A DNA stretch of 47,802 nucleotides from Anaerolineales bacterium. Its GTDB lineage: Bacteria > Chloroflexota > Anaerolineae > Anaerolineales > Villigracilaceae. Position numbers and translations under genes: made by a program. Below the pieces are notes generated by a model. That model made no database searches and had not been told where the DNA came from. It saw nothing but the letters and a program-made list of their open reading frames with translations. This document shows positions 1 through 47,802 of this stretch, in pieces (position 1 is the stretch's first letter; every line of letters starts with the position of its first letter). Where the stretch lies: positions 1-47,802 of the forward strand of contig JAUXUL010000009.1 of the NCBI GenBank assembly GCA_030680795.1, written 5' to 3'.

Positions 1-90
1 CAGCAGTCCGAATCCAACATAGATGCCATAACTTTAGTTGGTCAAGAATCCATAATCTGGATCAAACTCCGCTTGGATGACGGAGGACTG

Positions 91-516
91 TTAGTTTTGG
101 AAACTTTCTTCGAGCAGGTCGAAGATCTGCGGCATCGTAAAGTGGACGTAACTGCACAGGAAGACTTCTTCGCCCCAATCAGGGTCAGCCCATTTTTCGG
201 GCGGAAGAAGCTGAGCGAGGGAATCATCTGATGCGAAGTCTTTCGTTTCCACCTTGACTACAACATTGTTCCTGACTTCAATGACCGCGGAAGGCTGGCA
301 AATGGATCGAGCGTCACCTTGAATCTCGAATGTGTAGTCTGTAATTCCCTGTGCATCCCATTTGACGCGTGCCTGAGGAAGTTCCGCGCGGACTCTCGAA
401 ATTGTCAGGGAATGTTTGGCGGACGAAATCGGATTATACAGAACCTGGATAATGACTCCAAGTAACAGGGTAATGATGACGGCTGTTTTAGCGGTTTGTA
501 GTTTTAAGAATGTCAT
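91..516 (-). CDS. DUF6174-like membrane-anchored protein
   Basis: This 141-residue protein has one hydrophobic helix near the N-terminus (about residues 10-28), which fits a signal anchor or uncleaved signal peptide. A soluble domain outside the membrane would follow. The stretch WDAQGITDYTFEIQ followed by a Cys-containing strand and a VVVKVET-like strand resembles the DUF6174 family, small secreted proteins of unknown function. Two cysteines (in SICQP and FLCSY) could form a disulfide. No clear Shine-Dalgarno precedes the start. It stands alone, upstream of the terminator of the FAD oxidoreductase genes on the same strand. The family call is from memory of the motif; the function is unknown. 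Confidence 0.6.
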   Translation of the reverse strand: MTFLKLQTAKTAVIITLLLGVIIQVLYNPISSAKHSLTISRVRAELPQARVKWDAQGITDYTFEIQGDARSICQPSAVIEVRNNVVVKVETKDFASDDSLAQLLPPEKWADPDWGEEVFLCSYVHFTMPQIFDLLEESFQN

Positions 517-536
517 TAGCGGGAATATAACATAAC

Positions 537-568
537 AAAAAGACCAACGAGATTACTCGCTGGTCTTT
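537..568 (-). terminator. Rho-independent terminator of the oxidoreductase gene pair
   Basis: A 13-bp stem with one mismatch (arms 539-551 and 556-568, loop ATTA) lies immediately downstream of the minus-strand stop at 576. Read on the minus strand it is followed by a run of five T. This is a standard intrinsic terminator shape. Confidence 0.8.
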
Positions 569-575
569 CACCTTT

Positions 576-2075
576 TTACTTCAACACCTTCACTACATTC
601 CTCCCTGCCGCGCCGCTGACTCCGCCTCCGCCGTGGACTCCGCTTCCGCAGAGATACAGGTTATCCATGGGCGTCTTGTGATTCGACCAGCCAGGGATGG
701 GACGCATGAACATGAATTGATCGAGCATGATCTGACCATGGTTGAGGTCGCCTTCGGTGAGACCGTAGGTTTGCTCAAGGTCGAGTGGTGTGAGAGATTT
801 ACGATTTACGATTGACGATTTCAGATCGGGGAAATATTCCGCAAGTGTGTCAATCGCGACATTCTCAACTTTCTTACTTTCCACTTTCCACTCACCACTT
901 TTTAACTTATATGCAGCATATTGGAAATGAACGCTGACAACATTGCCGGAAGTGGTCACTTCGAGATAGGGCTTTTCGGAGATTTGATGATACTTGGCGG
1001 CGTCATAGGCTTTCTCTAAATATTTGATGGACGGGGCTACTGCAACTGTCCCAGCGGGAATGCCGTGTTTGCCATCTGTCAGCAAATGCACTTTGGCGAC
1101 CGATCCGCGCATTTTGATGGATTGGACGTTCCACACAAATTCAGGCGGGAGATTCATTGCGCCAACGAGAGTGAGAAGTGTATGTTTCGGGTCAGCGGCG
1201 GAGATGATATTGCTTGCGGAAATCTCTTCGCCATTCTTCAACACAACACCCTTACATGTGTACGTGTCTACTTGTATATGTTTTACTTCCGCCCCCATGC
1301 GAATTTCACCGCCGAAGGATTTCACTGCACTCCCAAGCGCCTCACTAATTTTTCCAACTCCGCCTTGCACAGAGACATGCGACATGCCGCCGCGATTCGC
1401 CCAGTTGTGCATGAGCGTATAACCTGTGCCTGCGCCCATCACGCCGAGAGTGAATCCATGAATGCCAAGCGATGCGACTGCGGCTTTGACCACATCCGAC
1501 TCGAACCATTCGTCCGCGAATTCTTCGGCGGTCATGGGGATGCCGCGGATGACCCGCATCATATCCACCCCGCCCATCAAGCGCAGATCAAGACCGATTT
1601 CGGCGAGTCCCAAGCCCTCGTTGAAACTGAAGTTCTTTGGCAAACGCGGCATGATGGTCTCATTGGCAAGATGAATAAAGCGCGAGGCTTTGTCCATGAA
1701 ATCGAGGAAGGGTTTCCAGTTTGCTGCGTCTTTTTCGGAGAAGCGTTTGATAGACTCTGCCGCTTTGGCAGGATCGGGATCGAGGACGAGGTGGTTGGAA
1801 TCTTCTTGGAGGGAGATGAAAGGTTTTCGGACAGAATCAATCCCAAGTCCGAATGAGGCGAGTTTCAAGTCTTTGATAATGTCAGGGCGCAGAGTCCCGC
1901 CGGCATGGAGAGAATCCACGGTGAAGCCATCCCCAAAAGACTCAGTGATGACCTGCCCGCCGACGATGTCCCGTCGTTCAAGGACGATAACCTTTTTGCC
2001 TTTCTTAGCAAGATACGCCGCGGCCACCAAACCGTTGTGCCCCGCGCCGATGATGATGTAATCGTAGGTGTCCAT
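576..2075 (-). CDS. Phytoene dehydrogenase-like FAD oxidoreductase
   Basis: At 499 residues it has the usual length for the phytoene-desaturase/PYROXD2-like amine oxidase superfamily. The N-terminus carries a Rossmann dinucleotide-binding motif (IIIGAGHNGLVAAAYLAKKG) followed by VLERRDIVGG, the FAD-binding signature. The C-terminus ends in the family's glycine-rich flavin-contacting segment (YLCGSGVHGGGGVSGAAG). It overlaps the upstream paralogue by one base (TAATG), so the two are probably translated together and may form a pair. The substrate is not evident. No other carotenoid gene is in the window, so a carotenoid role is not supported and a PYROXD2-like redox function is equally possible. 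Confidence 0.85.
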   Translation of the reverse strand: MDTYDYIIIGAGHNGLVAAAYLAKKGKKVIVLERRDIVGGQVITESFGDGFTVDSLHAGGTLRPDIIKDLKLASFGLGIDSVRKPFISLQEDSNHLVLDPDPAKAAESIKRFSEKDAANWKPFLDFMDKASRFIHLANETIMPRLPKNFSFNEGLGLAEIGLDLRLMGGVDMMRVIRGIPMTAEEFADEWFESDVVKAAVASLGIHGFTLGVMGAGTGYTLMHNWANRGGMSHVSVQGGVGKISEALGSAVKSFGGEIRMGAEVKHIQVDTYTCKGVVLKNGEEISASNIISAADPKHTLLTLVGAMNLPPEFVWNVQSIKMRGSVAKVHLLTDGKHGIPAGTVAVAPSIKYLEKAYDAAKYHQISEKPYLEVTTSGNVVSVHFQYAAYKLKSGEWKVESKKVENVAIDTLAEYFPDLKSSIVNRKSLTPLDLEQTYGLTEGDLNHGQIMLDQFMFMRPIPGWSNHKTPMDNLYLCGSGVHGGGGVSGAAGRNVVKVLK

Positions 2076-3658
2076 TAAATTCCATCCTTCAATGCAAGTT
2101 CTGCGGCGAATTTACCAGGCGCGCCCATGATGCCGCCGCCAGGATGCGCGCCCGAGCCAGCGAGATAATAGCCATTGATGGGCGTGCGGAAGCCAGACCA
2201 TTTAGTGGCGGGGCGCATGAAGAAGAGTTGATGCAACAGCAGTTCGCCATGGAAGATGTTGCCGCCTGTGATGCCCGTGATGCGCTCAGTGTCGGCTGGC
2301 GTGAGGACTTGTTTGCCGATGATGGCGCGGCGGATGTTCGGCGCGTAGCGTTCGATGGTGGCGATGACCGACTCGCCGAATGCTTCGCGCTTGGCATCGT
2401 CCCAGCCGCCTTCGATATCATACGGCGCGTATTGCACGAAACATGACATGACGTGTTTGCCTGGAGGCGCCATGTCGGGATCGATCATCGAGGGGAAGAT
2501 CATGTCAACATATGGCTCTTTCGCAAAGTGGCCATACTTTGCATCGTCGTAGGCGCGCTCGATGTAATCAATGCTCGGACTGATGGAGACCGCGCCGCGA
2601 TGCAAAACATTTGAGTCGGGTAGCGCGGTGAATTCAGGAAGTTCGCTCAACGCGATGTTGACCTTGCCCGAAGAACCACGCGTGCGGAATTTATTAATGG
2701 AATGAATCAGATCATCGGGGAGATATTTTGATTCAACCAGTTTCAAGAATGTGACGAACGGATCAGCGGATGAAAGGACTGCCTTCGCATAAATCTCATC
2801 GCCATTTTCGAGAGCGACTCCGACAGCGCGTCCACCTTTGACGATGACCTGCCTCGCGGTTGCGTTGAGTTTGATCTCGGCCCCAAACGCGCGCGCCGAA
2901 CTCGCGATGGCTTCAGCGATTCCGCCTGTGCCGCCTTTGGCAAATCCCCACGCACGGAACGCGCCGTCAATTTCGCCCATGTAGTGATGGAGCAACACAT
3001 ACGCGGTGCTTGGTGAGCGCGGACCTAGGAACGTGCCGATGATTCCGCTGGCGGATTTTGTTCCCAAGAGCGCGTCGGTCTCGAACCATTCTTCGAGCAT
3101 ATCCGCCGCGGACTGGGTCATAATTTTGGCGAGACCATACAATTCCTTTTCAGTGAGTGTCGAAGCGAACTGCCCGAGCTTAAGCAAGCCCATTAAATCT
3201 TTTGGACTCAACGAGGTCGGGTCAGGAGGCAACATGCTCAAAATGGGTTTGATGGCTTTCGCAAGGCGCGCCATGCGGCGACCATATTCGTCATAAGCTT
3301 CGGCATCCTTTGGCGAGTGACGATAAATTTCGCGGCGGGTGGTATCGTGATCGTCCCAGCCTGCGATGTAATCGCCGTTGTCCATGGGTGTGAAGGTGCT
3401 CGGCAGCGGCAGGATCTTTAATCCGTGCTGTGGAAGTTTCAAATCACGGATGATCTCTGGTCGCAACAAACTGACCACATACGAGAACTCCGTGAACTGG
3501 AACCCAGGGATGATCTCCTCGGTGATCGTCGCCCCGCCGACGAGATGCCTGCGCTCGAGCACAACGACTTTTTTACCTGCTCTTGCGAGGTATGCGCCAG
3601 CCACAAGTCCGTTGTGCCCGCCGCCGATGATGATTGCGTCGTAATTGTTTGTTGTCAT
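2075..3658 (-). CDS. Phytoene dehydrogenase-like FAD oxidoreductase, paralogue
   Basis: This 527-residue protein belongs to the same superfamily as its downstream neighbour. The N-terminal motif IIIGGGHNGLVAGAYLARAG and VLERRHLVGG bind FAD. The C-terminal YYLAGSGAHPGGGIMGAPG is the conserved flavin-contacting tail. Its stop shares one base with the next start, indicating a two-gene translationally coupled unit. The two copies are clearly diverged, so they may have different substrates or form a heteromer. Upstream lies an AT-rich membrane-protein gene and then a GcvT-fold protein on the same strand, so a longer operon is possible. The specific reaction cannot be assigned from sequence. Confidence 0.85.
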   Translation of the reverse strand: MTTNNYDAIIIGGGHNGLVAGAYLARAGKKVVVLERRHLVGGATITEEIIPGFQFTEFSYVVSLLRPEIIRDLKLPQHGLKILPLPSTFTPMDNGDYIAGWDDHDTTRREIYRHSPKDAEAYDEYGRRMARLAKAIKPILSMLPPDPTSLSPKDLMGLLKLGQFASTLTEKELYGLAKIMTQSAADMLEEWFETDALLGTKSASGIIGTFLGPRSPSTAYVLLHHYMGEIDGAFRAWGFAKGGTGGIAEAIASSARAFGAEIKLNATARQVIVKGGRAVGVALENGDEIYAKAVLSSADPFVTFLKLVESKYLPDDLIHSINKFRTRGSSGKVNIALSELPEFTALPDSNVLHRGAVSISPSIDYIERAYDDAKYGHFAKEPYVDMIFPSMIDPDMAPPGKHVMSCFVQYAPYDIEGGWDDAKREAFGESVIATIERYAPNIRRAIIGKQVLTPADTERITGITGGNIFHGELLLHQLFFMRPATKWSGFRTPINGYYLAGSGAHPGGGIMGAPGKFAAELALKDGI

Positions 3659-3674
3659 AGATAAATCCTTATCC

Positions 3675-4295
3675 CTAAGAAAGATTAAGATATGATCTCA
3701 AAACTGTATCTAATCTTTTGAGTTTTTCTTCAAAGATATTTAAGTAACGACTATGCTCGCCGTTTATGACATTTCGAAATGCATGTAACGGCATTCTATC
3801 GAGAGTTGTAAACCATCCTGCTTGTGCCTTTGAAAGCTTGCCAAGTGTCTTTATGACTGTCTTATCCCAAACTGTATAGTCATTTATCCACTTTGAAAGA
3901 ACATTAGAGTCAGTAAGCCCTGCTCCAAAGTTTCTTAATTCCACACCTTCTGTGCGCAATTCAGCCAGTTTTTGAAGTTCAGGAGGCTCTTTTCCTTTCT
4001 TCTTGTAATTGGCGATGATCTTTTCCAATCTCAGATTTTCTTGATAAGGCACAATAAAGATAACTGAAATCAGAACCAATAAAATATAAATTCCCAATGC
4101 AATAACAATTGTTACTCCAGCTGTTTGTGCGACATTCAAACGATTTTCTGTATTTTGAGCAATCAACAATCCTGCAATCAGAGAAATTACGACATCAATA
4201 ATTATTCCTCTTACTCCCAACCATTCCCACGTTCGCTGAATGCCGAAAGTAAGATTATTTTTCCAGTAATCGCCGAGCTTTTTATTATTGCTCAT
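3675..4295 (-). CDS. Two-helix membrane protein with coiled tail, unknown
   Basis: I chose the start MSNNKKLGDYW at 4295 because an upstream in-frame start would overlap the GcvT-like gene; this leaves a 7-nt gap after that gene's stop at 4303. The 206-residue product has two hydrophobic helices (roughly residues 30-46 and 62-86). A charged, probably helical cytoplasmic region follows (KIIANYKKKGKEPPELQKL). I do not recognise the family. The gene is distinctly AT-rich compared with the flanking GcvT and oxidoreductase genes, suggesting acquisition. It sits as an insertion in what looks like a metabolic gene group. Confidence 0.6.
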   Translation of the reverse strand: MSNNKKLGDYWKNNLTFGIQRTWEWLGVRGIIIDVVISLIAGLLIAQNTENRLNVAQTAGVTIVIALGIYILLVLISVIFIVPYQENLRLEKIIANYKKKGKEPPELQKLAELRTEGVELRNFGAGLTDSNVLSKWINDYTVWDKTVIKTLGKLSKAQAGWFTTLDRMPLHAFRNVINGEHSRYLNIFEEKLKRLDTVLRSYLNLS

Positions 4296-4302
4296 AGTTG
4301 CT

Positions 4303-5499
4303 CTACTTCTTCTTCCACTCAGGCTCATAGAACGGCAGCTTGACCACTTTCGCGGGCGCGTGCTTGCGTTGATGTTCGACGGTGATTTCCATTCTTACAT
4401 CGGTGCCGAGTTCGTAATACGGCTTCTGCAAATGCGCGAGCGCGATGTACTTCTTCAACAGCGGCGACCATGATGCAGTAGATGCGTAGCCCACCTGCAC
4501 ATTACCAACCATGATGGGCATACTGGCACGGATCGCCGAGCCAGGGATTTGCGGAGGCAATCCCACTTCGGCATACAACTGCTCCATGCCCACCCAATCA
4601 ATTTCAATGCCCACCAACTTCCACGCCGAGCCTTCCTTCTTCTCACGTTCCAACGCACGGCGACCGACAAAATAACCTGGCTTGTCGAGCGCAACCGTCC
4701 AATCGAGTCCCAACTCAAACGGCGACGACTTCTGCGCTTCAATCCACGCATGACTCGCGGATGTGTAATCCACTTCAAGCATGAACAGCCCCGCTTCGAC
4801 GCGCGCCATATCGAGTGCGAGAATTCCAACGGGCGTGATCCCATAATCGTGGCCCGCTTCCATCAACGCGTCCCAGACCTTCAACGCGTCCTTTGCGTTC
4901 ATCCAAATCTCATAACCGAGATCGCCCGTATAGCCCGTGCGCGAGATCGTGACTTCGACTCCTCCGAGTATATTCTTCATCAGACGGAAATACTTCAGCC
5001 CTTCGATATCAGTTTCGCAGACGCGCTTCAAAACGGACCTTGAGTTGGGTCCCTGCAAACTGAGCGACGCCACGCCCTCGGTTTGTTCTTCGATCTGCAC
5101 GTCGAGTCCGACCGCGTTCATCATCAACCAGCGCAGATTCGGCTCCGCCGCCGTCATGCGGAAAGTTGTTTCATCAAGACGCGAGACAGTGCCATCGTCA
5201 ATCATCTTGCCTTCGTCATCACACCAGCCCGTGTAATAGACCTGTCCCACTTTCAACTTCTGGATATCGCGCGTGGTGACGCGGTCCAACAGGCGCGCTG
5301 CGTCGCGTCCCTTGATGATGTACTTCATCAAAGGCGTCACATCAATCAGCGCCGCCGCATTGCGGATGGCCCAATACTCGCGGTCAATCGTATGTTCATA
5401 CGACCCGACGACGAAATATCCCGCCCACTTGCGCCAATTCTGCGGCTGGCACAACGCGGACGTTCGTTCATGAAATGGAGTGTTGCGTAGTTGTCGCAT
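4303..5499 (-). CDS. Aminomethyltransferase (GcvT-fold) family protein
   Basis: This 398-residue protein matches the GcvT/YgfZ/DMSP-demethylase superfamily, folate-dependent enzymes that take one-carbon units from methylamine-type substrates. Visible family signatures are LIDVTPLMKYIIKGRDA near the N-terminus, SLSLQGPNSRSVL, ISRTGYTGDLGYEIW and LDMARVEAGLFMLEVDY. The C-terminal barrel region (VGYASTASWSPLLKKYIALA) is also typical. No genes for glycine cleavage P, H or L proteins are nearby. It is therefore more likely a stand-alone demethylase acting on dimethylglycine, sarcosine or a related compound than part of the glycine cleavage complex. The flanking FAD oxidoreductases could supply a redox partner, but that is only inference. 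Confidence 0.8.
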   Translation of the reverse strand: MRQLRNTPFHERTSALCQPQNWRKWAGYFVVGSYEHTIDREYWAIRNAAALIDVTPLMKYIIKGRDAARLLDRVTTRDIQKLKVGQVYYTGWCDDEGKMIDDGTVSRLDETTFRMTAAEPNLRWLMMNAVGLDVQIEEQTEGVASLSLQGPNSRSVLKRVCETDIEGLKYFRLMKNILGGVEVTISRTGYTGDLGYEIWMNAKDALKVWDALMEAGHDYGITPVGILALDMARVEAGLFMLEVDYTSASHAWIEAQKSSPFELGLDWTVALDKPGYFVGRRALEREKKEGSAWKLVGIEIDWVGMEQLYAEVGLPPQIPGSAIRASMPIMVGNVQVGYASTASWSPLLKKYIALAHLQKPYYELGTDVRMEITVEHQRKHAPAKVVKLPFYEPEWKKK

Positions 5500-5577
5500 A
5501 AATAAACCCTTCTGTAATCAGTGGTCAGTAATCAATAAAACAAATCTCCCGAGAAATTTTGGGGGCTTTGTTTTGGT

Positions 5578-6681
5578 TTACTCTACTTCTTCTTCATATT
5601 CCGCCAAAACTGTATCCGATAAATGTGATAACAATTTTTGTTTTACCAATTCATCTAAACTATCATATGAAATGTAAGTACAAAGTTCAGAGAGTGCCCC
5701 TTTTTCAAGTAACGAAAAAACGGGTCTCTGTAATTCTTGAAAAACTTTATCTTTTCTACTTGAAGGAGCAACGATGTGCAACTTAATATCCATGTTTGGC
5801 TGTAAAGCCAACAAGTCAGCCATGCGGAGAATTCCAGAATAAACAGATGTAGTGTGTTCGACTTCAAAAGCACGCACAATAGAACGCTTCCTCAACCAAA
5901 GAACATCTATCTGTTCAATTGTCCGTATCGTCGCTTCATCGTAATTCAAAGGTAAAGTATTAAGCAAAGTGTTGCCATCTGGTTTCCATTCCTGTAAAAC
6001 CCTGGAACGGTCATTTTTAGGCAACCAGATACTGAATCCCATTTTCTCGCCAATTTTAGCCAGTACAGCCTGATACTTGATAGATTCCCGAACAACAAAA
6101 TCTGTGACTTCTTGTTGTTGTTCGGGTTCAGTATTTTCTTCTGGAATTGCAACAGTTACAACTTTGTCGCTGCGATGTACTCTTGGCTTTAAGAACTTTC
6201 GATATTCATGTTCGTCAATTTCATAAACCCTTTGTTGCGTTTGTTGGGTAACCAAAAGGCTTTCCAAAAATTTCCCATCCTTTTCTGGAATCTCAATCAA
6301 ACTTGCTCGAAATCTTCCTGTCCATAATGATGAATGCTTTTGATATCCTTTAGTTAAGGATAAGGTGTTCCAGACTTCATCTTCACGGATTGGAATTGTG
6401 TGTTCTTTATTTAGCCATATCGTCGGCTTTACACCAAACCGAACAACAAAGGGATCATTTTCTTGATAGTAAAGCGGGGATTCGTCAATAATATAATCTT
6501 TTGTAACATCAAGAATTCCAATCCATCTTGAAAACTTAGTCATATAGCAAATAAATTTGTCACCAGGATGAATTCGTTCTGCGGCATGAATCTGTCTTTC
6601 TCGAAAGCCTGACAAACTCATATCAGACTTTGAAAAAGTTTCATAAGTTTCGGGGGAAAAGATATTCAGATAATAAGCCAT
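5578..6681 (-). CDS. EVE-like domain fused to PD-(D/E)XK-like nuclease
   Basis: The 367-residue protein has two parts. Residues about 1-140 resemble an EVE/PUA-like domain (RIHPGDKFICYMTKFSRWIG), a fold that reads modified bases in DNA or RNA. A charged linker rich in Glu and Gln follows near 180-195. The C-terminal part has IDVLWLR (Asp259) then AFEVEHTTSVYSG (Glu273 and Glu275), a degenerate PD-(D/E)XK nuclease pattern with His where Lys usually stands. EVE domains fused to nucleases are known as modification-dependent, type IV-like defence proteins. It is AT-rich and lies between host genes with no methylase, as expected for a solitary enzyme of that kind. Activity is inferred. Confidence 0.6.
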   Translation of the reverse strand: MAYYLNIFSPETYETFSKSDMSLSGFRERQIHAAERIHPGDKFICYMTKFSRWIGILDVTKDYIIDESPLYYQENDPFVVRFGVKPTIWLNKEHTIPIREDEVWNTLSLTKGYQKHSSLWTGRFRASLIEIPEKDGKFLESLLVTQQTQQRVYEIDEHEYRKFLKPRVHRSDKVVTVAIPEENTEPEQQQEVTDFVVRESIKYQAVLAKIGEKMGFSIWLPKNDRSRVLQEWKPDGNTLLNTLPLNYDEATIRTIEQIDVLWLRKRSIVRAFEVEHTTSVYSGILRMADLLALQPNMDIKLHIVAPSSRKDKVFQELQRPVFSLLEKGALSELCTYISYDSLDELVKQKLLSHLSDTVLAEYEEEVE

Positions 6682-6751
6682 TGTTTTGCTCCACCGTCGT
6701 TATTTATTTATTTTATGCCTGATTCAACCTAGCTCATTTTCTTGATATGCT

Positions 6752-7081
6752 TCATAAAGTTTTACCCCGCGCCCGTGGTCTGTGCCCGTTCATCAATAAT
6801 TCATTCTGCTCTTCCTGGGGATAAAACGAAAGCGCTTTTTTCAGTAATTTTTTCAACTCATTCAAGAATGGATAACGTGGATTGAAGGCATACGGGCGCG
6901 TGCGTCCCACTTCACGGCTGACCAAAACATCGCTCTTCTCGAACTTATCCAACTGCATTTGAATGGACTTCAAATCCGCTTCATAGAAACTGGCGATCTC
7001 ACGCGCATATCCTTCCTCGCGCGCCAAAATATAGATCAACACCCGTTCAGCATTTTTTGAACCTAGAAGCACTTCGATCAT
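6752..7081 (-). CDS. Winged helix-turn-helix transcriptional regulator
   Basis: This 109-residue protein has an ArsR-like winged helix fold. Helix 1 is AERVLIYILAREEGYAREIASFY, the recognition region is LKSIQMQLDKFEKSDVLVSREVG, and the wing is RTRPYAFNPRYPFLNELKKLL. This layout is common in small regulators found beside nucleotidyltransferase-type toxin genes, though no partner is adjacent here. An AGAGG ribosome site lies 9 nt before the ATG. A palindrome at the predicted transcription start (7108-7123) suggests autorepression. The end of a broken cupin gene lies directly upstream on the same strand. Confidence 0.75.
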   Translation of the reverse strand: MIEVLLGSKNAERVLIYILAREEGYAREIASFYEADLKSIQMQLDKFEKSDVLVSREVGRTRPYAFNPRYPFLNELKKLLKKALSFYPQEEQNELLMNGHRPRARGKTL

Positions 7082-7107
7082 GGAGCAAATCCTCTCGACG
7101 GCTATTT

Positions 7108-7140
7108 ACCGTCAAATGACGGTTATTTTCCGTCATTATA
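7108..7140 (-). promoter_or_regulatory. Promoter and candidate operator of the wHTH gene
   Basis: On the minus strand a perfect TATAAT -10 box sits at 7140-7135. Just downstream is the perfect inverted repeat ACCGTCA-AA-TGACGGT (7108-7123), and a third half-site CCGTCAT at 7130-7136 overlaps the -10. The palindrome covers the expected start of transcription, the usual place for an autorepressor site. No strong -35 box is visible. Confidence 0.6.
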
Positions 7141-7365
7141 TCATTGCCTGTTCGAATACTCTGCTGGCGCGAAGAACACCAACACCTTCAACTCTTCCTC
7201 AATCGAGCCAGCCTGCCAGTTGCGGTCCTCGTCTGCGGCTTTGATCTGAGCCTTGCCGCTCACCACGTAATAGACCTCATCCTCCGTGTGTGATAATTGT
7301 GTTCAGTCAGCTCGCAGGCTTGCATGGTATTTCCATTTCCGTCATTGCGATGAGGGAAATTGCCT
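7141..7365 (-). pseudogene. Cupin-domain gene remnant with frameshift
   Basis: Read on the minus strand, one frame gives MQACELTEHNYH and another continues HTEDEVYYVVSGKAQIKAAD to a stop at 7141-7143. HTEDEVYYVVSGKA is a textbook cupin metal-binding/beta-barrel motif. The two frames join at a CACACA stretch; removing one CA unit would restore a continuous reading frame, so a 2-base slippage most simply explains the break. The 5' part of the domain is short or missing. The remnant abuts the promoter of the wHTH gene. Confidence 0.65.
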
Positions 7366-7523
7366 CACCCTATGGGCTCGTAATTACCTGCCTACCGAAA
7401 ATAATATATAATTTTACCTGCATTTTCCGAAAACAAGAAACGAGAGTTTTACAACAAAAACGACAGACAAACCTTATTTATCCGTCGTTCTAAAATTATT
7501 GAAATAATGTATTTCTCCTTTCC

Positions 7524-8975
7524 CTATGGGCTTATGGCCTTGATCGCCTCAACGCCGTAATACTCACTCCCACAAGTGATAACAGATTCTTTCTCCATAT
7601 CCCTTGATCTCATAATATCCTGCACACCTATTCCCTGCATATCAATAACGATCACTTCAACCAATTGCAGTCCCTGCGCTTTGGCTTCTTTGATGTCTGC
7701 ATCCCGTTGGTCCCATAGTTCTGCGCGATGTATAAACCCGGGCAGTTCCGAGTAATTCGTTTTGATAAGGCGCGCAGTATATGCAATGCTGGCCAGAATC
7801 CCGGCTAATGCAAGGATATGCAGCCATTTTTTGGGCAAGCGAGCGTGGAAATACTGTCCATAATGCCATGCAATTACGGCCATTCCTGCCAGCATGGTAA
7901 ACCTTGAAAGCGACTGTCCACGTGGGTCGGGAGGAGTGCTGTAAAAACGAACGCTGGGAGCCTGTATTGCTGAAATCAATAACCAGACAACGATCAATGT
8001 CAGCGATGCGATCATTGTTGTTTTCCATATACTCACCTGCAATGTCTCAGCCAGTTTGAAACGAGCTGCCATGGCAAGACATGCAAAGAAAAATATAAGC
8101 ACCACGTGAGGAACAGGCAGGCTCTTGAAGGACTGGATTATGAAGTTAGCCGCATATCTGAAGGAAAGAAAGGGTACCAATAATAAGTTGGTAGGCTTCG
8201 CCGACATATCCCCATAACGGGAATTGGATGGGGAAACTATCAAGGCTATCATTGCCAACATAAGAAAAACAAAGGCCATCAATACTGTGGGAAACGTTCT
8301 TACAGCCCAGTCAACCTGTTTTCGTTTTAAATACCAGAATACCATCAACGTTAACGTGATGCCTGCCAATAAATACACGCTGCCTATTTCAGAAAGCCCT
8401 CCTCCCAAAAAAGCTAATGGAGCAATCAAGACTTTGAAAAATTTACTTTCCTGTCCCCCAGCCATTTGAGATGTGATGATGCCAAGCAGGTAAACCGCCG
8501 TAATTAGAGTGAAGCTATAATGCACTCCCGCCTGCCAGTATAGAACCTGGAAGCGTTGTGTGGAAATGTAAAGGTTGAAATACAACAGCATGGCGCTGCC
8601 CAATAAGATCACGCTTTTGGGTATGGCTCCGTTCATTTTGGAAAAATTGGATATGACCCAGAACATGCCCGCAAGCCATAACATAATAATCAAAGTTGCC
8701 ATGATTTGTGTGCCAAACACGCCTGCCAGGTAAAACAGGCCGGAAAACAGCGTTAAGGTGTAGCGATTAGTTGAATACCCCCGATGAGCCTGTTCGCCGG
8801 TAAGAAAGTAAGTGTTCACCGTTTTCCATACTCCGAGGTCTTTGAAATCACGGTTATAACACCAGTCATCGCCCCAGTAACGGTTATAAAAACCCATATA
8901 TGCCAGCAAAGCCAATCCGGCAAATGTGACCAAAATACCTAGCAGGATCGTCCATCGGTTGAATTGTCTCATCAA
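7524..8975 (-). CDS. DUF6056-like polytopic membrane protein
   Basis: The 483-residue protein has about twelve hydrophobic helices. Its first extracellular loop begins GFYNRYWGDDWCYNRDF, where adjacent acidic residues after the first helix resemble the GT-C-like glycosyltransferase layout of DUF6056 proteins. A soluble C-terminal tail (about 60 residues) includes VIVIDMQGIGVQDIM. Such proteins are thought to modify cell-surface glycans, but no DUF6056 activity is established to my knowledge. The gene is monocistronic in this window. The family assignment rests on topology and the YWGDDW motif. Confidence 0.65.
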   Translation of the reverse strand: MMRQFNRWTILLGILVTFAGLALLAYMGFYNRYWGDDWCYNRDFKDLGVWKTVNTYFLTGEQAHRGYSTNRYTLTLFSGLFYLAGVFGTQIMATLIIMLWLAGMFWVISNFSKMNGAIPKSVILLGSAMLLYFNLYISTQRFQVLYWQAGVHYSFTLITAVYLLGIITSQMAGGQESKFFKVLIAPLAFLGGGLSEIGSVYLLAGITLTLMVFWYLKRKQVDWAVRTFPTVLMAFVFLMLAMIALIVSPSNSRYGDMSAKPTNLLLVPFLSFRYAANFIIQSFKSLPVPHVVLIFFFACLAMAARFKLAETLQVSIWKTTMIASLTLIVVWLLISAIQAPSVRFYSTPPDPRGQSLSRFTMLAGMAVIAWHYGQYFHARLPKKWLHILALAGILASIAYTARLIKTNYSELPGFIHRAELWDQRDADIKEAKAQGLQLVEVIVIDMQGIGVQDIMRSRDMEKESVITCGSEYYGVEAIKAISP

Positions 8976-9011
8976 AAAACCTTTTTTATGAAATATATTC
9001 CAGAGTTGAAA

Positions 9012-9293
9012 TTATAATATGGATGCAAATAACCAAACAACATGAGGATGTACGGCAAAAGCGTCAATGTCTTCCGCGGCGATGATCTGCACAAATGTTT
9101 TTTCCCTGCCGCGATGCGCGCCGATAACGTCATACGCGCCTCCGAGCGCGAGCCCGCTGGGACAGTCAAAAGTTTGGTCGTTGATGGGAAGCCAGTCGAG
9201 GCTGATCAAAAAATCATATTCAATGAATGTCAGTGCAGTAGGAACGCTTGCAAAAAGAATGGGACCCAGCAGGAGATTCGTTTCATGCCTCAA
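9012..9293 (-). other. Possible coding remnant between genes
   Basis: The stretch between the DUF6056 gene and the RRM terminator holds no convincing gene. One minus-strand frame stays open with a protein-like run (GGAYDVIGAHRGREKTF followed by VQIIAAEDIDAFAVHPHVV) but lacks a recognisable start context or full domain. A plus-strand frame is open over the same bases. I see this as probably a decayed fragment and cannot name the parent family. Confidence 0.25.
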
Positions 9294-9300
9294 TAATAAC

Positions 9301-9320
9301 AGCCCCGCAAGCGCGGGGCT
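9301..9320. terminator. Bidirectional intrinsic terminator
   Basis: The perfect hairpin AGCCCCGC-AAGC-GCGGGGCT is followed by T-rich sequence on both strands. It lies 38 bp after the stop of the minus-strand RRM gene, which it probably terminates. Confidence 0.8.
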
Positions 9321-9358
9321 ATTTGTTTCTTCTTCTATGTTCAGGGCTGGATATTTTT

Positions 9359-9673
9359 CTAATAACGGTTCCGTCCGCCGCCGTCGCCGCGATTTCGATC
9401 TCCGAAATTACGTTGAGGGCGTTCTTCACGAGGCTTGGCAACATTGACGGTAATTGCGCGGCCCATGAAATCCTGTCCATTGAACATGCTGATGGCCTTT
9501 TGCGCTTCATCGTTGGTTTCCATTTCGACGAAACCAAATCCTTTGGCGCGCCCCGTTGCGCGGTCTATGATCAATGCAACAGAGGTGACGTTTCCAGCCT
9601 GGCTGAAGTGAACCTTGAGATCATCTTCAGTTGCGGCGTAAGGCAGGTTGCCTACATATAACTTGTTTTCCAT
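9359..9673 (-). CDS. RRM-domain RNA-binding protein
   Basis: This 104-residue protein has one RNA recognition motif. RNP2 is LYVGNL at residues 5-10 and RNP1 is KGFGFVEM near 44-51. A short Arg/Gly-rich tail (RNRGDGGGRNRY) adds nonspecific RNA affinity. Bacterial proteins of this type, known from cyanobacteria and other phyla, act as cold- or stress-induced RNA chaperones. It has its own terminator at 9301-9320 and a leader of about 115 nt before the next gene, so it is probably transcribed alone. The start is set by the conserved MENKLYVGNLPY beginning. The specific RNA targets are unknown. Confidence 0.9.
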   Translation of the reverse strand: MENKLYVGNLPYAATEDDLKVHFSQAGNVTSVALIIDRATGRAKGFGFVEMETNDEAQKAISMFNGQDFMGRAITVNVAKPREERPQRNFGDRNRGDGGGRNRY

Positions 9674-9788
9674 CTCTTCTCCAAGTGTATCAACGTTCCA
9701 GCCTGAACATTGCTGAAGTTTATCATGGATTAATATTTTCTGAGAAACAAAAAATGGGTGGTGAACCTGCCCGCTTCATTCTTGACTG

Positions 9789-10187
9789 TTACCTGTTCCA
9801 CCCGCCAGGTAGACGCATCACCCCAACATAGACCAGCAAAAGCGCGCCGAGGATGCAGAACAATGTATTGCGAAAGCGGATCTGATCTTCTGCTTTCTTC
9901 CAACGCGCGGGCAGGTGACCCACGACGACGGCGAGGACCATGGTGCTGGCGTGCTCAATACGAACCATGGGAAAACCGGCGCCTGTGAGGCCTGCCCAGA
10001 TCAGCAGGATGAGTCCGAGTGTGGCTTGCAGATCCAATAATCCGCCAAAACCAGCCGCAAGACCGCGGTCCATGCCCTTGAATTCGCCGCCGCGCAGCCA
10101 GCCAATCGCAAACTTGACTGCGGCAATAACAGCCACGAGCAGGACCAGCCAGCGCATGGTTGAGTGGGATACAAGTAAAAAGTTCAT
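9789..10187 (-). CDS. Four-helix membrane protein, unknown
   Basis: I chose the start MNFLLVSHSTMRW at 10187 because GGAG lies 9 nt upstream; the ATG at 10202 contains that ribosome site itself. The 132-residue product has four predicted membrane helices. A His-Ser pair precedes MRWLVLLVAV, and RIEHASTMVLAVVVGH holds two further histidines near helix 3. This pattern of membrane histidines resembles small cytochrome- or haem-related membrane proteins, but I cannot name the family. It faces the divergent enoyl-CoA hydratase gene across a short promoter region. Confidence 0.65.
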   Translation of the reverse strand: MNFLLVSHSTMRWLVLLVAVIAAVKFAIGWLRGGEFKGMDRGLAAGFGGLLDLQATLGLILLIWAGLTGAGFPMVRIEHASTMVLAVVVGHLPARWKKAEDQIRFRNTLFCILGALLLVYVGVMRLPGGWNR

Positions 10188-10265
10188 ATTAATTTTCTCC
10201 ATTCGGGGTTTTTATAATGCACGAAAAAACTTTCACGAAATTATACAGCAATGCCTATCATCCTT

Positions 10266-10271
10266 TATAAT
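10266..10271 (+). promoter_or_regulatory. -10 box upstream of enoyl-CoA hydratase
   Basis: A TATAAT hexamer lies 45 bp before the ATG. The -35 region is weak (possible TTATAC at 10241-10246 with long spacing). Confidence 0.45.
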
Positions 10272-10315
10272 TTGCGCTGTGGGCGGTCTCAATGCCCAAC
10301 ATATTTGGAGGCAAA

Positions 10316-11089
10316 ATGGCTTACACAACAGTTATAACAGAAACTCGCGGGCGAGTGGGCATCGTGCAATTAAATCGTCCACAGGCGATGAATGCGTTTA
10401 ATACTGCCATGCTCACTGAACTTTTTGACGCACTCGAGGCATTTGATAAGGATAATCATATCGGCGCGATCATCGTTACAGGCAATGAAAAAGCCTTTGC
10501 CGCAGGCGCAGATATTAAAGAAATGGCGGAGGCTTCCCCGTTTCAAATGATCACGGAAGGGCGTGTGGAATTATGGGATCGAATCCGCGGGATAAAGAAA
10601 CCTGTCATCGCGGCAGTATCAGGCTGGGCACTGGGCGGCGGATGCGAGTTTGTGCTTTCATGTGACATGGTGATTGCATCCGAGTCCGCTAAGTTTGGTC
10701 AGCCTGAAATCACCATTGGCATCATCCCCGGCGCGGGCGGCACACAGCGCCTTGCGCGTTTGCTTGGCAAACAGCTTGCCATGGAAATGGTCATCAATAA
10801 CCGCACGCTGACTGCCGCCGAAGCGCTTCATTTTGGATTGGCGAACCGCGTTGTTCCTGTGGATGGCTGCCTCGAGGCCGCTGTTGCATTCGCTGAAGAA
10901 ATCGCCTCGCGCGCGCCGCTGGCTGTCCGCATGGGAAAGGACGCGGTCAATGCCGCCTTCGAAACCTCCCTCACCGAAGGACTTAAAACCGAGAAGCGCA
11001 ATTTCTATCCGCTGTTTTCTACCGAAGATCAAAAGGAAGGCATGCAAGCCTTCATTGAAAAACGTAAAGCGGATTGGAAAGGGAAATAG
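10316..11089 (+). CDS. Enoyl-CoA hydratase/isomerase
   Basis: From the ATG at 10316, preceded by GGAGG at ideal distance, the product is 257 residues, the normal length of a crotonase. It hydrates trans-2-enoyl-CoA in fatty-acid or amino-acid degradation. Visible signatures are the oxyanion-hole segment AFAAGADIKEMAE, the helix GWALGGGCEFVLSCDMVIA, and FGQPEITIGIIPGAGGTQRL with the catalytic Glu in PEITIGIIPG. LKTEKRNFYPLFSTEDQKEGMQAF is the typical C-terminus. No other beta-oxidation gene is adjacent, so the exact pathway (short-chain, crotonyl or methylglutaconyl) is not shown. Confidence 0.92.
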   Translation: MAYTTVITETRGRVGIVQLNRPQAMNAFNTAMLTELFDALEAFDKDNHIGAIIVTGNEKAFAAGADIKEMAEASPFQMITEGRVELWDRIRGIKKPVIAAVSGWALGGGCEFVLSCDMVIASESAKFGQPEITIGIIPGAGGTQRLARLLGKQLAMEMVINNRTLTAAEALHFGLANRVVPVDGCLEAAVAFAEEIASRAPLAVRMGKDAVNAAFETSLTEGLKTEKRNFYPLFSTEDQKEGMQAFIEKRKADWKGK

Positions 11090-11174
11090 TTTTTTACTCC
11101 TTTAAGATTACAAAACACCCCACTTCCCCCCCTCTTTTTGAGAAGATATCAGGAAAGATTGTTAAGGAGTTGGC

Positions 11175-11477
11175 ATGAACACTTTAGCGATTGAAATTCG
11201 CATGGTTTCGGCGCAAAGCGCCTGTGACTGAGACGACGCGCTGATTGGGGATTTAAGCGATGGGCGCACGGTTTCCGTCCCACTGGCGTGGTTCCCGCGC
11301 CTCTTGCATGGGACTCGCGCCGAGCGCAACAATTGGCGTTTGATTGGCGACGGTGAAGGCATTCACTGGCCAGCTTTGGACGAAGACATCAGCGTTGAAA
11401 ATCTGATTTTGGGGAATTCATCAAGCGAGAGTCAGAAGTCATTCAAAAAGTGGTTGGAAGCACGGACTAAGAATTAA
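11175..11477 (+). pseudogene. DUF2442 gene with in-frame stop
   Basis: After AAGGAG and an ATG at 11175 the frame reads MNTLAIEIRMVSAQSACD and then TGA at 11229-11231. It continues in the same frame with LSDGRTVSVPLAWFPRLLHG and GIHWPALDEDISVENLI to a TAA at 11475. That is a complete DUF2442 protein (about 100 residues) interrupted by one nonsense codon. DUF2442 proteins are small and often sit with toxin-antitoxin-like DUF4160 partners, absent here. A single substitution would restore it, so the inactivation is recent or the base should be checked. Confidence 0.75.
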
Positions 11478-11490
11478 TTTCACTAACTAT

Positions 11491-11563
11491 CCTCCCCCAG
11501 ATCAAGTGCAGATTTGGGGGAGGTGTCCGTTAGGACGGTGGGGGCAGCTCTGCCTCCCTCCAC
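11491..11563. repeat. Palindromic repeat, family 3, copy 1
   Basis: CCTCCCCCAGAT and ATTTGGGGGAGG pair around a short centre. They are followed by GTGTCCGTTAGGACGGTGGG and a second G-rich/C-rich hairpin. A related copy is at 13971-14072. It looks like a dispersed palindromic (MITE/REP-like) element and carries no gene. Confidence 0.6.
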
Positions 11564-11614
11564 CCCACGAGCGCATGTCCATGTCAGAATTTCGTATGCG
11601 ATATCCGAAATTAG

Positions 11615-11644
11615 TTGGAAACAGGAATTGACAAGTGCTATAAT
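11615..11644 (+). promoter_or_regulatory. Promoter of the three-gene unknown operon
   Basis: TTGGAA (11615-11620), an 18-bp spacer and a perfect TATAAT (11639-11644) lie 33 bp before the ATG at 11677. The ribosome site GAGAGGG is present. A TTGACA closer to the -10 is too near to be its partner. Confidence 0.6.
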
Positions 11645-11676
11645 ATTCATACCCATCATCTAATTAGAGAGGGATC

Positions 11677-12438
11677 ATGTCAATACCAATTGTTAAAAAT
11701 AAAACCGGCCTATCCACTTGGCAAGCAGAAAGCCTTCGTGTTACCTGTTTCCCAAGTTCTGCCACAGAACTTAACACGGCAAATTGGTGGCAAGATGTAA
11801 TTGGCGAACAACCAGAAAACACAGTTGTTCGCGCAAGAGATGGTTTCCGACAAGACGAAGGCACTGTCAATAGCAGAAAAGTTGTTCTTGGAATTCAGCC
11901 AAATCGAATTGATTGGTTAATGAGGCCCAATGAAGAAGGTGGTGAACTAACGATTGGTTCATTTCAAGATAGTTTAGATTCTTTTCTTGAGTTGATGTCC
12001 CGTTGGTTTAAGATTAGCCCATCACTTAGGCGCTTGGCATTTGGTGTTGTTCTTGCATTGCCAGTTGATAACCGAAAATCAGGATATGAATTAATAGCCA
12101 ATTTTCTACCAAATGTCAAACTTGATCCGATTGGATCCTCGGATTTTCTTTACCAAATTAACCGCACTCGAAATAGTCAATTGAGCATCTCTGAATTAGA
12201 GATTAATAGACTTTCAAAATGGTCAGTGGCTAAACAAGGACTTGCCCGAATTGATCTTTTACCTGAGGCACGAGTGTCATTATTTCCCTCTTCCGACACA
12301 TTTTCTAGTAGATTGGAATTGGATATCAATACATCAGCAGATTACAAAGATGACCTTCCGATGAATAAAATAGCTGGTGTTTTTCTTGAATTAGTTGATT
12401 TAGCAAAAGAAATTGCTCTAAAAGGTGACATTCCTTAA
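11677..12438 (+). CDS. Unknown protein, first gene of AT-rich triad
   Basis: This 253-residue soluble protein has no signal peptide or membrane helix. An AGAGGG site precedes the ATG. The middle has SFLELMSRWFKISPSLRRLA and the C-terminus SSRLELDINTSADYKDDLP then ELVDLAKEIALKGD. The arrangement faintly resembles the sporadically distributed TIGR04255 family, which I offer only as a hypothesis. Its stop shares one base with the next start (TAATG), so the next protein is translationally coupled. The cluster is clearly more AT-rich than the flanking host genes and has its own strong promoter, typical of acquired accessory or defence modules. Confidence 0.65.
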   Translation: MSIPIVKNKTGLSTWQAESLRVTCFPSSATELNTANWWQDVIGEQPENTVVRARDGFRQDEGTVNSRKVVLGIQPNRIDWLMRPNEEGGELTIGSFQDSLDSFLELMSRWFKISPSLRRLAFGVVLALPVDNRKSGYELIANFLPNVKLDPIGSSDFLYQINRTRNSQLSISELEINRLSKWSVAKQGLARIDLLPEARVSLFPSSDTFSSRLELDINTSADYKDDLPMNKIAGVFLELVDLAKEIALKGDIP

Positions 12439-13067
12439 TGGCTCTCCCTAACACTCCTTTAGAATCTCGTCACACACGCACTCAAGATTCGAATAGCACT
12501 ACCGATTTAGCTACTAATCTTTTCGGAAGAGTCTTACTCAACGCGCGTACCGTGAATTCTTATGGGGAGAACATCGAAAGCTCTACAATAGAGTCCGAAA
12601 ACTCACGATTGTTAGTTGCGCAAGCAACTTCAATATTCACAAATGCCAAAGAAGAAATCTTCGAAGATGGGATGGAAAGCGAATTTTCGCGAAACCTTTC
12701 AGATTTTATTCTTTCCTTCGGACAGCCAGCAATGGAAGTAATTATCGATCTTTATTTTTCAAATAGTGTAAATACTGAGGTCGTATCGGAATCACTTAGA
12801 ATTCTTGGTAGGCTTCGTCATCGAAATACCTATCGAGAACGTCTTTGGCTACTAGAAAGATGCTTGTTATATAGCCCTTTTGCGCGAATACGTGATGGTG
12901 CTCTACTAGGACTTTCATTTCTAAATGATAAACTTGGTATTCCTCCTCTTAAATCTGCTATAGAAAAAGAATCGATATTGGAATTGCGTCACGACATGGA
13001 ACGAGTCTTGACTCAACTAGAGGGTGTCAAAGATGGCGTATCTACTAAGAAAGATTCGAAAGAATAG
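12438..13067 (+). CDS. HEAT-repeat-like unknown protein, second gene of triad
   Basis: The 209-residue protein starts inside the stop of the preceding gene. After a polar, Ser/Thr/Asn-rich first 60 residues it becomes helical. QPAMEVIIDLYFSNSVNTEV, SESLRILGRLRHRNTYRERL and RDGALLGLSFLNDKLG look like successive HEAT/ARM-type helical hairpins, and the C-terminus ends in a helix (HDMERVLTQLEG). Such repeats usually hold other proteins together. Its 3' end overlaps the third gene. I do not recognise a family; a scaffold or sensor role is inference. Confidence 0.65.
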   Translation: MALPNTPLESRHTRTQDSNSTTDLATNLFGRVLLNARTVNSYGENIESSTIESENSRLLVAQATSIFTNAKEEIFEDGMESEFSRNLSDFILSFGQPAMEVIIDLYFSNSVNTEVVSESLRILGRLRHRNTYRERLWLLERCLLYSPFARIRDGALLGLSFLNDKLGIPPLKSAIEKESILELRHDMERVLTQLEGVKDGVSTKKDSKE

Positions 13068-13554
13068 ATGGTATAAGACTGATGAATTGACATGGCTTTC
13101 TGAGAGTGAATTGCAGGCTGATGCACTTGACGATCTAAGAACCAAGTCAAATGAGTTATCAATCTTTCATATTAATCAAGACACATCAAATCTTAATAGA
13201 GTTGTTGCGGCTTTAGCAATTAGCTTTGACGACCCTTCCAATTTCGATTTTGCCTTACTTAACGAAGAAACAATGTCAAATATGGGCATAAAATGGAAGA
13301 GGAGTCCTGGTGTTCTATCCGACAAAGAAGTAAATGATTTGCATAGCGATTTATACGAGTTGTCTGATTCAAGGCTCTTGGAATTAGCAAGGACAATTAA
13401 AGCAAAAGCAATAATAGACCGTAAAGACTATTTAGAAGTTCTCAACATCGTAGCAGCCTCTCTAGCTAATGGACATATTGATCGCTCAAAGATAAGATGG
13501 AAAAAGAGATATTTAGAAGATTTAGATATACTTATAGCAAGCCGATCAAGATAA
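13033..13554 (+). CDS. Unknown basic protein, third gene of triad
   Basis: I prefer the ATG at 13033 (MAYLLRKIRKNRWYK), which has AGAGGG 8 nt upstream, over the in-frame GTG at 13024. The gene overlaps the end of gene two by 35 bp. The 173-residue product starts strongly basic, then turns acidic and helical (SDKEVNDLHSDLYELSDSRL). It ends in another basic stretch (SKIRWKKRYLEDLDILIASR). No catalytic motif is visible. Because all three genes overlap, they probably make one complex. After this gene 160 bp lead to an ABC-transporter fragment. Confidence 0.6.
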   Translation: MAYLLRKIRKNRWYKTDELTWLSESELQADALDDLRTKSNELSIFHINQDTSNLNRVVAALAISFDDPSNFDFALLNEETMSNMGIKWKRSPGVLSDKEVNDLHSDLYELSDSRLLELARTIKAKAIIDRKDYLEVLNIVAASLANGHIDRSKIRWKKRYLEDLDILIASRSR

Positions 13555-13628
13555 CAAGAGACCAGCTTCACAATGAAATAGGTCTTTCCTTTTCAATTTG
13601 ATCTTTCTAATAAGGTTCACGCCCTCTC

Positions 13629-13684
13629 CCCTCTAAACTGCGTCTCGTACAACTAACTATATAACCCTCTCGCCGTGAGAAGTT
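13629..13684 (-). pseudogene. Duplicated 3' end of an ABC exporter gene
   Basis: These 56 bp match 14073-14128, the end of the intact ABC exporter gene, at about 48 positions. In the minus-strand frame they read LYS-stop-LYETQFRG, the same C-terminus with a stop inside. It is either a fossil of a deleted tandem ABC half-transporter or a duplication made when the antitoxin-like gene and palindrome between the copies inserted. Confidence 0.55.
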
Positions 13685-13714
13685 ATTTCCGAAATTTTTC
13701 TGTGATGTGAGAGT

Positions 13715-13930
13715 TCATAAAGTTTCTGGATTAAGATTTTTGGTTTTCTTTGCCTTATGTTCCGCGAGGGCTTCATCTGCGAGATGAGATAACATATCGC
13801 TGGATTTGGCAAACAGTTTCGACCAGCGCCGCTCGGAATGTAATTCTTCCAAAATCCATGCCGCGGATTCATTTTGGTCGGCGGGGGGAAGTTTTTCGAT
13901 TTCAGAGAAAGCCAATTTTAATTGGGTCAT
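13715..13930 (-). CDS. Small antitoxin-like protein
   Basis: From the ATG at 13930, with AAGGAG 4 nt upstream, the product is 71 residues: MTQLKLAFSEIEKLPPADQN, then SAAWILEELHSERRWSKLF and a Lys-rich tail. Starting with a helix that reads SEIEKLPPADQ and continuing with WILEEL...RWSKLFAKS is typical of small RelB/DUF2281-like antitoxins beside RelE-type toxins. No intact toxin follows, so it is probably an orphan or an antitoxin of a lost pair. It lies between two copies of the ABC gene end, which suggests it arrived by insertion. Confidence 0.6.
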   Translation of the reverse strand: MTQLKLAFSEIEKLPPADQNESAAWILEELHSERRWSKLFAKSSDMLSHLADEALAEHKAKKTKNLNPETL

Positions 13931-13970
13931 TTTTCTCCTTGCTTGTTTCGACAGTATAGCATATTTAGCC

Positions 13971-14072
13971 CACCCCCTCCTGCCTCCCCCAAATACGACA
14001 GTTAAATACTGGTTGGCATAAAAACTTTTCATGTCGGATTTGGGGGAGGTGTCCGAAGGACGGAGGGGGTCA
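13971..14072. repeat. Palindromic repeat, family 3, copy 2
   Basis: ACCCCCTCC and GGAGGGGGT form an outer stem. CCTCCCCCAAATACGACA and its complement (one mismatch) form an inner 18-bp stem, with a 39-nt unpaired centre. The sequence GGGGGAGGTGTCCG is shared with copy 1 at 11491. The element ends exactly at the stop codon of the ABC exporter gene, so it may double as its terminator. Confidence 0.65.
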
Positions 14073-16010
14073 CCCTCTAAACTGCGTTTCATACAACTGA
14101 CTATATAACCCGCCCGTCGCGAGCAGTTGATCGTGCGTGCCTCTTTCGACGATTCTGCCTCGATCCATAACCAAAATTAAATCAGCGGCCAGGATTGTGC
14201 TTAATCTATGAGCGATGACAATGGATGTTCTGCCTGCCATGACTCGTTTCAAGGCGTCTTGAATCAACGCTTCAGATTCGCTGTCGAGTGAACTGGTGGC
14301 TTCGTCCAAAACCAGAATGCGCGGGTTCTTGAGGATGACGCGCGCGAGGGCGACGCGTTGTTTTTCGCCGCCGCTCAGGCGATAGCCGCGTTCGCCCACG
14401 GTGGTGTCGTAGCCGTTGGGCAGTCCCATCACAAAGTCGTGGATGTTGGCGGCGCGCGCCGCAGCTTCGATCTCGGTTTGCGTGGCGTCCATTTTCGCGT
14501 ACGTCAGGTTCGTGCGGATGGTATCGTGGAAGAGATGCGTCTCCTGCGTCACCATGCCGATCGTGGCGGCCAGCGAGTCGAGCGTCACATCGCACAGGTC
14601 ATGCCCGTCAATGCGGATGACTCCACTGGTGGGATCATACAAGCGCGGGATGAGATAGGTCAGCGTGGTTTTGCCAGCACCGGAAGGGCCGACTAACGCG
14701 ATTAACTGTCCTGGCGCGGCGGTAAAGGAGACTCCTTCCAAAGCGACCACTCGTGCCTGGGATTTCGCATCAGCCTCCCCGACGATTGATGCGGCGTCCT
14801 TCATCCCATCCTTGCTTTTATCTTTTTCTCCCAAAGACATCACCGCGGTGACATTCGCCATGCTTCCATAACGTTTGACTTCGCTGAGCAGGATGTTTTC
14901 GTTGATCGAATATTTGAAATTGATTTCTTCAAACGTGAGTTCACCTTTTGCATCCCTGAGGACGAGCGCGTCTTTTTTCTCTTCGATGTCGTGCGGCAGA
15001 TCAATGATCTCGAAGACACGTTCAAACGAAACCATGCTTGTTGAAAATTCGACGGGCGCGCCCGCGAGACCTTGCAGTGCGCCATACAATGTGCCGAGGT
15101 ACGAACCGAAAGCCACGATGGTACCGATAGTGAATTTATCTTGAATCACGAGCCAGCCGCCGAAGCCGTAGACCAGCGCCGTGCCCACTGCACTGACCAG
15201 ACCGATCATGACGAAAAACGAGGAGCCGATGACAGCGCGTTGAATGCCCATGTCGCGCACACCCGCCGCGCGTTGACTGAATCTTTCGCCCTCTTCGTTA
15301 CTGCGTCCGAATAATTTAACAAGCAGCGCGCCGCCGATGTTGAGAGTCTCGTTCATGTGCGCATTCATCTGCGCGTTGAGGTCCATGGCTTCGCGGGCGA
15401 TAGTGCGCAAGCGTTGACCGAGTCTGCGCGCGATCAAATAGAACAACGGCAGGACAAAGACACTGCCGAGGGTCAATCTCCATTCAAGTGTGAGCATGAC
15501 GATCAGGATCGCCGCGCCTTCGATCAGATTGGTGATAATCCCGACGATGGTATTGCTGATGGCGTTCTGCGCGCCGACCACATCGTTGTTGAGTCGACTC
15601 ATCAACTCGCCGACTTTGGTGTTGGTGAAGAAGCGCAGGCTCATACGCTGCAAACGGACAAAGAGCGCCACGCGCAAATCATAGATTACGCCCTCGCCGA
15701 CGGTTGCGTTTAGTTTGCGTTGCACCACACTGATGCCGCCATTCAACAACGGCACAAGCAAAAGAGCAAGAGCGAGAATGGTTAATTGGTTAATGGATTT
15801 GGAGGGGAGAACCGTGTCAATTAGTTGACGGAAGATCAACGGCGAAACCACACTCAGCGCCGCGCTGGCGAGAATGGTTAATAACATGCCGCCGATGTGC
15901 GACCAATATGGTTTTGCGTACGTTAATACGCGCGCCAATAATTGACGCGTTACTTTCGGGGCTTTTTCATCCCCAGAACGAATATAAGCGAACCAGCCGC
16001 CAGAATGCAT
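14070..16010 (-). CDS. ABC exporter, fused membrane and ATPase domains
   Basis: The 646-residue protein has a six-helix exporter domain (residues about 35-320) followed by an ATPase domain. Walker A is GPSGAGKTT (441-449), the signature is LSGGE (545-549), Walker B is ILVLDEA (565-571) and the switch is IVIAHRLS. It is an MsbA/LmrA-like half-transporter that would act as a homodimer, or with a partner, to export lipids, drugs or peptides. Between the first ATPase strand (FEEINFKYS) and ALEGVSF lies an extra hydrophilic segment of about 50 residues (370-420) that most relatives lack. A 56-bp duplicate of the 3' end downstream suggests a second, deleted tandem gene. Confidence 0.92.
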   Translation of the reverse strand: MHSGGWFAYIRSGDEKAPKVTRQLLARVLTYAKPYWSHIGGMLLTILASAALSVVSPLIFRQLIDTVLPSKSINQLTILALALLLVPLLNGGISVVQRKLNATVGEGVIYDLRVALFVRLQRMSLRFFTNTKVGELMSRLNNDVVGAQNAISNTIVGIITNLIEGAAILIVMLTLEWRLTLGSVFVLPLFYLIARRLGQRLRTIAREAMDLNAQMNAHMNETLNIGGALLVKLFGRSNEEGERFSQRAAGVRDMGIQRAVIGSSFFVMIGLVSAVGTALVYGFGGWLVIQDKFTIGTIVAFGSYLGTLYGALQGLAGAPVEFSTSMVSFERVFEIIDLPHDIEEKKDALVLRDAKGELTFEEINFKYSINENILLSEVKRYGSMANVTAVMSLGEKDKSKDGMKDAASIVGEADAKSQARVVALEGVSFTAAPGQLIALVGPSGAGKTTLTYLIPRLYDPTSGVIRIDGHDLCDVTLDSLAATIGMVTQETHLFHDTIRTNLTYAKMDATQTEIEAAARAANIHDFVMGLPNGYDTTVGERGYRLSGGEKQRVALARVILKNPRILVLDEATSSLDSESEALIQDALKRVMAGRTSIVIAHRLSTILAADLILVMDRGRIVERGTHDQLLATGGLYSQLYETQFRG

Positions 16011-16126
16011 GTGTTTAGTCCTTTAGTTGGATAGTTTTTAGTTTGATAGTTATAAGGCTGTTTGGGTGTTTTGGTCAACTGGATGAATGGGGAGGTTGAG
16101 GAAAGTCTATGGTGGGGAGGGAAGGG

Positions 16127-16132
16127 TATAAT
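16127..16132 (+). promoter_or_regulatory. -10 box upstream of unknown gene
   Basis: TATAAT lies 52 bp before the chosen ATG at 16185. No convincing -35 box is seen. Confidence 0.4.
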
Positions 16133-16184
16133 ATTTTATCTTTGTGTCAATTTCCCAAACTTAGAAAACAGGAACAGGGAAGCT

Positions 16185-17213
16185 ATGGATACTATAGACT
16201 TTCAATATGGTTTATTTCTCGTTGACGAAAGAGCCTTCTGCTTATGGGATCAGGATGTAAAGAAGCTTAATTTAGATTTCCTAAACAATATTGATCCAGA
16301 ATATTTTGAGTATCTTGCTAATGTTAATTTCGAGAAACTCGAAGATGAAAAAGAAGAGATACATCAATACGCTGCATTGGCAATACGCACAGCATTTTCT
16401 CAGGGATTGGAAACTCTTTTTGCCTTGATTTTTGCTTCTTTACAAGCACCTCATTGCATACCCGCTTGGATGAATTTATACAAGAACAGTGAGTTGTACA
16501 ATTTAGTTCGTAAGATCAATAAATATGAAAAAATAAATTCTTTACTTAAAGTTCAAGTGTTAGACTGGCAAATAATTTCTGGGGTAATCTATGAGGCGCT
16601 TGTGCTCAACGATAAAGAGAAAGAGTCAACTATAAAGCGCGGTTTCGGACAATTATGGTCACGATTTGCCACTATTTTTCTTCAAGATGGTTTTGGAAAC
16701 GAATATAACAGTATCAAACATGGTCTTAGGATAAAAACAGGAGGTTTTTCATTTGCCATGGGTGTTCAAGATGCACCTGGCATACCTGCTCCTAAAGAAC
16801 GCATGATGCTTATGGGAAAAAGCAAATTTGGAACAAGCTATTATGATATTAATCGTATTGGGAACATTAAAGAGCACATTCAAATTAGGAGAAACTCAAG
16901 AAACTGGGATCCCGAAGATATGGTTTGGGGGCTAAAACTTATATCTATCTCCATCTCTAATATTGTCTCTGCACTAAAAATTCATAATGGCATTAAACCC
17001 GATGATGTCCAATTTCATTGGCCAAGTGACCTTGAATCATTTAACGAGCCTTGGAAGCGAAGTAGAACTTTGGGCGTCACATCTATGACAGGATTTGGAT
17101 TAATCATGCCGCCTCAATTGGAAACAGAATTCTCAAAAGATGAAATTATCCAAAACTATCTCAAGGACAAGATTCTGGGAATAAAACGTTATCAAATTGG
17201 CGACCCAAAATAA
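16185..17213 (+). CDS. Unknown AT-rich soluble protein
   Basis: I chose the ATG at 16185 (MDTIDFQYGLFLVDERAFC), preceded by AGGGA, rather than an in-frame ATG 123 bp upstream that lies before the -10 box. The 342-residue product has no signal peptide. Features are a helical N-terminal half rich in Asn and Lys and the segment RMMLMGKSKFGTSYYDINRI. I do not recognise a family. Base composition is far more AT-rich than the flanking ABC exporter, which indicates transfer. A dispersed repeat copy begins right after its stop, so the gene may be cargo between repeat elements. Confidence 0.6.
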   Translation: MDTIDFQYGLFLVDERAFCLWDQDVKKLNLDFLNNIDPEYFEYLANVNFEKLEDEKEEIHQYAALAIRTAFSQGLETLFALIFASLQAPHCIPAWMNLYKNSELYNLVRKINKYEKINSLLKVQVLDWQIISGVIYEALVLNDKEKESTIKRGFGQLWSRFATIFLQDGFGNEYNSIKHGLRIKTGGFSFAMGVQDAPGIPAPKERMMLMGKSKFGTSYYDINRIGNIKEHIQIRRNSRNWDPEDMVWGLKLISISISNIVSALKIHNGIKPDDVQFHWPSDLESFNEPWKRSRTLGVTSMTGFGLIMPPQLETEFSKDEIIQNYLKDKILGIKRYQIGDPK

Positions 17214-17235
17214 AAAACCGACTCAAGTCGGCTGG

Positions 17236-17323
17236 GGCGAGTCCGCTTGAGCGGGGATTGCAGGAATAGCCCGTGGGTTAATCCACGGGCGGGGATGAGA
17301 TGGAGGGGGAATGCGCGGGGTGG
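17236..17323. repeat. Dispersed repeat, family 1, copy A
   Basis: The core is GTCCGCTTGAGCGG followed by ATAGCCCGTGGGTTAATCCA and CGGGCGGGGATGAG. It has an internal palindrome CCCGTGG-GTTAAT-CCACGGG. Related copies are at 18282-18365 (nearly full length) and 19519-19561 (right half only). Confidence 0.75.
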
Positions 17324-17345
17324 TAAATAAAGGTAAAATACAGCC

Positions 17346-17678
17346 ATGAAAACGAAAGTGCCAGCGCGTATCAGGAAACTGATGAAAGAGTTGAAGGAAG
17401 GACTTGTCCGCATTTACGGGGATAAGTTGAATGCCGTCTATTTGTATGGGTCTTATGCGCGCGGAGATTATCGCCAGGGGTCAGATGTGGACGTGATGAT
17501 TTTATTAAACGATTACACGGACTATTGGAAAGAGTGGCGGCGTTCCAGTGATTATGTCAGCGATGTTTCGCTTAAACATGATGTGACAGTGAGTTGCATT
17601 ATCATCAAGGAAATACAGTGGAAACAGTCCGATAAACCTGTGCTTTATAACATTCGTCGAGAGGGATTACCTGCATGA
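17346..17678 (+). CDS. Minimal nucleotidyltransferase (MntA-like)
   Basis: The 110-residue protein contains the pol-beta superfamily motif GSYARGDYRQGSDVDVMI (GSx10DxD), the catalytic core that binds metal and nucleotide. A third acidic residue follows in DVSLKHDVTVS. It overlaps the next, HEPN-domain gene by four bases (ATGA). Such pairs form toxin-antitoxin modules in which the nucleotidyltransferase adenylylates (AMPylates) and silences the HEPN ribonuclease. Here the nucleotidyltransferase comes first, the order seen for many PF05168-type HEPN pairs. It has a short upstream space that includes a repeat copy. Confidence 0.85.
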   Translation: MKTKVPARIRKLMKELKEGLVRIYGDKLNAVYLYGSYARGDYRQGSDVDVMILLNDYTDYWKEWRRSSDYVSDVSLKHDVTVSCIIIKEIQWKQSDKPVLYNIRREGLPA

Positions 17679-18052
17679 AAGAACATTCCAGTAAATTGCT
17701 TGATAAGGCATTAGACACCATTGAAGGCGCGGAAGGCTTGCTCGATATGGACAAAGCGGAGATAGCGGCTGGACGGGCATATTATGCAATGTTCTATGTT
17801 GCAGAAGCCCTGCTTTATGAAAGAGATTTTCAATTCAGCCAGCATGGTCAAGTAATTGCGGCGTATGGGAAAGAGTTTGCGAAAACAAAAGAACTCGACC
17901 CAAAATTTCATCGCTGGTTGAGAGCGGGTTTTGATACTCGCATTTCTGGGGATTATGATGTGGATACAGATATTAGCAGGGAAATTGTGGCCAATATGAT
18001 TAATGAAGCGCGGGAATTTTTATTGACCGCGCGAGAGTATTTGGAAAAATAG
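17675..18052 (+). CDS. HEPN-domain protein paired with nucleotidyltransferase
   Basis: The 125-residue all-helical protein has the HEPN signature AAGRAYYAMFYVAEALL in its first half and a second helical pair ending in EAREFLLTAREYLEK. Many HEPN toxins cut RNA with an R-x4-6-H motif. I do not see a clean one here (the nearest region is PKFHRWLRAGFDTR), so it may be non-catalytic or use a variant. Start and stop overlap with the nucleotidyltransferase gene shows they are made together. The most likely role is toxin or effector of a type VII-like module. Confidence 0.85.
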   Translation: MKEHSSKLLDKALDTIEGAEGLLDMDKAEIAAGRAYYAMFYVAEALLYERDFQFSQHGQVIAAYGKEFAKTKELDPKFHRWLRAGFDTRISGDYDVDTDISREIVANMINEAREFLLTAREYLEK

Positions 18053-18080
18053 AATTGTCAGTTCGAAATGAATGGGTTAG

Positions 18081-18129
18081 TGTGTGCATCGCACCTGTTT
18101 CGGCGGGATGAGTCAACGCGATGGTGGGG
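18081..18129. repeat. Dispersed repeat, family 2, copy A
   Basis: The core GTGCATCGCACCTGTTTCG followed by a GCGGGATGAGTCAACGCGAT-like segment recurs at 19567-19617 and 20293-20343 with scattered substitutions. It starts with a GTGC...GCAC palindrome. No coding content. Confidence 0.7.
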
Positions 18130-18148
18130 TTCGTCGGGACGCTACGCA

Positions 18149-18219
18149 GTCCCTGCCTCAGTGCATGGAAACCCTGCGGGCTGAGCCGCCTTTGGCGGCT
18201 TTCACGTACTGAGGCAGGA
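18149..18219. repeat. Long imperfect palindrome
   Basis: GTCCCTGCCTCAGT and ACTGAGGCAGGAC pair as outer arms. A perfect inner hairpin GCCGCC-TTT-GGCGGC lies at about 18185-18199. It sits between a family 2 and a family 1 repeat and could fold as a cruciform or act as terminator after the HEPN gene. Confidence 0.6.
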
Positions 18220-18281
18220 CTTTAGTCCGCACTGGGCATGATGCCGCACTCGCTACGATGAAATGAGTGTTACCCGTGTGC

Positions 18282-18365
18282 AAGTCCGCTTGAGCGGACT
18301 TCGTAGGGATAGCCCGTGGATTAATCCGCGGGCGGGAATGAGGTGGAGGAAAATTGCGCGGGGCG
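18282..18365. repeat. Dispersed repeat, family 1, copy B
   Basis: The most complete copy: AAGTCCGCTTGAGCGGACTT is itself a palindrome. It is followed by the CCCGTGG-ATTAAT-CCGCGGG palindrome and CGGGAATGAGGTGGAGG. It shares most positions with copy A. Confidence 0.75.
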
Positions 18366-18437
18366 CATGGCATAATGATTGAATCTTTTCCCCTCTTTGT
18401 GACATAATTATTTTCGATAACACTGGAGACACATCAC

Positions 18438-19109
18438 ATGTTTGAAGTAACATCTTCATGGAAGTCCACTTTTCCTGAGGGTCACACGGGGGTATTGATC
18501 ATGCGCGATGTCATCAACCATGCTCATCACTCTGAACTGGAAAAACGCAAAACAGAAATAGAGGAACAACTGCGTTCCCAATTTTCCGGGCGGGATCGCG
18601 CGGCGATGTCAAACCTACCCATCTTGCAGGCGTATAACACATATTATCGCCGCTTCAAAAAAACCTATCATGTTCAACTTCAACTCGAATCAATTGTCTG
18701 GAAGGGAAAATCGATCCCAAGTGTGTCGGCTCTCGTCGAAGCCATGTTCATGGCAGAAATGAAGAATTTGTTACTAACAGCGGGACATGATTTGGATGTC
18801 CTGCACCTGCCTCTCACAATGGATGTTTCAAAAGGGACTGAAAGTTATTCATTACTGAGAGGGGATGAACAGGTTCTTAAGGCGGGCGATATGATGATAA
18901 GTGACGGAATGGGGGTTGTTTCGAGCATTGTGTATGGTCCCGACCAGCGCACGCAGATCACGGATGGAACACGGAATGTGTTGTTTACCGTCTACGCGCC
19001 TCCCGGAATTGATGGGCAGATAGTGACGCAACACCTGCAGGATATTCAGGAATACGTGATGGTAATTGCTCCACAGGCACAGGTTGATTTGCTCAAAGTT
19101 TATGGTTGA
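18438..19109 (+). CDS. B3/B4 tRNA-binding-domain protein
   Basis: This 223-residue protein resembles the B3/B4 domain of the phenylalanyl-tRNA synthetase beta chain, found alone in many bacteria. In the synthetase this domain hydrolyses mischarged Tyr-tRNA(Phe). Stand-alone forms are assumed to bind or edit tRNA or a related substrate. Visible features are LPILQAYNTYYRRFKKTYHV, PSVSALVEAMFMAEMKNLLL and GDMMISDGMGVVSSIVYGPD, which match the domain's order. A GGAG site precedes the ATG by 9 nt. It is flanked by repeats on both sides and is monocistronic. Confidence 0.8.
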   Translation: MFEVTSSWKSTFPEGHTGVLIMRDVINHAHHSELEKRKTEIEEQLRSQFSGRDRAAMSNLPILQAYNTYYRRFKKTYHVQLQLESIVWKGKSIPSVSALVEAMFMAEMKNLLLTAGHDLDVLHLPLTMDVSKGTESYSLLRGDEQVLKAGDMMISDGMGVVSSIVYGPDQRTQITDGTRNVLFTVYAPPGIDGQIVTQHLQDIQEYVMVIAPQAQVDLLKVYG

Positions 19110-19149
19110 GAGTAACGCGCCGAACCAAATAATATTTGGAACTAAAATC

Positions 19150-19495
19150 ATGCTCCCCATTCATCATATCGAAAGTTTCCTCAAGTACACGCCGCCGCAA
19201 TTGCAGGAGATCGTGTTGGAACTGAGGTTGTCTGCTGGGGAGGCTTGAGTTATTTTCATGAAGGGCGCGGGGTATCGTCAGCGCAGGGATATGCCAGATC
19301 GGTATTCACAAAGATCATGTCCGTTTGGCATTTATTCACGGGGCATTTTTGCCTGATCCGCATAAACTGTTGCGCGGCACACAAAAAGCCAAACGCTTCA
19401 TTGAAATTAAGTCCTATGACAATGCGCCATGGGATGATTTCAAGGAATTGGTCTTGTCTGCTTCCAAATTTGATCCGCGCTCGACAAACGAGTAA
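19150..19495 (+). pseudogene. DUF1801 gene remnant with frameshifts
   Basis: The first frame gives MLPIHHIESFLKYTPPQLQE to a TGA after GEA. A second frame continues SYFHEGRG, and a third continues VSAGICQIGIHKDHVRLAF, LPDPHKLLRGTQKAKRF and KSYDNAPWDDFKELVL to TAA at 19493. Together these make a DUF1801 protein (a small YdhG-like fold of unknown function) that has lost an internal piece and suffered at least one further indel in the GGGCGCGGGG stretch. It ends next to a truncated family 1 repeat, so insertion-linked decay is plausible. Confidence 0.75.
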
Positions 19496-19518
19496 AAGTG
19501 GGTGAGAGGATACTTCGC

Positions 19519-19561
19519 AAAATCCACGGGCGGGGATGAGGTAGGGGGAAAATGCGCTGGG
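19519..19561. repeat. Dispersed repeat, family 1, copy C (right half)
   Basis: Only the right half is present: AAATCCACGGGCGGGGATGA and the following GGTAGGGGGAAAATGCGC. It abuts a family 2 copy. Confidence 0.65.
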
Positions 19562-19566
19562 TGAGA

Positions 19567-19617
19567 GAGTGCGTTGCATCTGTTTCGACGCGACAAGTCA
19601 ACGCGATGGGATATTCG
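19567..19617. repeat. Dispersed repeat, family 2, copy B
   Basis: GTGCGTTGCATCTGTTTCGA and CAAGTCAACGCGATGGGAT match copies at 18081 and 20293. It directly follows family 1 copy C. Confidence 0.65.
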
Positions 19618-19676
19618 AAAAATAAAGCCCGACGATGAACTATTCGTCGGGCTAAAAATTTTTTGATCGTTGCTTT

Positions 19677-19892
19677 CTACACTACCAGCGGGGAGAGTTT
19701 GTATACGCGGGCTAATTTGGTCGCGGTTTGAAAGTCCTTCTGTCTCAGTGCCTCGCGGACATCATCCAGTTTCATCGCGTCTGCCACTGATAAATAGGGA
19801 GACCAGTCGTCGTCCGCGTAAATTAATTCAACGTCCACTTCCGCGACGTATTCATCAACGTGAATCAGCTTGGAGACCTGTTTTTTTGTCAT
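19677..19892 (-). CDS. Small antitoxin-like protein beside DUF4258
   Basis: The 71-residue acidic protein ([20 protein letters not shown], then [17 protein letters not shown]) starts inside the stop of the DUF4258 gene, overlapping by four bases. The layout of a DUF4258 protein followed by a short acidic partner recalls RelE/HigB-type pairs. It could neutralise the DUF4258 protein. I do not recognise the family by motif; the role is inferred from gene order and size. Confidence 0.6.
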
Positions 19893-20164
19893 TTCTTTCT
19901 CCTTGTAAAATCATCCGACCAGCGCGCAGGGTCAGGTCTGTAAGCCGTTACCAGCACAGCAGGGAATATAGCATTTTTCGGGATGCCCCAGAGAATGTGA
20001 ATTGGTTTGCCTTGCCTGTCTTTTTGTAACACCAATACACAGGAACCTTTGGCATAATCGGGGTAATCTTCAACGATAATCGCCGCGAGAACGTCTGCCA
20101 AAACATCGCGAACGAGGATATTATCATCAGCCAGTTCATCGTATCCATGAGCGGATATTTGCAC
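19889..20164 (-). CDS. DUF4258 protein, likely RelE-like toxin
   Basis: This 91-residue protein has the DUF4258 pattern: [20 protein letters not shown] at the start (the conserved HxxxRM-like helix), a middle strand pair ([18 protein letters not shown]) and the end [17 protein letters not shown]4258 proteins are distant RelE/BrnT-like folds. I took the GTG at 20164 as start; the open frame extends further upstream ([15 protein letters not shown]) without an obvious start codon, so the true N-terminus may be longer. It lies upstream of a short acidic partner in one unit. Confidence 0.7.
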
Positions 20165-20292
20165 CTGGTTTTGCTCGATGAGTTTGAGAATTTTCTGGAG
20201 TGTTTTGCTTATTGGTTGGGATGTCCAAATGGATTATACATGAAAATGAAAATGGCTATGCGTTGAAAGGGGCGATGGAATCTTGGTAAAGG

Positions 20293-20343
20293 AGCGTGCG
20301 TCGCACCTGCTTCGACCGGATGAACCAACACGATGGGATTCGC
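20293..20343. repeat. Dispersed repeat, family 2, copy C
   Basis: GTGCGTCGCACCTGCTTCGA and GATGAACCAACACGATGGG correspond to copies A and B. The rest of 20165-20614 holds no gene; it carries this repeat and the promoter region of the transporter operon, including TATAAT at 20574-20579. Confidence 0.65.
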
Positions 20344-20573
20344 ATGGGGATTAATCCTCTGCTCCGCGATTTGATTATCCCAGTGCTGAAATAAGCATGG
20401 TAAAGCGAGACGAACCGTCAGGCTGCCAGCTCGACAGCCAGCGCTTTCCCCAAAGAGACATTGTGAACAGTGACGTTTTTTTGAAACCTGAAAATGGCGA
20501 CAACTTGGGTTATTTAACGTTGCGAAGGTATTGGTTTATGACAAATTTACAAAGAAGAACCGTGCGTGTTTGA

Positions 20574-20579
20574 TATAAT
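20574..20579 (+). promoter_or_regulatory. -10 box of the BMP transporter operon
   Basis: TATAAT lies 36 bp before the first permease start. The ribosome site GGAG follows. No strong -35 is evident. Confidence 0.45.
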
Positions 20580-20614
20580 TGCCTGACAATTCAAGAGTTC
20601 CATTGGAGCGAAGG

Positions 20615-21742
20615 ATGCAATCAGAAAAGCGATCAAATTCGCTGACAAAACAAATACTGCGGTCCATCTCAGAGGCTGGCTTAATTCCGTTATTGGCCAT
20701 TCTGACAGCAGTGGTCGTTGGCGGTATCATCATCATCATCGTTGGCGGAGATCCGATCAGGGCTTACACAGGATTGATCGAGGGTTCGTTCGGCTCAACA
20801 AAAGCATTAAGTGAAACAGCCGTTTGGGCAACTCCGTATATCTTTGCTGGTCTGGCAGTCGCACTGGCTTTCAAAGGTGGCTTGTTCAATATCGGCGCGG
20901 AAGGGCAATTGGCCGTCGGGGCTGTTTTTTCGGCTTTGATTGGCTATGCACTGCCTGAGTGGCTTGGCTTTTCATTGCCGATTTACATTCATCTCCCTCT
21001 GGCTATTATCGTTGGCATGTTGATGGGCGGAATATGGGCAGGCATCGTCGGTGTGCTTAAAGCATACACAGGCGGGCATGAAGTTATTAATACCATTATG
21101 ATGAATTACATTGCCTTGAACACAACCTCATTCCTTTTGAATGGGGTGATGAAAGATAGAAGTCCCACCAACGTGATCGCACGCACACCCTTGATCGCAG
21201 ATAGCGCGCGTATGCCGGAGATCTTTGATGGGCTGCGTGTGCATTGGGGATTCGTTCTGGCCTTGCTGGTCGCATTCTTGATCTGGTGGTTATTAAACAA
21301 AACCACGCTCGGCTTTGAGATCCGCACAGTTGGCTTGAATCCAGATGCCGCGCAATATGCGGGTATTAACGTCAAGCGCACGGTTATCCTGACCATGGCG
21401 CTTTCGGGTATGTTGGCTGGATTGGCAGGTTCCATTGAAGTGACAGGTTTGAATTACCGCCACGAACTTGGATTCTCAATCGGTTATGGCTACGACGCCA
21501 TCGCGATTGCATTGCTCGGAAAATCCCATCCACTTGGGGTGGTCTTGGCGGCTTTCCTCTTCGCGGCCATGCGGAATGGCGCGACACGCATGCAATTCCT
21601 GACGCAATTGCCTGTGGACTTGATCTCCATGTTACAGGCTTTGATCCTGCTCTTTGTGGCGGCGGATGCCATTGTGAGATATATCTATCGCATCAAATCC
21701 AAAGGCGAACGTGTCGTGCTCACTCGCGGTTGGGGAGGCTAG
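20615..21742 (+). CDS. Nucleoside-type ABC transporter permease 1
   Basis: From the ATG at 20615 (GGAG 6 nt upstream) the product is 375 residues with about ten membrane helices. It belongs to the BPD_transp_2 family: GLFNIGAEGQLAVGAVFSAL is the hallmark of this subfamily (YufP/RnsC), followed by GGHEVINTIMMNYIAL and GMLAGLAGSIEVTG. It pairs with the second permease and the double ATPase downstream in a three-gene operon. The known substrates of this type are purine nucleosides. The periplasmic/lipoprotein binding component normally present (BMP family) is not in the window. Confidence 0.88.
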   Translation: MQSEKRSNSLTKQILRSISEAGLIPLLAILTAVVVGGIIIIIVGGDPIRAYTGLIEGSFGSTKALSETAVWATPYIFAGLAVALAFKGGLFNIGAEGQLAVGAVFSALIGYALPEWLGFSLPIYIHLPLAIIVGMLMGGIWAGIVGVLKAYTGGHEVINTIMMNYIALNTTSFLLNGVMKDRSPTNVIARTPLIADSARMPEIFDGLRVHWGFVLALLVAFLIWWLLNKTTLGFEIRTVGLNPDAAQYAGINVKRTVILTMALSGMLAGLAGSIEVTGLNYRHELGFSIGYGYDAIAIALLGKSHPLGVVLAAFLFAAMRNGATRMQFLTQLPVDLISMLQALILLFVAADAIVRYIYRIKSKGERVVLTRGWGG

Positions 21743-21751
21743 GAGACAACT

Positions 21752-22864
21752 ATGGACTGGAAACGTTTCGGTTTCATTGCTTTGGTTATTATCGTTCTCT
21801 TTAGTGTGGTTGTGATGATCGGGAAATCCAAACAACCACCGCTATTGATCATCACCAGCATGCTGGCTACGACCATAGCAGTGGCAACACCTTTGGCCCT
21901 GGGTGCTCTCTCGGGTGTCTTCTGTGAACGCGCAGGCGTGGTTAACATCGGCATCGAAGGCATGATGCTCGCCTCTGCTTTTTTTGGGTGGTTGGGTGGC
22001 ATCTACATGTTCAATATCTATGATTTTGGGAATGCGCTGAGCATCACACTCGCCGTTCTCTTCGCGATACTCACCGGCGGATTGATGGCTTTGTTGCTCG
22101 CGGTGCTCTCGGTTACTTTTAAAGTAGATCAGATCATTGGCGGCACAGTGATCAACATCCTTGCAGTGGGGCTGACCGGCTTTTTAAACCGCCAGTTATT
22201 CTTTGGGAAAGGCAGTGTCTTTGGCGGCAGTGTGCCAGGTTCGCCCGGTGTTTTGCCTACCCTCCACATCCCAATTACAGAATTGTTTGCGCCAATTTGC
22301 GGGACGTCCGCAACCTGCCTGCAAAATGTGCAGGCAATCAACCGCGTCTTCGATCAAAAGCCAATCGCCATAGGCGCCATCTTGTTGGTATTTATCTCTC
22401 ACTACATTTTATTTAATACGCGTTGGGGTTTACGCACACGCGCAGTCGGTGAACATCCCAAGGCCGCTGACACGGTTGGTATCAATGTCTACAAAATGCG
22501 CTATGCCAATGTCATCATCGGGGGATTGTTCGCCGGGCTTGCAGGCGCATACTTCACTATTGAATCTGTTCCATCTTTCGAACCTTTGCTTACGAATGGA
22601 CGCGGCTTTATCTCACTGGCCGCAATGATCTTTGGCAACTGGACGCCGATTGGCGCATGGGCCGCCGCGCTTGTGTTTGGCTCATCGCAAGCGATGTTGA
22701 TCAACATGCAGATTTTTCGCGATGTCATTCCACCGCAATGGGCATTTCTCCAGGAATCCTATATCGTGGGTCTCACGCCGTACATCCTGACCATGTTCAT
22801 CCTGACAGGCATCATCGGTAAAACCACACCGCCTGCCGCAGATGGCGTACCATACGAGAAATAG
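21752..22864 (+). CDS. Nucleoside-type ABC transporter permease 2
   Basis: The 370-residue, roughly ten-helix protein is the second BPD_transp_2 subunit (YufQ/RnsD type). VFCERAGVVNIGIEGMMLAS is the family hallmark, and GLAGAYFTIESVPSFEPLLT is the conserved second region. A GGAG site lies 6 nt before the ATG, 9 nt after the first permease. An extra loop with two cysteines (ICGTSATCLQNV, near residues 185-197) lies between two helices and could form a disulfide outside the membrane. Confidence 0.88.
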   Translation: MDWKRFGFIALVIIVLFSVVVMIGKSKQPPLLIITSMLATTIAVATPLALGALSGVFCERAGVVNIGIEGMMLASAFFGWLGGIYMFNIYDFGNALSITLAVLFAILTGGLMALLLAVLSVTFKVDQIIGGTVINILAVGLTGFLNRQLFFGKGSVFGGSVPGSPGVLPTLHIPITELFAPICGTSATCLQNVQAINRVFDQKPIAIGAILLVFISHYILFNTRWGLRTRAVGEHPKAADTVGINVYKMRYANVIIGGLFAGLAGAYFTIESVPSFEPLLTNGRGFISLAAMIFGNWTPIGAWAAALVFGSSQAMLINMQIFRDVIPPQWAFLQESYIVGLTPYILTMFILTGIIGKTTPPAADGVPYEK

Positions 22865-22873
22865 GAGGTTGCC

Positions 22874-24424
22874 ATGACTGAAACATTTATGTTGAGCAAC
22901 GTCGAAACAAATATCGTCCTTGAAGCAAAAAGGATCACGAAGCAATTCCCCGGCGTGCTTGCCAATGACAATGTCAATTTCGACCTTCGCAAAGGTGAGA
23001 TCCATGCCTTGCTTGGCGAGAACGGCGCAGGCAAAAGCACTTTGATGAACCTCATCTTTGGCTTGCACCTCCCCGATCAAGGCGAGGTCATCGTCAACGG
23101 GAAAACTGCCATGATCCATTCTCCAAATGACTCCATCGCGCTTGGCATTGGCATGGTGCATCAACACTTCATGCTCATCCCGGTCTTTACAGTCGCGGAA
23201 AACGTCATGCTTGGGGATGAAACGGTCAAACGCGGCGCACTGGACCGTAATACTGTTGCGGCGAAAATCAATGAAATCTCAATACAATACAGCCTCAACG
23301 TAGACCCGCACGCAATGGTCGGTACTCTGCCCGTAGGTTTACAACAACGTGTTGAGATCGTCAAAACCCTGTATCGCAATGCGGAGATCGTCATCCTCGA
23401 TGAGCCGACCGCCGTGCTCACGCCACAGGAAGCAGAAGACCTCTTCCGCATCATGCGTGACCTGACCGGACGCGGTGTGTCCATCATCTTCATCACTCAC
23501 AAATTAAAGGAGGTCCTCGCTATCGCAGACCGCATCACCGTCATGCGCGCGGGACGTGTCATTAATACAGTTCTTCCCTCGGAAACCGACTCCGCTCAAT
23601 TAGCCAATATGATGGTTGGGCGTCAGGTGATCCTGACGGTGAACAAAAAAGACCGTGAACCAGAAGCGGATGTTCTCAAAGTGGAGGGAGTAACCGTGCG
23701 CGACCAGCGCGACCTGGAAACAGTTCATCATGTTTCCTTCTCTGTGCGCGGTGGCGAAATACTGGGCATCGCAGGCGTACAAGGCAATGGACAAACCGAA
23801 CTCTCCGAAGCGCTTACCGGCTTGCGCCATCCAACTGGAGGCAAGGTCTTCATTAGCGGGCATGACGTAACAGGGAAATCACCTCGCGTTATGACAGAAA
23901 CGGGACTTGCGCACATTCCCGAAGACCGTCAACGGCATGGGCTGGTGCTCTCCTACACTGTTGCCGATAACATGGCGCTGTGCGATTACTATCATCCGCC
24001 ATTTAGTCAGCGCGGTGTCATGCAGCCAAAAGCGCTCGATGAAAACGCGCGTAAACTCATCAAAGCATTTGATGTGCGCACGCCATCTCCATTCGTGAAT
24101 GCAGGCAAACTCTCCGGCGGCAACCAGCAAAAAGTGATCGTCGCGCGCGAACTTAGCCGCAACGTAAAACTCGTCATTGCCAACCAGCCCACCCGTGGAT
24201 TGGACGTCGGTTCGATAGAATATATCCACAGTGAGATCATCAAAATGCGCGACCGAGGCGTGGCCGTTCTGCTCGTCTCCGCAGAGTTGGATGAGATCAT
24301 GGCGCTCTCAGACCGCATCGCCGTCATGTACCGCGGGCAGATCGTTGCAATCGTGGAGACAAAGAAGACCACCCGCGAACAACTGGGATTATGGATGGCT
24401 GGCGCGCATGTCGAATCCGTATAA
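22874..24424 (+). CDS. Nucleoside-type ABC transporter ATPase, two domains
   Basis: The 516-residue protein has two ATPase domains. Domain 1 has Walker A GENGAGKST (48-56), the variant signature VGLQQRVEIVKTLYR and Walker B IVILDEPT. Domain 2 has a degenerate P-loop (GVQGNGQTE), signature LSGGNQQKVIVARELS and LVIANQPTRGLDVGS, where Asn-Gln replaces Asp-Glu. That asymmetry is typical of the RnsB/YufO and sugar-type importers. It starts 9 nt after permease 2, completing the operon. It powers nucleoside uptake together with the two permeases. Confidence 0.9.
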   Translation: MTETFMLSNVETNIVLEAKRITKQFPGVLANDNVNFDLRKGEIHALLGENGAGKSTLMNLIFGLHLPDQGEVIVNGKTAMIHSPNDSIALGIGMVHQHFMLIPVFTVAENVMLGDETVKRGALDRNTVAAKINEISIQYSLNVDPHAMVGTLPVGLQQRVEIVKTLYRNAEIVILDEPTAVLTPQEAEDLFRIMRDLTGRGVSIIFITHKLKEVLAIADRITVMRAGRVINTVLPSETDSAQLANMMVGRQVILTVNKKDREPEADVLKVEGVTVRDQRDLETVHHVSFSVRGGEILGIAGVQGNGQTELSEALTGLRHPTGGKVFISGHDVTGKSPRVMTETGLAHIPEDRQRHGLVLSYTVADNMALCDYYHPPFSQRGVMQPKALDENARKLIKAFDVRTPSPFVNAGKLSGGNQQKVIVARELSRNVKLVIANQPTRGLDVGSIEYIHSEIIKMRDRGVAVLLVSAELDEIMALSDRIAVMYRGQIVAIVETKKTTREQLGLWMAGAHVESV

Positions 24425-24617
24425 ATTATCCGCTTCATTTCTGCCCCTTCGACGGGGCTCAGGGCGACGCCTAAGCCTGATCCACCCAACAGGATTTATC
24501 TCACCTCCTGTTTTGATTCCACTTTTTCTGGAGCGCCAAGCAGCGCACTAAGAAAAGCGGGGGATATGCCTTAACTCAACCTGGGGTAAAATACTCGCAT
24601 ATCAGGAGAAGAAAATC

Positions 24618-25730
24618 ATGAACAAGAAAACACGCCTTTTCAACCTGTTTATTATTGGTTCCTTATTTCTTGGCGCATGTAACCTGCCGTCAAAAAGCCA
24701 GGGTGAAGGATTAAGCCTGACCGCCGCCGCGCAAACTGTGGAAGTATTGTTGAGCGCCACCCCGGCTGTAGCAGATACCGATACCCCGCTCCCCTTCACA
24801 GCCACACTGACCCCCGACCCCCAACCCGTTCTGACAAACACACCGCTGCCCCCTCCCACATCAAGCTGCAATGTAATGCAATTCATTACAGATGTCACCA
24901 TCCCCGATGGAACCATCATGACACCCGGCCAAGCCTTCACGAAAACCTGGCGGCTGAAAAACATCGGCACCTGCGCATGGACACCTTCCTATGCCATCGC
25001 GTTCTCGGATGGCAACGCTATGAGTGGCCCACCTTCACAGGCCTTGGTAGGCAACGTCAGCTCGGGTCAAACTATTGACATTTCAGTTAATTTAACCGCT
25101 CCTGCCTCCACCGGCGATTACACCGGGAACTGGAAATTACGAGACGGATCGGGCGTGTTGTTTGGAAAATTCTATGTTCAGATTAAGGTACAAAACGCGG
25201 CAACCGCTACAAACACCTTACCTCCCGCAGTTGCCCAAGTAGTTTTGACCAATATATATGCTGAGGGAGGGCAAGTCCGCTCTGACGGAACAGTGCTCAA
25301 CCCGCCAAATGCCGGCGATACAGATTTGAATAAGGTAGCGGAAGCATTTGCCAGCTTTGATATGACCGGCATCCCTGCCGGGGCAACCATCACCAAAGTC
25401 GTTGTAGACTTCAGTAGCGGATATGACATACTTGGCAATCCATGGGATCTGGGGGGCGGGTGTTTACGCGCCTACCCGCACAATTATGGCTCAGTGGACG
25501 CTGGAGACTTCGTCCCCGGGGATCCATTAGGCGCTGTCATAGCGTGGTGTGGATCAGGCCAACTGAGTTCATCCTTTGAAAGCACTGATCTAAAAAGCGC
25601 TGTTCAAAATGCAGTTGGAAATTCCCGCCTGCAATTGCGCATACAATTTCGTGCCCCAACGACCGACAGTGACGGGGTTGCAGACATGGTTCGCCTTGGC
25701 ACGATGAAATTGACTGTAACCTACCAATAA
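24618..25730 (+). CDS. Lipoprotein with NBR1-type Ig domain
   Basis: The 370-residue protein starts with a lipoprotein signal peptide; the lipobox LGAC puts the lipidated Cys at residue 21. A Thr/Pro-rich spacer (TPLPFTATLTPDPQPV) leads to an NBR1-like Ig domain: DGTIMTPGQAFTKTWRLKNI, GTCAWTPSYAIAF and a TGDYTGNWKLRD end. A C-terminal beta-rich domain follows. In bacteria these domains decorate cell-surface proteins; the ligand is unknown. AGGAG lies 8 nt before the start. A paralogue follows after a terminator. Confidence 0.85.
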   Translation: MNKKTRLFNLFIIGSLFLGACNLPSKSQGEGLSLTAAAQTVEVLLSATPAVADTDTPLPFTATLTPDPQPVLTNTPLPPPTSSCNVMQFITDVTIPDGTIMTPGQAFTKTWRLKNIGTCAWTPSYAIAFSDGNAMSGPPSQALVGNVSSGQTIDISVNLTAPASTGDYTGNWKLRDGSGVLFGKFYVQIKVQNAATATNTLPPAVAQVVLTNIYAEGGQVRSDGTVLNPPNAGDTDLNKVAEAFASFDMTGIPAGATITKVVVDFSSGYDILGNPWDLGGGCLRAYPHNYGSVDAGDFVPGDPLGAVIAWCGSGQLSSSFESTDLKSAVQNAVGNSRLQLRIQFRAPTTDSDGVADMVRLGTMKLTVTYQ

Positions 25731-25755
25731 ACTGCAACACTCATAAAACATTAAC

Positions 25756-25795
25756 AATGAGACCACCCGGAGTAAACGGGTGGTCTCATTTAACA
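25756..25795 (+). terminator. Rho-independent terminator
   Basis: A perfect 14-bp stem (AATGAGACCACCCG and its complement, 7-nt loop) is followed by TTTAAC. It closes the first lipoprotein gene before the second. Confidence 0.85.
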
Positions 25796-25828
25796 GTATA
25801 ATAATTTTCTATAGACGAAAGGAAAAAA

Positions 25829-26773
25829 ATGTTCAAAATTATAAAATATACACTCTTTAGCTCAATCATCTTATCTTTACTGCTCATCACAGCCTGCGGC
25901 GCAGAACCATCCACACAGGAAGCCACCATCCAAACCGCGGTCGCGCAGACTGTCGCTGCGCAAAATACGGTTGAAGTTCCAAATACTGCGTCCCCCTCCG
26001 CGCCTGTGATCCCGACCCAAACGCCGTTCCAGTTGCCAACACCGCTGACACTGCTTACCTCGACAGTCCCGCCTCCCAATACTTCAAAAGCCGAATGTGC
26101 CAAAGCCAGCCTGGTCAGTGAAACCATTGTGGATGGCACAATCTTCAAACCCGGCGAACAATTCACAAAGACCTGGGAGATCACCAACACAAGCAATTGT
26201 GTTTGGGATACCAGCTACAAGATCGTCTACTGGTCTGGTGACATCATGGGCGGCGGATACGTTTACAATCTTCCGCAAGTCACCGGCCCCGGACAAACCA
26301 TACCGATCTCGCTGGTATTGATCGCCCCCACAGCAGACGGCACCTATCGCTCCGAGTGGAAACTCCAGACTCCCGACAAGATCAATTATGGCGTGGGCGC
26401 ATACAATGCAGCTTTCTACACAGAGATCGTAGTTTCTTCCTCTTTAAAACCAAAATACGCCGTCACAAAAATGGAGTTGAGCATTACTCGCGAACCAAAA
26501 ACAGGCTGCCCTGCAAATACCACCTATACGGCCTACGCCACCTTTACCACCAACGGTCCCTTGGAATTCACATACCGCTGGCTTCAACAAGACGGCAACA
26601 ATTCAAATCCGCAGACCATCGAATTGAAAGCCGCTGGCACAAAAACGGTTTCGCGCGTATGGAAACTGGGGCGCGCCGCTTCACAAAATGATAATCGCTG
26701 GTTTGCGCTCGTATTAACAGAGCCTGTTTATCAAGAATATCCTTCAGTAGGTTTCAGTTTCCATTGTCCGTAA
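25829..26773 (+). CDS. Second lipoprotein with NBR1-type Ig domain
   Basis: This 314-residue protein has a lipobox LITAC (Cys23) after a hydrophobic signal, then a low-complexity spacer (TQTPFQLPTPLTLLTSTVPP) and an NBR1-like Ig domain: DGTIFKPGEQFTKTWEITNT, NCVWDTSYKIVYWSGD and TYRSEWKLQTPDK. A second beta domain with two Cys (TGCPANTTYTAYATF and the C-terminal FHC) ends the protein. It is a paralogue of the upstream gene but has its own transcription unit between two terminators. Confidence 0.85.
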   Translation: MFKIIKYTLFSSIILSLLLITACGAEPSTQEATIQTAVAQTVAAQNTVEVPNTASPSAPVIPTQTPFQLPTPLTLLTSTVPPPNTSKAECAKASLVSETIVDGTIFKPGEQFTKTWEITNTSNCVWDTSYKIVYWSGDIMGGGYVYNLPQVTGPGQTIPISLVLIAPTADGTYRSEWKLQTPDKINYGVGAYNAAFYTEIVVSSSLKPKYAVTKMELSITREPKTGCPANTTYTAYATFTTNGPLEFTYRWLQQDGNNSNPQTIELKAAGTKTVSRVWKLGRAASQNDNRWFALVLTEPVYQEYPSVGFSFHCP

Positions 26774-26782
26774 CTCGATCGC

Positions 26783-26818
26783 AAAAAGGGAAGTCAGCGC
26801 AGGCAGGCTTCCCTTTTT
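26783..26818 (+). terminator. Rho-independent terminator
   Basis: AAAAAGGGAAG and CTTCCCTTTTT form an 11-bp stem ending in five T, just after the second lipoprotein gene. Confidence 0.85.
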
Positions 26819-26918
26819 GTCTGGGAACCATGACCACCTTCCGATTTTGCTTATGATTTTGGGAAAATTCAAGTAGGCGCTCTCCTGCCCGGGAACAAAA
26901 GACCGCTCTAACGGTTGT

Positions 26919-27179
26919 GTGCTCAAACTATATGTTCCTGCCTCCTCTGGAGCCCTGCTTGCAGAGACGTTTTATCAGGCTGGTATCAGGCTTATTGAAA
27001 CAGGACCCATTCAAAACGTGGAAAAGAAGCGTTCTACCGCTGTGTGGGAAAATGAATGGGTGCTGATCGAAGTTGATCTGGTGGATTCCATTCCAAGCGA
27101 AGACATCCAAAAGATGAAGGTGTTTAACGAACAGGCTCGCAGGCGAGGCGGCCGCATTTTCACATCCCAACTTTTTTGA
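26919..27179 (+). CDS. Small unknown protein
   Basis: An 86-residue product from a GTG start has normal protein composition: LIETGPIQNVEKKRSTAVWE, NEWVLIEVDLVDSIPSEDIQ and a basic end (ARRRGGRIFTSQLF). The first part (KLYVPASSGALLAETFYQAG) may be a helix. No Shine-Dalgarno is obvious, so the start is uncertain. It precedes signal peptidase I by about 50 bp on the same strand. I do not recognise a family. Confidence 0.45.
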   Translation: MLKLYVPASSGALLAETFYQAGIRLIETGPIQNVEKKRSTAVWENEWVLIEVDLVDSIPSEDIQKMKVFNEQARRRGGRIFTSQLF

Positions 27180-27232
27180 GTGGGGTAAGAGCTGATTGCC
27201 AGTCAACTTCGAAAAAATAGAAGTATAATTTT

Positions 27233-27841
27233 ATGAATAGTATGGAGGCTTGTTTGGAAACCTTGCAGCAGGATGTAAATATTGAAAAAAGTGGTGATCT
27301 CCAGGAAAAAGTAAATTGGGGGCGCTTTGCGCTTGATATTATTGAAACCCTTGTTTTGGCTGTCGTTTTATTTACAGGCATTAATGCAGTTTCTGCGCGT
27401 GTGCGAGTGGATGGTTTCAGTATGCATCCTACACTTGAGAATGGGGAGTTTGTCCTTGTAAATAAAATAAGTTATCGCTTCAGCGAAATGGAGCGCGGTG
27501 ATATTATTGTTTTTCACTTTCCATTGAATCCAGAGGAGGAATTGATCAAGCGTGTGATCGGATTGCCCGGCGACCGTGTGATGGTGGAGAACAGTCAGGT
27601 TTATGTAAATGGGCAAATTCTCAATGAACCGTACATTGCGCAGGCTCCCATTTATGCCGGGGAGTGGACAGTTTTGGACGGCCAACTTTTTGTATTGGGT
27701 GACAACCGCAATAACTCAAATGATTCCAAAGATTGGGGTCTTTTGCCTGCCGAAAATGTGGTCGGCAAAGCGATCTTGATCTACTGGCCCCCGCCCCTGT
27801 GGGATTTGATCGAACATACAGAAGTATTCGCTTCACAATAA
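27233..27841 (+). CDS. lepB: Signal peptidase I
   Basis: The 202-residue protein has one N-terminal membrane anchor (about residues 35-52). It then has the catalytic Ser63 in DGFSMHPTLENGE, the general-base Lys106 in EELIKRVIGLPGDRV, and the conserved GDNRNNSNDSKDWG motif near 155-168. It cleaves signal peptides from secreted proteins on the outer face of the membrane. The length and single anchor match the Gram-positive/monoderm type. It is followed after 9 nt by a zinc-ribbon gene, so the three following genes may be co-transcribed. Confidence 0.93.
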   Translation: MNSMEACLETLQQDVNIEKSGDLQEKVNWGRFALDIIETLVLAVVLFTGINAVSARVRVDGFSMHPTLENGEFVLVNKISYRFSEMERGDIIVFHFPLNPEEELIKRVIGLPGDRVMVENSQVYVNGQILNEPYIAQAPIYAGEWTVLDGQLFVLGDNRNNSNDSKDWGLLPAENVVGKAILIYWPPPLWDLIEHTEVFASQ

Positions 27842-27850
27842 GGAATTGAT

Positions 27851-28150
27851 ATGAGTGATGTTGAGCATAAAAATCCGGATATTATTCTGTGCAGTGAATG
27901 CCATGCGGGTATTATGCTGCCGCGCCGCATTACATATTTTACGTGGCTCGGCGAGGAGTTGATCACTGTGCCGCATTTCCCGGCCTGGATCTGTGATGTG
28001 TGCGGAAAACGCGAATACGATGAAAAAGCGATCCAGTGGCTGAATATGATCCTGGATCCGAACGCCGGCAAGCCTACCAGGCATCCGCGCCGAACTCCGC
28101 TTCCACCCAGACCTCAAGCTGGGGGACCCCGCCCGATACCCGATTCTTAA
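27851..28150 (+). CDS. YgiT/MqsA-like zinc-finger protein
   Basis: The 99-residue protein has two CxxC pairs (CSECH and CDVCGK) around a beta region with WLGEELITVPHFPAW, the arrangement of YgiT-type zinc ribbons such as the N-terminal domain of the MqsA antitoxin. The C-terminus is Pro/Arg-rich and probably disordered. No toxin is adjacent. It starts 9 nt after signal peptidase I and lies 19 nt before the next gene, so it is probably in the same operon. A zinc-binding regulatory role is likely; the specific one is unknown. Confidence 0.65.
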   Translation: MSDVEHKNPDIILCSECHAGIMLPRRITYFTWLGEELITVPHFPAWICDVCGKREYDEKAIQWLNMILDPNAGKPTRHPRRTPLPPRPQAGGPRPIPDS

Positions 28151-28169
28151 ATCAAGCAGGATCATCTTT

Positions 28170-28724
28170 ATGTCCCTTGATTCTTCCCCTCGCGACCATC
28201 ATTTTCTCGCGGCTGATATATTGACATCCGGGTTTCGTGTGGTTGGCCAGATCATGGTTACAACTCAGGGCGTAATGGGGATGTTGAACGACCCCACGCA
28301 CTCTGCAGTGGAAGTTAATGACGCGCGTATGGCGCGTCTGCACATGCCTACAAAACTCGTGGATCATTTTGAAGTTGTGCGGATGATGAAAAAACAGATC
28401 CATGCGGTTTGTATGGCGCGGCGCGAAGACCTCGGTCCGCAGGCTCTTGTGCGCGGCGGGTTCGTCAATTTGGTGAAATATCCTGTGCGCATCACAACCC
28501 AGGTGTTTGAAGTGGAAGGCGCCATGGAATTGCCGGGCCGCTTTGATTTCACAAGCTTAATGACGGATGGTACGCGTGATTTTATTCCCGTCTTCAATGC
28601 CACGCTGACAGCAATTTTGATCCCCAACCTACGTGTGGAAAGTGCGGGTATCCTGGTAAACCGCAAAATGGTTGACTTGATGGCATTACTAAGCCAGCGT
28701 GTGAAATCTGAAAATCAGCCTTGA
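28170..28724 (+). CDS. DUF6812-like protein
   Basis: This 184-residue cytoplasmic protein begins DHHFLAADILTSGFRVVGQI and has the segment GMLNDPTHSAVEVNDARMAR, then a long middle (VFEVEGAMELPGRFDFT) and a C-terminal helix (LVNRKMVDLMALLSQRV). I recall this pattern as DUF6812, of unknown function, often near zinc-ribbon genes in Anaerolineae. It follows the zinc-ribbon gene by 19 nt. The tRNA-Glu promoter starts 7 bp after its stop. Confidence 0.6.
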   Translation: MSLDSSPRDHHFLAADILTSGFRVVGQIMVTTQGVMGMLNDPTHSAVEVNDARMARLHMPTKLVDHFEVVRMMKKQIHAVCMARREDLGPQALVRGGFVNLVKYPVRITTQVFEVEGAMELPGRFDFTSLMTDGTRDFIPVFNATLTAILIPNLRVESAGILVNRKMVDLMALLSQRVKSENQP

Positions 28725-28731
28725 AATCTGC

Positions 28732-28760
28732 TTGACGCTCATAATATGGGATGATAGAAT
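28732..28760 (+). promoter_or_regulatory. Promoter of tRNA-Glu
   Basis: TTGACG (28732-28737), 17-bp spacer and TAGAAT (28755-28760), about 109 bp before the tRNA. This is the best consensus promoter in the host part. Confidence 0.7.
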
Positions 28761-28868
28761 TCGCCCGCTCTACCGCTTGTTACATAATTTACTAAACTTG
28801 TTGGCAGAATTTACGAGTAAAAATCATAATTCTGGTTTAGTTATTTATGCGGCACTCTGTAAAAAAGA

Positions 28869-28944
28869 GCCCCCATCGTCTAGAGGCCCAGGACGCATCC
28901 CTTTCAAGGATAAAACCGGAGTTCGAATCTCCGTGGGGGCACCA
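28869..28944 (+). tRNA. tRNA-Glu(UUC)
   Basis: It folds into a normal cloverleaf: acceptor GCCCCCA pairs with TGGGGGC, the T loop is TTCGAAT, and the anticodon loop CTTTCAA gives UUC. CCA is encoded (28942-28944). It is the last host-like gene before the island, and its 3' end is a plausible integration site. Confidence 0.95.
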
Positions 28945-29006
28945 TTCTGTTCGGTAGTAAAGTGATTACGGTTGATTGGGGATAATTATTTAGATCTGTT
29001 GCTAAG

Positions 29007-29036
29007 AAAAAAAACGCCTTGTTCTTGGGCGTTTTT
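29007..29036 (+). terminator. Terminator after tRNA-Glu
   Basis: AAAACGCC and GGCGTTTT pair around TTGTTCTTG, followed by T residues. Confidence 0.75.
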
Positions 29037-29216
29037 TCTGATTAACATCATTAGAGGACCCGAGATCCATAACCTTGGCAAGACTCACAAGGATGAGGAA
29101 GTTCTGCGGCTGGTGCGCGAGCTCGTGCAGCAGAAAGGTTTTTGTTCGGCGTCAGCCGAAAGGGTGGCATTGCCAACCAGCGCCGACCAGCGGGAGGCGC
29201 AAATTTTTTGCGCGGC

Positions 29217-29252
29217 AAATCAGCCCTTCCCATCACTGGGTAGGGCTGATTT
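29217..29252. terminator. Bidirectional terminator after ardC-like gene
   Basis: AAATCAGCCCT and AGGGCTGATTT form a perfect 11-bp stem with T-runs outside on both strands, 16 bp beyond the stop of the minus-strand gene. Confidence 0.8.
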
Positions 29253-29267
29253 TTCCTGTCTTGTTTT

Positions 29268-30071
29268 TTATTGTTCGCAGGCGTTAATGATCTGGCTGGC
29301 GCATTTGATGATCCTCTTCCCCGACTCTTTGATCTGTTCGGGGCTTGACCAATGCGCGAGATAATTCGGCGCGTTGGTCTCGATCCCGAAATGCTCACAA
29401 ACGATAAAGGCGGTGGCTTCGGCTTCGGTCTCTTTTTGTTCGCTGCCCATCTCGTAACGGCCTTCATGTAAAAGCATGTGGGCGGCTTCGTGAATGAGTG
29501 CTGACGTGCCTGCGTTGGGACGTGATACGATCTCGCGGACTTTGTAATTTACATGGGCTTCTTCCCTCATTTCGTCCTGTTCGCGGTAGCTGTATCCGTT
29601 TACCTTTGCAAGTTCGATCAAGGCGGTGTGTATTTTCGCGTTTCGTTCTTCGGTGCGCCATTGCAGAGCCGCGGGTAGGGGTTCGCCTTCGGTTTGTTCG
29701 ATGTCGAAAACGCTCACGACTCTAAAGCGGTTAGCGTTCCCGTAGACCTTGCGCTCTTTTCCGGTCTCTTCGTCCGTCTCGGTATGGTGTGAGGCAAATC
29801 CACAAGGCGCAAGGATCGCGATTCCATGCTCCCCTTTCCTGACTTGGCGCTTGAGTTCCTTCCAGCGGTTGTATCCTGCGACGCGGGAGGCGCTTGGTTT
29901 CTGGAAGAGGATCAACCAGATATTCGAGGCGCTGTATTTGTGGAACTTGGCCGCGGTTTTGAGGTAGGCGATAAACTGCGCGGATTTCTGCGCCGTGTTC
30001 GTCAGTTCTACGAGTCCTTTTAATCGTTCCTCATAATCGGCTTTTACTTCCTGTGCTTTTTCGGTTTGCAT
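29268..30071 (-). CDS. ArdC-like antirestriction/zincin protein
   Basis: The 267-residue protein has two parts. Residues about 10-125 match the ArdC N-terminal ssDNA-binding domain (YSASNIWLILFQKPSASRVA, KRQVRKGEHGIAILAP). The rest is a zinc peptidase-like domain with HEAAHMLLHEGR and the downstream EAEATAFIVCEHFGIE. ArdC-type proteins protect incoming mobile DNA from restriction and cover single-stranded DNA. Its place directly after tRNA-Glu suggests the start of a mobile island. It has its own terminator. Confidence 0.85.
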   Translation of the reverse strand: MQTEKAQEVKADYEERLKGLVELTNTAQKSAQFIAYLKTAAKFHKYSASNIWLILFQKPSASRVAGYNRWKELKRQVRKGEHGIAILAPCGFASHHTETDEETGKERKVYGNANRFRVVSVFDIEQTEGEPLPAALQWRTEERNAKIHTALIELAKVNGYSYREQDEMREEAHVNYKVREIVSRPNAGTSALIHEAAHMLLHEGRYEMGSEQKETEAEATAFIVCEHFGIETNAPNYLAHWSSPEQIKESGKRIIKCASQIINACEQ

Positions 30072-30119
30072 TTTGTGTTCTCCTTTTGGGTTGTGTGGTG
30101 TCGGGGGCGATGAAATTCA

Positions 30120-30446
30120 AATTCCATCACCCACACTTTCCAAAAAGCACCAAAAAGCAAAGGCGTACCCGCCGTAAAAATGCAAGGTTGGTGAGACGCA
30201 TAAAAAACGAAAAATTGGTGGGCGAAGGCACCATCCAATTTTTATGTACTCCCTATGAAGATTGCGCGGCACAAGCCCGGAAGCCTTGTATTTTTTAGCT
30301 TGGTGCTATGCCGACAGTCGCAACGTGCCGTAGGAATTGCGATAGTTTTTGAGCAAGGGCAAAGGCCGTGCGCCGAGGCGTACCTATAAAAAGCGCCCCG
30401 ACGCCATGCACTTAAAGATCGGTGGAAAACCCCTGGGAGACCACCC
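30120..30446 (+). other. Hairpin-rich non-coding stretch before RNA copy 1
   Basis: No gene is convincing here. Several local inverted repeats occur: AAAATTGG and CCAATTTT near 30215-30245, ACAAG and CTTGT near 30270-30290, and TCGCAA with TTGCGA near 30318-30341. The region may be the 5' half of the RNA that begins at 30447 or its leader. A short plus-strand open frame (MKFKFHHPHFPKSTKKQRRT) crosses it but lacks support. Confidence 0.35.
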
Positions 30447-30813
30447 AAGTGAGCAGGGAAGAAGCGTCAAACGAGGACTTAGCGGGGTGGGCATGCCGGG
30501 CGGCTGTGCGCAGGCGAATGTTCGTTGAGCTTCCGCAAGAAAGGGAATTGTGGCGCGTTTGGCTCGTTTTTCACCACCCAAGCCCTTGAATAAAAAATCA
30601 AGGGACTGCCCGTCAGGGATGGCGTTCGTCCACCCTTTATTTTTTATGGGCGGGTGGTAATGCCAAACGTGATCAAGGAAATGAATTGCGGCTGCGCTCT
30701 GCCGTCCCGTGCTTGCATGACTACCCAGCGACGGCGAAACAAAACAACCCATGCATTGGAATGGGTTGTTGTTTGGCCGGAAGCCGAAGTTTGAGCGCGG
30801 ATGACCGCGAACG
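30447..30813 (+). ncRNA. Large structured RNA, copy 1
   Basis: This 367-nt segment matches 33961-34325 (365 nt) along its length, and neither has a conserved protein frame. Stems in order are GCGTTTGGC with GCCAAACGT (30555-30563/30662-30670), ACCACCC with GGGTGGT, ATAAAAAATCAAGGG with CCCTTTATTTTTTAT (one mismatch), GCCGTC with GACGGC, and AACAACCCAT with ATGGGTTGTT around the loop GCATTGGA. Paired positions change together between copies, and G-U pairs in copy 2 fit only a plus-strand transcript. Both copies begin AAGTGAGCAG. Named candidates are HEARO/omega RNA or GOLLD-type RNA; I cannot decide. Confidence 0.75.
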
Positions 30814-30879
30814 CTTCTTGAGTGTGGAGTATCTCAATGGCAGGATGGTTTGGATCTTGTGACTATTAATAAAATAAAC

Positions 30880-30911
30880 AGCAACCGCCTCTACTAGCAA
30901 CCGCCTCTACT
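30880..30911. repeat. Perfect 16-bp tandem duplication
   Basis: AGCAACCGCCTCTACT occurs twice in a row (30880-30895, 30896-30911). It may be a slippage or insertion-site scar between RNA copy 1 and the Arg-like tRNA. Confidence 0.8.
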
Positions 30912-30992
30912 ATAAAGACAGTTGCTGCACGCTTTGTTAGGTGGCGGGTTTAAGAATACTTTTTTGTCTTTTCAGTGCTAAAATCCACTTGT

Positions 30993-31065
30993 GCCTCAGT
31001 AGCTCAATGGATAGAGCGCAAGTCTACTAAACTTAGGGTTGAGGGTTCGAGACCCTCCTGAGGCA
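30993..31065 (+). tRNA. Arg-like tRNA with anticodon ACU
   Basis: The cloverleaf is good: acceptor GCCTCAG/CTGAGGC, D arm GCTC/GAGC, T arm GAGGG/CCCTC with TTCGAGA, 5-nt variable loop. The anticodon stem has a C-A mismatch at its top pair. The loop CTACTAA gives anticodon ACU, which pairs with the Ser codon AGU. The body (A20, C35, U36, class I variable arm) looks like tRNA-Arg(UCU) with U34 changed to A. A73 is followed by CAA, so CCA is not encoded. It may be a decayed attachment-site tRNA or a functional variant. Confidence 0.75.
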
Positions 31066-31242
31066 CAACCTTTTTGTAAGTTTTTTTTAATGTATTCTTA
31101 ATACATTGATGTATAATGGTGTTCAGTAGACTTGCTTGTTGAGCTAGACCACAAGTAATAAGACAAGAAGCGTCCTGTTCCTGTCCGCCCCGCCCCAGCA
31201 ATGGGGCGGTGTGCGTTAAAAATGCTGTGTCAAACAATAAGT

Positions 31243-31848
31243 TCACTTTAGCGTATCCCTTTCTCTGATGTAATTCAAGGCGTTCAATAAGTAATTTTCG
31301 CCGTTTTTGAATCTACCTAAACCCGTATTGCAACTATCACAAATGAAATCTCGAATATTTCCTGTGTGGTGGTCATGGTCAGCGACTATCTTCGCCGTAA
31401 TACCAACAATAGACCTTTTCCTACAAATTGGACATACAAACGGCTCACCATTTTTAGGCTTCTTTTTTTCCATTTCTTTGGCTTGCTTTGTTTTCGGCGC
31501 TCGCTTATCTATGGTTGTTCTACATCTACGGCAAGATGGTCTTCTTACAGACCCATGTAAATTATTTTGATTCTTATCAAATTGGGCAATGGGCTTTAGG
31601 CAATGACAAACATTACATATTTTAAAATCGTATTTGTCGCCAGATTTCGTAACGTCTACAAGTCGAGTGTCGGCTTTTGGTACAGCATAAATGCTGTCAA
31701 CGCCTATCAACCAAACAATAAAATTGTCTCCGTCTTCACCCTCAACTAATCCAACCGAGTCAATATCAAAATTCGTCTCAAGCCTTTCTTTGATATTGTC
31801 TTTGTAAAGATTTCCTTTTCCTTTATAACACACGACCCATTTGCTCAT
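31243..31848 (-). CDS. Endonuclease VII/Hpy99I-type restriction enzyme
   Basis: The 201-residue protein ends in a His-Me finger nuclease domain: VADHDHHTGNIRDFICDSCN (His residues 158, 160 and 161), then NTGLGRF. Four CxxC pairs (near residues 78, 106, 139 and 170) can hold two zinc ions, as in the restriction enzyme Hpy99I and phage endonuclease VII. The first 75 residues are a separate beta domain. Its start overlaps the stop of the methyltransferase gene by four bases, so the two make a type II restriction-modification pair. The recognition site is unknown; similarity to Hpy99I is from domain memory. Confidence 0.75.
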   Translation of the reverse strand: MSKWVVCYKGKGNLYKDNIKERLETNFDIDSVGLVEGEDGDNFIVWLIGVDSIYAVPKADTRLVDVTKSGDKYDFKICNVCHCLKPIAQFDKNQNNLHGSVRRPSCRRCRTTIDKRAPKTKQAKEMEKKKPKNGEPFVCPICRKRSIVGITAKIVADHDHHTGNIRDFICDSCNTGLGRFKNGENYLLNALNYIRERDTLK

Positions 31849-32639
31849 TTTATACTCTTCAATCGTGACTTGGCGATTTTTATGTATTCGGCGGATATAT
31901 CAATTCCAAGATAGTTTCTGTCAGATAAAGCAGCCATTTTGCATGTTGTACCAGAGCCGCACATTGGGTCAAAAACCAAGTCGCCTTTGTTGCTCCATGA
32001 CAATATGTGGTCACGGGCAAGTTTTTCTGGGAATACCGCAGGATGTTGAAATGCTATTTTGTCACTTGTTGTCCCACCTAAACCAACGGCGTATTGCCAG
32101 ATATTTGTTTTCGTTTTTGTTGACTTTAATTCTTTCAGAACCTTCTTGTTTACGCCATCTGATTTTTTGTTATGAACAATCATTTCAAAACCCTCCCTAA
32201 CAGTTTTTTCGGTAAGGGGATTGAAGGTTTTTGGTTTACTTTTCGATAGTACAAACATAAATTCATAACAATTTGTATAAGCATTAGACCGCATAAAAGG
32301 AGTATTCTTTTTTTGATAAATCATTACATCGTGAATATTAAACCCTAACTCTTGAAAGTAAATCCCTTGCCTGAAACTGGTAAGACTTTTTCCGCCGTTG
32401 ATTCTGTCACCAACTACCCAAACGGCAACACCGCCAGTCTTTAATACCTTGAATAACCCTTGTGCAATAGCAGGAAAATCAAATTTATATCCCTTGTAAT
32501 CCCGTAGATTATCATAAGGTGGTGATGTAACAACTAAATCAACACAATCGTTAGGCATTGCGTTCATGAACTCAACGCAATCGGCAACATATAGCCCATT
32601 TAATATCTCTGGTATATTCTTACTATTTAGCATTTTCAT
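31845..32639 (-). CDS. DNA methyltransferase, beta class
   Basis: This 264-residue enzyme has the catalytic motif TSPPY (residues 38-42) near the N-terminus and the SAM-binding motif FDPMCGSGTTCKMAAL near the C-terminus. That order is typical of beta-class N4-cytosine or N6-adenine methyltransferases. It protects host DNA against the overlapping nuclease. It lies 9 nt after the MazF-type gene in one minus-strand cluster. The methylated base cannot be told from sequence; TSPPY is compatible with either. Confidence 0.85.
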   Translation of the reverse strand: MKMLNSKNIPEILNGLYVADCVEFMNAMPNDCVDLVVTSPPYDNLRDYKGYKFDFPAIAQGLFKVLKTGGVAVWVVGDRINGGKSLTSFRQGIYFQELGFNIHDVMIYQKKNTPFMRSNAYTNCYEFMFVLSKSKPKTFNPLTEKTVREGFEMIVHNKKSDGVNKKVLKELKSTKTKTNIWQYAVGLGGTTSDKIAFQHPAVFPEKLARDHILSWSNKGDLVFDPMCGSGTTCKMAALSDRNYLGIDISAEYIKIAKSRLKSIK

Positions 32640-32648
32640 ATTCCAATT

Positions 32649-32987
32649 TTACAACTCTTTCAAAATACTTATCGCCATATCAATTACTTCTTGCGTTTTT
32701 TCTGGTTTTATTTTTCCAACAGAATAATCAATAATCGAAGGTTCAGCGGTAAAAAAATGATTGGCTCGAATGTAACAAGGGTTAACTTTCAATTCACCAT
32801 ATCGGAAATCTTCTTTTGATAGAACAATCGTATATTCTGTCCTTGTACTCTGCTTCGTTATTTGGCATAAAATCACTTCATCGCTTCTTGGAACTGCTAT
32901 AACCAAAGCGGGTCTACGTTTTTCTGACTTCAAATCAGAATATGGGAATGGAAGAATTACTACTTCTCCTTTGACAAATACGCCCAT
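32649..32987 (-). CDS. MazF/PemK-type toxin
   Basis: The 112-residue protein begins VKGEVVILPFPYSDLKSEKR RPALVI, the beta-barrel start of PemK/MazF endoribonucleases. The conserved Arg-Pro-Ala and a later LCQITKQSTRTEYTI segment, with polar residues in the expected places, support catalysis of RNA cleavage. Its start overlaps the 3' end of the Panacea-domain gene by 28 bp. The expected role is growth inhibition when the antitoxin is lost, which stabilises the neighbouring restriction-modification genes. Confidence 0.85.
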   Translation of the reverse strand: MGVFVKGEVVILPFPYSDLKSEKRRPALVIAVPRSDEVILCQITKQSTRTEYTIVLSKEDFRYGELKVNPCYIRANHFFTAEPSIIDYSVGKIKPEKTQEVIDMAISILKEL

Positions 32988-33550
32988 GCTTCATCCTCCT
33001 CTTTATTATCCCAATCCTTTGCTAAAACGCGTTCCGAAGCCATCATAAGGCGATACGCCATAGACGCAGTATCTTCTATTTTCGCCTCTTTTTGTGACAA
33101 TTCCAAACTGAAATCCAAAGGATTGCCGCGTTTACCAAGTTTTATCGGCGGTGTGTTGTAAACAAAGTCGAGAATTTCGCTTGTTTCCTCTAATGCCCAC
33201 TTCTTGATAATTTGGTTTATTTGTTGCTCTGTTGCAAAATCAACAAGTTTTGAAATGCTTTGCTCGTCAAAACTTCTAAAGGTAATCCCTTTGCCACTAC
33301 GAGTTAATACTTCGCGTGAGTCTAAATCAATACTCGCCGAGCGCAAAACATCACTGACTGCAAAAAAGTAGGGTCCAAAACTGTAATATACCCAATCTAT
33401 GCTAGTAAGGGTTTCTTTATGACGCTTGAAATACTCCAAGTCAATTAAATAGAGCAACTTAACCAATCGGATTGTGGAAATTTGTGCTTCCATATCCTGC
33501 AACTGGTCAACAAGGTAAAGTAATAGTTTTCTAACTAAGTCTCTTTTCAT
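32960..33550 (-). CDS. Panacea-domain antitoxin (SocA/DUF4065)
   Basis: This 196-residue protein has the SocA/GepA-like Panacea pattern: RLVKLLYLIDLEYFKRHKET, WVYYSFGPYF and FDEQSISKLVDFATEQQ. Panacea antitoxins neutralise many unrelated toxins in two-gene operons. Here the gene overlaps a MazF-type toxin, matching that arrangement. It is the first gene of a four-gene minus-strand cluster that continues into a methyltransferase and its nuclease. No promoter is obvious. The extra C-terminal helix region (EDEAWAYLSKEK) may contact the toxin. Confidence 0.8.
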   Translation of the reverse strand: MKRDLVRKLLLYLVDQLQDMEAQISTIRLVKLLYLIDLEYFKRHKETLTSIDWVYYSFGPYFFAVSDVLRSASIDLDSREVLTRSGKGITFRSFDEQSISKLVDFATEQQINQIIKKWALEETSEILDFVYNTPPIKLGKRGNPLDFSLELSQKEAKIEDTASMAYRLMMASERVLAKDWDNKEEDEAWAYLSKEK

Positions 33551-33960
33551 TTCGTTTTGCCAATTATAACAACCATCTTGATAAAGTAGTTCACGACTAG
33601 CCGCCTAACTATGTGTTTAGCCACCGTTTGACGGGGTAACGGCTTATGGGCGGTCAAAGATTAAGAGAAGGTTAATTTAGTAAGCATTCTACAACCAAAG
33701 TGGCGGGAGTTCAATACCCATATTCTATTCGGATACTCCAGGGGAAAAAGGTATCTCTGGGCGTGCAGTTTTTCACTATGGCGATTTAGAGATTACCAAG
33801 AAGTGGGAGAGAGGTCACTAATAAACTGATGTAGCAGAAGGGTTTCTGATCAGACGATTGTCGAAATTGATGGAAATATCTGTGATTACGGAAGGTGTCC
33901 TAGCATCTCTAAGCGGACATGAGTGTAGTACTTTATCTTAGGGAGTCGTATCGTCTGTGT
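33551..33960. other. Gene-free stretch before RNA copy 2
   Basis: No supported gene. A plus-strand frame (about 33690-33822) reads FYSDTPGEKGISGRAVFHYG then DLEITKKWERGH to a stop, which could be a fossil C-terminus, but it has no start. The left part contains the promoter region of the Panacea gene. Confidence 0.3.
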
Positions 33961-34325
33961 AAGTGAGCAGTGAGTGCGCGCCAAACGATGGCTTAGCGTG
34001 TGGGCATGGTGGGCAGCTGTGCGTAGGCGAGTGTTCGTCGAGCTTCCGCAAGAAGGGGAATTGCCGAGTGTTTGGCTCGTCCTTGACCACCAAAGCCGCG
34101 GAATAAAAAAGCAAGGGTCTGCCCGAGAGGGATGGCGATTGTCCACCCTTGCTTTTTTATGGGCTGGTGGTAATGCCAAGCGCGAGCAAGGGAATGAATT
34201 GCGGCTGCGCTCTGCTGTCCCACGGTTGCATGCACACAAAGCGACGGCGAAAATAAAACAGCTATGCAGTGTAATAGCTGTTTTTTGGCCGTAAGCCGAA
34301 GTTTGAGCGTGGACGAATGTGAACG
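33961..34325 (+). ncRNA. Large structured RNA, copy 2
   Basis: It pairs with copy 1 at 30447. Equivalent stems are GTGTTTGGC/GCCAAGCGC (34078-34086/34175-34183, two G-U pairs), AAAAAAGCAAGGGT/ACCCTTGCTTTTTT (perfect, 14 bp), GCTGTC/GACGGC, and AAAACAGCTAT/ATAGCTGTTTT around the loop GCAGTGTA. The sequence GAATGAATTGCGGCTGCGCT is kept almost unchanged. The G-U pairs would be A-C mismatches on the other strand, so the plus strand is transcribed. A degenerate tRNA-like sequence follows after 32 bp. Confidence 0.75.
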
Positions 34326-34357
34326 ACCCCTGCAATAAATCAAAAAAGCAAAAGTGA

Positions 34358-34434
34358 GCCAGATAAGATTCGAACCAATGACCAAGCGATTTTAGGTTTT
34401 ATTCCTGATCGGTTATGATTTTGGGCATATCTGG
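34358..34434 (-). pseudogene. Degenerate tRNA-Leu-like sequence
   Basis: On the minus strand CCAGATA and TATCTGG pair as a 7-bp acceptor stem. TTCGAAT is a proper T loop between imperfect ATTGG/CTTAT arms. A long variable region (class II, Leu-like) follows an anticodon loop AATAAAA, which lacks U33 and would give UAA. The D arm is not recognisable. It is probably a decayed or phage-type tRNA. Confidence 0.45.
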
Positions 34435-34638
34435 AATTGTTTTCAAGCCAATAAAAACAATTGTCAAAGTTATTGGAAGAAATGCGCAAAGCCCTACTTC
34501 ATTTATGTTTGTAACCTCAAAGATAAATGTGCCAATGCAAATAGCTAATAGGAAACGAATTTCATTATTTCTCATAATAGAAACCTTTGTAAATATTTAG
34601 GACTCGATCCTAGAACCTAACGGTGTTTGGTTCAAATC

Positions 34639-35628
34639 CTATTGGAGTAATTTATACAGATCTCCTGCTTCTTTACAAAGCTCAATACATCTATCAACCC
34701 ATGACTGATACCAGTACCAAGCCCCCTGAATCTCAATACCGTATCCCTTGGCTGGATTCTTTGCGTCTTCTTGCTTCCACATCTTCAAATGCTCAGGCAT
34801 AATACGAAACTTGAGAAACCCAGCTTCTTTAATCTCTGTGACGACGTCGGTGGCGCGATACTTAGGCTTTTCTACTTCTTTTTTGACCCAATACTCTTTA
34901 TCAATAGCCTTGGCGAGTTCAGACTTTGGATCAATAAACTCGATTACACGGTCCGCTTGCCCTGGGCGATTTACCAACTTTTTCTTAAAAAGCAACCGGA
35001 ACGAAAAGCGAGGACTATTGTATTCTTCATGACTTAATGCACCATCAAATTCAGTAATATAGGAACGTAGCCGTTCCGGGATTGTTGCCTCCGGCAACAG
35101 ACCTGATAGTTGCTCTTCACTTAACTGCAAAAACTGGATACTATAAGCGACTTGCTTATCAATACCGTAACCATCCCCAAATAACTCTTTCAAGTAATCG
35201 TTGTAGTTGATTGCACTGGCCTGAAATCTTCCGCTCAAGTATGAGTCAAGAGATAGTGTCATTTGATGTTCAATTTCGTGACGTAAGCCAATCAGAAACC
35301 GCAAGTTATTTGAGGCATCTTTATCAATTGGATTGTTCTTTTCGTTTAAGCAACGCTCCAACTCCCAGTACTTGAATGCGCCGTGTTTAGTCTTATCAAA
35401 TACTCGTCTTTTTCCTTTTTGACTAAAGTATCGATATTCAATGCCTTGATTTCGATAATACGCGTGGAGCAAGTAAGTCCATGCTATAACCATCAGGACG
35501 ATAAATGATTCCGCCTTGAAAGTGACATGAGGGTCGTTATAGGTGCGGATTGCATTCAAAGCGGCCTCACGAGACTTTGATATCAACTCACTCTTTAGTG
35601 AGCCTATTCTCCTTACTCGTTTTGCCAT
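34639..35628 (-). CDS. DUF3644 HEPN-like protein
   Basis: The 329-residue protein matches DUF3644: SREAALNAIRTYNDPHVTFK at the start, WTYLLHAYYRNQGIEYRYFS, and RHEIEH at residues 116-121. RHEIEH is an R-x4-H HEPN ribonuclease motif. A C-terminal region (YRATDVVTEIKEAGFLKFRI) may recognise a target. DUF3644 proteins occur in antiphage abortive-infection settings. It lies 110 bp downstream of the helicase gene on the same strand, so it may be a toxic back-up for that restriction system. Confidence 0.8.
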   Translation of the reverse strand: MAKRVRRIGSLKSELISKSREAALNAIRTYNDPHVTFKAESFIVLMVIAWTYLLHAYYRNQGIEYRYFSQKGKRRVFDKTKHGAFKYWELERCLNEKNNPIDKDASNNLRFLIGLRHEIEHQMTLSLDSYLSGRFQASAINYNDYLKELFGDGYGIDKQVAYSIQFLQLSEEQLSGLLPEATIPERLRSYITEFDGALSHEEYNSPRFSFRLLFKKKLVNRPGQADRVIEFIDPKSELAKAIDKEYWVKKEVEKPKYRATDVVTEIKEAGFLKFRIMPEHLKMWKQEDAKNPAKGYGIEIQGAWYWYQSWVDRCIELCKEAGDLYKLLQ

Positions 35629-35738
35629 GTTTGATCCTTAAAGTGTTTAACGGTTTGCGTTACTTGCTGGTGGGCGTGGAATCTGCTTGGGATAAAACAT
35701 CTCGGAGATATAAAAATACTTGAAAATACCACCTTATA

Positions 35739-38276
35739 CTATTGTACATTCTCAAATATAGATTGATAATCTTTTGAACTTAACACCGTATCATAAAGCC
35801 CAATATCTTCACCTTCATGTTTATTAATCCCCGTATAAGCCAGACTGGAATCTTCGTATCTCTTGAATTTATATACGGCATCATTCATCAATGCGCTATT
35901 AAATAGGTTGAGGCTAACAAGTAACTCGAAATCTTTCACGGTCAAGCCTGTAACTTTCTTGAAAAGACCTGGTTCGAGTTGGGTAATGATGTCTCTTAAT
36001 GCCCGTTCTCTGTAATCGGTGAGATACATAAAGATTGGAACACGGGTGGCGAATTTGATTAACTTATCCTGTATCTGCTTGCGAAGACCCTTGTATTCCT
36101 TTTCGTCTTCGGTCAGTTCTTTTTTCTTCTTGTCCGATAGTTCCTTATCGTTAGCGTCCTTCTTGGCTTTCTTCACAGCCTCCGATTTGTTGATGATGGT
36201 TTCTATATCCTGATTTAGAGTACGGAAACCTTCAATACTCATGAGCGCATTCAGGGCGGTTTCGTTCGCCATTAATTTTTTCAGAGTGTCATTATCTACA
36301 TTGACCAGCAACGCGCTTTCCCAACGCCGCGCTAGCAGGGTGGCGGTTGTGCCGCTCATTGCCATATCCAAAATGCCTGCGGCGTCTATTTGTTTCATGG
36401 AACTGCCATCATAAGCAAGCACAGGCAGGAAACTGATAAATTCTTCAACCTTCTTTTCAGGATTGATTTCGTTGACATTCAAGCGACAGCCATAATCGGC
36501 AATTTGACGTAAGGCTCTATTTGGTGCGAAATCAAAGACATAACATTCTTCTTTTATGATTTGTTCTTCATTCGGTGAATCTCCATCAGGATTTTTTATC
36601 GTCCACGGAGATTGCACACGAAACGCCGCTTGAAAATACGTTTCAGGGCTGGATGAATTGCGGAGGATGAAAATTCCCGTCCACGGTTTGACGGTTACAC
36701 CTGTGGTCAACTTGCCGCATGAAAGCGTGATGGTCTTTGATTTCAGCGGTTCATCCATTGCTTCCTTTACAGGAGGCAATGCCCACACGCCAATGCCCGC
36801 CTGACTACCAGCGGCGACAACTACCTTGTAATCGTGATAAAACTTGTTTTGTTTTTGCGTGAGCAGGTTGCTCATGGCGTGACATGACGCAACGCTTGGC
36901 AAAAACCAGAAGGTGTGCGATAGGACTTTTAACAGCGGCGCATGGGAGAAAGGCATGGGAGGTTTCTTCGCGCCGAGTTTGAGATTATCAAGCGTGGTTT
37001 CCATAAACGCGCCGCGAATCAAATCCAGCCATTTTTGAACTTCATCTTCATATGTAAACCTTGCCATTATTCCTGCGCCTTCCGCTGAGAAGAAGATATT
37101 CAAATCAAACTCGTCATACTCGCCTTGCATGGCAATCTCGCGGATGGTGTCGGGCATTTGATAGGTAAGCAAAACCATGCGCGGCAACATGGCGTAGGGA
37201 TTTGCTTTGCCTTTCCAATCTCGCTTGGCGCGTTGTTCGTCTGAATACGTCCAATTGAAAATTTGCTCTTCGATAAATTCGCCTGACGCTATGGCGCGGA
37301 AGGGCGTGCCTGAAAGATAGAGATAAGCATTTGTGGTGATTGGCATGATGGCTTCATCGAAAATAATTTCATCGTAGCCCTCTTCCTTCAGGATTTCTTG
37401 ATTTTCACGCATGACGGCTAAATCATCTTTGTTTTTTTCAAATAACTCCTTAGCGTTATTTCTCCATGCGCCAAAGTGATATTCATCGAAAATGACGCAA
37501 TCCCATTGCGTAGTATGTACCCATTCATTTTTGGTCTTGATTCCGCCTGTGCTTTTGTTCTTGCCTAAATAATCTTGAAACGAGCCGAAACAGACGAAAG
37601 GTTTTTTCTTGTCTGCGTCTTCATAAGACAGCCCGCCTGGTGAAATAAACTGCCAGCCTTTGAAATCCAAATGACCTTTCAAATCGTCTTCCCATGCGCT
37701 TTGCACGGCGGGCTTAAAAGTGAGCACCAAGACCTTTGACCATTTCATTTTCTTTGCGAGTTGATACGAAGCAAAGGTTTTGCCGAAACGCATTTTTGCG
37801 TTCCAGAGGAAATGCGGTGTCTTGTCCTTGTTTTCTTTTTCCCTTTTGAAACTCTTGAAGTATTCAGCGGTCTTTTCCACCGCTTCTGCTTGTTCGGGTC
37901 TCATTTTGAAATCAAGTGTGCGATTTTCTTCGTTGCGCTCGCCTGTTTTGACGGCGAGATAGGCGGCTTGCACTTCCCTGACTGAACACGCAAACCATTC
38001 ACCTTTTGAGTTTTTAATTCCGATACTTCGCAAATGATGGTGAACTTCGTGGTCGTCGAAGACTGTGCCGTCATTCTTCATAGCGGATTCTTCAAATACA
38101 ATTCGATACGGCGCTGCCCCTGGGCGCAGGGTAGGATATTGTTGCGCGACGCGCCCCTGTACATTGACTGTGGTGTAACCGATTTTGAGCAAGCCTTTGT
38201 ACTGCGGATTTGTGTCTTCGTAGGCGTAAATTGCAGGGTGAGTATCAGGACGCGGGGGGAAGAAGTCTTTATTCAT
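35739..38276 (-). CDS. GIY-YIG nuclease fused to superfamily 2 helicase
   Basis: The 845-residue protein starts with a GIY-YIG/T5orf172-like domain (about 14-105): IYAYEDTNPQYKGLLKIGYT and GRVAQQYP. A helicase follows with Walker A-like NAKMRFGKTF (159-168), DEYH at 264-267 and later YLSGTPFRAIASG. The last third is helical and Lys-rich. It resembles restriction subunits that translocate on DNA and cut with a fused nuclease. Its start overlaps the end of the methylase gene by eight bases, so the two belong together. The system type cannot be named with certainty. Confidence 0.85.
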   Translation of the reverse strand: MNKDFFPPRPDTHPAIYAYEDTNPQYKGLLKIGYTTVNVQGRVAQQYPTLRPGAAPYRIVFEESAMKNDGTVFDDHEVHHHLRSIGIKNSKGEWFACSVREVQAAYLAVKTGERNEENRTLDFKMRPEQAEAVEKTAEYFKSFKREKENKDKTPHFLWNAKMRFGKTFASYQLAKKMKWSKVLVLTFKPAVQSAWEDDLKGHLDFKGWQFISPGGLSYEDADKKKPFVCFGSFQDYLGKNKSTGGIKTKNEWVHTTQWDCVIFDEYHFGAWRNNAKELFEKNKDDLAVMRENQEILKEEGYDEIIFDEAIMPITTNAYLYLSGTPFRAIASGEFIEEQIFNWTYSDEQRAKRDWKGKANPYAMLPRMVLLTYQMPDTIREIAMQGEYDEFDLNIFFSAEGAGIMARFTYEDEVQKWLDLIRGAFMETTLDNLKLGAKKPPMPFSHAPLLKVLSHTFWFLPSVASCHAMSNLLTQKQNKFYHDYKVVVAAGSQAGIGVWALPPVKEAMDEPLKSKTITLSCGKLTTGVTVKPWTGIFILRNSSSPETYFQAAFRVQSPWTIKNPDGDSPNEEQIIKEECYVFDFAPNRALRQIADYGCRLNVNEINPEKKVEEFISFLPVLAYDGSSMKQIDAAGILDMAMSGTTATLLARRWESALLVNVDNDTLKKLMANETALNALMSIEGFRTLNQDIETIINKSEAVKKAKKDANDKELSDKKKKELTEDEKEYKGLRKQIQDKLIKFATRVPIFMYLTDYRERALRDIITQLEPGLFKKVTGLTVKDFELLVSLNLFNSALMNDAVYKFKRYEDSSLAYTGINKHEGEDIGLYDTVLSSKDYQSIFENVQ

Positions 38277-39219
38277 TGTCTTCTCCCGTTGTGCGAATCT
38301 TAGAATCTATGAACTCCCACTCTTTTTTGTTAATACCCCATCTCTTCAAAAGCATCTCATCGGTATACTCCCCCTCATATTTTCCTAGATCAGGAATAAA
38401 GATAAAGTTTTGCCTTGTAACATTCTGCGACATTACCGTTTGAAGTAGCAGAAATCTTACCGTTTTGGTAAAAAGATATGACTTGAATGAAATCACCTCT
38501 GCTTTAGTCGAAAAAGCACACGCAACTAAATATGACTCTGTACAACATTCTCCTGGTTTTGCTATTCTTGTATTTCCATCATAGTAAAAACCGACTGGCT
38601 TGGTGAAGTCAGTTTGACCTGCAATAGGCGCAAATGGAATTAGTAGTTTCCATTTTCCGAGCAATCCTTTTTCATCATTAATATCGGATTCATTTGCGAA
38701 CTTCAGTCCAATCTTTTGCATAAACCAGCAAGGTACGCCTCTTTCCTTCGGTTTGTAGGTCGATGGCAATCCGAAAGGCTTCCTTGTGGATACAATATCA
38801 CTTAATCGAACATCATTATTTTCTTTCTCAGCAAGTATCTTGCGTATAATGGGTACAGATTGACCATGTCTAATGAAAGTGGGAAACTCATCAAGTCGCC
38901 TGACTGTAATAACTTGCTCGCCATTGTGTAAACTTGTAACTTCGCAAAGCCCTTGCGAATCGCGTTCCCAAAGAAAGTAACAGACTCCACCAGCAATATC
39001 TACGCCTGGAAAGACTTCAGAAGCATTTTCAAAATCAATAATTTTACGGATTCTGTCATCGCTTAGCATTTCTGACCTGAAATCGTTCAGTCCTTTTCCT
39101 CCCGCAAACCAACGGGACGGAATAATCATCGTTAGAAAGCGCGGATTTAATTTTTTTGCTTGTTGCACAAAATATTGGTATATCGGTCTTGCGCTTGTGC
39201 CCGTCCCCCCCCCCGTCAT
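38269..39219 (-). CDS. Eco57I-like N6-methylase, 3' part after frame break
   Basis: This 316-residue frame begins in the G-run and continues an Eco57I-type methylase: ARPIYQYFVQQAKKLNPRFL and MIIPSRWFAGGKGLNDFRSE are the conserved segment after NPPY. The rest is a target-recognition region. Joined to the upstream frame, with nine instead of ten G, it gives one protein of 510 residues. Without that change it is probably not translated from a normal start (the ATG at 39219 is inside the G-run region). It overlaps the helicase start. Confidence 0.75.
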   Translation of the reverse strand: MTGGGTGTSARPIYQYFVQQAKKLNPRFLTMIIPSRWFAGGKGLNDFRSEMLSDDRIRKIIDFENASEVFPGVDIAGGVCYFLWERDSQGLCEVTSLHNGEQVITVRRLDEFPTFIRHGQSVPIIRKILAEKENNDVRLSDIVSTRKPFGLPSTYKPKERGVPCWFMQKIGLKFANESDINDEKGLLGKWKLLIPFAPIAGQTDFTKPVGFYYDGNTRIAKPGECCTESYLVACAFSTKAEVISFKSYLFTKTVRFLLLQTVMSQNVTRQNFIFIPDLGKYEGEYTDEMLLKRWGINKKEWEFIDSKIRTTGEDNE

Positions 39220-39802
39220 TCAATTGATAAGGCGGATTTCCTGCGATGACATCGAATTTCATTTTGAAGATCTCCTCTGGCTTATCCGTATGGATAAACT
39301 GATAGGCGTGCGATTCAAGCGTTTCGTCCCTGTCGTATTCGTTGATATTTGCCCCGCAAAACTTACAGTGGTCGCCTTCCCAAACGTGAATCACTCGTCC
39401 AAAGATAATGTTACCCTCAGATGTGTCAAAATCTTCGCAAATGGAATATTTACCGTTTGCTTTTTTAGAACAATATATGCTTCGGCGTGAAAGCAGGGCG
39501 GTCATATCGGTAATAGCAATGCCAAAGAGTTGGTTTTTGAAAATATGATTGATTCTTTTTTGCCTGTCTGGAAATTCCTTTTCCAAGCCCACCATTAACC
39601 GCTTTGCAATCTCACGCAGAACGATACCGGTTTTGCAGGCAGGGTCAAGGAAGGTGGCGTTTTTATTACGCCAGATTTCTGCGGGCAGCAAGTCCAGCAT
39701 TTGGTTGGCAATCTGCGGCGGCGTAAAGACTTCGTCGTTGCTCAGATTGGCAAGGCAACTCAATACATCGGGGTTGTAATTTTTACCGTTCAACATCGGC
39801 AA
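39056..39802 (-). CDS. Eco57I-like N6-methylase, 5' part, frame broken
   Basis: The N-terminal portion has SAM-binding motif FLDPACKTGIVLREI (residues 51-65), the catalytic NPPY (189-192) and, between them, a CKFCG pair. After NPPYQLND the coding strand meets ten G, and the frame leaves the conserved sequence (DGHKRKTDIP...) and stops at 39056. One G fewer restores the whole gene. The methylase would add a methyl group to adenine N6 for self-recognition beside the GIY-YIG helicase. Its start overlaps the upstream methylase-like gene by 20 bp. Confidence 0.8.
   Translation of the reverse strand: MPMLNGKNYNPDVLSCLANLSNDEVFTPPQIANQMLDLLPAEIWRNKNATFLDPACKTGIVLREIAKRLMVGLEKEFPDRQKRINHIFKNQLFGIAITDMTALLSRRSIYCSKKANGKYSICEDFDTSEGNIIFGRVIHVWEGDHCKFCGANINEYDRDETLESHAYQFIHTDKPEEIFKMKFDVIAGNPPYQLNDGGGDGHKRKTDIPIFCATSKKIKSALSNDDYSVPLVCGRKRTERFQVRNAKR
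39205..39214 (-). repeat. Run of ten G inside the methylase gene
   Basis: Ten consecutive C on the plus strand (G on the coding strand) lie directly after the NPPY motif. Nine or twelve would keep the gene in frame; ten puts it out of frame. This is the classic layout of a phase-variable switch, though a sequencing or assembly error gives the same picture. Confidence 0.85.
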
Positions 39803-40469
39803 CCTTTAGAAAGTGAGTCAAGGGATACTCTTTCACTGGTGACGGGATAAATACATCCTCCCCGAGATCGGAAAAGAGCGGCAGTTCTTTCATCGCCTCA
39901 TGATCAAGTAATCCATGAAAGGTAAAGTCCCTTCGCTTTATCATGCTTCCGTTGACAGGCGACCATTCCGAAAACACAATCGGCTGTGGATTTTCTCCCA
40001 CTGTCTTTAGTGAGAGCGCGTCTCCCCAGATGATATTCCGCTCAATAATGAATTTGACCACCCTGCGACATTCCTCTTTTGCTGTCTTTTTGAAAAGGCT
40101 GGTGTATTTCTGGTCAACAATTTCAAAAAGCCGCCTGCGGCATTCCAAGACATTGTCTTCGAGAATATCTATGCCGTAGATGGAGGACACAGCGAGCACA
40201 ATATTCCGTTCGTATTCCAACTGACTTTTGCGGTAACAGGATTCGGCAACGCGCAGTTTGCGCTTCAGGATTTCCGTCAGAAAATTCCCCGTGCCGCAGG
40301 CAGGTTCAAGAAAACGAGATTCAATTCTCTCGGTTTCCTGTTTAACCAGATCAAGCATAGCGTTAACTTCCCGCTTGCCGGTAAGTACTTCGCCATGGTC
40401 GGCGACTCTAATTTTTGAGACTATTTGTTTTTCAAGTTTTCTTAAGCTCATATTGTCAAAGTCTATCAT
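39783..40469 (-). CDS. N6-methylase-like protein without NPPY
   Basis: The 228-residue protein carries SAM-binding motif RFLEPACGTGNFLTEI (residues 52-67) and YGIDILEDNVLECRRRL (motif II region), but ends before any NPPY motif. It is the first gene of the cluster and overlaps the next methylase by 20 bp. It may be a helper or partner subunit of the NPPY-bearing methylase or the N-terminal half of a formerly larger enzyme. LLDHEAMKELPLFSDLGEDV near the end is unlike the catalytic half of standard methylases. Confidence 0.7.
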   Translation of the reverse strand: MIDFDNMSLRKLEKQIVSKIRVADHGEVLTGKREVNAMLDLVKQETERIESRFLEPACGTGNFLTEILKRKLRVAESCYRKSQLEYERNIVLAVSSIYGIDILEDNVLECRRRLFEIVDQKYTSLFKKTAKEECRRVVKFIIERNIIWGDALSLKTVGENPQPIVFSEWSPVNGSMIKRRDFTFHGLLDHEAMKELPLFSDLGEDVFIPSPVKEYPLTHFLKVADVER

Positions 40470-40559
40470 ATTTTATCTTTAGGTAATTTTGCTGTCATTT
40501 ATCATAATTTGCGTTTCTCGATAGAATAGAAAGTAGGCAACAAGCACCGCGCAGATTGG

Positions 40560-41030
40560 ACAAGCGCGCCGTTTGCACCCATTTGTTTTTTTTCCGCGTT
40601 TTTGTCTGGACTGTGCGACGGGCAGGAATTGTCAAGGCTCACCAACACGGCAGGCAAGTCTAGCTTGCGCCTTTAGCAAGTCCTCTTTGCTGGCAAGTGA
40701 TCAACGCCATGAGCCTTGACAAGGGCAAACCGACGCACGGTAAAATTCCAGAACGCGGAAAAAACATCTCACAGTGTAGACAATGCTTGCTAAAACCGGG
40801 AAGCGGGTTGTGCGGACGCGTCCGTATATCCCGCGCTGTTTCGGGGTAGATAACATCGAGCGACCATGCAGGCAAGACAACAAATGAATTGCAAGGACGG
40901 TGAAAAGGATGGACAACCCGTGTTGGTCGGGCTGTCCAAGCATTGCGGGAATGCATTGGAATTCCCGTAATGCGGTACTTTTCACGGTCATTCTTGGCGG
41001 GCAGTGACAATGTCCTCAAGACAATGAAAT
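40560..41030 (+). ncRNA. Structured RNA, diverged third copy
   Basis: No gene lies here. Long-range stems are TTTTTTCCGCGTT with AACGCGGAAAAAA (40588-40600/40752-40764), TGTCAAGGCTCA with TGAGCCTTGACA (40630-40641/40710-40721), and GCGGG-CGGACGCGTCCG-CCCGC. The 3' half shares AAATGAATTGC (40882) and the hairpin loop ATGCATTGGAAT (40951) with copy 1, spaced 69 nt here and 72 nt there. The 5' half differs from copies 1 and 2. It borders the prophage. Confidence 0.6.
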
Positions 41031-41042
41031 AAGCAATTCCAA

Positions 41043-41351
41043 TTATTTCTGATTGATCTGTTGAAGAGGTTTTCTTTTTATGGGTCGCAGCAAGAAGAGT
41101 GTCAGGGTGGCGCACATAAAAGAAGTCGCCATGATTGTGTAGAAAGCCATGGGATGTTCAGCCGGGACAATCAGGGAAATGGATTTGAAACCAGCGATAA
41201 AAGCAAGCGGGGGAAAAAACCAAAGGTCCAAGCGATGAAGACCATTCATTAATTTATGACGAATCCATCTTAAGCGAACGTAGCATAAGATAATCTGGAG
41301 TTCTGTTTTATTTAGCGATTGTAGGATTCTTGGTAATTCTTCCGGTTGCAT
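41043..41351 (-). CDS. Two-helix membrane protein at prophage edge
   Basis: The 102-residue protein has two hydrophobic helices (LDLWFFPPLAFIAGFKSISL and FYTIMATSFMCATLTLFLL) and a basic C-terminus (RPIKRKPLQQINQK). It overlaps the end of the repressor gene by 44 bp, so the two are co-expressed. In temperate phages such a gene next to the repressor can give superinfection exclusion, but I see no family match. It is the last gene before the left structured-RNA region. Confidence 0.55.
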   Translation of the reverse strand: MQPEELPRILQSLNKTELQIILCYVRLRWIRHKLMNGLHRLDLWFFPPLAFIAGFKSISLIVPAEHPMAFYTIMATSFMCATLTLFLLRPIKRKPLQQINQK

Positions 41352-41700
41352 TTTTGCCCCGTTTTTTTGTAAGGTGATGACGGAGTTTTACAAATTCAAG
41401 GATATCTTGTTGTTCCTGCAGAGGCAGCTCGTTGGTTAGATGGGTAATCTGCTGGATAAGCTCTGTAACAGTTGTATCTGGGGGTAGTAAGCCAGCTGCC
41501 CGAAAGACTATTTCAGGGGGAAGATCGAATGCCTGGGCAATTCCCTTGCACAAATCAATACCAGGGCCTTTTGAGCCTGTCAGGATGCCGTTAATGGCGC
41601 CGCGTGTAACACCTGCCTGTCGGGCAAGTTCCGACTGGCTAATATTCCGCGTTTCCAGTTCATTTTCGAGCCACTTTGCAAATTTAGTTTTGTCAGCCAT
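41308..41700 (-). CDS. XRE-family phage repressor
   Basis: The 130-residue protein has a helix-turn-helix in residues 10-60 (ISQSELARQAGVTRGAINGI then LTGSKGPGIDLCKGIAQAF), typical of Cro/CI-like repressors. The C-terminal part is helical, with LPLQEQQDILEFVKLRHHL and a basic tail. It is divergently transcribed from the phage genes and would bind the repeated AAGTAT sites in 41723-41795 to keep the prophage silent. No peptidase domain is present, so it is not itself a LexA-type self-cleaver. Confidence 0.85.
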   Translation of the reverse strand: MADKTKFAKWLENELETRNISQSELARQAGVTRGAINGILTGSKGPGIDLCKGIAQAFDLPPEIVFRAAGLLPPDTTVTELIQQITHLTNELPLQEQQDILEFVKLRHHLTKKRGKNATGRITKNPTIAK

Positions 41701-41721
41701 AGCTTACATTTTGTCACAACA

Positions 41722-41810
41722 TAAGTATTCTTAGGTATACATTATGTATATTGATACTTGACAAATGGATGAAACTGAGTATACTGCATAAGTATAGAAC
41801 ACATGTTCTA
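41722..41810. promoter_or_regulatory. Phage promoter with operator array and SOS-box-like site
   Basis: On the plus strand TTGACA (41758-41763), 16 bp and TATACT (41780-41785) drive the phage genes. TATAC-ATTAT-GTATA (41736-41750) is an inverted repeat, and AAGTAT or its complement occurs about four times. Just after the -10, TAGAACACATGTTCTA (41795-41810) is a perfect 16-bp palindrome containing GAAC-N4-GTTC, the Bacillus-type LexA box core. Confidence 0.65.
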
Positions 41811-41915
41811 TTTGTGCAACATCTGGATTTTTGGCAATTCGCGGATGTCCCGCTTGCGGCTCTCTCGTGCGTGGGAGATGAGTCAATCAAAAACACGCAA
41901 TAAGGAATTTATAAA

Positions 41916-42173
41916 ATGAACGTTGGATTTACAGGAATCGTGCGCGAGGTCAAGGATTGGGAAAATGATCAGAAGGGTGTTCCCTTGCCAAAAGAGAAGG
42001 TCACTTCTCAAATCCTTTTCATGGATAAGGATAGTGGCGGTGATGTCTCATTGACTTACCCTGCGGGTCATGGTTTGAGGGTTGGGCAAGAGTTGAAGGT
42101 TGATGCCTTCGTCAAGCCGGTTTATCGGAATTTCAAGCTGACACTGTATGTCCAGGTGCCTCCGAAGAAATAA
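41916..42173 (+). CDS. Small OB-like protein, ssDNA-binding candidate
   Basis: The 85-residue protein is beta-rich: MNVGFTGIVREVKDWEND, SQILFMDKDSGGDVSLTY, GLRVGQELKVDAFV and NFKLTLYVQV. It is about the size of the Ff phage gene V protein (87 residues), which coats single-stranded phage DNA. AAGGA precedes the ATG. It is the first gene after the phage promoter. The assignment rests on length, order and strand pattern only; no diagnostic motif was found. Confidence 0.5.
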   Translation: MNVGFTGIVREVKDWENDQKGVPLPKEKVTSQILFMDKDSGGDVSLTYPAGHGLRVGQELKVDAFVKPVYRNFKLTLYVQVPPKK

Positions 42174-42253
42174 TATTTATTTGGTAGGTAGTGCCATCAA
42201 TTCTACCCATTGCGTTTAGTGTTTCAATGTTTGAGAAAGGGAGATCAACTTCA

Positions 42254-42367
42254 ATGACAATTGCCGCTGCTATTACTGCTTTGACCGACTTAGGCGTTTT
42301 GCCCGTCATTACCGTCGTGGCGACTGTGTTCATCGCCGCGTACCTTTACAAATCCTTCAAGCGCTAG
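42254..42367 (+). CDS. Tiny coat-like protein, probable major coat protein
   Basis: This 37-residue frame starts after AAAGGGAG and reads MTIAAAITALTDLGVLPV, then ITVVATVFIAAYLY and KSFKR. One membrane helix with a positively charged end is the pattern of filamentous-phage major coat proteins, in which the basic tail touches DNA. Like the Pf3 coat it has no separate signal peptide. A hairpin follows at 42393, as the Ff coat gene is followed by a terminator. Confidence 0.65.
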   Translation: MTIAAAITALTDLGVLPVITVVATVFIAAYLYKSFKR

Positions 42368-42392
42368 TTCTGGCGTTCGTTGCGATTATCAA

Positions 42393-42433
42393 AAAGAACG
42401 CCTTGAGTTATTGTTTTGCTTGGGGCGTTCTTT
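42393..42433 (+). terminator. Hairpin after the coat-like gene
   Basis: AAAGAACGCC (42393-42402) and GGCGTTCTTT (42424-42433) form a 10-bp stem with a T-rich 21-nt loop. It may terminate or attenuate transcription so the coat protein is made in excess. Confidence 0.7.
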
Positions 42434-42447
42434 GAAAGGAATTTTCA

Positions 42448-42564
42448 ATGTTGAGAGCCGCTATTGAGTTGTTAAAAGATTTAGGTGTTTGGCAAGGTAT
42501 ACAAATGGTTGTTGCCATTGTTTTTGTCTGGTTAGCTTATCTTGGCTTTACTCGTAATAACTGA
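42448..42564 (+). CDS. Tiny one-helix protein, minor coat candidate
   Basis: The 38-residue frame MLRAAIELLKDLGVWQGI then QMVVAIVFVWLAYLGFTRNN has a single hydrophobic helix. AAAGGA lies 7 nt before the ATG. Position and size recall the pVII/pIX end proteins of filamentous phages or a second coat protein. Confidence 0.55.
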   Translation: MLRAAIELLKDLGVWQGIQMVVAIVFVWLAYLGFTRNN

Positions 42565-42574
42565 TTGAGGATAA

Positions 42575-42769
42575 ATGAATGCACAAGATTATCTATTTCC
42601 TGCGTACTTCGTTGTATGCGTCTTGGTTGGGTCGTTCTCTGCGAAAATGCAACGGGTTGCGCTTTTGGTTGCGATTGGGCTTCTCGCGGTTTACCCGAAT
42701 CCAGATGCAGGTACTTTTATTTTTTTGTTTATTATTCCTGCTTCTATTCTCGCCAGTTTCACAGGTTAG
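42575..42769 (+). CDS. Small two-helix membrane protein, phage
   Basis: The 64-residue protein has GAGG before the ATG and two hydrophobic segments (LFPAYFVVCVLVGSF and a C-terminal FIFLFIIPASILASF). Its 3' end overlaps the signal peptide of the adsorption protein in another frame by 65 bp, so the two are translationally coupled. It could be a minor coat or assembly protein. No family is recognisable. Confidence 0.55.
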   Translation: MNAQDYLFPAYFVVCVLVGSFSAKMQRVALLVAIGLLAVYPNPDAGTFIFLFIIPASILASFTG

Positions 42770-43853
42770 CGCGGACTTGCTGCAACAGATTACCGCAACG
42801 GTAACGGGTTATCCTATGTTTCCGTCTGTTACTCCTGAGCCTACTAAAAATTTTACATGTCCTGTGGGTACTCCTGTGGGTTGGGGAACGGTAACACCTG
42901 ATCCGTATTGGAATTTATATTGTGGGGTGTGTGCGCCTGTTGGGACGCCTGGTGCAACGGGTACGCCTTTTCCTGTCTCGACGTTTATGATACCGCTTAC
43001 GCAAACATCAGAGGCAATTTACGGCACTGGCACGCCATATCCTACGGCTACAATAACAGTCACGTCAACGGTGTCCCCAGCGCCCACGTCAGCTTCTGCA
43101 TTGTTAAATCTATATTCTATAACTCGTACAAATACTGGTTCGCCATATATAACATTGAATGGGAGTAGTTATAGTTCGTGTGAACCTACTGGTTCTTCAA
43201 ATACTTATAGTTGTTCTGGGTATTTGTTTGGTAATGATTCGAACGGGGTTATTGGAGGTAGTTTACAAGCTAATCATTGGGTTGACCCACTTATAGCAAG
43301 TGGTTTCCAGACTATTTATTATTGGTTTCAAATCATCCCTGATGCTGGAAATACTACTGGTGATTCTGTAATGGGTGGTGTATCTAAGCCTGGTTGGTCT
43401 GGTTCTGGTTCGGTCTCATTTCAATTCAATGCTAATGCTAATTTTAGGGTTTCTAACAATTCTTCCACTGGAAGGGTTGGTGGTTTCGGCTTTACATATC
43501 AATTATATATTTCGGCGTACCCGTTAATGTTGACCCCCTCTCCTACTGTGACGCCAACGGGAACGCCAGGTGGTTATTGTTCGGTTGTTGAAGGTGTTCC
43601 GTCGGATGGTGGTAGTGAGTTTGTTTTGCCTGTTCCTATCTTGGGGCAGGTGACGTGTCCTGTGGATTTTGTGGGTCTTGATGTGCCGCTGTATGGTGTT
43701 TTCGGTCTGCCTGATTTACATATTCCTGCACTTCGTGTATGTTTTCAGGATGTGGATTTTGGCATATTGACGTATTACGATGTCTCTTTGGATGTAAATT
43801 ATCTTGCGTTTATTCTTGCGGCGGCATTGATTGTTCGCATGTTTCTGAAATAA
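42705..43853 (+). CDS. pIII-like adsorption protein
   Basis: I chose the ATG at 42705 because it starts a clear signal peptide (MQVLLFFCLLFLLLFSPVSQ, cleaved near VSA-D). The 382-residue product then has Thr/Pro-rich spacers (TSTVSPAPTSAS; LTPSPTVTPTGTPGG) between Cys-containing domains. It ends in a membrane anchor (YLAFILAAALIVRMFLK). Signal peptide, modular ectodomain with linkers and a C-terminal anchor are the hallmarks of the filamentous phage gene III protein that binds the host. The sequence is otherwise unlike known pIII. No Shine-Dalgarno; coupling is likely. Confidence 0.7.
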   Translation: MQVLLFFCLLFLLLFSPVSQVSADLLQQITATVTGYPMFPSVTPEPTKNFTCPVGTPVGWGTVTPDPYWNLYCGVCAPVGTPGATGTPFPVSTFMIPLTQTSEAIYGTGTPYPTATITVTSTVSPAPTSASALLNLYSITRTNTGSPYITLNGSSYSSCEPTGSSNTYSCSGYLFGNDSNGVIGGSLQANHWVDPLIASGFQTIYYWFQIIPDAGNTTGDSVMGGVSKPGWSGSGSVSFQFNANANFRVSNNSSTGRVGGFGFTYQLYISAYPLMLTPSPTVTPTGTPGGYCSVVEGVPSDGGSEFVLPVPILGQVTCPVDFVGLDVPLYGVFGLPDLHIPALRVCFQDVDFGILTYYDVSLDVNYLAFILAAALIVRMFLK

Positions 43854-43870
43854 AAAATGGAGGTTTTATC

Positions 43871-43978
43871 ATGGGTGATTTTGAAATTACTTTTTTGATG
43901 AACGCACAGGTTACTCAGGCGATTGGTATTTGGATATTGGCGTCAATCATTCGTTATGCGATTTCGTTCATCCCGTAG
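43871..43978 (+). CDS. Tiny one-helix protein before Zot gene
   Basis: The 35-residue frame MGDFEITFLMNAQVTQAI then GIWILASIIRYAISFIP has GGAGG 7 nt upstream and one membrane helix. By position it corresponds to pVI or another minor virion protein; the size is smaller than pVI. Confidence 0.55.
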   Translation: MGDFEITFLMNAQVTQAIGIWILASIIRYAISFIP

Positions 43979-43984
43979 GTTGCT

Positions 43985-44800
43985 ATGCCTTTTATGGGTG
44001 CTCAAGTTGCGTTTGCGACATTACACGGTTATCGTATGGTCTGGATACCTGGTGCGTTTGGTAATGGTAAAACGTTACTTGCAATGGGTATTTATGCTCA
44101 ATACTTCCAGCCACGTGGGTATCGTTTGGTCTCGAATACTCGTTCGATTTGGACGGAAGAAAATTTATCAGCCGTCAATCAGGATGATAACGGACATTTG
44201 AAAGTGTTCATTTTGATTGACGAAGGCGGTCAGTATTTTACCGATGGCGATGATATACGCGAGTTGTTACGCAATCCGCGAAAGATGGATTACGTCTTAT
44301 GTTTTCCGTCTTTTCATCCTCCGCACAGGTCAGCGCAGATTTTTCAAATGCAACCTACTTGGAGTTTTCGGTCTGCTGGTATCCCGCTTATCAACTTTGA
44401 TTGGTACGTGAAAATTGGACAATATAAAACTAAAGGCTCTTTCAAGTGGACATTTTTTCAGGAAATGTTTGGCACTTATTCAAGTCAAAACCCAGGTGCT
44501 TCGCCTGCTACTATTCGCAAATGGCTTTCCGCTCAGAATGCCCTTTTTCGGGAACGTTTCGGTTATGACGATGAAGATGATGTTCTTGATAATCAGGATG
44601 GTTCGAGTGTTGCGGGTGATTGGATTGCGAAGGTTAAGAACGAGAAAACGGCGGTTGCAGATCGCATCAATCAAGAGCTTCTCCGTACCGCGCTTCGGGC
44701 TAATTCCGACCTTGATGATACTTTGGCACTTGTGGAGGAGGAAGCCGATGAAGTCGCGTCCTTACTTGCTCGAAGTTCAAAGCGGCGGAAACGGGGCTGA
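43985..44800 (+). CDS. Zot/pI-like assembly ATPase
   Basis: The 271-residue protein has Walker A GAFGNGKT (residues 23-30) and Walker B VFILIDEGG (74-82), followed by RELLRNPRKMDYVLCFPSFH, the conserved block of Zot/gene I ATPases, and RSAQIFQMQPTW. These proteins power extrusion of filamentous phages. Unlike pI it has no membrane helix; it ends in a Lys/Arg-rich tail. The missing half seems to be the next, overlapping gene. This gene is the best marker for the inovirus call. Confidence 0.88.
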   Translation: MPFMGAQVAFATLHGYRMVWIPGAFGNGKTLLAMGIYAQYFQPRGYRLVSNTRSIWTEENLSAVNQDDNGHLKVFILIDEGGQYFTDGDDIRELLRNPRKMDYVLCFPSFHPPHRSAQIFQMQPTWSFRSAGIPLINFDWYVKIGQYKTKGSFKWTFFQEMFGTYSSQNPGASPATIRKWLSAQNALFRERFGYDDEDDVLDNQDGSSVAGDWIAKVKNEKTAVADRINQELLRTALRANSDLDDTLALVEEEADEVASLLARSSKRRKRG

Positions 44801-45467
44801 TATTGCGGGTGTTGTCGCGTTTCTTGCGTTTGCAGGATATATCAGTTTTATGATTTACCTTTTCTTGCCGATGGTTGGCAATATTCCTTTTTTTTCTAAA
44901 GTGGATACTGCAATAGAAAAAGCTGAATTGCTTTCGTATGTTACTCCTACTTCGAATTATCCCGCTGGTTACGCGGGTGTTTCGATCGGTGATGGTGCTC
45001 CTGTTTTGGTTACGCCTGAGGCTGTGCAAATTCAATCAACATATACGCCTTATCCGACCTATACACCTTTTCCGACTGTGAACGCTTTTCCGCTGTCCAA
45101 TCATCGTTTTAGTTTTTATGATCCGATGATTGGTAAAGATAAACCTGACATTGCTTTGATTAATTGTGAAAATTGGAATTTTGCAACGCAATATTGTGAT
45201 AGCAAATTGCGGAATGGTGAACGTTGGGAAGATAATTATTTTCTTGCGGCGGCGTGTCCTTATGATTTGTATCTTGCTGGCGCATTCTTTGAAGTTGTTT
45301 CTCCTGATTGGCTAAAAGCTTTGTTTCCTCGTGGTTTTACTTGTAAGGACACTGGCGAAATGGTCATGGATTTATTTATTGATTTTCTTATTCCTTGGGG
45401 TAGTATGCCGATGCCTTATGATCAAACCCCTTGGGGTGACCCAATAACATTGATGAGATTACGGTAG
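44748..45467 (+). CDS. Membrane-anchored partner of Zot ATPase
   Basis: From ATG 44748, after GGAGGAGG, the 239-residue product starts 53 bp inside the Zot gene in another frame. It has one N-terminal membrane helix (GVVAFLAFAGYISFMIYLFL) and an outer domain with a Thr/Pro/Tyr-rich linker (QSTYTPYPTYTPFPTVNAFP) and several Cys (INCENW, QYCDSK, AACPYD, FTCKD). In Ff phage these functions, the membrane helix and periplasmic domain, are the C-terminal half of pI. Here they appear as a separate gene made together with the ATPase. The pairing is inference. Confidence 0.7.
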   Translation: MKSRPYLLEVQSGGNGADIAGVVAFLAFAGYISFMIYLFLPMVGNIPFFSKVDTAIEKAELLSYVTPTSNYPAGYAGVSIGDGAPVLVTPEAVQIQSTYTPYPTYTPFPTVNAFPLSNHRFSFYDPMIGKDKPDIALINCENWNFATQYCDSKLRNGERWEDNYFLAAACPYDLYLAGAFFEVVSPDWLKALFPRGFTCKDTGEMVMDLFIDFLIPWGSMPMPYDQTPWGDPITLMRLR

Positions 45468-45469
45468 TT

Positions 45470-45660
45470 GCGTAACTCTGGAAGGTCTGAGGAACGGAGC
45501 GGAGCGAGTACCGCAAGACCTGAAAGAGTGGAGCGGTGATAAGTGCAGTAAAGAATTTATGTGAGTTACTTTGCGAAGATGTCGGGAGATTGGCTTTACT
45601 GCACTTATTATTTTTTTCGCGATTGGCTGAGCCAATAGTGCCCCCGTTACTGATAGGGGG
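45470..45660 (+). promoter_or_regulatory. Hairpin-rich intergenic region, origin/packaging candidate
   Basis: ATAAGTGCAGTAAAG (45539-45553) and its exact complement (45594-45608) form a 15-bp stem, followed by a T-run, so it can terminate the morphogenesis operon. Further hairpins are ATTGG-CTGAG-CCAAT (45622-45636) and CCCCC-GTTACTGATA-GGGGG (about 45641-45659). The region lies between the assembly genes and Rep, exactly where the Ff packaging signal and origin sit. Confidence 0.6.
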
Positions 45661-45687
45661 GCGGAGTTAATAAAACATGGAGAAAAA

Positions 45688-45906
45688 ATGATTGAAATTT
45701 TGTATATCCCAAAAACTTCTTTTTCTTTCGTAGTTGCTGTCCATAATCGAATTGAAATACCTGAGGGATTTACTAGGGTTTGTGGTTTTCATGGTGGTGA
45801 ATTGGAAATTTCATTTGCCATTCTTAATGAATTTGCTAATAAAGAAAATGGTGAAATTGTTTATAAGGCAGTAATTACATATATTGATCGGGAGATATTG
45901 TTATGA
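45688..45906 (+). CDS. Small unknown phage protein
   Basis: The 72-residue protein (MIEILYIPKTSFSFVVAVHN then GGELEISFAILNEFANKENG) starts after GGAGAAA and overlaps the Rep gene by four bases (ATGA), so it is made together with Rep. It is beta-rich and acidic. It may regulate Rep or bind DNA; no motif is recognisable. Confidence 0.6.
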   Translation: MIEILYIPKTSFSFVVAVHNRIEIPEGFTRVCGFHGGELEISFAILNEFANKENGEIVYKAVITYIDREILL

Positions 45907-46832
45907 GAATACATTGGTTTTCTTTCACGGTTCACGCTTCGGAAGATTTCGGGCGTCAATTATGGCAGAAGTTCTTCTTTCATTCCCTGGGTGATCTGGT
46001 GGACAGCAACCGCAAAGGTCGCGGGTTTGAGAATATTGATGTGGCTCTCAATGAAGCTAAATTCTATTACAACCCGATCCAGCAAAAGGATATCGAGGCT
46101 ATGGAAGTCAAGGAATATTTCCATTTTGAGTTTACAGGTCAATCATGTGATGCCATTGCCCCTGAATATTTCTCGCATGTTTTTGATTTTCTCACTGCGT
46201 CTGGATTTCGCTTCGCTGTCAAGCGTATTGACCTGGCTTTTGATGATGCGCCCTTCTCTCCCGTTGAATTTTACAAGGCAATAATGAATGAATTTTGCAC
46301 TACTCTGGCAAAGCGTGAGAGTTTGTCAATCATACAAGCCCCGTATGCAGTGCGTGAGGATGGTCAAGTGGGCTGTGATACCTGTTATATCGGTGACAAG
46401 TCATCCATGCGTTTTATCCGTGTCTACAACCAACGCGGTTTTACTCGTCTTGAAATTGTGTGTCGGGATGAACGTGCTCATGTTGTGGCTGAGGATATAT
46501 TCAAGCATGAATATTCCCGTTGGGATGAAGTAGCTCGCGGTCATGTTGTGCAATATATCCGTTTCGACAAGCGTTTTCCTCAATGGGCGGGTTTTGTTGG
46601 CTCTGCGGTCTCTGCGGGTATAACCATATCTTCTGCGCGGGTTGTTTCTCTAACCCGCATGGAAGCATGGTTTGAGCGCCAGGTAGCCATCGCTTTATCT
46701 GTTTATGTTGAAGTTTGGGGAGAGTATGAAGGGCATAAACGCCTGAAAAACATTATCACCAAAGCGCTTTCTCGTGATCGCTCCCGCTATTCTGCTGTCC
46801 TGCAATTGACGAATGCAGGCGGGATGTTGTAA
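45903..46832 (+). CDS. Rolling-circle replication initiator (Rep_trans-like)
   Basis: The 309-residue protein has the pattern of Rep_trans/RstA initiators: IHWFSFTVHAS at the start, GFRFAVKRIDLAFDD (conserved RiDla motif) and CDTCYIGDKSSMRFIRVYNQ then TRLEIVCRDERAH (the Yn-K/R-E core). A Tyr in this region would cut the viral strand and start rolling-circle replication, as in CTX phage. It is the replication gene of the prophage and is followed by a small gene and the recombinase. The exact catalytic Tyr is not certain. Confidence 0.82.
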   Translation: MRIHWFSFTVHASEDFGRQLWQKFFFHSLGDLVDSNRKGRGFENIDVALNEAKFYYNPIQQKDIEAMEVKEYFHFEFTGQSCDAIAPEYFSHVFDFLTASGFRFAVKRIDLAFDDAPFSPVEFYKAIMNEFCTTLAKRESLSIIQAPYAVREDGQVGCDTCYIGDKSSMRFIRVYNQRGFTRLEIVCRDERAHVVAEDIFKHEYSRWDEVARGHVVQYIRFDKRFPQWAGFVGSAVSAGITISSARVVSLTRMEAWFERQVAIALSVYVEVWGEYEGHKRLKNIITKALSRDRSRYSAVLQLTNAGGML

Positions 46833-46853
46833 CGATGATTAGAGATATTCTCA

Positions 46854-47111
46854 ATGAAAAAGAAATCCGCAGATGTGCACGTTGAAGAAGTATCGGGAGA
46901 TAAGTATCCCGATCTGCAGGCTGCGCAACGCTTGGCCATGCCTGCCATCGTGTCATCCCTGGATTCGGTCTTTCGTGACTTATTAGAGCGGGGTATACTG
47001 GTCGTCGAGAACGGGTGTATGATACCCAGTGCGCAGGCTAGACCAACGTTGATCTCTGGTCTATCTCATGTGAAATCCACGAACAATTATATTGACTCAA
47101 TAAATGCCTGA
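46854..47111 (+). CDS. Small protein upstream of recombinase
   Basis: The 85-residue protein begins MKKKSADVHVEEVSGDKYPD, has LQAAQRLAMPAIVSSLDSVF (helical) and ends in a polar tail. The stop overlaps the recombinase start by 8 bp, so the two are co-translated. Small genes next to large serine recombinases are often directionality factors; there is no motif to prove it here. Confidence 0.5.
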   Translation: MKKKSADVHVEEVSGDKYPDLQAAQRLAMPAIVSSLDSVFRDLLERGILVVENGCMIPSAQARPTLISGLSHVKSTNNYIDSINA

Positions 47112-47802
47112 ATATATCTCTCCTCCATCTTCGCTAAAGACTGGCTCTCTGGTATGGGCGTATCTGCGCGATTCAGGGGGAGATGCGCAAGAGCAGAGCG
47201 TTCCGCAACAAAAGGCGGAGATCGAGAAGTTCTGCAAACAACAAGGGTTGATCCTTACCCACGTGTTTGCTGATGCTGCCAAAAGCGGTGGAAGCGTTAT
47301 CGGGAGAGACTCCTTCAACGACATGATTGATATGAGCGCAGACCCAGGGTTGAGACCTGCCGGGCTCCTGATTTGGAACTTCGCACGTTTTGCGCGTGAT
47401 CTGGATGATTCAAGTTATTACAAATCGTTACTACGCAAGCATGGGTTGACAATCCATTCACTAACTGATCCGATACCCGAAGGACAATACGGGCGGGTCG
47501 TGGAAACATTCATTGATATTGCGAATGAAGAAAAGAGACGCCAGACTTCTCGTGATGTGAAGCGGGCTCTGACCGCTCTGGTGCGCCAGGGATATGCTTC
47601 CGGTGGCTTTCCACCACGTGGGTACAAAGCTGAACAGGTGATCATTGGTACTAAACGCGATGGGAGACCACGCACTGTCAGCAAGTGGGTGCCCGATCCG
47701 AATCTGTGGAAGTTGGTGCAATTGTCCTGGGAGATGCGCGCAGAAGGAAAATCCTATTCTGAGATCACCCGTGCGACTGGGGGGAAGATTTACAAATCCA
47801 TA
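47104..47802 (+). CDS. Large serine recombinase, 5' part
   Basis: The visible 232 residues hold the resolvase domain: VWAYLRDSGGDAQEQSVPQQ with the catalytic Ser after YLRD, RDSFNDMIDMSADPG, and LLIWNFARFARDLDDSSYYK with a conserved Arg pair. The recombinase domain starts after RRQTSRDVKRALTALVRQGY. Large serine integrases insert phage DNA at short attachment sites without host help. The gene runs off the right edge of the window. Most known inoviruses use host XerCD or other enzymes, so this choice is notable. Confidence 0.88.
   Translation, partial: MPEYISPPSSLKTGSLVWAYLRDSGGDAQEQSVPQQKAEIEKFCKQQGLILTHVFADAAKSGGSVIGRDSFNDMIDMSADPGLRPAGLLIWNFARFARDLDDSSYYKSLLRKHGLTIHSLTDPIPEGQYGRVVETFIDIANEEKRRQTSRDVKRALTALVRQGYASGGFPPRGYKAEQVIIGTKRDGRPRTVSKWVPDPNLWKLVQLSWEMRAEGKSYSEITRATGGKIYKSI

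What the first reader, a model, noticed from the sequence alone, without database searches (positions are those of the whole stretch)
30447..34325. Two copies of a ~366-nt structured RNA with compensatory changes
Seen: 30447-30813 and 33961-34325 align over their full length with five matching stems. Several base pairs change on both sides (T-A versus G-C in the long A/T stem, T-A versus T-G in the GYGTTTGGC stem). Wobble pairs indicate the plus strand. Both start AAGTGAGCAG. Known: HEARO/omega RNAs (IscB guide RNAs) occur as stand-alone copies and are associated with ATGA/GTGA sites; GOLLD-type RNAs lie near tRNAs and phages. Inference: a mobile or guide RNA family without a protein in this window.
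Basis: partly seen in the sequence, partly recalled or inferred. Interest (0 to 1): 0.88.

Follow-up and report, generated by a model that had tools for sequence, protein, structure and literature searches.

The report
Folded repeat at gene-cassette borders
Two long, intricately folding, protein-less repeats flank a defence-gene cluster in this bacterium; relatives show that the fold itself is preserved by evolution and that the repeat sits where mobile gene cassettes are joined, so it is probably a new family of mobile folded elements whose exact job is still unknown.

Summary
The two copies (30447-30813, 33961-34325; 81% identical) belong to a structured element, called E here, that I found neither in Rfam nor in six paper searches. 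The genome holds four copies, a congener one plus a 3' remnant, and two other genera of the family one each, one of them partial. On seven sequences 20 of 106 pairs change on both sides; sliding the partners gives at most 5.

E lies in integron-derived surroundings. The toxin-antitoxin cassette between the two copies on contig C45 sits between canonical attC sites in one relative; on C45 and in the congener an E stands in the attC position. The four local copies form a mosaic, so they have recombined. E is no standard attC: too long, unmatched by the attC model, basal GTT lost in G151.

Best reading: a non-autonomous, fold-conserved mobile element lodged at cassette borders; main rival, a cassette-borne non-coding RNA. 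The guide-RNA reading is not supported. RNA versus single-stranded DNA, and the mobilising enzyme, are undetermined.

The parts
30447..30813 (+). Element E, copy w1 (AAGTGA...GAACG)
33961..34325 (+). Element E, copy w2
30730..30779 (+). Arm P4 of w1: conserved GACGGCGAAA, GCANTGGA loop, TTTGGCCG; all 9 inner pairs show both-side changes across the seven sequences
34243..34291 (+). Arm P4 of w2
30361..30446 (+). 5' extension shared by w1, c45_1 and the G023 copy, absent from w2 and c45_2
30814..30935 (+). Tail after w1, shared with c45_1 and also following the G023 3' remnant
30926..30942 (+). Right half of a genus-type attC (TGCACGCTTTGTTAGGT); the similarity to contig C45 ends at 30935, one base before GTTAGGT
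29159..30935 (.). Segment duplicated on contig C45 (92.5%): ArdC-like gene, E copy w1, tail
29268..30071 (-). ArdC N-terminal domain gene (anti-restriction)
30993..31066 (+). tRNA gene (ARAGORN: Ser, anticodon ACT) between the E copies
31243..31848 (-). Endonuclease VII/His-Me finger nuclease; PADLOC: type II restriction enzyme
31845..32639 (-). N6/N4 DNA methylase
32649..32987 (-). PemK/MazF-like toxin
32960..33550 (-). SocA/Panacea-domain antitoxin
34639..35628 (-). DUF3644 gene (PADLOC candidate defence PDC-S19) right of w2
35641..35764 (+). Weak genus-type attC (23.9 bits), same orientation as E

Best explanation
E is a non-autonomous mobile element whose folded single strand is the conserved part. 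It carries no protein. Its unit runs from AAGTGA to GAACG: a basal stem P1, a short spacer and stem P2, a long rod P3 with a dispensable apex, and a conserved hairpin P4. Copies lie at the borders of integron-derived cassettes that carry toxin-antitoxin and restriction genes, and for one cassette in the place where an attC would be. Shown: the fold, the sharp ends, dispersed copies, the attC position for one cassette, and a mosaic among the four local copies. Inferred: that the fold is recognised by a transposase or recombinase supplied in trans, and that recombination between pairs of E copies helps the cargo between them to be exchanged.
For: Structure is selected: 20 pairs and 31 cells with both-side changes on 7 sequences, 0 of 500 shuffles, slid controls at most 5; w2 against G151 has 31 pairs unchanged, 12 changed on both sides, 0 on one side, 4 broken. 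Ends recur in different contexts: AAGTGA in w2, G023 and G151 (GAGTGA in c45_2), GAACG in w2 and G151, GGACG in G023, and the flanks outside are not complementary beyond chance for the G000 and G023 copies. Four copies on two contigs plus one copy and a 31-nt 3' remnant in a congener. Position: the RelE/HTH cassette of C45 lies between two attC sites in G046 (L188, attC at 3915-4054 and 4742-4881). Its similarity ends 28 nt before the attC in G046 and 23 nt before E on C45; in G023 its similarity to C45 stops exactly where the 5' extension of E begins. A 74-bit attC follows the gene next to E in G023 (this site was not used to build the model). Recombination: in the four G000 copies 11 sites at columns 11-31 and 335-360 group w1 with c45_1 and w2 with c45_2, while 9 sites at columns 105-108 and 274-326 group w1 with c45_2 and w2 with c45_1.
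Against: No empty site was found: the listed matches in relatives of G151 (list cut) lie on the tRNA/thioredoxin side only, and the left flank of the G023 locus matched other genomes of the genus only by one 73-nt stretch in G027. I saw no target duplication. No transposase or recombinase gene was seen beside the copies among the ORFs scanned. w1 and c45_1 are part of one 1.8-kb duplication, so independent insertions are few. In six other genomes with the toxin-antitoxin cassette (loci L189-L195, several on short contigs) no attC above 8.4 bits was found. G000 has no attC hit on C45 and only the weak one on the window contig. The mosaic can also be gene conversion. The family is small: 7 copies, one of them partial, in 4 genomes.
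Confidence: 0.42

Rival explanations
1. E is a non-coding RNA gene that travels as, or with, integron cassettes; the RNA acts in trans, for example by binding a protein through P4.
For: Covarying helices together with conserved unpaired letters (P4 loop GCANTGGA in six of seven sequences, GGCGAAA/TTTGG flanks) are typical of functional RNA. Between G000 and G023 the 3' part is 90.6 and 92.5% identical for two copies (82 and 84% for the other two) against 84.8% for the neighbouring toxin-antitoxin cassette.
Against: No promoter-like site on the plus strand in 30050-34700 (7 sites, all on the minus strand; shuffles give 9.9). Upstream sequence is not shared by w2 and c45_2 nor, by eye, by G151. 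Strand is undecided. No transcript data were available.
Confidence: 0.3
2. E is an outsized attC: P1 = R box, spacer, P2 = L box, and the rest a giant terminal structure, recombined by IntI.
For: E takes the attC position of a cassette, has a stem-spacer-stem base with GTT (GTTTGA) in the five G000 and G023 copies, and the G023 cassette is bounded by a 3' piece of E on one side and a whole E on the other. IntI is over the cut-off in 34 of 57 genomes of the genus.
Against: Published attC lengths are 57-142 nt (PMC2727003, passages seen). The genus attC model gives no match at E<=10 to any E copy in the window, L024 or L025. G151 has GGCTG, G143 GTATG where the others have GTTTG. Similarity continues 16-22 nt past GTT in the five copies, which a crossover there would not give.
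Confidence: 0.1
3. E is a guide RNA (IscB omega RNA/HEARO, or an IS110/IS1111 seekRNA) left without its protein.
For: Stand-alone copies, structure, sharp ends; some IS1111 members target attC sites (PMC11187229, passages seen).
Against: No HEARO match in the genome. seekRNAs are 70-100 nt. No IscB, TnpB or DEDD transposase family among the 30 ORFs that I chose for Pfam around the copies; a genome-wide search for these proteins was not made.
Confidence: 0.06
4. E is a decaying repeat kept only by duplication and gene conversion, with no present function.
For: Small, patchy family; a mosaic pattern; intI-like genes of the genome are in pieces.
Against: Compensatory changes between genera and conserved P4 letters.
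Confidence: 0.12

Closest known systems
Integron attC site
   Same: Palindromic, folds as a single strand, lies at cassette ends, stem-spacer-stem base
   Different: 191-367 nt, not matched by the genus attC model, conserved internal arm and loop, GTT not conserved
HEARO / IscB omega RNA (RF02033)
   Same: Large structured element, stand-alone copies, sharp ends (the stand-alone habit is recalled)
   Different: No covariance-model match; no IscB seen nearby
IS1111/IS110 seekRNA
   Same: Some IS1111 members are tied to attC sites
   Different: Much longer, no transposase seen, no target match shown
REP palindromes mobilised by TnpA-REP
   Same: Non-autonomous, palindromic, intergenic
   Different: REPs are 20-40 bp and high copy (PMC3733652, start of abstract in listing); E is 191-367 nt with few copies
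Group II introns in integron arrays
   Same: Structured elements in cassette arrays with toxin-antitoxin systems (PMC7923331, abstract)
   Different: No Rfam intron match (that Rfam holds intron families is recalled), no reverse transcriptase among the ORFs scanned

Membership tests
Integron attC | Matches an attC model built from the genus' own sites | tested here: not met
   R1 over 29 sources including window, L024, L025 found no E copy at E<=10
Integron attC | Length 57-142 nt | tested here: not met
   Complete copies are 191, 280 and 360-367 nt; range from PMC2727003 passages
Integron attC | R' box with GTT at the crossover | tested here: not met
   GTTTG in five copies, GGCTG in G151, GTATG in G143
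Integron attC | Stands at a cassette end | tested here: met
   C45 and G023 compared with G046; for one cassette only
Integron attC | Recombined by IntI | not testable with these tools
   needs a recombination assay
HEARO / omega RNA | Match to RF02033 | tested here: not met
   0 matches at E<=10 in own genome
HEARO / omega RNA | Adjacent iscB | tested here: inconclusive
   None among 40 chosen ORFs (30 around the copies; 10 elsewhere in the window); no genome-wide search for IscB
GOLLD, ROOL, OLE and other Rfam RNAs | Match at gathering score | tested here: not met
   Window: only two tRNAs; G151 and G023 stretches: none above gathering
IS110/IS1111 seekRNA | DEDD transposase beside the RNA | tested here: not met
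   No such Pfam family among the 30 ORFs scanned around the copies
Structured RNA | Covariation beyond shuffles and slid controls | tested here: met
   the alignment was fitted to model R2 and leans towards its structure
Structured RNA | Transcribed | not testable with these tools
   no expression data

The most novel reading that the evidence does not exclude
Probability: 0.12. Interest if true: 0.82.

Novelty: new variant of a known kind. Interest (0 to 1): 0.52.

Why it matters
If E is mobile, it is a protein-less element whose fold is kept while its helices change sequence, living at the borders of cassettes that carry defence and toxin-antitoxin genes. That would give a concrete handle on how such cassettes move in a bacterium whose own integron integrases are in pieces. 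If it is an RNA gene, it is a new family with strong covariation and a compact conserved arm to use as bait.

Tried and rejected
Giant attC made of E plus both flanks (5' extension and tail pairing with each other): dropped, because flank complementarity is at chance (duplex z between -0.93 and +1.32 over six copies and two flank lengths); only G151 goes further when the flanks are joined (z -1.7 at 30 nt, -2.2 at 60 nt).

Protein-coding repeat: rejected; no frame runs through all copies.

Wider family: R3 over 400 genomes of the order gave 10 genomes at E<=0.1. I accept 4 (G000, G023, G151, G143), all of whose copies were used to build R3. G095 (32.6 bits) lacks the P4 hairpin, and G001 and G068 are weak (alignments seen). 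G131, G132 and G060 are partial matches over 34-36 model positions whose alignments I did not look at. In one search, 5 of 152 genomes matched by BLAST; three (G105, G117, G170) are short hits that I judged chance from the printed sequence. Pattern for arm P4: 34 of 396 class genomes and 46 viral contigs. Of the 41 class places listed, 3 are E (G000 twice, G023 once); 28 of the other 38 and the 46 viral loci gave nothing above 14.4 bits with R2; the remaining 10 were judged only from the printed match. Phage and plasmid collections: no match. Viral patterns gave 1 and 6 contigs: part of the first was read and shows no other block of E by eye; the six gave only short matches in a BLAST with five copies and were not read.

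Papers: six searches listed nothing that, from titles and abstract starts, describes this element; this is not proof that it is unpublished. Passages of PMC12772301 were seen and not used.
Full report
What is there. The window holds two end-to-end copies of one element, 30447-30813 (w1) and 33961-34325 (w2), 81% identical. The same genome (G000, 54 contigs) holds two more on contig C45 (L024 9085-9449 = c45_1 and 10238-10597 = c45_2), 91-92% identical to w1. In a BLAST of 101 genomes, G000 included, only G000 and the congener G023 match. G023 has one copy of 280 nt (L025 9772-10051, minus strand) that lacks the upper part of the long arm, and a 31-nt 3' remnant 0.9 kb away. A covariance model of these five (R2) matched 4 of 152 genomes of the family, the new ones being G151 (191 nt, 82 bits, full length) and G143 (22.2 bits in the genome search, 29.8 on the locus; 3' half only), both in other genera. 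A core model (R3, built from all seven sequences) over 400 genomes of the order added nothing that I accept.

Structure. Laid out on the seven sequences (A6), the element has a basal stem P1 (CGYCAAAC/GTTTG-A-GCG), a three-base spacer, stem P2 (GGCTTA/TAAGCC in w2), a long rod P3 whose apex is missing in G023 and G151, and a hairpin P4 with conserved GGCGAAA...GCANTGGA...TTTGGCCG; one copy (w2) has GTGTA in the loop and G143 has GCTATGGA. For this structure 94.5% of 565 cells are paired, 20 pairs and 31 cells show changes on both sides, none of 500 shuffles reaches this, and sliding the partners gives at most 5 such pairs. All nine inner pairs of P4 have both-side changes. Between w2 and G151, 31 pairs are unchanged, 12 changed on both sides, none on one side, 4 broken. 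The alignment was fitted to R2, so these counts lean towards the structure; the P4 helix is plain by eye all the same. P2 is imperfect: two mismatches each in w1, c45_1 and G023 and one in c45_2. The strand is open: the plus strand folds at z -5.3 and the minus strand at z -4.9, and the wobble test gives 12 G.T against 7 A.C cells.

Boundaries. In w2 and c45_2 the similarity starts at AAGTGAG/GAGTGAG; in G151 the model starts at AAGTGA. The 3' end is GAACG in w1, w2, c45_1 and G151, GGACG in G023, GACCG in G143, AACG in c45_2. w1, c45_1 and G023 share up to 86 nt more on the 5' side (from 30361), and w1, c45_1 and the G023 remnant share a tail on the 3' side. w1 and c45_1 belong to one duplicated 1.8-kb segment (29159-30935, 92.5%) that includes an ArdC-domain gene. 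Flanks outside the element are not complementary beyond chance, G151 perhaps excepted.

Surroundings. Between w1 and w2 lie a tRNA, a restriction-type nuclease, a DNA methylase, a PemK/MazF-like toxin and a Panacea antitoxin; right of w2 lie a DUF3644 gene and a type IIG-like restriction system. Between c45_1 and c45_2 lies a RelE/HTH pair whose homologues in G023 are named by Pfam, and the same pair lies between remnant and copy in G023 (84.8% over 810 nt). This pair is an integron cassette: in G046 it sits at L188 4045-4713 between attC sites at 3915-4054 and 4742-4881, in an array of seven attC, six of which were used to build the attC model R1. On C45 and in G023 an E stands where that attC would be. 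The similarity between window and C45 breaks at 30935, one base before GTTAGGT, preceded by TGCACGCTTT, the right end of the genus attC. An attC of 74 bits, not used in R1, follows the gene next to E in G023, and a weak one (23.9 bits) lies at 35641-35764 in the window, in E's orientation. Against this: in the six other genomes with the pair whose loci I took (G012, G034, G051, G017, G043, G001; L189-L195) no attC above 8.4 bits was found, and of the 27 attC hits of G000 at E<=10 the 17 with E<1e-8 are all on contigs other than C41 and C45. IntI scores over the curated cut-off in 34 of 57 genomes of the genus, G000 included; in G000 the three best intI-like genes (C27, C24, C16) are each split into pieces (whose list was cut).

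Recombination among copies. Of the two-against-two sites in the four G000 copies, 11 (columns 11-31 and 335-360) group w1 with c45_1 and w2 with c45_2; 9 (columns 105-108 and 274-326) group w1 with c45_2 and w2 with c45_1; 4 (66, 76, 119, 124) group by locus. So the inner part, P4 included, has been swapped between the two copies of a pair. Excision of the cargo by recombination in one place and return in another would do this, and so would gene conversion. The G023 remnant begins at about column 338, close to the right-hand switch; that may be chance.

How it may work. I commit to a non-autonomous mobile element, recognised as a folded single strand and lodged at cassette borders, with copies that recombine and so help cargo to be swapped (0.42). 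Fold, ends, dispersal, the attC position of one cassette and the mosaic are shown; the recogniser and mobility proper are inferred. The strongest rival is a cassette-borne non-coding RNA (0.30). A giant attC (0.10) fails on length (57-142 nt in PMC2727003, passages seen), on the attC model and on loss of GTT in G151. Guide RNAs (0.06) find no support: no HEARO in the genome; seekRNAs are 70-100 nt and come with a transposase (PMC11187229, passages seen).

Known or new. Apart from tRNAs no Rfam family reaches its gathering score in the window, and only sub-threshold hits at E<=10 lie around the window, G023 and G151 copies. No phage or plasmid record matches. Six paper searches listed nothing like it. 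I file it as a new variant of a known kind: a structured non-autonomous element in a cassette setting. The family as found is small (7 copies, one partial, in 4 genomes), which limits the claim.

Noticed in passing
17237-20336: A second repeat system: block A (17237-17322, 18280-18365, partial 19521-19563) and block B (18073-18124, 19558-19609, 20285-20336). A and B are contiguous at 19521-19609 and elsewhere are split by genes, for example an MNT/HEPN pair (17346-18052), as if cassettes had entered the repeat.
   Followed up: partly
30993-31066: tRNA gene called Ser(ACT) by ARAGORN, lying inside the cargo between the two E copies; its body looks to me like a tRNA-Arg (recalled comparison), so the anticodon is odd.
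   Followed up: no
G000 contigs C27, C24, C16 (L222, L223, L224): Three integron-integrase genes, each in pieces (stop or frame breaks), while 34 of 57 genomes of the genus, this one included by one piece, score over the cut-off.
   Followed up: partly
33752-33900 and L024 7439-7587: A 149-nt non-E segment, 80.5% identical, shared upstream of w2 and upstream of the ArdC gene on C45.
   Followed up: no
L247 9800-10900: In G151 the element lies in a region of tandem repeats (about 48 nt, by eye) and nested palindromes on the 3' side of a tRNA; the matches listed for 80 relatives do not reach into it (list cut).
   Followed up: partly
L248 5400-5950: In G143 a second pair of repeats (GACTGGCAGGGMGGAACGAGGCACGCTCTGGCGAGCCTGCT...) lies between E and a TIR/pentapeptide gene.
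   Followed up: no
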